From a virus, in IMG/VR virus record IMGVR_UViG_3300020172_001625, positions 1-33,821 of that record: DNA of 33,821 bases, one strand, 5' to 3'. This document shows, one piece after another, positions 1 to 33,821 of the stretch (positions are counted from its first letter, which is position 1; each line of letters opens with the position of its first letter). The position numbers and the translations under genes are program-made. The notes under the pieces were generated by a model. That model did not search any database, was not told the DNA's origin, and saw only the letters and a program-made list of their open reading frames with translations.

Positions 1-528
1 ACCAATGGCGACATCAGTGCTTCAGCAGGAATTGTACTCAGCAAATTGGCAACAAGTACGGCTGGAAATATCATTGTTTACAACTCCTCTGGTGTCCCAA
101 CGTCTGTGACAGAAACTGGTGATGTCACCATTTCCGACACAGGTGTAACAGCAATCGCTTCTGGCGTAATTGTGAACGCTGACATAAGCGACACTGCCGC
201 AATTGGCCTTGGCAAGTTGGCTGATGTTTCAACAAGCGCACAGACAGCCTCATACACACTTGTCCTAGCGGATAAGAATAAGGTTGTTGAAATGAATGTT
301 GGTTCAGCGAACACCCTCACAGTCCCATTGAACTCATCAGTAGCATTCCCTGTTGGCTCGCAAATCAACATTTTGCAAACAGGTGCTGGTCAATGCACAA
401 TTACAGCAACTGGCGGAGTTACTATCAACGCTACTCCAGGACTTAAAATGCGAACACAGTGGTCGTATGCTACGCTCATCAAACGAGCAACCGATACATG
501 GGTATTGGTCGGAGACATTTCGGCGTAA
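1..528 (+). CDS. Fibre-like virion protein, C-terminal part (5' end outside window)
   Basis: The frame is open from base 1, so the gene begins before the window; a TTG at 46 is only an internal codon. The visible part has two fibre-type repeats containing DIS..A.I.L.KLA (NGDISASAGIVLSKLA and NADISDTAAIGLGKLA), a pattern common in phage tail-fibre shafts. It then has a beta-rich terminal domain of about 90 residues ending in TWVLVGDISA. That terminal domain is clearly related to the protein at 5235-5597: both share an INILQTG/VDILQTG block, YATLIK/AATLIK and TWVLxG near the end. The next gene starts three bases after the stop. Likely role: tail fibre or other virion surface protein. The exact virion position is unknown. 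Confidence 0.7.
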   Translation, partial: TNGDISASAGIVLSKLATSTAGNIIVYNSSGVPTSVTETGDVTISDTGVTAIASGVIVNADISDTAAIGLGKLADVSTSAQTASYTLVLADKNKVVEMNVGSANTLTVPLNSSVAFPVGSQINILQTGAGQCTITATGGVTINATPGLKMRTQWSYATLIKRATDTWVLVGDISA

Positions 529-531
529 CTT

Positions 532-1110
532 ATGGCAACAAAAGATTCTGGTGGTAAAAAGCCAACTAAACCAGTTATTGGTACACCTAACAGGCTGAAC
601 AACGTAACCAGTGACTCAAACTCACAACAAGTACAAGTATTATTTACGCATGCGTATACGGGCAAGGGTACGGTAACCTACACCGCAACATCTTCACCTG
701 GTAGTAGGACTGGGACTTCCTCATCATCTCCTGTTACCGTTTCTGGTTTAACTTCTAACACGGCCTATACCTTTACGGTTTCTGCAACAACAAACTATGG
801 TGTTACCGCAGATGTGTCAGATGCTTCATCTTCTGTTACGCCTCCTTATTTTCCTCCAAGTTTTTGCCCTCCATGCCAGCCGACACCGCATCCTGGTAAC
901 TGTACGTATATTGGTATTACTTGTGACGGGCAAGTAAGTTACCAGTACTATGATTGTGGTGGATGTCAAACATGTGCTGGAACTGGTGGGTATAACGGAG
1001 CGTATAGAGATGGGCAGTGTGGTTACGTAGCACCACCATCGTTTGGTCCATCATTCCCACCACCTTTTGGACCTTCATTTGGACCATCGTTTGGGCCTGC
1101 ATTTAAATAA
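532..1110 (+). CDS. Fibronectin-III, Cys-rich, Pro/Gly-tail adhesin-like virion protein
   Basis: 192 residues in three parts. Residues about 12-103 read as one fibronectin type III domain (VTVSGLTSNTAYTFTVSATT is typical of the F-G strand end). Residues 112-163 contain eight cysteines, including CPPC at 112-115, and many Gly/Tyr, suggesting a small disulfide- or metal-stabilised knob. Residues 168-192 are a Pro/Gly/Phe/Ser tail built on a GPSF repeat. The start is ATG three bases after the previous stop, so the two genes are probably cotranslated. FN3 domains are common on phage surfaces. Here the domain probably carries a receptor-binding or glycan-binding tip. The gene immediately downstream is a prolyl-hydroxylase-like oxygenase, which may be relevant to the Pro-rich tail. 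Confidence 0.65.
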   Translation: MATKDSGGKKPTKPVIGTPNRLNNVTSDSNSQQVQVLFTHAYTGKGTVTYTATSSPGSRTGTSSSSPVTVSGLTSNTAYTFTVSATTNYGVTADVSDASSSVTPPYFPPSFCPPCQPTPHPGNCTYIGITCDGQVSYQYYDCGGCQTCAGTGGYNGAYRDGQCGYVAPPSFGPSFPPPFGPSFGPSFGPAFK

Positions 1111-1140
1111 TAACAATAAGTTAACAATAAGAGGTATTAC

Positions 1141-1803
1141 ATGGACATTACGTATGAGTATATTTCAGACGTTAAATTAGGAATTGTTGTATACCGTAAT
1201 GTGTTGCCTACTTCTTTAAGACTTATTGAACGGCTTGAAGAAACTATAGGTGAAAGCACAACGCATACATATATGTGGAAAGAAGCACTTGTTGGTGACT
1301 ACCAATCTATGCCTGAATACCGAAACTGTTTTGATTGCAAAATAGATGAAGTTAGGGCAAAAAATGCTCCACCCCAATACTCTGAAATATATAATATTTG
1401 GAAAGACACAACCGACCCACTATTAGTTTGTCTTAGACATTACGAATCTCTTGTCAATGTTAAGACTGATTATATGGAAGCAATTAACTATGTTAAGTAC
1501 GGGGTTGGTCAACACTTTCAGACTCATGCAGATCACGGGTTTTCTTATATTTGTACAGTTTCCTCAGTATTATACTTAAATGATGATTACGAAGGCGGTG
1601 AGTTGGACTTTCCAAGGTTTGGTTTAAAGTTTAAAGCAACGGCTGGTGACATTGTTTTTTTTCCATCGTCATTTTTATTTCAACATGCTTCTCTCCCAGT
1701 TACTAGTGGGGTGAAATATTCTGCCGTTACTATGTTTGATTACAACGATAGGCACCACACATGCTCAAATATAAGCACAGAAAACTACAATGCCAAACCT
1801 TAA
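1141..1803 (+). CDS. Prolyl 4-hydroxylase-like 2OG-Fe(II) oxygenase
   Basis: 220 residues. The C-terminal half is a double-stranded beta-helix oxygenase domain. The iron ligands fit H129-x-D131 (in FQTHADHG) and H182 (in FQHASLP), and K192 sits where the 2-oxoglutarate-binding basic residue is expected. YLNDDYEGGELDFP at about 145-158 is the conserved strand of the P4H-type family. Such enzymes hydroxylate a protein or small-molecule side chain using O2 and 2-oxoglutarate in the cytosol. The start has an AAGAGG-type ribosome site. The next gene overlaps it by 14 bases, so the two are coupled. The substrate is unknown; a proline in a virion protein is a reasonable guess. Phages of aquatic bacteria often carry this family. 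Confidence 0.85.
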   Translation: MDITYEYISDVKLGIVVYRNVLPTSLRLIERLEETIGESTTHTYMWKEALVGDYQSMPEYRNCFDCKIDEVRAKNAPPQYSEIYNIWKDTTDPLLVCLRHYESLVNVKTDYMEAINYVKYGVGQHFQTHADHGFSYICTVSSVLYLNDDYEGGELDFPRFGLKFKATAGDIVFFPSSFLFQHASLPVTSGVKYSAVTMFDYNDRHHTCSNISTENYNAKP

Positions 1804-2497
1804 GTTTTTAAAAGTTTCAAACAATTCACCTGAAATAAGGCAATCACGCTTAAAAAGGGATTGGATGGATAGTACCTATAATAAGCATGCATACCAATGT
1901 CTACCCGTTACAACAGCCAATGTTTTAGGGTGGGAGTTTGTTTTACAGGAAGATGTTGTTGTACAACTTGATGAACCAAACTCAATGGCAAGGATTATCT
2001 CTGGGGAAACAACAAAAAATGGAAGAGAGCAGGCACGTGCATCAATCATAGATATGGTCACTTTTCATCTAGATTGGGCTATTGAAACTGATGAAAATTA
2101 CAGCACGTGGATTACGGGGTCACCAAACTACTTTCATCCAGATGCTGACCCACTCTCAGCATCAATCCCTAGTTTCTGGTGGCCTGACCCAGTTGACATG
2201 AGTTGGCATATTCGCACAATTGGAAAACCAGTGACCTTTTATGCTGGAGAACCCTTCTGTTTCTTGACTATCTACGACAATACCATTTTAGAAAATGTGA
2301 CAGTTTCAACAGGAAACTGGGGAGATGATAAAGAAAAGGTTCGTCAACGAATGCGGTACACGGAATCAAAACAAAAAAACAGCGTTGAAAATCCTTGGAC
2401 CTGGGTTAAGGGTATAAAAACAGGAATTGACGTAGACGGTAAGCAGATTGGACCAGCGACTAAAGGCTTACCCAGATTAGACACCCCAGTAGTGTAA
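1790..2497 (+). CDS. DUF6065-like protein
   Basis: 235 residues, overlapping the oxygenase gene by 14 bases. The N-terminal pattern of a WMD motif near residue 25, then AYQCLPVTTANVLGWEF at about 34-50, matches my memory of DUF6065, an uncharacterised family of about this length found in bacteria and phages and often near 2OG-Fe(II) oxygenases. The middle is Trp-rich, with SFWWPDPVDMSWHIRT around 126-141, and the C-terminus is basic. No catalytic motif is evident to me. Tight coupling to the hydroxylase-like gene suggests the two act on the same substrate or process, but that is inference. Confidence 0.65.
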   Translation: MPNLKFLKVSNNSPEIRQSRLKRDWMDSTYNKHAYQCLPVTTANVLGWEFVLQEDVVVQLDEPNSMARIISGETTKNGREQARASIIDMVTFHLDWAIETDENYSTWITGSPNYFHPDADPLSASIPSFWWPDPVDMSWHIRTIGKPVTFYAGEPFCFLTIYDNTILENVTVSTGNWGDDKEKVRQRMRYTESKQKNSVENPWTWVKGIKTGIDVDGKQIGPATKGLPRLDTPVV

Positions 2498-2506
2498 ACT
2501 ACACTA
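2490..2506. promoter_or_regulatory. Short inverted repeat overlapping a stop codon
   Basis: A perfect 7-base inverted repeat, TAGTGTA and TACACTA separated by AAC, spans the stop codon of the DUF6065-like gene. It is followed by an AT-rich ACTATATAC stretch (TATATA at 2513-2518) before the AAAGGA ribosome site of the next gene. It could be an operator, a weak terminator hairpin or an mRNA processing site. No T-tract follows, so an intrinsic terminator is unlikely. Confidence 0.35.
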
Positions 2507-2532
2507 GTTAACTATATACAAAGGATAACATT

Positions 2533-2745
2533 ATGGCCCTTTCACCAGAGCAAATGCTTAAAGCAAAAATTGAAGCAACTTCACACTTGGAGTACTCCAT
2601 CAGCGTATTGGCTGCTGCATTGGGTGTTGATATATCTACTATTGAATACCCTTACGAACATGATTTTTCTGAAACTGACATCATGTTTAAATCCCACGAG
2701 TTGCTGAAGAAGCACGTTTCAAACTTGGAAAAACTTAAGGCATAA
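2533..2745 (+). CDS. Small helical protein of unknown function
   Basis: 70 residues, mostly helix-forming, with no Cys and no membrane segment. The N-terminal half is neutral to hydrophobic (ISVLAAALGVD) and the C-terminus is Lys-rich (LLKKHVSNLEKLKA). An AAAGGA ribosome site lies about nine bases before the ATG. It sits in the accessory island between the DUF6065-like gene and another small gene six bases downstream. I do not recognise the family. Confidence 0.6.
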   Translation: MALSPEQMLKAKIEATSHLEYSISVLAAALGVDISTIEYPYEHDFSETDIMFKSHELLKKHVSNLEKLKA

Positions 2746-2751
2746 CCATTT

Positions 2752-2955
2752 ATGAAGCCCTTTGATACACCTTTTGCCCCAGATGCAGAAGATACTACGG
2801 GAGATGACACCGTTGCGGTTCCAGAAACCAACCTTGACGAGTTAGTTGTTCGTTACGACCCAAATTCAAAACAGTGGTTTACTCAAGACCAGGATTTGCT
2901 TTTAATTTGTTCAGCACAAATGGCTACGTATAAAGACGAAACAGAGGATATTTAA
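2752..2955 (+). CDS. Small acidic protein of unknown function
   Basis: 67 residues with a strongly acidic first half (PDAEDTTGDDT) and an acidic C-terminus (KDETEDI). No motif is recognised. It begins six bases after the previous stop and ends one base before the next ATG, so it is part of the same transcript. A highly acidic small protein in a phage could be an inhibitor or a DNA mimic, but nothing here shows that. Confidence 0.55.
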   Translation: MKPFDTPFAPDAEDTTGDDTVAVPETNLDELVVRYDPNSKQWFTQDQDLLLICSAQMATYKDETEDI

Positions 2956-2956
2956 G

Positions 2957-3289
2957 ATGCCAGTTTCATGTGAACCAGGTTCATCAGCAGTACTTTACGA
3001 TTGGGCTGAAGATTTAAACAGGCATGAGTATTGGTTTACTGTCTTTATGATGATTGTAGGATTAGACCCATCTACATTTGGAGAAACAACAATAGATGAG
3101 TACGTTGCGGCATTGCGTGAAACGTACAACTATGTATTAGTGCCTGATAACAAGTCTGAGGAAGAGACTTATAGTAACGACATGTTTTCTATCTATCCGT
3201 TTGTAAGTAAAAACTACAAATACTTTATTCATAGAATAAGGATTAGTTGGCAAGGGTTAACCCTCTGTAAGTATTTGGAGAAAGCATGA
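2957..3289 (+). CDS. Unknown protein in accessory island
   Basis: 110 residues, acidic and rich in Tyr and Trp. There is a hydrophobic stretch at about residues 26-37 (YWFTVFMMIVGL), too short and polar-flanked to be a convincing membrane helix. The end, RIRISWQGLTLCKYLEKA, is basic. It starts one base after the upstream stop and overlaps the next gene by four bases (ATGA), indicating translational coupling with the methyltransferase-like gene. No family recognised. Confidence 0.55.
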   Translation: MPVSCEPGSSAVLYDWAEDLNRHEYWFTVFMMIVGLDPSTFGETTIDEYVAALRETYNYVLVPDNKSEEETYSNDMFSIYPFVSKNYKYFIHRIRISWQGLTLCKYLEKA

Positions 3290-3999
3290 ACAAAGAAGTT
3301 GCGTATACTGCCTTAATTTCTTCTAAATTATCTTCTTTTAACGCACAAGTTTCATCAGAAGAAACACGCACAGAGTGGAATGACTTTATTGCCAAAGTAA
3401 AACAAACTACGGTAGAAGCAAACCTTGATGCTCGCTTTCTTGCTCGTGGTGTCCACCTTGAGACAAACTGGTATGACATCCCATTTACCGAGGATTTGCA
3501 TGCTATTGCTGGGGCAAATTGTTTAGTTGATTTATTGCTTATTTCAACAAAAAAACCACAGAATGTTCTTATTGTTGATGGGTTGATTAACCGACTTCCT
3601 TTATACGGGTTGTTAAAAGACTCAAATATAAACTTTGTAAACAACCAGTATTTCTTTTGGTGGGAAAAGCACCTAAAGAACACATCAGAAAATCATTCAT
3701 TTGGGTATACCGCTTACTCTATTGACGAGTTGCTTGAAATGCAAACACCAATATTTGACATGATTTTTATTTCTGGATATTCAATGTTTAATAACTTTGA
3801 AGTGCTGGCTTCCTTTTCTAACCTCTTGTTGCCAGGAGGCATGATAAGTGCTTCTTCCACAAACGGCTTTTCATCGTTATACACAGAGTTATACAAAACT
3901 CACGATATGTACCCATTACACGAAACACTTAACAATGCAGATGGACTAACTGTCCACCTTGCTAACTTCCTGGGAAGCACTTACTTTATAAAGAATTAA
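3286..3999 (+). CDS. Rossmann-like protein, possible divergent methyltransferase
   Basis: 237 residues, coupled to the previous gene by an ATGA overlap. The C-terminal two thirds have the strand pattern of a class I methyltransferase-like fold: NVLIVDG at about residue 97 (strand 1, but without the usual Gly-rich loop), FDMIFISGYSM near 154-164 (strand 4), and LLLPGGMISA near 177-186 (the typical post-strand-4 turn). The S-adenosylmethionine loop is degenerate, so activity is uncertain. Its stop overlaps the stop of the convergent - strand dioxygenase gene. Alternative: a non-catalytic Rossmann-like partner. Confidence 0.5.
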   Translation: MNKEVAYTALISSKLSSFNAQVSSEETRTEWNDFIAKVKQTTVEANLDARFLARGVHLETNWYDIPFTEDLHAIAGANCLVDLLLISTKKPQNVLIVDGLINRLPLYGLLKDSNINFVNNQYFFWWEKHLKNTSENHSFGYTAYSIDELLEMQTPIFDMIFISGYSMFNNFEVLASFSNLLLPGGMISASSTNGFSSLYTELYKTHDMYPLHETLNNADGLTVHLANFLGSTYFIKN

Positions 4000-4829
4000 T
4001 TTCCATATTTGGAAGTGTCGTATTGGTGCATCCAAAACCCGTTGAAGAAGCGTTCTGTTTCAGAAAAACCGCCTAAAACAGCATGAAACATAACCATTAA
4101 ATCAGCAATTAGTAAATCACCATCTTGCCAATGGTGTGTTTGACGAACTTGAGTGTTAGTGGTTACTTGTTCCCCAACCCACGACTCGTACCACCTATAC
4201 ATGTTAATTTCTTGGTCAGTCGGTGTTCTGCCATTAAACTGTATTAATCTACAGTTAGTGTCTGTTTCTCCATTTTGACAAAAATTCATACGCAATATTT
4301 CTTTGTTTGACAACCTATGTGTTTGTACAACGTCAAGAATTATTGGCCCTGTAGGTGCTCTAGGGTCGTCACAGGTTGGCAAGGCTGATATCTTGCATGA
4401 CCTGAGAAACTCTTTCTGTTTGTCATCCAGTAATTCAAACAGGTCCGTAGTGTCAACAAATATGGTTGCCCCAGCGTCACTATCACATATGAACTTTTCC
4501 ATGTTCCAAGTAGCCCCAATTGCTGGGTTTGGGTAACCAAAATGTTCAAGATGCCACGGAACTAGTATGTCTTGTTTTGTAGCCCATTTTCTTCTGTTGA
4601 TTGAAACAGTATGGCTTTCCTCGTAGTGCCAGAATTTCATACTGTTGAGGTTGGGGTAATAACCCAAATAATTACCGAATACCTGGGTAGCAATTAACTG
4701 CTCTTTCCTTGAAAACCTATGACCACGCAGGACTATTGCGCCAAGGTCTTTGAGAGAGTTAACGTATTTTTCACTATTTTCTAAGAACTCTTGAAAAGAA
4801 GAGTTATTAATAACCTTGAGGTGCCTCAT
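3996..4829 (-). CDS. TauD/TfdA-like 2OG-Fe(II) dioxygenase
   Basis: 277 residues, close to the usual TauD length. Iron ligands fit H93-x-E95 (in PWHLEHFG; many TauD members have HxD, and HxE also occurs) and H249 (in MVMFHAVLGG), with R260 placed to bind 2-oxoglutarate. The segment GATIFVDTTDLFELLDD at about 120-136 and HWQDGDLLIADL before the distal His are family hallmarks. Family members oxidise small molecules such as taurine, or hydroxylate amino-acid derivatives. The phage substrate is unknown. It is the only gene on this strand, its stop overlaps the convergent gene, and it has its own short upstream region shared with a divergent promoter. It therefore looks like an independently acquired cargo gene. 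Confidence 0.85.
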   Translation of the reverse strand: MRHLKVINNSSFQEFLENSEKYVNSLKDLGAIVLRGHRFSRKEQLIATQVFGNYLGYYPNLNSMKFWHYEESHTVSINRRKWATKQDILVPWHLEHFGYPNPAIGATWNMEKFICDSDAGATIFVDTTDLFELLDDKQKEFLRSCKISALPTCDDPRAPTGPIILDVVQTHRLSNKEILRMNFCQNGETDTNCRLIQFNGRTPTDQEINMYRWYESWVGEQVTTNTQVRQTHHWQDGDLLIADLMVMFHAVLGGFSETERFFNGFWMHQYDTSKYGN

Positions 4830-4835
4830 GTCTAG

Positions 4836-4841
4836 AGACTA
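4836..4841 (-). promoter_or_regulatory. Possible -10 element for a leaderless dioxygenase transcript
   Basis: Reading the - strand, TAGTCT (TANNNT form) ends six bases before the ATG of the dioxygenase gene, and no Shine-Dalgarno sequence lies between. This spacing puts the transcription start at or next to the start codon, as in actinobacterial leaderless mRNAs. No convincing -35 is seen. Confidence 0.3.
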
Positions 4842-4846
4842 CAGCA

Positions 4847-4877
4847 TTGACCCCACAGGATGCTTCCATGATAAAAT
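4847..4877 (+). promoter_or_regulatory. Sigma70-like promoter upstream of second fibre cassette
   Basis: TTGACC at 4847-4852 is followed after 17 bases by GATAAA (4870-4875); TAAAAT at 4872-4877 is an alternative with a 19-base spacer. It lies in the only divergent intergenic region of the window and points toward the fibre genes. An AAGGAG ribosome site follows at 4898-4903, five bases before the GTG start. Confidence 0.5.
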
Positions 4878-4908
4878 AGGGACCATTACAGACTTCTAAG
4901 GAGCATTC

Positions 4909-5238
4909 GTGGCCCAAGCATATAAAGTTCTTGCCCAATCAGCACCATCAGCAACTACCAATACCGACCTTCTCACCGTAGGTGCTGGAAAGTCAGTAGT
5001 GGCTTCAACGCTGTCTGTGTGTAACCGTGGTACAACGGCAGCCACCTATCGTGTGGCTGTACGCCCTGTCGGTGCAACTATTGCTAACCAGCACTACATG
5101 ATTTACGATGCCAACATCTTGGCAAAAGACACTGTCACTTTGAGTGTTGGTTTGACCTTGGCAACTACAGACGTAGTGACTGTCTATGCGTCAAGCGCCA
5201 ACCTTTCGTTCTCCTTGTTTGGGGCAGAGATTTCGTGA
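4909..5238 (+). CDS. Small beta-rich virion protein
   Basis: 109 residues, GTG start with a strong AAGGAG site. The sequence alternates Thr/Ser/Val/Ala in short beta strands (VVASTLSVCNRGTTAATYRV), reading as one all-beta sandwich domain without catalytic motifs. Similar small proteins are found with tail-fibre genes in phages of aquatic bacteria. It overlaps the next gene by four bases and opens a three-gene cassette that ends in a Cys-rich adhesin. Probable role: fibre-associated structural protein. Confidence 0.6.
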   Translation: MAQAYKVLAQSAPSATTNTDLLTVGAGKSVVASTLSVCNRGTTAATYRVAVRPVGATIANQHYMIYDANILAKDTVTLSVGLTLATTDVVTVYASSANLSFSLFGAEIS

Positions 5239-5597
5239 TTTCTCGCCTTTCTGAAAACACCGCTAGTAGAAACCTGACTGGGTTTAACTCACAGGTTGAT
5301 ACCATCACGACAGAGCGAACTGTTACCCTTGATGATCTGGGTAAGGTTTTACTCATCAACAACTCTGGTTCGTTTACAATTACTGTACCTAACGATAGTG
5401 AAGCAAACTTTGGCATTGGTGACCGTGTAGATATTTTACAAACTGGTTCATCGGCAAACGTAGTGACAGTTTCTGCTGGTAACGCCACACTTTTTGCGGA
5501 GAGCAATAAATATAAATTAAACGGTCAGTACGCAGCCGCTACTTTGATTAAGACCGCAGCCAGCACATGGGTTCTTATCGGAAACATCACGAGTTAA
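5235..5597 (+). CDS. Fibre-terminal domain protein, paralogous to the 1-528 product
   Basis: 120 residues, GTG start overlapping the previous stop. Residues about 30-120 are homologous to the last 90 residues of the protein ending at 528: shared LGKVLLINNSGS-like start, VDILQTGSSANVVTV, then AATLIKTAASTWVLIGNITS. Here the domain stands almost alone, without the long repeat shaft, suggesting a detached or duplicated fibre tip or trimerisation module. It lies directly upstream of an adhesin-like gene, just as the 1-528 gene does. Confidence 0.65.
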   Translation: MISRLSENTASRNLTGFNSQVDTITTERTVTLDDLGKVLLINNSGSFTITVPNDSEANFGIGDRVDILQTGSSANVVTVSAGNATLFAESNKYKLNGQYAAATLIKTAASTWVLIGNITS

Positions 5598-5600
5598 ACC

Positions 5601-6692
5601 ATGATTACTGGCATCATTGCCTCTACATCTGGCATTCTCCCAGCGTTTACGGATGAGTTTGTAGGCTCTAACGGCTCATCGTTGCCTTCAAAATGGGCAA
5701 ATACTAGAGGTGCTTGGAGCATTCAATCTAATAAGGCCGCTACGTACTCAGCCGCTAATACATATCCACTTACTACGTTCAATGCAAATACAAAGAACGT
5801 AAGTCTTAGGGCTAACTACGGAGAATTAGCAGGTGGATGGGGTGTTGCTTTTTGGGTACAGGACTCAGAAAACTGGTGGGCAGTTGTCTCAGAAAAAACA
5901 TTTGAATATGGATGTGGTGGTGACGTTAACAATGGGAATGGGACTTGTTATGTAACTCCGTATTCATACAACTACAACTATGACTGTAGTTACACCACAC
6001 CAGTAGTTCCTGCTAGTTGTGGACCAGACAGGTCAACAGAAATATATATGAATTCTCTTGCAGGGTGCGGTGGTTATGACGCAGGCGGATACAACTGTGC
6101 TGGTGTAGGTGGGTACTTAGCAGGAGTCAACGGTTGTTGTTATTATCAAACCTATAAAGGTCCTGCTGTTTATTATGGCTCACCTTCAGGTTTAACTTGC
6201 GAAGCACGATGCCCAGGACCATGTGGACCAGGCGGCGGTCTTGTGGGAAGCCAATGTTACGCAGGGTACACGGCCTGTCCGTATGTTAATGCATCAATTT
6301 TACAATACCATCCAGAAACAGGTGGTGTTTACGTTCCACAGACCTGTACGGGTACTGCTTCTGGTGGAGGAAACACCTACAACGCCACTACGTATTACAC
6401 CACATCAATAAAATTAATTAAAATGCAAGGTGGAGTAGCATCCCAAGTAGCAACTACAGGGTTTGCGGCAACCACTAATAATAGTGTTGGTGTTTCCTAC
6501 ATTCAAGTAGTGACCAATGATGCTGGACAAATAACTGCAACAGCACAAATGAGTAGCGGTGGGACAGTAGCCCAAATACAAACCACCCCATCTAGCCCAA
6601 CTAGGGCTACAAGACATGGAATTATTCTTAACCCTGTAGCCTCTGGGTCGCAGGCAACAACTGCAGAAAACCTAGTATACTCGCCTGCATGA
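5601..6692 (+). CDS. Jellyroll (LamG/concanavalin-like) adhesin with inserted Cys-rich domain
   Basis: 363 residues. Residues about 14-103 and 262-363 together form one LamG/concanavalin-like beta-jellyroll: WGVAFWVQDSENWWAVVSE on one side, TSIKLIKMQGG and VSYIQVVTNDAGQITATAQ on the other. Between them, residues about 104-258, is an insert with 14 cysteines and many Gly, Tyr and Pro, with motifs such as RCPGPCGPGGG. The insert is probably disulfide- or metal-stabilised and displayed as a loop. The gene starts three bases after the previous stop and ends in an ATGA overlap with a tiny zinc-ribbon gene. Probable role: receptor-binding tail protein. Confidence 0.65.
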   Translation: MITGIIASTSGILPAFTDEFVGSNGSSLPSKWANTRGAWSIQSNKAATYSAANTYPLTTFNANTKNVSLRANYGELAGGWGVAFWVQDSENWWAVVSEKTFEYGCGGDVNNGNGTCYVTPYSYNYNYDCSYTTPVVPASCGPDRSTEIYMNSLAGCGGYDAGGYNCAGVGGYLAGVNGCCYYQTYKGPAVYYGSPSGLTCEARCPGPCGPGGGLVGSQCYAGYTACPYVNASILQYHPETGGVYVPQTCTGTASGGGNTYNATTYYTTSIKLIKMQGGVASQVATTGFAATTNNSVGVSYIQVVTNDAGQITATAQMSSGGTVAQIQTTPSSPTRATRHGIILNPVASGSQATTAENLVYSPA

Positions 6693-6838
6693 GCGAAGAA
6701 TTAACAAAAAAGCGTTTAGAAATATGTAGAGAGTGTGACCGTCTTTTTAAACCCACATTTCAATGTAAAGAGTGTGGCTGTTTTATGAAGATTAAGGTTA
6801 GACTTGAGTCACAAACCTGCCCAATTGGAAAGTGGTAA
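6689..6838 (+). CDS. DUF6171-like 49-residue zinc-ribbon protein
   Basis: ATG overlaps the previous TGA (ATGA). Translation gives 49 residues with the pattern ICRECDRLF at 12-20, CKECGCFMKIK at 26-36 and CPIGKW at 44-49, where the gene stops. The six cysteines (C-x2-C, C-x2-C-x-C, C) and the CGCFM..K..L....CP..KW layout match what I recall of DUF6171, a small probable zinc-binding family found mainly in phages. Function is unknown. It follows the Cys-rich adhesin directly, but a link in function is only a guess. Confidence 0.7.
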   Translation: MSEELTKKRLEICRECDRLFKPTFQCKECGCFMKIKVRLESQTCPIGKW

Positions 6839-6841
6839 AAC

Positions 6842-7150
6842 ATGTCTTTTGAAATTAAAGTAAGCAATATTGGTCCTGTCATTATTTATAAGAATGCTAT
6901 TCACACACTCCAAGATTTCACAGACTTGTTTGATTTAGTAGAAGAGCATCCAGAATTTGTTGACGTAATGAAGGAGCACATTCTTCAAACACTAAATCAT
7001 GTTTTAGCAGAGGTAATTGACGGGTTAGAACATAATATTTACTACCAGCCACAACGTGCGTATTCATACTTAGGAGCAATGAATGCTTATGGTTCTTTTG
7101 TACACCAAGCGTTGCCAGAACACAGAATGAGAATGCAAACTCTCTCCTAA
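6842..7150 (+). CDS. Unknown protein
   Basis: 102 residues, starting three bases after the zinc-ribbon gene. Mixed alpha/beta character: an N-terminal beta hairpin (IKVSNIGPVIIYKNA), then long amphipathic helices rich in Glu, His and Leu. No Cys, no signal peptide. No family recognised. It is the last gene before the surface-protein gene, which appears to have its own promoter just after this stop. Confidence 0.5.
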   Translation: MSFEIKVSNIGPVIIYKNAIHTLQDFTDLFDLVEEHPEFVDVMKEHILQTLNHVLAEVIDGLEHNIYYQPQRAYSYLGAMNAYGSFVHQALPEHRMRMQTLS

Positions 7151-7154
7151 CGGC

Positions 7155-7160
7155 TATAAT
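7155..7160 (+). promoter_or_regulatory. Consensus -10 (TATAAT) positioned for a leaderless transcript
   Basis: Perfect TATAAT ends five bases before the GTG at 7166, with no Shine-Dalgarno sequence between. Initiation six to eight bases after the -10 would begin at or within the GTG, so the mRNA would be leaderless. The -35 region is weak. Confidence 0.45.
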
Positions 7161-7165
7161 GGGCC

Positions 7166-7360
7166 GTGCCTAAACTACGCAAAGGATTTTGGTTTTACCT
7201 CCCTGTAGCGCTTCTGTCTTGGTTTTCACCAGTCACATCCGTCAAGGCAGATGCTCTTGGAGAATGGGCATATAGTCAATCTCAAAACTGTGGTGGGTAC
7301 ATTGAAGTTTCTGGTAGCGGTATTACCTTGCATGGTCCTGATAATCAATTAGCACCATAA
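7166..7360 (+). CDS. Secreted surface protein, N-terminal segment up to in-frame TAA
   Basis: 64 residues before a TAA. The start is a standard Sec signal peptide: basic N-terminus (MPKLRKG), hydrophobic core (FWFYLPVALLSWF) and a likely cleavage site after SVKA or KADA near residues 29-31. The mature part, GEWAYSQSQNCGGYIEV, begins a beta domain cut short by the TAA at 7358-7360. The same frame then stays open for 571 codons and continues the same domain (GSSCGGAHWVKVE follows directly). This segment is therefore probably the beginning of one larger protein rather than an independent gene. The GTG start lacks a ribosome site. Confidence 0.55.
   Translation: MPKLRKGFWFYLPVALLSWFSPVTSVKADALGEWAYSQSQNCGGYIEVSGSGITLHGPDNQLAP
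7358..7360 (+). other. In-frame TAA splitting the surface-protein gene (7166-9073)
   Basis: The TAA follows LAP and precedes GSSCGG in the same frame. Upstream lie the signal peptide and the first part of a beta domain; downstream lie the rest of that domain, a linker, repeats and a membrane anchor. No ribosome site precedes the first downstream GTG (7418). The codon may be a nonsense mutation, an assembly or sequencing error, or a readthrough site. The flanking CCA TAA GGT is not a classical readthrough context that I know. Confidence 0.75.
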
Positions 7361-7417
7361 GGTTCTTCTTGTGGCGGAGCACATTGGGTAAAAGTTGAAA
7401 CCACAATCCCTGCAGAT

Positions 7418-9073
7418 GTGGACACAATAGATTTCACTTGGTCATACCAAACCAACGATGGTTGGGTGTATGACCCACCGCAGTATGCAGTAAACGGTGC
7501 ATACACCTTGCTTACACAACAGAATAGTGCAACAGGTTCACTGTCTGTACCCGTTCAAGAGGGCGATATCTTTACTTTTCGTCAATACTCAATAGATACC
7601 TGTTGCCAGCCAGGTCACTTAACAATCAGTAATTTGTCTTTGTGGAACGGTATTTCACAAACAACGACTACGTCTTCCACGACTACAACTACTTCTTCTA
7701 CAACTACTTCTTCTACAACCACCACGTTAGCATCAACCACCACGACAACAACAACAACGACAACGACAACGACCCCAGTGACAACGACAACAACGACAAC
7801 AACGACAGAGCCACCCAACAATACGACTTCATCTACTTCTTCAACTTCCACAACAGTGCCAGAGCCAAGTACCACGACAACGGCGATGCCAATAAGCACC
7901 ACAACAACATCTATCGCCCCTGCCGTTCCCGAAGAGGTCGTAGAAGTACCGACAGGCACCACAACGACAGTAGTAGTGGAACCCACTCTAGAGGTGACGC
8001 TTCCCGAAGAAACACCAATACTAATCCCAGAAGAGATACCGACTGAGATAACAGATCAAATACCAGATGTAACATACCCAGATACTATCGTTGACACAGA
8101 CGAAACGCTACCGTTTGTCGGAGAAACTGTATCTGACACAGAATTAGATAACATTCTTGAGAACACATTTACCTCAGATGCTTCTACGGAAGAGATAACG
8201 GCTGCACTTGATGAGGTTTTGAGCGCCGACCTCTCAACAGAACAGTTTTCCACTGTAATGGATGCCGTACTTTCCGATACATCTGATACCGAGCAGGTGT
8301 CTGAAGTCTTAGTTTCTTTGCTGAGTTCTAATCTTTCAGGCGAAGAACTTACAATTGTAATGGATACCGTCTTTAGCGCAGAAGCAAGCGTTGAAGAAAT
8401 GGGCGCAATTGTTGAGAACATGCTGGATTCCGACCTTTCCTCGGCAGAACTAGAGGCGGTCTTTACGGCTGCTTTTGACGATGACCTGTCTGATGCTGAA
8501 ACTGTTGCTCTTGCAGAAGAAATCCTTAGTAGCCCACTTGATGACGAAGAATTTAACACTGTTATCAATGCCATCTTTGACGAAAAGGTGTCTGATGAAG
8601 TTTTGACACAGACCTTTGACGCTATTTTGACACCTGAAATCTCTGACAGCAAGTTTGCCGAAGTAGTGAATGTTCTTGAAAATGCCACCATTACAAACAA
8701 TCAGGTTGCTCAAGTGGTGGATTTGGTTATTTCTCAAGAAGGCGGAGTAAGTGAAGAGCAAGCCACCGAACTAGCAACGAGCGCCAAAGTGCTGGAAAGC
8801 GTTTCAGGAGAGCAAGCAACTGAAGTCTTTGATGCAATCGTGGCTTCGGATGTAACTTCAGAGGATGGTCTTGCAATTGTTGACGCTGTGCAGGATGCCC
8901 CAGAAGCCGTTAAGGAATCTTTTGAAGAAGAATTAAACATTTACGAGGGTGTCTTTGACACCTATACCGCAATTGGCTCAGTGATACCTGTTAGTGGGCG
9001 CAGGGTTATCATCGCCGTAACTACGGTATCATTTATACTGCCTGCACCAGTTGTTTCTAGTCGTAGACGATAA
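7418..9073 (+). CDS. Surface protein, main part: beta domain, Thr-rich linker, 17-residue repeats, C-terminal membrane anchor
   Basis: 551 residues from a GTG that has no ribosome site; the frame is open from 7361. In order: the remainder of a beta domain with paired cysteines (CC at 62-63) to about residue 78; a Thr/Ser-rich mucin-like linker at 82-165, with a TTTTVVV patch near 181-187; an acidic Pro-rich stretch to about 237; fifteen helical repeats of about 17 residues at 238-495; and a C-terminal hydrophobic helix at about 529-547 (VIIAVTTVSFILPAPVV) followed by SSRRR. This is the plan of an exported, membrane-anchored bacterial surface protein and is unusual for a phage. With the N-terminal signal peptide restored, it would be anchored outside the cell. 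Glycosyltransferase-like genes follow downstream. Confidence 0.7.
   Translation: MDTIDFTWSYQTNDGWVYDPPQYAVNGAYTLLTQQNSATGSLSVPVQEGDIFTFRQYSIDTCCQPGHLTISNLSLWNGISQTTTTSSTTTTTSSTTTSSTTTTLASTTTTTTTTTTTTTPVTTTTTTTTTEPPNNTTSSTSSTSTTVPEPSTTTTAMPISTTTTSIAPAVPEEVVEVPTGTTTTVVVEPTLEVTLPEETPILIPEEIPTEITDQIPDVTYPDTIVDTDETLPFVGETVSDTELDNILENTFTSDASTEEITAALDEVLSADLSTEQFSTVMDAVLSDTSDTEQVSEVLVSLLSSNLSGEELTIVMDTVFSAEASVEEMGAIVENMLDSDLSSAELEAVFTAAFDDDLSDAETVALAEEILSSPLDDEEFNTVINAIFDEKVSDEVLTQTFDAILTPEISDSKFAEVVNVLENATITNNQVAQVVDLVISQEGGVSEEQATELATSAKVLESVSGEQATEVFDAIVASDVTSEDGLAIVDAVQDAPEAVKESFEEELNIYEGVFDTYTAIGSVIPVSGRRVIIAVTTVSFILPAPVVSSRRR
7661..7978 (+). repeat. Thr/Ser-rich low-complexity tract
   Basis: Codons ACA/ACG/ACC/ACT dominate, giving runs such as acgacaacaacaac. 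It encodes a mucin-like TTTTSSTTTT linker interrupted by Pro-rich spacers. The tract is a microsatellite-like sequence likely to vary in length between isolates. The long opposite-strand Val-rich ORF is a by-product of this composition. Confidence 0.85.
8129..8902 (+). repeat. Tandem 51-base repeats encoding 17-residue helical units
   Basis: In the downstream protein numbering (from 7418), repeat starts fall at residues 238, 255, 272, 289, 306, 323, 340, 357, 374, 391, 408 and 425, an exact 17-residue period. Further copies start at 444, 462 and 479 after small insertions. The consensus is about LS-x-EE-x3-V-x-D-AVLS-x-D. The DNA copies are diverged, so the period is conserved at protein level, pointing to a structural solenoid or stalk. 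Confidence 0.85.
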
Positions 9074-9089
9074 GCCCACAAGCCCCGTA

Positions 9090-9107
9090 GAGCCTCCTAG
9101 GAGGCTC
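9090..9107. terminator. Perfect 18-base palindrome, hairpin or operator
   Basis: GAGCCTCCTAGGAGGCTC is its own reverse complement. As RNA it can fold into a 7-bp GC-rich stem with a CUAG loop. It lies 17 bases after the surface-protein stop and 45 bases before the next start. There is no T-tract, so it may be a weak terminator, an mRNA-stabilising hairpin or a protein-binding site. Short CGTAGA direct repeats flank it. Confidence 0.5.
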
Positions 9108-9152
9108 GTAGACAAGCGTAAATAGGCAAAACGAGCCTAACTAAGGAGCATT

Positions 9153-9329
9153 GTGAAAAGACTATGGAATGAAGTACATGGGCTGGTTTGGACACTGGCT
9201 GGAACAGGCATGGTTCTTATTACCCTGTCTGGACAAACCCTAACTTGGGGTGTGTGGATTACTGTGGCTGGTCTTGCTGTACACTTCCTTGCTGTTGCTG
9301 GAAAGGGTAGTGACACAGACGAAGAGTAG
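9153..9329 (+). CDS. Small two-helix membrane protein, holin-like
   Basis: 58 residues from a GTG with a strong TAAGGAG site seven bases upstream. Two hydrophobic helices are seen, at about residues 9-25 (HGLVWTLAGTGMVLITL) and 31-49 (TWGVWITVAGLAVHFLAVA), with a basic N-terminus (MKR) and an acidic C-terminus (DTDEE). This is a class II holin-like layout. However, an r1t-like holin already sits beside the endolysin elsewhere, and this gene sits beside glycosyltransferases. It could instead help a surface-modification system in the membrane. Function uncertain. Confidence 0.6.
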   Translation: MKRLWNEVHGLVWTLAGTGMVLITLSGQTLTWGVWITVAGLAVHFLAVAGKGSDTDEE

Positions 9330-9335
9330 AGGTTC

Positions 9336-10418
9336 ATGGGTAACAAAACGATTGGTTTTTTGACATACGATTGGGCGCACGGAACGAAGCCATTACAACC
9401 AAACGGTTGTGCGTGGTATCGCTGCTTTCTCCCCATGAAAGAGTTAGAGAAGTTTGGCTGGAAAGTTGGTATGGGCTTTCCACGCTGGCACGAAGACCAC
9501 GGATACGGGCTAATAATTGCTAACGACAAAGCCGTTCACGGTTGGGAAATTCTTGTATTTAAGTTAGTAATGCGTAAAGAAATTACCGACATGGTAAAAA
9601 TAGCAAAGAAAATGGGACAAAAAATCGTTGTAGATATTGACGACTTCTTTGAAGGTCTTGAACCAACTAATCGTGCTTATGCGGCTACAGACCCAAAACT
9701 TCACCCAGAAAATAATCGTGACCATTACTTCCACATGATTGACGAGGCAGACGCAGTAATTACGTCTACTCCATTTCTGTACGATTTTTACTCAAAGAAA
9801 AGAAAGAATGTGTTTCTAGTTCGCAACGGTATAGACATCAACCGTTGGACTATGCGTGTGGATAAAGCAAAGCGTCTACCTGTTGTTGGTTGGGTTGGTG
9901 CTACACCTTGGCGTTCTAGTGATTTAGAAAGCCTTAACCCACACGTTCCTAAGTTTTTAAAACAACATAACTTAACTTTTCATCATTCTGGTCACACAGA
10001 TAATGCTCCTTTTGCGTATTCACAACTTGGGCATTACCGACAGAAATCAACTATTATGCCAATGGCTCCAATTCTTGATTACCCTAGATTGTTCCCACCT
10101 ATAGACATTGGCTTAATTCCCCTAAACAATGTTGAATTTAACCATGCAAAATCTTTTATCAAAGGGCTTGAGTATGCTGCTGCTGGTGTTCCTTTCATTG
10201 CATCGTACTCACCTGAATATCAGTATCTTGCAGATGCTGGGGTTGGAAGGGTTGCTAAAAGCCCAGAGGAATGGAAATATCACTTAAAGGAATTACTTGA
10301 CCCAGGCATGCGTAAAGATGAGGTAATGGTAAACTACGAAACAGTTAAAGAAAAGTTTTCAATAGAAGTGTGTGGTATTGAATGGAACAAAGTAATGGAG
10401 AAAATCTCCGCACTATAA
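9336..10418 (+). CDS. GT-B fold glycosyltransferase
   Basis: 360 residues. An N-terminal Rossmann half is followed by an acceptor-side VVDIDDFFEGL at 98-108. The domain switch is FLVRNGIDINRW at 160-171, typical of GT4-type enzymes. The donor-binding half begins PVVGWVGATPWRSSDL at 182-197, and HAKSFIKGLEYAAAGVPFIAS at 270-290 is the usual nucleotide-sugar site. A retaining sugar transferase is likely; the acceptor is not shown. An AGAGG site precedes the ATG. The gene overlaps the next by 37 bases. With its neighbours it forms a three-gene sugar/methyl modification cassette directly after the Thr-rich surface protein, a plausible glycan acceptor. Confidence 0.8.
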   Translation: MGNKTIGFLTYDWAHGTKPLQPNGCAWYRCFLPMKELEKFGWKVGMGFPRWHEDHGYGLIIANDKAVHGWEILVFKLVMRKEITDMVKIAKKMGQKIVVDIDDFFEGLEPTNRAYAATDPKLHPENNRDHYFHMIDEADAVITSTPFLYDFYSKKRKNVFLVRNGIDINRWTMRVDKAKRLPVVGWVGATPWRSSDLESLNPHVPKFLKQHNLTFHHSGHTDNAPFAYSQLGHYRQKSTIMPMAPILDYPRLFPPIDIGLIPLNNVEFNHAKSFIKGLEYAAAGVPFIASYSPEYQYLADAGVGRVAKSPEEWKYHLKELLDPGMRKDEVMVNYETVKEKFSIEVCGIEWNKVMEKISAL

Positions 10419-11059
10419 GAACCCTAGAGTCTTTTAAAGACATTCACAAGGGAGAAACCATCTGGGTTCTTGGTTCTGGTGGGTCATTAGACTTCCTTGA
10501 CCCATCGTTTTTTGATGACAAAATATGTGTTGGTGTTAATTTTGTTGGGAAGACTTTTGGGTTGACTAATTATTTTACGTTTTCTCATTATCATTTAGAT
10601 TCCTTAGAGATGGCAGAATCGTCTAGATTTGTGTTTGCTCCCAAAAAAGAACATGGTGCAAGACAAGAATGGTCTGGCCCTATTCCAGCAAACGTAATTT
10701 TGTTTGAAACAACTACAGGAGAACCTGGATATAGTTTTGACCCATTTGGTAAAGACAACCCAACAGTTGGGTTGATGATTGGGAACTCAAGTATTCATGG
10801 GTCAATACATTTAGCAGCATATTTGGGTGCTAAACATATTGTCTTAGTGGGGGCTGATTGTGGAAAGTTAAATGGGGTTGACAGGTTTAATAACTATGTG
10901 CCAGGAGATAACCCGTGGTCTGAGTACAATACGAAACTAATAGAAGTAAAACGCTGGATACTAGAAAACTTTGGAGCAAAGGTTTACTCTTTAAATCCTT
11001 TTGTAAACTTCAACCTTGAAGGTGTTTCCTTTGATGGGGAAGTAAAAATAAACCTGTGA
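10382..11059 (+). CDS. DUF115/GT42-like Rossmann protein, possible glycosyltransferase
   Basis: 225 residues. The pattern IWVLGSGGSLDFLD at 27-40, followed by a new strand (CVGVNFVG), resembles the nucleotide-binding start of the DUF115/MptE-like and GT42 sialyltransferase-like superfamily (G.GPSL motif). HGSIHLAAYLGAKHIVLVGADCG in the middle also fits that family's second conserved block. The listed start lies 37 bases inside the glycosyltransferase gene; no later ATG leaves the G-rich motif intact, so I kept it. Likely role: transfer of a sugar or related group. Exact substrate unknown. Confidence 0.6.
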   Translation: MEQSNGENLRTIRTLESFKDIHKGETIWVLGSGGSLDFLDPSFFDDKICVGVNFVGKTFGLTNYFTFSHYHLDSLEMAESSRFVFAPKKEHGARQEWSGPIPANVILFETTTGEPGYSFDPFGKDNPTVGLMIGNSSIHGSIHLAAYLGAKHIVLVGADCGKLNGVDRFNNYVPGDNPWSEYNTKLIEVKRWILENFGAKVYSLNPFVNFNLEGVSFDGEVKINL

Positions 11060-11072
11060 TACTCTTTTTTGC

Positions 11073-11648
11073 ATGAAACTACTTAACGCAGGTTGTGGGA
11101 CACACTATGCCGAGGGTTGGGTAAATACCGATGTTTGGGAAAATGAGGAAACAAAACCAGACATTCGTGTAGAACCTGGAAAACCGTACCCATTTGATGA
11201 TGCAACCTTTGATGCAGTACTGATGAGTCATGTTCTAGAGCATATTGCATGGGCTGAAGTCCCTGCGTTCCTTCGTGATATGTCTCGTGTGGCTAAACCA
11301 GGTGCTCCAATGCTCATCGTTTGCCCAGATGTCTTTAAGACAATAAAATTATGGAGTGAAAAAAAACTCCCGTGGTGGCTAGTTGAAGCCGTACTAGAGC
11401 ACCAGCACATGAAACCAGAAGACCTAGGAGATAACCCTTGGTGGGATAACGCTCCACACCACTGGAATGCCCATGAGAAACGAATAGAAGATTTACTTGT
11501 AGGGATGGGGTTTCCAAGCATTGAAAATGTTTTTAGTCTTATCCCTAATGGCAACTCGTGGAAAGACAACCACATTACAGACTTAGTTTGGCCTGTTGTA
11601 GGTAAGGCTGAATGGCAACTCTGCCTGAGATTTAATAACAAACTATAA
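11073..11648 (+). CDS. Class I S-adenosylmethionine methyltransferase
   Basis: 191 residues. Motif I is LLNAGCGTHYAEGWVNTD at 3-20. The acidic strand-2 residue is D20, and PFDDATFDAVLMSHVLEH at 40-57 is the family's strand-4 block, followed by FLRDMSRVAKPGAPMLIVCP. This is the Methyltransf_11-type arrangement common in sugar and polysaccharide pathways. It starts 13 bases after the glycosyltransferase-like gene and lacks a clear ribosome site; GATACT at 11058-11063 with an upstream TG could be an extended -10. Probable role: methylation of a glycan or small-molecule product of the cassette. Confidence 0.8.
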   Translation: MKLLNAGCGTHYAEGWVNTDVWENEETKPDIRVEPGKPYPFDDATFDAVLMSHVLEHIAWAEVPAFLRDMSRVAKPGAPMLIVCPDVFKTIKLWSEKKLPWWLVEAVLEHQHMKPEDLGDNPWWDNAPHHWNAHEKRIEDLLVGMGFPSIENVFSLIPNGNSWKDNHITDLVWPVVGKAEWQLCLRFNNKL

Positions 11649-11649
11649 T
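11644..11649 (+). promoter_or_regulatory. Consensus -10 (TATAAT) positioned for a leaderless transcript
   Basis: Perfect TATAAT overlaps the previous stop codon and ends six bases before the ATG at 11656. The only purine run (GGGG) is one base from the ATG, too close to act as a ribosome site. The layout parallels the site at 7155-7160. Confidence 0.45.
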
Positions 11650-11655
11650 TGGGGT

Positions 11656-12216
11656 ATGGCTAGAGCACGAGGTTTAGGAAACGCTGGTAAAGCAAGAATC
11701 AAGGACTCCTTACAGGCGTTTGCCCTTTCTGACGAACAGACAAAAGAAAACTTATTTAACCGTGAGGAGTGCTTTGACCCTTGGGTGGCTAATACTGGTG
11801 GCGTAGATAACGCAACTGATGACATGCTGGGTGAACGAACCAACGGACAAGACAGTACTCGCTTTACTTTTGTTCAGTACTTCTTTAACCCAGAAACTAT
11901 GGTGGGGGATATATACATGGACTTCCGTGGAAAGAAGGGAAGGAAGAACCCAACCAAGTACGTATTCAACAATGTTCCTGTGTACCAAGCAAAGAGTTTC
12001 TACGAAGCCTTGTCAAAGGGTAAAACTTTTAATACTGGCGGTATGAGTGGTGGGTATGTTGATTACGACCCAGACCATTTTAATAGGCAACAAGCAACCC
12101 CGTTGGGTAGAAAACTACAGCACGGTGCGTTTAGCCAGCAACAAGCAGACCAAGGTTACCCTGATATTGAGAAACAAGATACACGGCAATCTCAACTCCC
12201 CCTTGACTGGCAATAA
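11656..12216 (+). CDS. KTSC-like domain protein
   Basis: 186 residues. Residues about 70-135 resemble a KTSC domain: FTFVQYFFNPETMVGDIYMDF, then KYVFNNVPVYQAKSFYEALSKG and FNTGGMSGGYV, matching the usual pattern of a Tyr-rich strand, a Y.F.NVP turn and a helix with SKG. The C-terminus is Gln-rich and polar (AFSQQQADQGYPD). KTSC domains are small and of unclear function, common in phages and bacteria, sometimes near structural genes. It precedes the terminase by four genes. Confidence 0.5.
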   Translation: MARARGLGNAGKARIKDSLQAFALSDEQTKENLFNREECFDPWVANTGGVDNATDDMLGERTNGQDSTRFTFVQYFFNPETMVGDIYMDFRGKKGRKNPTKYVFNNVPVYQAKSFYEALSKGKTFNTGGMSGGYVDYDPDHFNRQQATPLGRKLQHGAFSQQQADQGYPDIEKQDTRQSQLPLDWQ

Positions 12217-12234
12217 CCGCTAGTATCTAGACCC

Positions 12235-12504
12235 ATGAATAAGGTTCGTGGGCTTTGGTCTTTTTATTGGATTATCCGTAACACGGGTACTCCTAATATT
12301 CCGCATATTGCTATGGGTACATGTCAAGAACTTGGTAGGTATTGGCGTAAAGGTAAAGGACCACAATTAAGGTTTGGTCGGTATTTATTACAATTCGGAG
12401 TATGCAAGAAGAACAACATCAAGGGTGAAAGAGAAGGGCTACTATTTGCTCTTGGTGGTCGTGAGATGGATACAACAGTAGAGGAGATAAAGCAGTGGCA
12501 CTAG
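12235..12504 (+). CDS. Small basic protein of unknown function
   Basis: 89 residues with high Arg/Lys and aromatic content (RGLWSFYWIIRNTG, ELGRYWRKGKGPQLRFGRYL). The charge suggests nucleic-acid or membrane-surface contact. No ribosome site is clear; TAGTAT at 12221-12226 lies eight bases before the ATG and could be a -10. It overlaps the next gene by ten bases. Family not recognised. Confidence 0.5.
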   Translation: MNKVRGLWSFYWIIRNTGTPNIPHIAMGTCQELGRYWRKGKGPQLRFGRYLLQFGVCKKNNIKGEREGLLFALGGREMDTTVEEIKQWH

Positions 12505-12737
12505 GGATATTTAAAAAGGAAGAAAAATCACATGATAAACTTCCGCCAAGTAAAGCACAGCAACGAGCCTCTAAATTAGATAACTCCTCTTTGTATGGTT
12601 GGATGGATAACTCCATTATGTCTTTAGGCGCTTCTTTTGATGCGTGGAGATATAAAGACGCTCCTGCAAGTGAAGTTCGTGACTGTGTAGAAGCATTACA
12701 GATAATTTGGGCAGAACTAGAGAGCAGGAAGCAATGA
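12495..12737 (+). CDS. Small unknown protein before terminase
   Basis: 80 residues from a GTG that overlaps the previous gene by ten bases. The N-terminus is Lys-rich and polar (FKKEEKSHDKLPPSKAQQRASK). The C-terminus is helical (SEVRDCVEALQIIWAELESRKQ). Small genes directly before a large terminase often encode a small terminase subunit or DNA-packaging factor, and this is one of three candidates for that role. No HTH is evident. Confidence 0.5.
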   Translation: MALGIFKKEEKSHDKLPPSKAQQRASKLDNSSLYGWMDNSIMSLGASFDAWRYKDAPASEVRDCVEALQIIWAELESRKQ

Positions 12738-12970
12738 GAGCACCAGAAGAACTTAAGATGGACCGAACTATTGGACTAGCAAATGACCTAGCAATTCGTG
12801 TTCAAGCATTCCCACACAATGGTCTTTTGAAACGAATTAACTACAAGTTGGTGGCAGATACTGATGATCTGTACGATTTTCTTCTTCAAGTAGAAAAAGT
12901 GGTGGAAGACATGGAAGCAAATCGCCGCCTATTTGCTCCCAATAACCCTGACCAACTATCGCTTTTCTAA
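12734..12970 (+). CDS. Small helical protein before terminase, candidate packaging accessory
   Basis: I place the start at ATG 12734, which overlaps the previous TGA (ATGA) with a purine-rich GAGCAGGAAG upstream, rather than at an earlier TTG (12707). The product is 78 residues, largely helical, with an acidic centre (DTDDLYDFLLQVEKVVEDME) and a PNNPDQLSLF end. It lies 21 bases before the terminase. A small-terminase role is possible by position only. Confidence 0.5.
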   Translation: MRAPEELKMDRTIGLANDLAIRVQAFPHNGLLKRINYKLVADTDDLYDFLLQVEKVVEDMEANRRLFAPNNPDQLSLF

Positions 12971-12991
12971 AGTGAGGTAGGCTTGTAGGGT

Positions 12992-14557
12992 ATGTCGGAT
13001 TCCCTATTGGACCAAGAACAAGAGTTACTAGCCGAAGAATTAGTTGAGGAACTTGACGAAACCTCGGCTGAATTTGTTGACCAGTTAGTTACAAAACTGG
13101 TTCTCTTTACCGAGCAATTTTGCAATGTTGAATTATTTCCGTACCAGATTCCTATTGCGTACCGAATCATTGAATCCATTGTTTTAGGTGACGGTGAAGA
13201 AATAACTTTAATTGCAACTCGCCAATCTGGTAAGTCTGAAGTGCTCTCCAACGTACTTGCATCCATGATGGTTATCCTTCCAAAACTTTCAGGCATCTAT
13301 CCAACGTGGTTATCTAAGTTTGAAAAAGGTTTCTGGGTCGGAGTATTTGCCCCAACTGAAGACCAGGCAGACACCGTGTTTAGTCGTATCGTAAGTCGTT
13401 TGACTAGCGACCACGCTCTTGGTTTTCTTCTTGACCCTGAACTTGATGACAAGGCTACCTCTGGTGGTACTCGTGGTAAGGGAAAAATCATCACCATGAA
13501 GCGTTCTGGTTCAATTTGCCGTATGCAGACTTGTAACCCAAAAGCAAAGATTGAATCAAAAACTTACCACTTTGTGCTTATTGACGAGGCTCAGGAAGCC
13601 GATGAGTTTATGATTACCAAGTCAATCAAGCCGATGTTGGCGTTTAACAACGGAAGCATCATGCTTACTGGAACGGCTTCTCGTAACAAGTCCTATTTCT
13701 ACAAGATGATTCAATATAACAAACGGCGTATTAACCAAAGTAGAAAAGTAATACGAGACTGCCATTTTGAGTACGACTACAAAGTTGCTTCTAAGTATAA
13801 CGCTAACTACGGGAAATTTATTGCCAAAGAAAAACTACGCATTGGTGAAGACTCTGACGAATTCCAGATGTCGTATTGCAACCGATGGATGCTGGAAAAG
13901 GGAATGTTTGTTACTGAAGAACGAATGGAAAGACTCTACGACCCATCTATGCCGTTAGTAAAACAGTGGTGGCGTACCCCTGTAGTAGTGGGGATTGACG
14001 TTGCTCGGTCTAACGACTCAACGGTAGTAACCGTCTGCTGGGTGGACTGGGACCATCCAGACCCCTTTGGTTTCTACGAACACCGCATTCTTAACTGGCT
14101 AGAAATCAACGACCAAGAGTGGGAACAACAGTATTTCCAAATCATTGACTTCTTACGAAACTACGATGTACTTCGCATTGGCGTGGACTCCCAAGGTGTC
14201 GGTGGTGCTGTAGCAGAACGACTTAAGATTTTGCTGCCAAACATAGAAGTAATTGCAATGACTTCTGACTCTAAAAATCAAAACCAGCGTTGGGTACACC
14301 TTACAGAATTGATTCAACGTGAGCAATTAGTAATTCCAGGACATTCTAAGGCTCGCCGTACCCGTTCATGGAAGCGCTTTAATCAACAAATGAATGACCT
14401 TGAAAAGGTCTATCGTGGTCCATATATGCTGGCTGAAGCCCCTAATGAGAAAGGCGCATTTGATGACTACCCAGACTCATTGGCTCTTGCCTGTGCCATG
14501 TCTGTGTATGATGCTATGCCTACTATTCAAGTCGGAGAAAATCCCTTTTTCAATTAG
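12992..14557 (+). CDS. terL: Terminase large subunit
   Basis: 521 residues, normal for the family. ATPase: Walker A-like ATRQSGKS at 75-82, Walker B FVLIDEAQ at 194-201, coupling motif LTGTAS at 225-230. RNase H-like nuclease: acidic residues D336 (VVGIDVARS), D399 (RIGVDSQGVGG) and D491/D492 or D495 (FDDYPDSLALA). It packages DNA into proheads, using ATP, and cuts concatemers. The first 30 residues are strongly acidic. It starts the main virion block. No ribosome site is strong; TAGGCT at 12978-12983 lies eight bases before the ATG. Confidence 0.95.
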   Translation: MSDSLLDQEQELLAEELVEELDETSAEFVDQLVTKLVLFTEQFCNVELFPYQIPIAYRIIESIVLGDGEEITLIATRQSGKSEVLSNVLASMMVILPKLSGIYPTWLSKFEKGFWVGVFAPTEDQADTVFSRIVSRLTSDHALGFLLDPELDDKATSGGTRGKGKIITMKRSGSICRMQTCNPKAKIESKTYHFVLIDEAQEADEFMITKSIKPMLAFNNGSIMLTGTASRNKSYFYKMIQYNKRRINQSRKVIRDCHFEYDYKVASKYNANYGKFIAKEKLRIGEDSDEFQMSYCNRWMLEKGMFVTEERMERLYDPSMPLVKQWWRTPVVVGIDVARSNDSTVVTVCWVDWDHPDPFGFYEHRILNWLEINDQEWEQQYFQIIDFLRNYDVLRIGVDSQGVGGAVAERLKILLPNIEVIAMTSDSKNQNQRWVHLTELIQREQLVIPGHSKARRTRSWKRFNQQMNDLEKVYRGPYMLAEAPNEKGAFDDYPDSLALACAMSVYDAMPTIQVGENPFFN

Positions 14558-14597
14558 TGGTATTCTTATGGAAACCTTATTTTCCAAGGAGTAACAC

Positions 14598-14999
14598 ATG
14601 ACAGTAGCACCATCGCCAATGTTTCCTGAACGAGACTTAACCGTTTTTGAACGCAGCATGGCCCCAAGCATCCCAGGCAACAAAGGACCTCTCCGTTTTG
14701 AAGAAGGTGTCGCAACAGACACTGACGTTCCAAACGATTTTGGTCGTGGAGCCTATGAGGACACCGCACCATCGCCTTTGCGAATGAACCAGAACAACCC
14801 AGAGATGTTCTATAAGCATGCAGCAGACACTATGCGTGAACGTGCTCATGTTGGTTCAGCATCGTGGGTTGAAGCACCATCAGTACTTTCAGAGTTTGTT
14901 GAAGGTGCAATGGCAGGCGATGACATGCCACAGTTTGAGTATTCATATAACTCAGGTGGTCACATGAACCGACCAAACGTGACGGTTGTTAACGACTAA
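14598..14999 (+). CDS. Unknown protein, probable virion-associated
   Basis: 133 residues, rich in Pro, Asn, Met and acidic residues, low in predicted helix, without Cys or membrane segments. It has an AAGGAG ribosome site before the ATG. The composition (PSPMFPERDL, MNQNNPEMFYKHAADTMRER) is typical of unstructured phage proteins. Placed between terminase and a similar gene two bases downstream. No family recognised. Confidence 0.55.
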   Translation: MTVAPSPMFPERDLTVFERSMAPSIPGNKGPLRFEEGVATDTDVPNDFGRGAYEDTAPSPLRMNQNNPEMFYKHAADTMRERAHVGSASWVEAPSVLSEFVEGAMAGDDMPQFEYSYNSGGHMNRPNVTVVND

Positions 15000-15001
15000 T
15001 C

Positions 15002-15544
15002 ATGTCAGATGTCGGCGGCGACTCAAGTGTTGACGCTGGTGCAATGGGTTCTGAACCACTTGGTTTTGACTCGCCTGCTCTAACTTCAACTGATGACCTA
15101 AAGGAAAGCATTGCCCAAACATATGGACTAAGCCCTACGGGAGCGTATAGTCCTGGTTTGTACGTAAGCAGAACTGGTCAGTTCTATTCTTCCTTTCAGG
15201 TCGCCCCACCACCTAAGACTCGTGAACGCCGACACCCGTTTGTTCTTAACTCTTATCTTAAGAATGATATGGGTGTAAAGGTTTATCAACCAACGGGTTA
15301 TGTAGTTCCCCGTGACTTACAAGCAGCAGACACATTACAGGAATCTCAGTTTAGACAACGTGACCCGTTGTCTGACCCAATTGATTCTGCGTTTGGCCCT
15401 GGTAAACCGATGCTTGACAAGAAACTTAAGGACACAGTTCGCCCAGAAGATGAGGGTCGTTTGGTAAAAGAAACTGACCTTCGCCGTAGGGCTATGCATG
15501 TGAACAAAGGTCGTAAAGACCAGTACGACTACGAGCAGGGGTAA
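15002..15544 (+). CDS. Unknown protein, probable virion-associated
   Basis: 180 residues. Acidic and Ser/Gly-rich N-terminus, a central Pro/Arg stretch (VAPPPKTRERRHPF) and a basic charged C-terminus (DLRRRAMHVNKGRKDQYDYE). It begins two bases after the previous stop, so the two genes are likely cotranslated. The charge gradient could suit a DNA- or capsid-contacting protein. No family recognised. Confidence 0.55.
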   Translation: MSDVGGDSSVDAGAMGSEPLGFDSPALTSTDDLKESIAQTYGLSPTGAYSPGLYVSRTGQFYSSFQVAPPPKTRERRHPFVLNSYLKNDMGVKVYQPTGYVVPRDLQAADTLQESQFRQRDPLSDPIDSAFGPGKPMLDKKLKDTVRPEDEGRLVKETDLRRRAMHVNKGRKDQYDYEQG

Positions 15545-15548
15545 CAAT

Positions 15549-16706
15549 ATGGCACGGCGCTGGCTTGACGAACCACTAAAAGGAATTAAATACGCAGAAG
15601 TAGCAAAGGTCCACAAAGATGACCGAAAACTACAAATGGCTCAAAAGAAACTTCAAAGTATTGCAGACGCAACTGAAAATCCTATGCGTACTGATAAGAA
15701 AACTGGAGAACCATTAAGAGCCAGTAAAGACATTAAGTTTTTAAGTGGCAGTATTAAATTTGATAAAACAACAAGTGCATCAGACCCAACGGTGCAACAT
15801 GCTCTTATGAGAGGTATGTACCTAACACCAGCAGGTAAATTTGCTACTGCGGATACTTGCCGACATAAGACTGGACCGTGTACTGCGGCTTGTCTGCATG
15901 ACAGTGGTTTTCAAGACCTTGCTAATCAGATAGCAAGAACTAATGCTCTTGAGCAAATGGGTCCAGATGCTGTTGCTCTTATTGCTAACGAGGTTGATAA
16001 CCACGTGAGAGATGCGGCAACCTATAACAGAGCAAAAGGTCATGGACCAAAACTTGCTGTGGCTCGGTTTGACGCAACAAGTGAATTGCTAATAGACGAA
16101 ATGGAAATTGGTGACTACGTAATAGGTAGGCATTCAGGACTTCACGAAGATGGCCCATTTAAAGGTTACCCAAAATTGCTTGTCTCAGAGTACGGAAAAG
16201 GTTTAGCAAAAGATGTGCTTCCAGGACCAGAACCTGAGTGGAGACAATCTAACGTAGTGCGAGTACCTAGTTGGAGTGGGCAAACAACTCTTGCTCGTGG
16301 CAAGCAACTGCAAAGTCGTGGTATTGATATTGCCGTTCCTGCAACAAACTATGGAACATCCACGCACCCTAAAGAAATCCCATCTCATGTAAGCGTTCAA
16401 TTTAAAGGTGGACCATTAGTAATGTCTGCTGTGGATTATGACGAACATGACGTTATCCCATTACGCCCATTTACTGGCAGTGCTGGAATGCTTCGTGCTA
16501 AAAGTCCTGGATTTTCAAAACGTGACCCTGAACGTCAAGCAAAGGCAGAAAAGTTCTTAACTGACAAGCACACACCGTACACACCAGGTGCAACTTTTGA
16601 GGGTGACGAATCACCAGTTTCTCCAGTACAAACATTCAATATTCCAATGCACGATATTGTTCGTAGAAAAATTAATGGTCCTCAATTTTGGAACGCTGAA
16701 GAGTAA
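15549..16706 (+). CDS. Gp88/DUF7227-like protein
   Basis: 385 residues. The segment at 101-135 has C104, C111 and C115 followed by LHDSG and QIARTNALEQMG, then AVALIANEV and VARFDATSELLID at 171-183. This order (Cys cluster ending in AACL, Q-x-AR, then a VR.n.TSd strand) is that of the phage Gp88/DUF7227 family, whose function is unknown to me; some relatives are annotated as replication-linked. The long C-terminal part (about 190-385) has no recognised domain. It lies between packaging and lysis genes, which is unusual for a replication protein. Confidence 0.5.
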   Translation: MARRWLDEPLKGIKYAEVAKVHKDDRKLQMAQKKLQSIADATENPMRTDKKTGEPLRASKDIKFLSGSIKFDKTTSASDPTVQHALMRGMYLTPAGKFATADTCRHKTGPCTAACLHDSGFQDLANQIARTNALEQMGPDAVALIANEVDNHVRDAATYNRAKGHGPKLAVARFDATSELLIDEMEIGDYVIGRHSGLHEDGPFKGYPKLLVSEYGKGLAKDVLPGPEPEWRQSNVVRVPSWSGQTTLARGKQLQSRGIDIAVPATNYGTSTHPKEIPSHVSVQFKGGPLVMSAVDYDEHDVIPLRPFTGSAGMLRAKSPGFSKRDPERQAKAEKFLTDKHTPYTPGATFEGDESPVSPVQTFNIPMHDIVRRKINGPQFWNAEE

Positions 16707-16709
16707 ACC

Positions 16710-16928
16710 ATGTCGGATGCATGGGCGATTGTCATTGCGGCTGCTATACCCGTAGTCGGAACTGGAGTCGGTTTTCTTATAAGGGAATTCAAAAACTTCA
16801 GAGTAGAAAATCGTCAAGATCACGCAAATGTAATGACCGAACTCCGCAAAGTTCGTAATGGTATTGAATCAGTGGCTGGTCGTTTAAACACACACATTGA
16901 CTGGCACATGGATAAGGAAAAGAAATGA
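16710..16928 (+). CDS. Membrane-anchored coiled-coil protein of lysis cassette
   Basis: 72 residues: an N-terminal membrane helix at about 5-23 (WAIVIAAAIPVVGTGVGFL), then a charged coiled coil (NVMTELRKVRNGIESVAGRLNTH) ending DKEKK. This layout resembles small holin-associated or DUF2746-like proteins of actinophages. It overlaps the downstream holin-like gene by ATGA, so it is coupled to lysis. It may modulate holin timing or act as a pinholin-like or anchor protein. Confidence 0.6.
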   Translation: MSDAWAIVIAAAIPVVGTGVGFLIREFKNFRVENRQDHANVMTELRKVRNGIESVAGRLNTHIDWHMDKEKK

Positions 16929-17188
16929 ATAAGAATATGCTCTTAAATGTTGTCCTTCGTATCCTTGCCACCTTTGCTGCATCTGGGTTAGGTGTGATTG
17001 GGGCTGGAGCAATCGCTGGAGTGCCTTTGTGGAAAGCCTGTTTTATGGCAGGAATTGCTGGAGTTGCATTTGTTGTAGAAGGTTTATCAAGGAATTTCTT
17101 GGATGATGGTAAACTTACACTTGCAGAAATTAACGATGTTTTTAATAAAGTAGATGGAAAAGAAACAACAGTTAAGGATGACAAATGA
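16925..17188 (+). CDS. r1t-like holin
   Basis: 87 residues with two hydrophobic helices, at about 7-34 (LNVVLRILATFAASGLGVIGAGAIAGVP) and 38-53 (CFMAGIAGVAFVVEGL), and a charged C-terminus. A basic short N-terminus and a Gly-rich turn fit the r1t-type holin family of actinophages. It sits between a membrane/coiled-coil gene and the M15 endolysin, linked to both by four-base overlaps. It should form lesions in the cytoplasmic membrane that release the endolysin. Confidence 0.75.
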   Translation: MNKNMLLNVVLRILATFAASGLGVIGAGAIAGVPLWKACFMAGIAGVAFVVEGLSRNFLDDGKLTLAEINDVFNKVDGKETTVKDDK

Positions 17189-17745
17189 GTAAAAAAGTTG
17201 CTTGGGATTATGTAGTGCCTGTAGTGTTGCCGCCAAACCTTAAAGGCATTGAACCTGGAAAACTGCCTGAAGAAATGCTTGTCAAAATTGCAACAGGTGG
17301 AAAACTTCACCGCAGAGCCGCAGACGCATGGAATGCAATGGTCGCAAAAGCCAAAGCAGATGGAATTGAACTTAAACCCACTTCCTCTGGCGACCTATAT
17401 CGCACTTACGAGAGCCAACTGGCTGGTTTTAAGCAGCGCTACCAACTTGAGCCAATCCCAGGTCAAAGCACCAAAACATTTGAAGGCAAGACTTGGTATC
17501 TGAAAAAGGGTATGGCAATGTTGGCGACACCTGGTAAGTCCATGCATAATCTTGGGTTGGCAATTGATATTGCTAATGCGTCAGAACCAAAGCGCTTGAA
17601 CTGGCTAATTGCCAATATAAAAGATTTTGGATTTAGTTGGGAAGTTGTTCCAAGCGAGCCGTGGCATATTCGGCTAGTCACTGGGCCTTTTCCAACACCT
17701 GCTGTTGTGGCATACGTGCTACAGCAACAACAACAGCCTGCTTGA
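17185..17745 (+). CDS. M15-family peptidoglycan endopeptidase (endolysin)
   Basis: 186 residues, one compact M15/VanY-like domain. Zinc ligands: H121 and D128 in KSMHNLGLAIDI, and H161 in SEPWHIR; E158 is the catalytic acid/base. SGDLYRTYESQ at 68-78 is the substrate-side motif. It has no signal peptide, so it needs the holin next door. It likely cuts stem-peptide or cross-bridge bonds at cell lysis. The C-terminus ends in a short Gln run. A related M15 domain occurs in the tape-measure-like protein at 30829-33597. Confidence 0.85.
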   Translation: MSKKVAWDYVVPVVLPPNLKGIEPGKLPEEMLVKIATGGKLHRRAADAWNAMVAKAKADGIELKPTSSGDLYRTYESQLAGFKQRYQLEPIPGQSTKTFEGKTWYLKKGMAMLATPGKSMHNLGLAIDIANASEPKRLNWLIANIKDFGFSWEVVPSEPWHIRLVTGPFPTPAVVAYVLQQQQQPA

Positions 17746-17770
17746 CACACCTACTTAGGTAGGGTACGCT
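17742..17770 (+). promoter_or_regulatory. Promoter with inverted repeat in its spacer
   Basis: TTGACA (17742-17747) and TACGCT (17765-17770) are separated by exactly 17 bases. The spacer contains CCTAC-TTAG-GTAGG, a perfect 5-base inverted repeat, placed where a bound repressor would block polymerase. It overlaps the end of the endolysin gene and drives the 17800-19358 genes. The HTH protein encoded at 17930 is a natural candidate for the regulator. Confidence 0.65.
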
Positions 17771-17799
17771 ACACAACCTAAATCAAAAAGGGTGGTAGC

Positions 17800-17943
17800 A
17801 TGAAGGTACATGACATTGACCGTATCCTCTATTATCTCAGTAAGGTCTTTGTTGGGCCTTCTGATGCTGAAGAATTGTTCAGAGTGATAGAGGTGCTTCA
17901 AAAAGAACGACACAAATTGGAGAAGAAGAATGTCAAAAAGTAG
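17800..17943 (+). CDS. 47-residue protein, first gene of regulated operon
   Basis: Translation from ATG 17800 gives 47 residues: a helical acidic-aromatic first half (DIDRILYYLSKVFVG) and a Lys-rich end (LQKERHKLEKKNVKK). The ATG follows a GGGTGG purine stretch and lies 30 bases after the promoter -10. Its end overlaps the HTH gene by 14 bases, implying coupling. No family recognised. Confidence 0.6.
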   Translation: MKVHDIDRILYYLSKVFVGPSDAEELFRVIEVLQKERHKLEKKNVKK

Positions 17944-18211
17944 TTTAATAGACGAACTTAAAGCAGGTTCTGCTCCCACAAAATCTTGTGGTGTTGGAAA
18001 GATTCTCAGTGCAATGAGTACTGAGGAACAAGAAGCCTTGGAAGATGCGTTTGTTAAGATACGAGAAAAGAACGCATCACCTCGCTCAATTCAAACAAGT
18101 AGCTATACATACAAATGGCTATCTGACTTGCTCAAAAAACATGGGCATGACATAACAATCCGAATGGTAGAAAAACATAGTAGAAAGATGTGTAGTTGCG
18201 ATGTCCATTAA
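17930..18211 (+). CDS. Small HTH-type DNA-binding protein
   Basis: 93 residues. The plan matches a small actinophage HTH family I recall: N-terminal helix LIDELKAGSAP, then CGVGKILSAMSTEEQEALEDAF, then a helix-turn-helix-like KWLSDLLKKHGHDITIRMVEKH ending SRKMCSC. The C-terminal Cys pair with the leading Cys20 could bind metal. It probably regulates transcription, possibly at the inverted repeat in the promoter just upstream; a small-terminase role is an alternative. It overlaps both neighbours, so it is cotranslated with the phosphoesterase gene. Confidence 0.55.
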   Translation: MSKSSLIDELKAGSAPTKSCGVGKILSAMSTEEQEALEDAFVKIREKNASPRSIQTSSYTYKWLSDLLKKHGHDITIRMVEKHSRKMCSCDVH

Positions 18212-19358
18212 AGAAGAACTAAATGCTGGACCACAGAGTCCTAAAGAAGTGCTCGGAAAACTTGCTGACCTATTTGCTCGTCAAGGGATTGACGTAGACG
18301 AAATAGGCCAAATTCAAAGGGTATCTTTGTATCAATCGCTCACCAAGAACGAAGAGGGTGAAGCGGAAATCCATGACCTTGCTGGTGTGCAATTTAAGTT
18401 CTCACCTAAGTGGGAGTCTGGTCCTGAGTGGCCTGTTGTACAACAAGGTCCTGCAATTAAATTGCCGACACCAAAAGCAACTAAGAAAAAATTAACAGGT
18501 TTTAAAACTTGCGTGGTTCCACCAGATATTCAGATTGGATATTTCCGTAACCGTGAAGGTTTGCTAGAAGCAACACATGATGAAAAGGCTCTTGAAATCT
18601 GCATCAAACTTGTAGAAGATTTACAGCCTGAAGTTGTTGCACTTGTTGGTGACAACCTTGACTTACCTGAGATGGGTAAGTACGTGACATACCCTGCGTA
18701 TGCACAAACAACACAAGCATCAATTGACCGTGCAACTTTGTTCTGCGCCCAACTTCGTGCTGCTGCTCCAGATGCAAAGATTATCTGGCTTGCAGGAAAC
18801 CATGAAGAGCGTATGCCTAAGTACCTCGTACAAAACGCAGGTGCTGCTTATGGTCTTCGCAAAGGCAACACACCAGCGTCATGGCCTGTTCTTTCAGTTC
18901 CATACCTGTGTCGCATGGATGAGTTTGGTATTGAATACCGACCAGGTTACCCAGCATCAGATTATTGGGTCAATGAAAAACTCCGCATCATTCACGGTGA
19001 CCGTGTAAAATCATCAGGGTCAACTGCACACGTATACCTCAACCAAGAGAAGACGAGCGTTATTTATGGGCATATTCACCGCATTGAAACAGCGTTTAAA
19101 ACTCGTGAAGACTTTGATGGTCCTAGAACTATCATGGCTGCTTCTCCTGGTTGCTTGGCTCGGATTGACGGGGCTATTCCTAGCACTAGGGGTGGGGTGG
19201 ATTTAGACGGGCGACCTCTAACTCGGTACGAGAACTGGCAACAAGGTATCGGTGTTGTCACTTACGAAGATGACGGAAATCACAGGTTCTCATACGATGT
19301 TATTCCTATTTACAACGGATGGGCGTTGTATCATGGTAAAGAATTCATTGCCGAGTAG
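18201..19358 (+). CDS. Calcineurin-like metallophosphoesterase
   Basis: 385 residues. The C-terminal domain carries the five-block signature: D109-I-Q (normally D-x-H, His replaced by Gln), G150-D151-x2-D154, G199-N200-H201-E202, an IIHGDR block, and YGHIHR. Two divalent metals should be bound; the Asp-x-Gln variant may change metal preference. Family members include nucleases and phosphodiesterases. The first 100 residues are a separate, less conserved region that begins SIKEELNAGPQSPKE, similar to the start of the HTH protein. It overlaps that gene by 11 bases. Likely a phage DNA or nucleotide phosphodiesterase. Confidence 0.8.
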   Translation: MSIKEELNAGPQSPKEVLGKLADLFARQGIDVDEIGQIQRVSLYQSLTKNEEGEAEIHDLAGVQFKFSPKWESGPEWPVVQQGPAIKLPTPKATKKKLTGFKTCVVPPDIQIGYFRNREGLLEATHDEKALEICIKLVEDLQPEVVALVGDNLDLPEMGKYVTYPAYAQTTQASIDRATLFCAQLRAAAPDAKIIWLAGNHEERMPKYLVQNAGAAYGLRKGNTPASWPVLSVPYLCRMDEFGIEYRPGYPASDYWVNEKLRIIHGDRVKSSGSTAHVYLNQEKTSVIYGHIHRIETAFKTREDFDGPRTIMAASPGCLARIDGAIPSTRGGVDLDGRPLTRYENWQQGIGVVTYEDDGNHRFSYDVIPIYNGWALYHGKEFIAE

Positions 19359-19361
19359 ACC

Positions 19362-19994
19362 ATGACTACTATCGTTGCTGTCCAAGGTGATGGTTTCGCT
19401 GTCGTATGTGTGGACTCTCGTATCTCATCTATTGATGGGGGCATTGCCACGCAAATAGGAACGCTTCGTGAAGGAAGCAGTAAGGTATCAACTAATGGAA
19501 AGTATCTACTTGGTGCTGCTGGAGATGTACGGGCCATCAACATTCTCCACCATGTTTTCCAACCGCCAACACCACCACCAAACCTTAAAGGGAAGAAACT
19601 TGACCAGTTCTTTACGGCGAAGTTTATCCCAGCACTCAGAGAATGCTTTGATGCTCAGGGATACTCCATCCCCGACCTCAACGAAAATAAAGAACATATT
19701 GCGGAGCAGGGGTCGTTAATCCTTGTAGCCATCAACGGAACTATTTATATCGTTGATGGTGATTACGCTTGGGCTTCAGAAGCCAGTGGTCTTTACGTAA
19801 TTGGTTCTGGTGGTGAGTACGCTTTGGGGGCTATGCAGATACTTACGCACAATAAGAAGCAAACTGTGCAACAGGCTAAAACTAACGCTTTGAAGGCTCT
19901 GACAGTTAGTGCTAGATTTGACCCTCATACGGGTCCTCCGTATCACACGTACATTCAGGAGTACGAAACAAGTAAAGCCCGTAAGCCTGTATAA
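19362..19994 (+). CDS. Proteasome beta-subunit-like Ntn hydrolase
   Basis: 210 residues. Removing Met gives an N-terminal Thr: TTIVAVQGDGFAVVCVDSRI, as in proteasome beta and HslV subunits. Taking this Thr as residue 1, D17 falls exactly at the conserved position (VDSR), and a lysine in GSSKVSTNGKYLLGAAGD sits in the strand that carries the family's Lys33. The AGD turn and the later IYIVDGDYAWASEASGLYVIGSGG also fit the fold. Such enzymes hydrolyse peptide bonds in ring assemblies. It starts three bases after the phosphoesterase and precedes the portal by one gene. Its role may be prohead processing or attack on host proteins. Confidence 0.75.
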   Translation: MTTIVAVQGDGFAVVCVDSRISSIDGGIATQIGTLREGSSKVSTNGKYLLGAAGDVRAINILHHVFQPPTPPPNLKGKKLDQFFTAKFIPALRECFDAQGYSIPDLNENKEHIAEQGSLILVAINGTIYIVDGDYAWASEASGLYVIGSGGEYALGAMQILTHNKKQTVQQAKTNALKALTVSARFDPHTGPPYHTYIQEYETSKARKPV

Positions 19995-19995
19995 T
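19990..19995 (+). promoter_or_regulatory. Consensus -10 (TATAAT) upstream of head genes
   Basis: TATAAT overlaps the stop of the Ntn-hydrolase gene, preceded directly by TG. A transcript from here would carry the TTAAGGAG ribosome site of the 20022 gene. No -35 is seen. Confidence 0.35.
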
Positions 19996-20021
19996 CGGGT
20001 ATCCCCTATTAAGGAGTTAAC

Positions 20022-20291
20022 ATGAATCAAGCAAAAGTAGAAACAGCAGATGCAGCAATTAAGGGCGTTATTTTGGGCGCACTTACCTACGCAGGAGCAA
20101 AGTTGGACTTGACCCCAGAAATGATTGCAATTGCATTACCCGCAGCAGCAGCAATTGTTTCGGTTATTTCAACCAAGATTGGCCCAAAGAACACTGCCCT
20201 TCTTTTGAAAGTAGCAACAAAGGCTTTGGAAGCAGCACCAGTTGCTAAGAAGGCTCCAGCCAAAAAAGCCTCACCAGCAAAAAAGAAGTAA
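20022..20291 (+). CDS. Small hydrophobic protein with histone-H1-like basic tail
   Basis: 89 residues. Two hydrophobic Ala-rich helices lie at about 12-26 (AIKGVILGALTYAGA) and 34-50 (MIAIALPAAAAIVSVIS). The end is a Lys/Ala/Pro tail, VAKKAPAKKASPAKKK, resembling histone H1 tails. The start has a TTAAGGAG site. Membrane helices with a basic cytoplasmic tail would fit a holin. The tail could also contact DNA or acidic phospholipid. Its place before the portal, away from the endolysin, makes the role unclear. Confidence 0.55.
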   Translation: MNQAKVETADAAIKGVILGALTYAGAKLDLTPEMIAIALPAAAAIVSVISTKIGPKNTALLLKVATKALEAAPVAKKAPAKKASPAKKK

Positions 20292-20328
20292 TATCTTAGT
20301 ATTCTTCTTTTCAGAAAAGGTGTAACAA

Positions 20329-22020
20329 ATGCCTGTTGATTTTTGGTCCCCGTCTTATAGGGCGGCATCTAGCGACTTAACTGTAGCGATTAGTCCACTT
20401 GGATTGGTTGAACTTGCTGACGAAGAGTTTGAAGTTCACGGACCAAGACTCAACAGGTATTCTGCTGCTTGGGCTTGGTATCTAGGACACCACTGGTCAC
20501 ACCGCCGTGAGCAAGGTGAAAACAACGTCACCATGAACTATGTGAAGACCATGTCGGACTTCATTACAAACTTTTGTTTTGGTAAAGGTATTCAATTTAA
20601 AGTACCTGAGCAGAACGAAGCAATCATTCCCCAACTCCTCCATGAGGTTTGGGATAACCACAACAACAAACATTATTTGTTGTGGCAAATGGGACAACTC
20701 GCAAGTATCACTGGAGACTGTTTTGTAAAGGTTGCTTTTGATGAACCTTACGCTGACGGTGTTGGGCTACAACATCCAGGTCGTGTTCGTATTCTCCCAT
20801 TGAACCCAGCGCATTGTTTTCCTGAATACCACCCACATGACCGTGAGCGTTTGATTCGTTTTAAACTTAAGTACCGCTTCTGGGGTACATCACCAGAAGG
20901 TACTCGTCAGGTTTACACCTTTACTGAGATTCTTACGGACAACACCGTGCAACAATTTATCAACGATGAGTTGATTGATGAGTACGAAAACCCAATTGGT
21001 GTTGTTCCAATTGTTCACATTCCGAACATTACAATAACTTCATCACCTTGGGGTCAATCAGACATCTGGGACATTATCCAGTTGAACCGTGAACTCAATG
21101 AGAAGATGACTGAAATTTCAGACATCATTAACTATCATGCTGCTCCTGTAACAATTATTACAGGTGCTAAGGCTTCGCAACTTGAGCGTGGTCCTAAAAA
21201 GGTTTGGGCTGGACTTCCAAAGGAAGCACAAGTCTTTAACCTTGAATCACGTGGTGAAATGTCTGGTGCTATTGAATACGTGCAAATGATTAAACGAGCA
21301 ATGCACGAAATCACTGGTGTTCCTGAAACTGCTCTTGGTCAATTCCAGCCAGTATCAAATACTTCAGGCGTTGCTTTGGCTATCCAATACCAGCCTTTGA
21401 TGAACCGTTATCAGATGAAGAAGATTCACTTTACACAGGGTCTTGAGAAACTTAACGAAATCATTATTAAAACTTGTGCTGTGTTTGTTCCAGAGTTGCT
21501 TATTTACAACCCTTCACAAAGTGCAATGCCTGAGCCAGACATGCTTACGCAGTTGGACCCTAACGACCCAAACACCTATAAGACAACAATCCATTGGCCC
21601 GACCCACTTCCTGTTGATGCTCTCATCAAACTCAATGAAGTGCAGGCAAAGATGGCTTTGGGTATTGAGTCTAAAAAGGGCGCATTGAAATTGTTAGGCG
21701 AAGAGTTCCCGAACGAGAAGATGATTGAAGTCTTTGAGGAACTACGAGATGACGCTGTTGACCAAGGAGCATTGGATATGATTCGTGCTCAAATTGGTCA
21801 AGCGGTAATGATGGCTACAGGACTACTTCCTAATGGAGGGGGTCTTGAACCTGCTCCTTCAGGAGATGGTAATGTAACTAGTGCAGGAAGCCCTCAAGGG
21901 GGCGGAGTGCTTCCAGGTGCTGGTGTCCCACCAGTAGAAATGGAATTGATGAATCAAATGACTAGTAAGGCATACGGAGCAAGGTTCGCCCAGCGCCGTA
22001 TACCTGACGAAGATAAATAA
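20329..22020 (+). CDS. Portal protein (SPP1-like)
   Basis: 563 residues, normal portal length. The sequence has the portal hallmarks: N-terminal wing with RYSAAWAWYLGHHW, MNYVKTMSDFITNFCFGKG, the clip/stem block NITITSSPWGQSDIWDIIQLNRELNEKMTE (read as two adjacent segments), and the long stem helix IKRAMHEITGVPETALG followed by SGVALAIQYQPLM. The C-terminal 80 residues are Gly/Pro-rich and acidic. It forms the dodecameric ring through which DNA enters the prohead, working with the terminase at 12992. Followed by scaffold and capsid genes in standard order. Confidence 0.9.
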   Translation: MPVDFWSPSYRAASSDLTVAISPLGLVELADEEFEVHGPRLNRYSAAWAWYLGHHWSHRREQGENNVTMNYVKTMSDFITNFCFGKGIQFKVPEQNEAIIPQLLHEVWDNHNNKHYLLWQMGQLASITGDCFVKVAFDEPYADGVGLQHPGRVRILPLNPAHCFPEYHPHDRERLIRFKLKYRFWGTSPEGTRQVYTFTEILTDNTVQQFINDELIDEYENPIGVVPIVHIPNITITSSPWGQSDIWDIIQLNRELNEKMTEISDIINYHAAPVTIITGAKASQLERGPKKVWAGLPKEAQVFNLESRGEMSGAIEYVQMIKRAMHEITGVPETALGQFQPVSNTSGVALAIQYQPLMNRYQMKKIHFTQGLEKLNEIIIKTCAVFVPELLIYNPSQSAMPEPDMLTQLDPNDPNTYKTTIHWPDPLPVDALIKLNEVQAKMALGIESKKGALKLLGEEFPNEKMIEVFEELRDDAVDQGALDMIRAQIGQAVMMATGLLPNGGGLEPAPSGDGNVTSAGSPQGGGVLPGAGVPPVEMELMNQMTSKAYGARFAQRRIPDEDK

Positions 22021-22073
22021 TACGTATAAATAACTCAAGTCAATATTTGCTAAACAACACTTAGGAGAAAATC

Positions 22074-22853
22074 ATGGCAAAAAGTAATGACGAAGTTGTC
22101 ATCCCCGTAGAGGCTACTGAAGCCTTTCATGCGGAGGCAAACACAGTTGCCCCAAAGGGCAAAATCTTCACTGAAGATGAAGTAGAAAACATCCGCAAGC
22201 AAGAAAAAGACAAACTCTACAAGCGTATTGAAGAGGCTGAAAGCCGCTACAAGAGCATGGAAGAGCAAGTTACATCCCTTGCTTCAGACCGTGAAAAGGC
22301 AATTAAAGAAGCAACGGAAATTGCCCGTAAAGAAGAAGAGATTCGCCGTCAGCGTGAGTTTGATGAGTTGAGCGCAAAAGAACTTCTTAAGCGAACCGAG
22401 GATGAATTCAATGTCAAAATTAAGAATGTGGATGCTGAATGGCAGAGTCGCTTTGCTCAGATTGAAGCAGAACGCTCGGCACAGTCGGCACTCCTAGACA
22501 AAGAGCGCCAGTTGCGTGAGGTTGAAACCTACCGCCAGCGCCGTGTACACGAGTCTCAAGACGAAATCATTCCAGAACTGATTGATTTAGTCGCAGGCAA
22601 CACCCCAGAAGAGATTGAAGCATCAGTGGAAATCCTTCGTCAACGGAGTGCTGCTATTATTGAGAGTATCCAACAAGCGACTCAGCCGAGTCGTGTTAAG
22701 GGTGTGTCGGTAACGTCACCATCCGTTGGGCCAATGGAAACTCAAACGGAATACCAAACATTGAATGCGGAGGACATCCGAAACATGACAATGGACCAGT
22801 ATGTTAAAATGCGAGACAGGCTTTTAAGTTCCCGACCAAAAGGTCGGTTTTAA
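22074..22853 (+). CDS. Scaffold-like coiled-coil protein
   Basis: 259 residues, highly charged (Glu/Lys/Arg/Gln) and helical from about 36 to 185, with no hydrophobic core. It lies between portal and major capsid, the classic scaffold position. FTEDEVENIRKQEKDKLYKR begins the coiled coil. The last 50 residues (TLNAEDIRNMTMDQYVKMRD) form a separate end that could bind capsid. It should drive prohead assembly and then leave or be cut. An AGGAG site precedes the ATG. Confidence 0.75.
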   Translation: MAKSNDEVVIPVEATEAFHAEANTVAPKGKIFTEDEVENIRKQEKDKLYKRIEEAESRYKSMEEQVTSLASDREKAIKEATEIARKEEEIRRQREFDELSAKELLKRTEDEFNVKIKNVDAEWQSRFAQIEAERSAQSALLDKERQLREVETYRQRRVHESQDEIIPELIDLVAGNTPEEIEASVEILRQRSAAIIESIQQATQPSRVKGVSVTSPSVGPMETQTEYQTLNAEDIRNMTMDQYVKMRDRLLSSRPKGRF

Positions 22854-22885
22854 ATAATCTATCCATAGTCACTTAAGGAGACATC

Positions 22886-23965
22886 ATGGCATTCCCAGCA
22901 CCAACAGGCGGTGCGATTACTGCAACAGCGAACATCAGTTCAACTGGCTACAGTAGCGATTCCGCTTTATCCCCAGCAATTCAAACTATCTGGTCCAAAG
23001 AGATTTTGTTCCAAGCAATGCCTGTTCTACGTTTTGAGCAGTTCGCAGTAAAGAAGACCGAACTTGGTGTGCAACCTGGTTTGACCATCAACTTCATGCG
23101 TTACAGCAACCTTGCAGTAGACCAAGCCGAAGGCGCAACCCTTGATGAAGGTGTCCGTATGGAGCCAGTATCACTGTCTGCATCACAGATTCAAATCACG
23201 GTTGGCGAACAAGGTCAGGCTCTTGCAGTTACTGAATTGCTCCTCAATGCATCGTTTGATGATGTCATGGCATCGTCAAGTCGTTTGCTTGGTCGTCACA
23301 TGGCACAGTCTATGGACATTCAGGCTCGCAACACCCTTTACAAGACCGCAATTCCATTTGCTGGTGGTTCCGCAGTTCCTCCAAACGTAGTGTTTGGTCG
23401 CAAGACTCTCGGTGCAACCCGTGGTTCAATTGCTCCTTACGATGCAGGCACCTTGGGTGATGCAACTAACCCAGGTTACCTCTCACCTGCAACTATCAAG
23501 GATGCAGTTGAAATCCTTGCTGGTCAGAACATTCCACGCCTTGGCGACACGTACGTGTGCTTCGTTCACCCTTCACAGAGCCGTGCGCTTCGTGACTGGC
23601 CTGAATTCATTGAAGTATCTAAGTACGCTGCACCTGGCAACTTCATGCTCGGTGAAATTGGTCGTCTGTATGACGTAGTCTTCATTGAAACCACACAGGT
23701 TACAAAGGCTGCTGGTCCAGCAGATATTGACAACTCAGCATCGGGTACGCAGGCAATGAACGCAGAGTCGTACAACGCAATTATGATCGGTGACAACGCT
23801 TTTGGACATGCAATTGCATTGCCAGTTGAACTCCGTGACGGTGGCGTAATTGACTTTGGTCGTGAGCATGGTCTTGCTTGGTACGCCATTTGGGGCTTCG
23901 GCATGATTACACACGAATCACGTGTGTTGCTGAACACCAAGGGCGGAGCAATCGCTTCCTCGTAA
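22886..23965 (+). CDS. Major capsid protein (N4-gp56-like, HK97 fold)
   Basis: 359 residues. N-terminal pattern LSPAIQTIWSKEILFQAMPV, then FEQFAVKKTELGVQPGLTIN and LDEGVRMEPVSLSASQIQIT, is the N4-gp56 family layout. SRLLGRHMAQSMDIQARNTLYK lies on the spine-helix side, and CFVHPSQSRALRDWPEF on the A-domain side. It has a strong TTAAGGAG ribosome site and is followed by a GC-rich terminator hairpin, both fitting high expression. It forms the icosahedral shell. Confidence 0.85.
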   Translation: MAFPAPTGGAITATANISSTGYSSDSALSPAIQTIWSKEILFQAMPVLRFEQFAVKKTELGVQPGLTINFMRYSNLAVDQAEGATLDEGVRMEPVSLSASQIQITVGEQGQALAVTELLLNASFDDVMASSSRLLGRHMAQSMDIQARNTLYKTAIPFAGGSAVPPNVVFGRKTLGATRGSIAPYDAGTLGDATNPGYLSPATIKDAVEILAGQNIPRLGDTYVCFVHPSQSRALRDWPEFIEVSKYAAPGNFMLGEIGRLYDVVFIETTQVTKAAGPADIDNSASGTQAMNAESYNAIMIGDNAFGHAIALPVELRDGGVIDFGREHGLAWYAIWGFGMITHESRVLLNTKGGAIASS

Positions 23966-23982
23966 TTAAGTCAACTAGTATT

Positions 23983-24011
23983 GGGGGGTCGGGGTAAAAC
24001 CCGACTCCCCC
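23983..24011 (+). terminator. Strong GC-rich terminator-like hairpin after capsid gene
   Basis: GGGGGGTCGGG pairs with CCCGACTCCCCC as an 11-bp stem with a single bulged T, closed by a GTAAAA loop. It is followed by CAACCCTTTC, so only a weak T-run. It sits 18 bases after the capsid stop and would limit readthrough into the connector genes. Confidence 0.7.
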
Positions 24012-24036
24012 AACCCTTTCACAATCGGAGAATAAA

Positions 24037-24294
24037 ATGGCAGCAAAAAAGAAATCAGTTATTCAAGAATTTGTAGAGCAAGAAGACGAAGTTCTTTTTG
24101 TATCAGAAATTCCTCAAGCAGAAGAAACTGAATCTGAGATAAAGAGCGATACTGTTAGCGCTCGTGTCAAAGGTACATGGACAATGTTCTGGGGTCAAGA
24201 CACATGGTTGTTTAATGACGGTAAGCGTTACAAACTTCCACGTGGTTTGTTTGAGTATTTAAAGAAGAATGGCAATATCTACGACACTCTCTGA
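24037..24294 (+). CDS. Small unknown protein after capsid
   Basis: 85 residues: Lys-rich start (MAAKKKS), an acidic middle (EEDEV-like stretches and EETESEIKSD), and a compact Trp/Phe-rich end (TWTMFWGQDTWLFNDGKRY then KLPRGLFEYLKKNGNIYD). Position after the capsid and the charge pattern suggest a head or head-completion protein. A GGAG site precedes the ATG. Confidence 0.6.
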   Translation: MAAKKKSVIQEFVEQEDEVLFVSEIPQAEETESEIKSDTVSARVKGTWTMFWGQDTWLFNDGKRYKLPRGLFEYLKKNGNIYDTL

Positions 24295-24301
24295 GGTTTA
24301 A

Positions 24302-24943
24302 ATGGCTGGATTTACAGTACCTAATGCAAGCGAATACGGTGTAACAATCCAAAGCCTTGACCAAGCGGAACCAGATTCGCTTGACTTTCACATTCTAGGA
24401 AATGGTAACCACGGTGTACTTCTTGGTGGTGACATTACTATTTTCTCAGCAGGTAACGGTAGTGCTGCACTTACTGCTGCTGATGTTTACGTAAATAGTT
24501 TTTATGGTTATGCATCGGCTGTCACACTAACTTTTACTGCACCTGCTGTTGATGCACGGTTTGATCTTATCTGTGTAGAAAAGTCTGGAACTTCTTTTTT
24601 CTACACAACTGTTATTGGTACTCCTTCTGCTACTAACCCAGTGTTTCCTTCAATCACTGAAAACCAGACGGTTATGTATGCGCTTTATCGCAAGTCTGGT
24701 GAAACTTTTGACTCAAAGAGTTGCGTAGATAAACGAGTATTTGTTGAAACAATTATTCGTACTGGTTCTACAGCACCTTCAGGAACAGCAGAACCTGGTG
24801 ACCTTTACTACCGAACAGGAACACCAGTAGTGGAACAATCATCTTTGTATGTTTACTCAGGTGATACTGGTTGGCAAAACCTTGCTAAATACGAAGGCGT
24901 ACGAGAAGAACCACTTCATCCATTCTTGTTTGTCGGTATCTAA
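24302..24943 (+). CDS. Beta-rich virion protein, possible head fibre or decoration
   Basis: 213 residues, rich in Thr/Ser/Gly/Val in short strands, without Cys clusters (one Cys near 139 and one in FDLICVEKSG). PSGTAEPGDLYYRTGTPVV resembles fibre or spike linker segments in other phage proteins. It starts seven bases after the previous gene and its stop overlaps the next start. Placement between capsid and connector genes favours a head decoration or fibre protein; a tail protein is possible. Confidence 0.55.
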   Translation: MAGFTVPNASEYGVTIQSLDQAEPDSLDFHILGNGNHGVLLGGDITIFSAGNGSAALTAADVYVNSFYGYASAVTLTFTAPAVDARFDLICVEKSGTSFFYTTVIGTPSATNPVFPSITENQTVMYALYRKSGETFDSKSCVDKRVFVETIIRTGSTAPSGTAEPGDLYYRTGTPVVEQSSLYVYSGDTGWQNLAKYEGVREEPLHPFLFVGI

Positions 24944-25110
24944 TGGCTAACCGAGAACCGTATTTAGGTCTACTCGTAAAACCATCTGGCTCAGTAAAAG
25001 ACATTACAAGAATCCGAAGAGTGTTCATTGGTAGATTCCGTGAGCAACAACCTGCTATAGGTCAAGACCTCCAAGACACCGTGCCTGGTTCAGGTTCTGG
25101 TGACCAATAG
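24943..25110 (+). CDS. 55-residue protein in connector region
   Basis: The ATG overlaps the TAA of the preceding gene by one base (TAATG), giving 55 residues ending in TAG at 25108-25110. First half basic and hydrophobic (LGLLVKPSGS, ITRIRRVFIGRFRE). The end is Gly/Ser/Gln-rich (VPGSGSGDQ). Codon use matches the neighbours. No family recognised. Confidence 0.6.
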   Translation: MANREPYLGLLVKPSGSVKDITRIRRVFIGRFREQQPAIGQDLQDTVPGSGSGDQ

Positions 25111-25115
25111 TAAAG

Positions 25116-25121
25116 TAAACT
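25116..25121 (+). promoter_or_regulatory. Possible -10 (TAAACT) for a leaderless transcript
   Basis: TAAACT (TANNNT form) ends six bases before ATG 25128, and no Shine-Dalgarno sequence lies between. The stretch AAACTATATC resembles other intergenic sites here (ACTATATAC near 2511, ACTATATTG near 30701). Confidence 0.3.
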
Positions 25122-25127
25122 ATATCT

Positions 25128-25961
25128 ATGAACGGTAACTATTCTCAAGACGTAATGGATAAAATTACGACAATTGCTCGTGCCTTTCTTCGTGATTACC
25201 CTAAGTTTTTTCAAGTTTCATTTGACGCTATTGGGCGTACTTACGAACTAGGGCAGCCAAACATTGCATCAGACGGACTTTGGGTAGCGGTATATGCACC
25301 AAACGGAGAGCCCGTAGAAGTTACGGCAAATACTTCTGCATCAACGTACTACTCAATAGATGAGCGCAACGGTATTATGCGGTTTAATCGTTCATTCCCG
25401 TCAACAAGTAAAATCATGGTTGAAGGTTATTACTACGAATGGGTTTTACCTCAAGACCTTGAGTACTTTGCTGGTCATGCTATTGAACGACACATCTATA
25501 ACGTAGATGTTCCATTAGAAAACTTTACCCAAATCATCTACGACACCATTGGTATGGCTGCTGTGGTTGAAACCTTGTGGGGCTTGCTTACTGAATACAG
25601 CCGTGACATTGACGTAACTACATCTGAGTCTGTGCATATTCCTGCCAGTCAACGATTCCGAATGGTGCAGTCCATGTTGGATTATTGGACCCGCAATTAC
25701 GCAGCACAGGCTCGTGCTTTAAACATTGGTTTGGAACGTATTGAAATACTCAACCTTCGCCGTGTTTCACGTACAACTGGATATCTTGTTCCTATTTTCC
25801 GTGCTCGTGAACTTGGCGACTTTGGTCCAAGTGAGCGCCAATTTCCAGAAATTGACCACGGCGATATCGTTCTTGAAGACGCAAGCGAACCTATGCGTGA
25901 AAATATATACCTTGAAATCACACCTCAGCAGGGGTATTCGTCAGCCGCAACCCTGAATTGA
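25128..25961 (+). CDS. Head-tail connector-region protein
   Basis: 277 residues. An N-terminal helix and beta region (FLRDYPKFFQVSFDAIGRTY, then WVAVYAPNGEP), a middle with YYYEWVLPQDLEYFAGHAIERH, and a C-terminal helical part with RFRMVQSMLDYWTRNYAAQARAL. Located after the head genes and before head-tail and tail-terminator genes, it most likely is a neck or connector protein. I do not recognise a named family. No strong ribosome site. Confidence 0.6.
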   Translation: MNGNYSQDVMDKITTIARAFLRDYPKFFQVSFDAIGRTYELGQPNIASDGLWVAVYAPNGEPVEVTANTSASTYYSIDERNGIMRFNRSFPSTSKIMVEGYYYEWVLPQDLEYFAGHAIERHIYNVDVPLENFTQIIYDTIGMAAVVETLWGLLTEYSRDIDVTTSESVHIPASQRFRMVQSMLDYWTRNYAAQARALNIGLERIEILNLRRVSRTTGYLVPIFRARELGDFGPSERQFPEIDHGDIVLEDASEPMRENIYLEITPQQGYSSAATLN

Positions 25962-25967
25962 TGACTT

Positions 25968-26501
25968 ATGGACCCTCGTAGAGAACTCGGTCAAATACGA
26001 AAACATTACCGCCAGTACCATCGTGCTGTAGGTGAACACATCACATGGTTTGAGTTTCTGCCATTTGGTGAAGGAAGTGTTGTTGATGATGTGTATGACG
26101 AAGCACCTTATGGTGCTGGTGGAAAGTCATACAAACCAGGCATAACTCTTCCCGTACTAATGGTTACTGAAACTGAAGATACCAAGCGAGCAATTCCTGA
26201 AGGTCGTCAGCCAGTTCAAGTTGTAAACGCTGTATTGTCTATTGAGGATTGCCGTGATGCAGGGCTGACCGACCCTTTTGAATACCAACGGCACTTAAAT
26301 GACCTGTTCTTTTATGACGCTCGTTACTACGCTGTGTCTATGTACAGAGTACGAGGTCGTGCAAAAGATGATGTGCTAATCGTTGTTGAAGGCATTGAAG
26401 TTTACATTGACCAAGAAATGCCAAACGACCCAGGTCCAGAACAGATGGACATTCACGATTTGCCTTGGCCTTCTACGCTTCCAACATTCCTGGTAAACTA
26501 A
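25968..26501 (+). CDS. Head-tail joining protein candidate
   Basis: 177 residues. Basic N-terminus (RRELGQIRKHYRQYHRAVG), then a beta-rich body with FFYDARYYAVSMYRVRGRAK and VLIVVEGIEVYIDQEMPND, a barrel-like strand pattern seen in phage stoppers and tail-completion proteins. It starts six bases after the previous stop and is followed by a strong hairpin. Function assigned from position and strand pattern, not motif. Confidence 0.55.
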   Translation: MDPRRELGQIRKHYRQYHRAVGEHITWFEFLPFGEGSVVDDVYDEAPYGAGGKSYKPGITLPVLMVTETEDTKRAIPEGRQPVQVVNAVLSIEDCRDAGLTDPFEYQRHLNDLFFYDARYYAVSMYRVRGRAKDDVLIVVEGIEVYIDQEMPNDPGPEQMDIHDLPWPSTLPTFLVN

Positions 26502-26527
26502 GTATGTATGCCGTGCGGCATGCATAC
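26502..26527 (+). terminator. Long hairpin between connector genes
   Basis: GTATGTATGCCG and CGGCATGCATAC pair over 12 bases, with one T-G wobble, around a TG centre. It starts directly after the 25968 gene stop. No T-run follows. It could be a factor-assisted terminator, a processing site or a stabilising hairpin. Confidence 0.5.
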
Positions 26528-26551
26528 ATCGCCTAGAACTAAGGAGTGCCA

Positions 26552-26962
26552 ATGGTTGGCAAACGTGCATCTGCTTCTGTCTCCAGTTCTAGAAAAATGA
26601 TTGAAGGTGTACCTTCCCCAATCCTTTTCTATGGTGACCTTATTATGAACCTCCAGGAATACCTTGAAGACGCTGTAAATGCCAGCCTAGATGAAGAGCA
26701 TAAAGTTGCTAAACAAGGTCTTGTTTTAACTGACCCAAAATACAAGGCGTTGGTAAAAGACTTTAAAATTCAGTATCAAAGTTCAGACCAAACATTCTCG
26801 TATTTAGTTGATGGTGCTTCTGGACCAAAGGCAGTCCAATTGGAGTACGGCCCTCCAGCGCAATCCCTTCTTCGCAAGGAATGCACAAAGGGGTCTAAGC
26901 GACTGGGGTTAAGCATTAACAAAAGGCTTGATAAACTTACTGGTGTAGGTAGGTTGAAATAG
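26552..26962 (+). CDS. Connector-region protein of unknown family
   Basis: 136 residues. I use ATG 26552, five bases after an AAGGAG site (26541-26546), rather than an in-frame GTG at 26546. Ser-rich start (GKRASASVSSSRK), then a helix with NLQEYLEDAVNASLDEEHK, a beta segment (YLVDGASGPKAVQLEYG), and a basic C-terminus (NKRLDKLTGVGRLK). Position suggests a head-tail or tail-completion factor. Confidence 0.55.
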   Translation: MVGKRASASVSSSRKMIEGVPSPILFYGDLIMNLQEYLEDAVNASLDEEHKVAKQGLVLTDPKYKALVKDFKIQYQSSDQTFSYLVDGASGPKAVQLEYGPPAQSLLRKECTKGSKRLGLSINKRLDKLTGVGRLK

Positions 26963-27648
26963 TGAAGACTGGATTTCTCCTTGCTGAAGATGAGGCTATT
27001 AAAGCCCGTTTTAGTAACTTATTTGTTACCGATGACCGTAATGCCCAACGCCCTGTAAAGGTGTTCTTTCGTTACCCAGAGGGTGAAACGGAAAGAGATT
27101 ACCCATTTATCACAGTTGAACTTATTGACGTTCTCCATGCAACGGAACGTCAACTATCAGATCAAGGTATCTACATTGAGACAACAGGAAGTGGCTTATT
27201 TACAGACCACCCAGCCTTTGTGGAATACTGGCCTAGCGAAAGCGCCAGTGTTTCTGGAAGCGCCAGCATGTCTGGAAGCCCTAGTTTTCTTAGGGCTGAT
27301 GAGTTTATCCCAGTAGACTTGTTGTACCAGGTATCCATTTACACCCGTTCTGCCCTACATGACAGACAATTGACATCTGGAATTCTGAGGAAAGTTGCCC
27401 CATTTCGTTGGAACGCTATAGATATCCCAGCAGACGGAACGGTACGCCGTTTTGATATGCTGGATTGGACCAACGCAGACTTGCTGGATATGGAATCAGG
27501 CTACCGAAAGCGCATATTCCGCAAAGTATTAACTCTCAAGATGTCCGCAGAAATCACAGGTCAAGACCTTGATGCTCTGCAAGGCACAGAACCCGTACAA
27601 CGAATTAGTAGTACAATTACATCTCAAATGCATGTTTTCAATGTGTGA
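26962..27648 (+). CDS. Tail-completion or tail-terminator candidate
   Basis: 228 residues, GTG start one base into the previous stop. The first half has YPFITVELIDVLHATERQ and the second FIPVDLLYQVSIYTRSALHDRQL, with YRKRIFRKVLTLKMSAEI later: the strand pattern of tail-terminator-type proteins that cap the sheath and tube. A Ser-rich insert SESASVSGSASMSGSPS at about 92-108 interrupts it and probably forms an exposed loop. It sits directly before the sheath gene, the usual terminator position. Confidence 0.55.
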   Translation: MKTGFLLAEDEAIKARFSNLFVTDDRNAQRPVKVFFRYPEGETERDYPFITVELIDVLHATERQLSDQGIYIETTGSGLFTDHPAFVEYWPSESASVSGSASMSGSPSFLRADEFIPVDLLYQVSIYTRSALHDRQLTSGILRKVAPFRWNAIDIPADGTVRRFDMLDWTNADLLDMESGYRKRIFRKVLTLKMSAEITGQDLDALQGTEPVQRISSTITSQMHVFNV

Positions 27649-27684
27649 CTTTTTAGCAACCCCAATTAACTTATAGGAGTAAAA

Positions 27685-29232
27685 ATGGCATACGAACGCC
27701 CAGGAGTTTACGTACAAGAAGGTACGTTTGCGACCAACTTGACAACCACAAACGGCCCAACTGGTGCTGCCTTTATTGGTACAGCAGAACGTGGTCCAAC
27801 TACGCCAGCGCTTGTGACCTCGTGGTCACAATACACAAGCCTGTTTGGTGCTTTAGATATTACCTACGACCTTGGTTACGCTGTTTACCATTTCTTTGCA
27901 AACGGTGGTCAGAGTGCTTATGTGACTCGTGTAATTGACACTAGTGCAACTAAAGCAACAAGCGCACTTACTGCAACCCCAACAGGTGGAAGCCTTGCAA
28001 ACCTAGTTCTCTTGGAAACAAAATCATCTGGTTCATGGGGTAACGACCTCACCGTTGATTACATCTTTGACACAGAAACACTCACTACCCCAACTTCTGC
28101 GCCAAAAGCAACTAAGGATTCTTTGTTCACCTTGGTAGTCAAACTTGATGGTGGAGAAGTAGAGCGTTGGAGCCAACTATCTACTGACCCTGCTAACTAC
28201 CGTTATGTTGCAACTGTTCTTGACCTCTACTCCTCATTTGTAAACACGGCAAGCGTGGCAACTGTTGCCTCTGGTACTCAACTTACTGTATCTGGTATTG
28301 CTGTTGATGACTACACCTCAACTGTAGGATTCAGTGGTGGTTCAGAAGGTGTTGGAGCAATTGACGCAACTGACTGGGCTACTGCTCTTAGCAAGTACGA
28401 AACCATCACTTCTGGGTTGTTGTTTAACCTTGTTGGACAAACCTCATCAACTATTGTTAACAATGCTATTTCTGTAATGGCAACTCGTGGAAACTCATTG
28501 TTGATTGTTGATACCCCACTTACAGCAACCACTAAACAAGGACTTGCTGACGCAGTCCAGCCTTACACCAAGTCTGGCTATGCAACAGTTTATGGTCCAG
28601 CATTGAAAATGTTTGACCCAACCAAGACTGGTGCAGCCGCTATCCGTAACACCTATGCAGGTGGTGCAGTTATCGGTGCAATGGTTCGTTCAGAAGTTTC
28701 TCGTGGTGTTTCAAAAGCACCTGCTGGTTATGGTTTAGACCTTCGCAACGTATATGGTTTGCTTGCAAACCTTACAGAAGCGGAGCAAGGAACTTTGTAC
28801 AAGGAAAACCAATTGAACTTGTTTGCAATTGTTCCTGGAGTTGGTGTGATTATCAACGGTGCTCGCACTTTGGCTCGTAACACTTCTGAAAAGTACATCA
28901 CGGTACGCCGTTCGTTGAACTACCTTAAAGATGTACTTAAGGCAAGCACTCAAAGCGCCCTGTTTGAACCAAACGATGAGCGTTTGTGGTCAAGCCTTAC
29001 GGTACGACTCTCTTCACTCCTGAACACCTTCTGGGCATCAGGCGGTTTGAAGGGGCGCAGTTCAACGGAAGCATTCTTTGTCCGTTGTGATGCAACTAAC
29101 AACACGACAACAGATATTGAAAATGGAACAGTAAATATTGAGGTTGGGGTTGCCTTGCAATCACCAGCCGAATTCATCGTAATTTCTATCAGCCAATGGA
29201 CTGGTGGAAGCACCGTCACTACGAATATCTAG
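27685..29232 (+). CDS. Tail sheath protein
   Basis: 515 residues. The opening RPGVYVQEGTFATN is the near-universal start of contractile-tail sheath proteins. GPTGAAFIGTAERGP and SYVTRV-type strands (QSAYVTRVIDTSA) follow. The C-terminal third contains LNLFAIVPGVGVIINGARTLAR, YITVRRSLNYLKDVLKAS and EFIVISISQW, the conserved subdomain that forms the mesh between subunits. An AGGAG site precedes the ATG. It assembles around the tube and contracts on infection, defining a myovirus. Confidence 0.95.
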   Translation: MAYERPGVYVQEGTFATNLTTTNGPTGAAFIGTAERGPTTPALVTSWSQYTSLFGALDITYDLGYAVYHFFANGGQSAYVTRVIDTSATKATSALTATPTGGSLANLVLLETKSSGSWGNDLTVDYIFDTETLTTPTSAPKATKDSLFTLVVKLDGGEVERWSQLSTDPANYRYVATVLDLYSSFVNTASVATVASGTQLTVSGIAVDDYTSTVGFSGGSEGVGAIDATDWATALSKYETITSGLLFNLVGQTSSTIVNNAISVMATRGNSLLIVDTPLTATTKQGLADAVQPYTKSGYATVYGPALKMFDPTKTGAAAIRNTYAGGAVIGAMVRSEVSRGVSKAPAGYGLDLRNVYGLLANLTEAEQGTLYKENQLNLFAIVPGVGVIINGARTLARNTSEKYITVRRSLNYLKDVLKASTQSALFEPNDERLWSSLTVRLSSLLNTFWASGGLKGRSSTEAFFVRCDATNNTTTDIENGTVNIEVGVALQSPAEFIVISISQWTGGSTVTTNI

Positions 29233-29241
29233 GAGATATCA

Positions 29242-29859
29242 ATGGCAACAAGAACCCAGAGGACTGACCCTCTACGTAACTTTAAATTTTCAGTTCAATT
29301 TATTCCAATTGATAATGGGTTGACCACGTACCTTAACGGTATTGGAGATTTGGGTTTTGCTCAAGTTGGTGGTCTTTCAGTTCAGAATGAATTGATTGCT
29401 TACCGTGAAGGTGGAATGAACACCCACCCACACAAGATGGTTGGTCAATCAGATTTCCCAGCAGTGTCATTTGCCCGTGGAGCATTTGCAACCCAAGACC
29501 AATTATGGCGCTGGACAAAATTCATGCATGCATGGATTGGTGGAACAGGTACTGAAGGTTTTGCAGAGGGTGCTAAAGGTGACACAATTAACTACCGATG
29601 CGATGTGTTGGTAAAAGTTTATGACCACCCATACACAGCAAGTGATGTTCAATATCAGTATGATAATACAGCAGGCACAAACATAAAACCAGGAAACGTA
29701 AAACTAGGCTTTAGGTTGTACAACTGTTGGCCTGGTGCTTACGGTCTAAGTGACCTCAATGCTGGAGACAATGGAATTATGATTCAGCAAATGAACCTTC
29801 ACCATGAGGGCTTTACAATTGGTTGGACAGACACGGAAATTGGAAATCTTGCTAAATAA
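29242..29859 (+). CDS. Tail tube protein (gp19-like)
   Basis: 205 residues. DPLRNFKFSVQFIPIDNG at the start, then GFAQVGGLSVQNELIAYREGG, is the tube-protein pattern of contractile tails (F.F.V.......F..V.GL....E...YREGG). WRWTKFMHAWIGG and VKVYDHPYTASDVQYQY continue the barrel. It follows the sheath by nine bases and forms the inner tube through which DNA passes. Confidence 0.9.
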   Translation: MATRTQRTDPLRNFKFSVQFIPIDNGLTTYLNGIGDLGFAQVGGLSVQNELIAYREGGMNTHPHKMVGQSDFPAVSFARGAFATQDQLWRWTKFMHAWIGGTGTEGFAEGAKGDTINYRCDVLVKVYDHPYTASDVQYQYDNTAGTNIKPGNVKLGFRLYNCWPGAYGLSDLNAGDNGIMIQQMNLHHEGFTIGWTDTEIGNLAK

Positions 29860-29895
29860 TAAGTAAAAAAACTAAAACTACAATTAGGAGAAAAC

Positions 29896-30690
29896 ATGGA
29901 TAACAACGCACAAGCAATGTCGCTTAACGCTGCACTTGCTGACCCAACACCCCGTATGGAAATAGCACCAAACGGAAAGGTTGAATTGTTTCGTGGTTTA
30001 AAAAACCAAGAGACTGGTGGGTGGGAAACAACTGGATTTGTAAAAGAACTAAATGGTGAAGACGAAGAAGCACTTGCTGCGCTTGAGTCTGATGATGACC
30101 TTTTGTACGCTCAGTACATGTCCCATCTGCTTAAGCGCAGTGTTCTTTCTATTGGAAACATTGACATTACAAAAAACCCATCGCTGATTGATGACCTTAT
30201 TATTGGTGACCGAGATGCTCTGTTTTTAGAAACAGTCCGAGCCACTTACGGAATCTTTCGTGAATATCAAATTATTTGTCCTCATTGCAAAGAATCAAAT
30301 GATGTTCGGATTGACTTAAATGACTTCCCAGTAAAGAAGTCAGATAAAGACCCAAAGGAACCGCTTGAGATAATCCTTAAAGATGGGACAATAGCGCAAT
30401 TCAACCTTGTCACTGCAAGTGACAGTCAATTTGTTGGCTTAAAAGCACGAAGTATTCCTGAGCAAAACACGTTCTTGATTTCCCGTTGTGCTATCTGGGA
30501 AGAGGGTAAAAAACCTGCTGACCCTACTGCATGGGCTAAAAAGTTGGGTATGAAAGACCGAGCAAAAATTGTAGAAGCGTTATCGGAAGCACAACCAGGG
30601 CCAGAAATCAAGGAGGTGGAAGCCCTCTGCGCCCACTGCGAGCAACCATTCCCGATCATGCTCAACTGGGCCGCACTTTTATTCGGCTAA
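29896..30690 (+). CDS. gp26-like zinc-ribbon baseplate or tail-assembly protein
   Basis: 264 residues. Two Cys pairs form a split zinc ribbon: ICPHCKES near 132-139 and LCAHCEQPFPIMLNW near 244-258. The remainder is charged and helical, including DRDALFLETVRATYGIFREYQ. This architecture resembles T4 gp26-like or tail-assembly chaperone proteins found between tube and tape measure in many myoviruses. An AGGAG site precedes the ATG. A short ORF in another frame follows, which could be expressed by frameshifting. Confidence 0.65.
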   Translation: MDNNAQAMSLNAALADPTPRMEIAPNGKVELFRGLKNQETGGWETTGFVKELNGEDEEALAALESDDDLLYAQYMSHLLKRSVLSIGNIDITKNPSLIDDLIIGDRDALFLETVRATYGIFREYQIICPHCKESNDVRIDLNDFPVKKSDKDPKEPLEIILKDGTIAQFNLVTASDSQFVGLKARSIPEQNTFLISRCAIWEEGKKPADPTAWAKKLGMKDRAKIVEALSEAQPGPEIKEVEALCAHCEQPFPIMLNWAALLFG

Positions 30691-30718
30691 TTTAGTAGTA
30701 CTATATTGGGAGTACGAT

Positions 30719-30826
30719 TTGATTGCCACAGTTTACAAGGGCTTTACGCTCAGGGATATACAGACGATGACAGTACGCCAAAGAGCGTATTGGTCAGCAA
30801 TGAGCAAATGGCGTAAACAGGAGTAA
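30719..30826 (+). CDS. Short tail-assembly-chaperone-like ORF before tape measure
   Basis: From a TTG at 30719, preceded by GGGAG at 30708-30712, this encodes 35 residues: IATVYKGFTLRDIQTM then TVRQRAYWSAMSKWRKQE. Such short helical pieces with R-x2-YW near the end are typical of second tail-assembly-chaperone reading frames. The frame is also open upstream through the end of the 29896 gene, with LYWEYDL just before the TTG. A fusion by +1 or -2 frameshift is therefore possible. It ends two bases before the tape-measure ATG. Confidence 0.55.
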   Translation: MIATVYKGFTLRDIQTMTVRQRAYWSAMSKWRKQE

Positions 30827-30828
30827 TC

Positions 30829-33597
30829 ATGGCTAAGAACGAACCTGACCTCTCAGGAAATGGTAAAGGTATACCTAAAGGCAGTGCTACTGCTGACGTT
30901 CGTGCTCGCTTTAAATTAGATACAACTGAGTTTAATAAACTCAATGCTGGTATCAAGGAAATGAAAGCCTCCTTTCAATACCTTAACCAACAACTCCCAA
31001 ACATCAATACCAAGTTAGAAAAAACACTAAAACTCCTTCAAGGTATTTCTAAGATTAACCCTGGTGCTCTTAGTGGTGGTAGCGGTGGAAGTTCAACGGC
31101 TGGTGCTATCCCTGCTAACCCTGTTCCTGCATTGACTGGTGGCATTACCAACGATGCTTCAGATAACCGCAACTTTCAAGGTACTGGAGACATAGGACAC
31201 AAAGTAAGCCTTATCTTTAATGGTGGGGGTCCTGGTGGTCGTGCTGGCGATGGCGATGCGCCTGTTGGTACTAAAGGTATGAAAGGTGCGGCAGCATTAC
31301 AGATACTTAACGCTGGAATTCAAGCCTTAGACAATCGTATTTCTTCTAACTATGACCGTTCACTTAGCGCTGACAAGTTGGGAGTGTCTTACCAACAGCG
31401 CATGGGCATTACCCAACAGCAATACCACAACCAAATGCGTGTGCCAATGCAGAAAGAGCGTTTAGGTTACGGCGGTATAAACGAACTCCTTGCAATGCAA
31501 GCAAGCACTGGTATTAATGCAAAGGAAAATGCAGCAGGTATTGCTGGTCTTCGTGCAGTATCTGGTTACTCTCTTAGCACAGGTGACCTTGCAGGCATGA
31601 CGCAAACTCTTGGTTCTGCCCAAGTAAACAACCGTATGACCATGATGCTTGGTACTGGTTTGTACGGGATGGGTGGAAAACAACGCACAACGGACCAAGT
31701 CATTAGGGACATTACACAACGTACTGGTCTTACCAATGCAAAAACTTTAGAGGGTGCTCGTCAACAAGGTTCTGCTACTCGTGCTCGTTTGTTGGCATCA
31801 GGTGTGCCTGAAGACATGGTTGACCTCGTACTTGACTACGCAGAATCAAATGTGCAATTTCAAAAAAAGGGTGGAAAGGGAATGTACGACCCTTCTAAAA
31901 AATCAGACAGAAGCAAGATGGGCATTGAGAAAAACTTTGCTACTCAGGCTGAAGAAACTGCACGAGTTAAAGAAGGAAGAGATGAAAACTTCTACGGTAA
32001 GCAGGCTGACAATTTTGCCCAAATGGAAAAGAACACTCAAGCAGTAACTAAGGCTCTTGGAAAACTTGAAGAAGTACTTGCTCCATTAATTGGTAAGCGT
32101 ATGGACTTCAAGGGAGGAATGGTAGAAAAAGGCATTGGTGGTGCAATCATGGGAATTGGCGCTATGACCATGAGTAATCCTGCTACTGCACCATTAGGTA
32201 TGGCATTAACTTTACTTGGTGGGTCTTTTTTGCGAGGTGACGGTGATGCTGGTCCAGACTCCTCTGGAAATCAAGATGCATCTTCAGGTAAAAGTATCCC
32301 TGTTGGTTATGGAAAAGGTAAGCGTGTTCCGCTTTCAGCGTTAGGTAACGTGCCTACTTTTGGAAAACTTCACTCAACATTTAAAGACCGACTACTCCGT
32401 ATGTTTGCAGAAAACCCAAACGTAGGTATTGGTGAAGGATTCCGTAGCCAAGAAACACAAGCGACATTGTTCAATCAGCGATACAAACAAATAACAGATG
32501 GAAGCAAGGGTGACGTTACTTGGAATGGTAAGGAATACAAACTTGTAACAGGAGCACCAGCCGCACCTCCAGGTCGTTCTATGCACGAAATTGGACTTGC
32601 TGCTGACCTTGTTGGTGATATTGATTGGGTTGTTGCTAACGCAGAACGCTTTGGTCTTAAGACATTTAAAGATGTAAACGGAGAAAAGTGGCACGTACAA
32701 CCTAACGATGTGCCTAACTCACGATATGAGTATGAGAAACAAGGTGCAAAATGGGGTATGCCTGCTGGAACAAAAAATGCAAGTTGGGATGCTACTGGCG
32801 AAGATTACCTTGGTGATAAGTACGTTGCTGCTGGTGGTCTACAAGGCGGAGCATATGTAAACTTGCAAGGTATGTCGTTGTCAGACCAAGTCTCATCAAT
32901 GGGAATGGCAGGTGGTGTACCCGACAGCACACCACTTTCTCCAAGCGTAAACGGTGTTTCTCAAAGTAGTGTGTCTCAGTCACCCCCTCCAAAGGGAACT
33001 AGAAGCATGAAAGCAATGGACCCACGAACTATTGCTCAAATGATGTACAAGCGAGGGTTTAAAGGACAGGACCTTGTAAACATGCTTGCCATTGCTGGTC
33101 GTGAATCTAATTGGATTCCTGGAGTGTTCAATGGTAAACCACCAGATAAATCGTATGGTCTTTTCCAAATCAACATGCTTGATACTGACGCAAACCCTAT
33201 GGGTACTGCACGTAGAAAACGCTATGGTATTTCTAATGATGAAGAACTTTGGGACCCACTAACAAACATTAAAGCCGCACGTTTAGAATTTGGCGGTGGC
33301 AACTACCAACCTTGGAATAAAAAGGGTGGCCCAATGGCGGACACTGAAGAATGGATGCCAAGGGCTAAAGCGGCAGTAACAGAACTTGGTCTTAACCGTG
33401 GTGACCCAAACTTTAGTTCACCTAGTCGTGGTGGTGCTACAAGTGTGTCTGTAAGCGGTGGGACTAATGTAACTATTGCGCCAACCATTAATGTGTCATC
33501 TACAGGTAACACCACACAAGATGCACGATCAATGGCGCATCAAATTGCCCAAATGCTAGACAAAGAACTACGTAAAGAATTGTTGAGGAGTAGATAA
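30829..33597 (+). CDS. Tape-measure-like tail protein with M15 peptidase and lytic transglycosylase domains
   Basis: 922 residues. N-terminal helical segment (residues 30-75), Gly-rich linkers, a helical middle, and a hydrophobic patch at about 433-470. Residues about 505-635 are an M15 peptidase: H586 and D593 in RSMHEIGLAADL, E619 and H622 in EKWHVQP. Residues about 735-850 are a lytic transglycosylase: catalytic E759 in AGRESNW, then SYGLFQINM. The end is a low-complexity and helical tail. It sets tail length and probably opens peptidoglycan during DNA entry. Position after the chaperone-like ORF supports the tape-measure call; a baseplate lysin is the alternative. Confidence 0.8.
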   Translation: MAKNEPDLSGNGKGIPKGSATADVRARFKLDTTEFNKLNAGIKEMKASFQYLNQQLPNINTKLEKTLKLLQGISKINPGALSGGSGGSSTAGAIPANPVPALTGGITNDASDNRNFQGTGDIGHKVSLIFNGGGPGGRAGDGDAPVGTKGMKGAAALQILNAGIQALDNRISSNYDRSLSADKLGVSYQQRMGITQQQYHNQMRVPMQKERLGYGGINELLAMQASTGINAKENAAGIAGLRAVSGYSLSTGDLAGMTQTLGSAQVNNRMTMMLGTGLYGMGGKQRTTDQVIRDITQRTGLTNAKTLEGARQQGSATRARLLASGVPEDMVDLVLDYAESNVQFQKKGGKGMYDPSKKSDRSKMGIEKNFATQAEETARVKEGRDENFYGKQADNFAQMEKNTQAVTKALGKLEEVLAPLIGKRMDFKGGMVEKGIGGAIMGIGAMTMSNPATAPLGMALTLLGGSFLRGDGDAGPDSSGNQDASSGKSIPVGYGKGKRVPLSALGNVPTFGKLHSTFKDRLLRMFAENPNVGIGEGFRSQETQATLFNQRYKQITDGSKGDVTWNGKEYKLVTGAPAAPPGRSMHEIGLAADLVGDIDWVVANAERFGLKTFKDVNGEKWHVQPNDVPNSRYEYEKQGAKWGMPAGTKNASWDATGEDYLGDKYVAAGGLQGGAYVNLQGMSLSDQVSSMGMAGGVPDSTPLSPSVNGVSQSSVSQSPPPKGTRSMKAMDPRTIAQMMYKRGFKGQDLVNMLAIAGRESNWIPGVFNGKPPDKSYGLFQINMLDTDANPMGTARRKRYGISNDEELWDPLTNIKAARLEFGGGNYQPWNKKGGPMADTEEWMPRAKAAVTELGLNRGDPNFSSPSRGGATSVSVSGGTNVTIAPTINVSSTGNTTQDARSMAHQIAQMLDKELRKELLRSR

Positions 33598-33821
33598 TGG
33601 CTGGAGAAAATAGCCCACAAGCAAGAGCAAGCGCTGATACCTACGCTAGACAATATGCAGCACAAGCACAGAGACAGGCGTTAAATGCAAAAGTGGGAGC
33701 ACCCGTAATTAAAGTTGGAACAAAAGCACAAGCAGTTAGTAGAAAGCCACCTATAAGGACACCACTAACTCCTCCTGGTGGTGCTGCTAATACTACTACT
33801 GTAACTGCAACTGAAACATAC
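33597..33821 (+). CDS. Tail-region protein, 5' part only
   Basis: The ATG overlaps the TAA of the tape-measure gene by one base (TAATG). The 75 visible codons give a Gln/Ala/Arg-rich helical start (QARASADTYARQYAAQAQRQ) and a Pro/Thr-rich linker (PIRTPLTPPGG). The gene runs off the window, so length and function are unknown. It is probably a tail or baseplate protein by position. Confidence 0.6.
   Translation, partial: MAGENSPQARASADTYARQYAAQAQRQALNAKVGAPVIKVGTKAQAVSRKPPIRTPLTPPGGAANTTTVTATETY

Follow-up and report, generated by a model that had tools for sequence, protein, structure and literature searches.

Homology searches on viral DNA indicate that a phage surface protein and a small two-helix membrane protein encoded beside it are a conserved, phage-specific unit, and that the adjoining glycosyltransferase is independent of the surface protein and belongs to a separate module. 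Our overall reading, on which our confidence is evenly balanced, is that the infected actinobacterial cell carries, late in infection, a glycan-binding surface protein anchored in its membrane, which is encoded beside an independent glycan-modifying cassette.

RESULTS

Gene order in the window

The window, by which we mean the whole stretch of 33,821 nt that was analysed, is a 33.8 kb fragment (43.5% GC) of a contractile-tailed phage, with nearly all of its genes on the + strand. From left to right it carries fibre-like genes (46-6692), the reported region, a terminase (12992-14557) and holin-like and VanY genes (16710-17745). Further right, probable portal, capsid, sheath, tube and tape measure genes follow, their names being taken from a reading of the translations rather than from a domain scan. 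The structural genes lie on the strand that also carries the surface gene, a sign that the latter may be expressed late. The reported region comprises five open reading frames, all on the + strand (Table 1), the first of which runs to 9073 from a start at 7166 or at 7418. Dozens of phages conserve the reported genes, which are therefore not a product of chance. No RNA families were found in the window.

Table 1. Features of the reported region (positions in the window)
Feature	Position	Strand	Basis or remark
Surface protein ORF	7166..9073	+	GTG start; interrupted by in-frame TAA; intact in relatives
Signal peptide KLRKGFWFYLPVALLSWFSPVTSVKADA	7166..7255	+	Sequence; hydropathy of the near-identical L003 peptide
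N-terminal head, predicted beta-sandwich, CBM35/36/6/16-like (weak structural similarity)	7250..7660	+	Model of the L003 homologue
In-frame TAA, codon 65 of the surface ORF	7358..7360	+	CAA in L003 and L010
Thr-rich, mucin-like stalk	7661..7903	+	
Acidic linker and helical repeats	7904..9004	+	Most conserved part of the family, phage-only
C-terminal hydrophobic anchor, then SSRRR	9005..9055	+	Hydropathy
18-nt palindrome GAGCCTCCTAGGAGGCTC	9090..9107	+	Between surface and two-helix genes; variants in relatives
Two-helix membrane protein, 58 aa	9153..9329	+	Homologous to TM2-TM3 of fused anchors; TLSG motif in loop
GT-B, GT4-like glycosyltransferase (phrog_7162)	9336..10418	+	Part of a fibre-linked module
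DUF115/MptE-like (possibly GT42-like) protein	10382..11059	+	Sub-threshold; only in the window, L002 and L213 among loci compared
SAM methyltransferase of the swappable cassette	11073..11648	+	Methyltransf_11 above cut-off

The surface gene

The surface protein consists, in order, of a signal peptide, a head, a threonine stalk, acidic helical repeats and a C-terminal membrane anchor, whose hydrophobic segment in the window ORF covers residues 614-630 (KD 2.31). An earlier note on this DNA had described a secreted, membrane-anchored, Thr-rich protein; the signal peptide, the Thr stretch and the hydrophobic C terminus bear out that architecture, but the gene is not intact. As assembled, the window copy is interrupted by the TAA, the sole internal stop of the frame, and an in-frame restart at GTG 7418 would yield a protein lacking the signal peptide. 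Since the sole near-identical contig, L002, begins downstream, the TAA may be a sequencing, assembly or population variant or a real nonsense codon. The ORF is intact in many relatives, and our family-level conclusions on the surface protein are based on these.

The family resembles LPXTG/sortase adhesins in its signal peptide, head, repeat or stalk region, C-terminal hydrophobic segment and basic tail. Unlike them, it has no LPXTG-like motif (none precedes the C-terminal helix in the window, where the C terminus is VIPVSGRRVIIAVTTVSFILPAPVVSSRRR), and its fused forms, described below, continue through two more helices. The window protein also has no lipobox cysteine: the site is of the AxA type (VKADA), with no LxxC.

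The two-helix protein and the three-helix anchor

The 58-aa ORF does encode the two helices that had been seen in it. In every locus of the window group that covers this stretch, with or without the glycosyltransferase, the surface gene is followed by a two-helix gene of 54-58 aa. The surface protein of L013 and of most of 80 distant loci is a longer chain with three helices at its end, of which the second and third match the small two-helix protein. A profile (HMM) built from the fused tails alone recovered every small protein that is encoded separately; scores ranged over 20-30 bits, and the window protein was the weakest match (20.1 bits). Because the two are fused in relatives, the two-helix protein appears to be functionally tied to the surface protein. 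Both traits of the family are found in the window, namely an acidic helical region ending in FDxY...RR before the transmembrane helix, and a TM2-TM3 hairpin with the TLSG motif, here as an adjacent gene. Some split forms, L028 among them, have a short C-terminal hydrophobic stretch. Hydropathy would place the N-terminal part outside the cell, followed by one helix leading in and then a helical hairpin with TLSG in the turn.

A small membrane partner and a late-gene location could also suit a role in lysis, in which the anchored protein and a holin-like two-helix partner help to open or loosen the envelope together with a neighbouring VanY-type endolysin; in the fused group the VanY gene is usually the next after the surface gene. 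In the window, however, the surface gene is ~8 kb from VanY (17185), which has a holin-like neighbour of its own, and interchangeable lectin heads would be unfitting for a conserved lysis role. We consider such a module very unlikely.

Exchangeable N-terminal heads

Among full-length members we distinguished about 10 classes of N-terminal head. Above the Pfam cut-offs, these include an L-type lectin (L046, 1e-40), a C-type lectin (L013), a SUEL galactose/rhamnose lectin with LCCL (L126), PA14 in four proteins (L037, L038, L103 and L122) and fn3 (L044). The window class of head gave no Pfam match. Modelled with AlphaFold, the intact head of L003 is a beta sandwich (pLDDT 83.9), and its nearest PDB entries include CBM35, CBM36, CBM6 and CBM16 at weak similarity (TM about 0.34-0.51), a suggestion that heads of this class may bind glycans. 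In a viral library the good matches to the window-class head were uncharacterised proteins of uncultured phages, while many fibre and tail proteins showed weak similarity. Across the family, domain matches indicate that the heads are interchangeable and probably mostly of glycan-binding types. These swappable lectin and PA14 heads, which the earlier note missed, are the likely functional end of the protein.

Comparison of L005 and L006 shows a head swap: their glycosyltransferase and PhyH are 100% identical and their fibres 96-99.6% and 79% identical, while their heads are unrelated. Within the fetched loci, head domains gave 0 matches to other ORFs, tail fibres included. A head shared with tail fibres would have favoured masking of the phage's own receptor, and this candidate was rejected; since the heads match no fibres and change while the fibres stay near-constant, such masking is not indicated.

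The head might instead work in trans, as a displayed lectin adhesin with which the infected cell would hold on to other cells or particles nearby, promoting progeny spread or altering grazing. Stalked lectin and PA14 domains are a typical adhesin architecture, and the heads vary independently of the fibres. Plankton is very dilute, however, and contact between cells is rare in it; we regard this role as doubtful.

Distribution of the anchor family and its hosts

A search with the anchor alignment recovered 364 viral contigs, of which the best 80 were kept. By contrast, in a genome-collection scan of 84,980 bacterial and archaeal species a single contig carried the anchor; the scan was limited to exact peptide patterns, which distant host homologues could escape. 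That contig, in a Gammaproteobacteria MAG, has the phage gene order surface-VanY-MPE-NTN and is therefore probably a mis-binned phage. The anchor family thus appears to be essentially viral, and a host-derived origin of the surface gene was rejected on this pattern-limited scan, its sole genome match being one probable phage contig.

Among 50,697 GenBank phage records, a member was detected in one, Actinomycetia phage DSL-LC01 (OQ999401), from a Dishui Lake metagenome. Its WJZ48438 is a 944-aa fused member annotated as hypothetical, and the record contains no relative of the window glycosyltransferase. DSL-LC01 has a recombinase, and BACPHLIP lists it as temperate (PMC10611076).

Of 25 records with the surface protein, 21 encode WhiB, which points to actinobacteria as hosts. 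None of the 25 contains a tyrosine integrase, and on that ground a conversion gene of temperate phages was rejected; many of the records are fragments, in which absences are lower-grade evidence.

The glycosyltransferase

The model of the glycosyltransferase is a GT-B double Rossmann fold (pLDDT 91.5), as the earlier note had proposed, with the GT4-type enzymes MshA, GlgM, BshA and PimA as its best PDB neighbours (MshA, E 1.8e-13, TM 0.68). The protein matches glycosyltransferase phrog_7162 at 5.6e-37; its match to Pfam Glyco_trans_1_4, at 17.2 bits, falls under the cut-off of 27, and no sequence relatives were found in the PDB.

Under the model drawn from the earlier note, all five genes form one set, in which the two glycosyltransferases together with the methyltransferase would O-glycosylate the Thr stalk, so that a glycan coat could cover the infected cell. 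The genes are adjacent, the stalk is Thr-rich, glycan cassettes lie upstream of, downstream of or divergent from the surface gene in several backbones, and 18 of the 25 surface-protein records contain this glycosyltransferase. The check chosen beforehand was co-occurrence in relatives, where glycosyltransferases without the surface protein would count against the proposal; that outcome was observed. A profile search with the glycosyltransferase gave 298 viral loci; in 43 of the 77 examined, the surface anchor was absent from the fetched flanks, and 18 of 20 whole records had no surface protein. L196 is the clearest such relative: its TerL is 86% identical and it keeps the order fibre gene, glycosyltransferase, g11656, terminase, with neither a surface gene nor a two-helix gene. 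(The record of L213, one of the 18, does stop within the N-terminal part of a surface gene.) Conversely, 7 of the 25 surface-protein records, some of them 130-145 kb, lack the glycosyltransferase, and L033 and L035 carry the surface pair at the same locus as the window without it. Each is thus found without the other, in both directions, albeit in records that are fragments, and this separates the two. The Thr content of the stalk is equal with and without a glycosyltransferase nearby, so that a stalk tracking its presence was rejected. The single set therefore does not stand, and its stalk-glycosylating purpose is unsupported; we rate this account as unlikely.

The glycosyltransferase may rather decorate virion proteins (fibres or capsid), by analogy with mycobacteriophages Che8 and Corndog, and would then not be linked directly to the surface protein. 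In the loci examined that lack the surface protein, it mostly adjoins fibre-like genes, and distant relatives occur in Arthrobacter and Streptomyces phages. Phage glycosyltransferases of mycobacteriophages glycosylate the capsid and tail tube (PMC12363180). Host glycans could serve as acceptor just as well, and we hold virion decoration to be plausible, at somewhat less than even confidence.

Swapped genes after the glycosyltransferase

The protein at 10382-11059 resembles MptE-like/DUF115 proteins (PF01973; 30.1 bits) and a phage sialyltransferase PHROG (6e-4). The score stays under the Pfam gathering cut-off of 34.6, and we treat DUF115/MptE-like, close to the DUF115/GT42-like resemblance named earlier, as a plausible assignment. 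No sequence relatives were found in the PDB. The methyltransferase call was correct.

The genes that follow the glycosyltransferase are, as judged from the loci compared, swapped, mobile cassettes. Versions include DUF115 with methyltransferase (window and L002), PhyH with methyltransferase, and a GT-A-like gene with methyltransferase and epimerase; L213 has DUF115, PhyH and methyltransferase together. A cassette may stand after the glycosyltransferase, or else lie divergent to the surface gene or upstream of that gene; epimerases from backbones that are distant in other respects share 96-98% identity. DUF115 was seen in three fetched loci, two of which (window and L002) are the same sequence, and its pairing with the methyltransferase is nearly unique to the window. 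Because DUF115 is absent from the other loci compared, the five-gene set as named is not a recurring system.

DISCUSSION

We propose that the surface protein would be exported by Sec through its signal peptide, so that its Thr-rich stalk presents on the cell exterior a head that is interchangeable and binds ligands, for the most part glycans. The acidic helical region and the three-helix anchor would keep the protein attached to the actinobacterial membrane while lytic infection proceeds; in the window the anchor would be made up of one helix of its own and two from the 58-aa protein, and in other phages it would be a single chain. The head may then bind the infected cell's own glycans, occupying or masking them, so that neither other phages nor released progeny would adsorb to a cell already doomed or to its debris. 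Such masking is the likeliest role of the head, though we put it forward tentatively; action in trans ranks below it and lysis lower still.

Beside the surface gene, the GT4-like glycosyltransferase and the swappable genes would make up a glycan-decoration cassette in its own right, one that accompanies genes for tail fibres. Its acceptor may be the stalk, host glycans or fibres. Fibres of the virion make a good candidate, since the glycosyltransferase tracks fibre genes and actinobacteriophages glycosylate virion proteins (PMC12363180). The likeness of the window enzyme to Che8 gp110 and Corndog gp38, also phage-encoded glycosyltransferases of actinobacteriophages, is drawn at the level of gene kind, and unlike those genes the window type is accompanied by extra swappable PhyH, DUF115 or epimerase genes.

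Superinfection-exclusion proteins and phage glycosyltransferases are both already known kinds. Llp of phage T5 blocks adsorption to infected cells and to fragments left after lysis (PMC9586334). Like proteins of the Llp type, the surface protein is phage-encoded and predicted to be exported and membrane-attached. Llp, however, is a small early lipoprotein that acts on FhuA from the periplasm, whereas members of the surface family are 500-1500 aa long, stalked and lectin-headed, with transmembrane helices and no lipobox. Phages E7 and F5 of 'Ca. Nanopelagicales' (acI), which are freshwater actinophages, carry whiB and a glycosyltransferase, and a superinfection block has been proposed as one role of glycosyltransferases in freshwater actinophages (PMC10202952); a text search there returned no mention of a lectin for E7 or F5. 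In a literature search, which covered few subscription journals, we met no account of a surface family with lectin heads and a three-helix anchor.

Freshwater actinobacteria rank with the most abundant bacteria of lakes, and for the majority of their phages' genes no role is known. The swapping of heads at fixed anchors, in hundreds of contigs, suggests strong selection on the outer display of the infected cell. Tentatively, the family may serve freshwater actinophages, among which it is common, as a display system specific to viruses: exchangeable lectin, PA14 or CBM heads on a dedicated three-helix anchor would control who binds the dying cell. The logic of the system would be like that of the surface glycoproteins of enveloped viruses. 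Separating the family from the adjoining glycosyltransferase cassettes avoids a wrong one-module story, and the family offers a concrete target for studying the control that lytic phages exert over the host surface.

Neighbouring genes and cassettes

The best PHROG match of the VanY/M15 gene was a tape measure family (4e-37), and by eye a VanY-like stretch of the tape measure protein resembles this gene. The 18-nt palindrome occurred once within the window, and variants of it were present in relatives with a separate two-helix gene. It had no Rfam match and no T-run was found 3′ of it. Relatives also group several 2OG-like genes close to fibre genes.

Features and their coordinates
Feature	Position	Detail
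DUF6065 family protein	window 1790-2497	E 4e-35; 2OG-oxygenase-like genes adjoin
Perfect palindrome GAGCCTCCTAGGAGGCTC	window 9090-9107	surface gene/two-helix gene interval
VanY/M15 gene	window 17185-17745	holin-like genes adjoin
Tape measure protein	window 30829-33597	
Epimerase gene copies	L003:8344-9210, L055:2592-3464, L059:188-1060	GT-A/methyltransferase/epimerase cassette

Contig L048 (JAURLY010000091.1), the one found with the surface family when exact peptide patterns were scanned across 84,980 bacterial and archaeal species, was assigned to a Gammaproteobacteria MAG; its gene order, surface-VanY-MPE-NTN, is that of phages, and it is probably a mis-binned phage. In loci L013, L107 and L128 the glycosyltransferase gene is in tandem duplicate copies directly ahead of the surface gene.

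The epimerase genes were 96-98% identical among the three loci despite divergent phage backbones, and this sequence identity suggests that the cassette moved recently between backbones.
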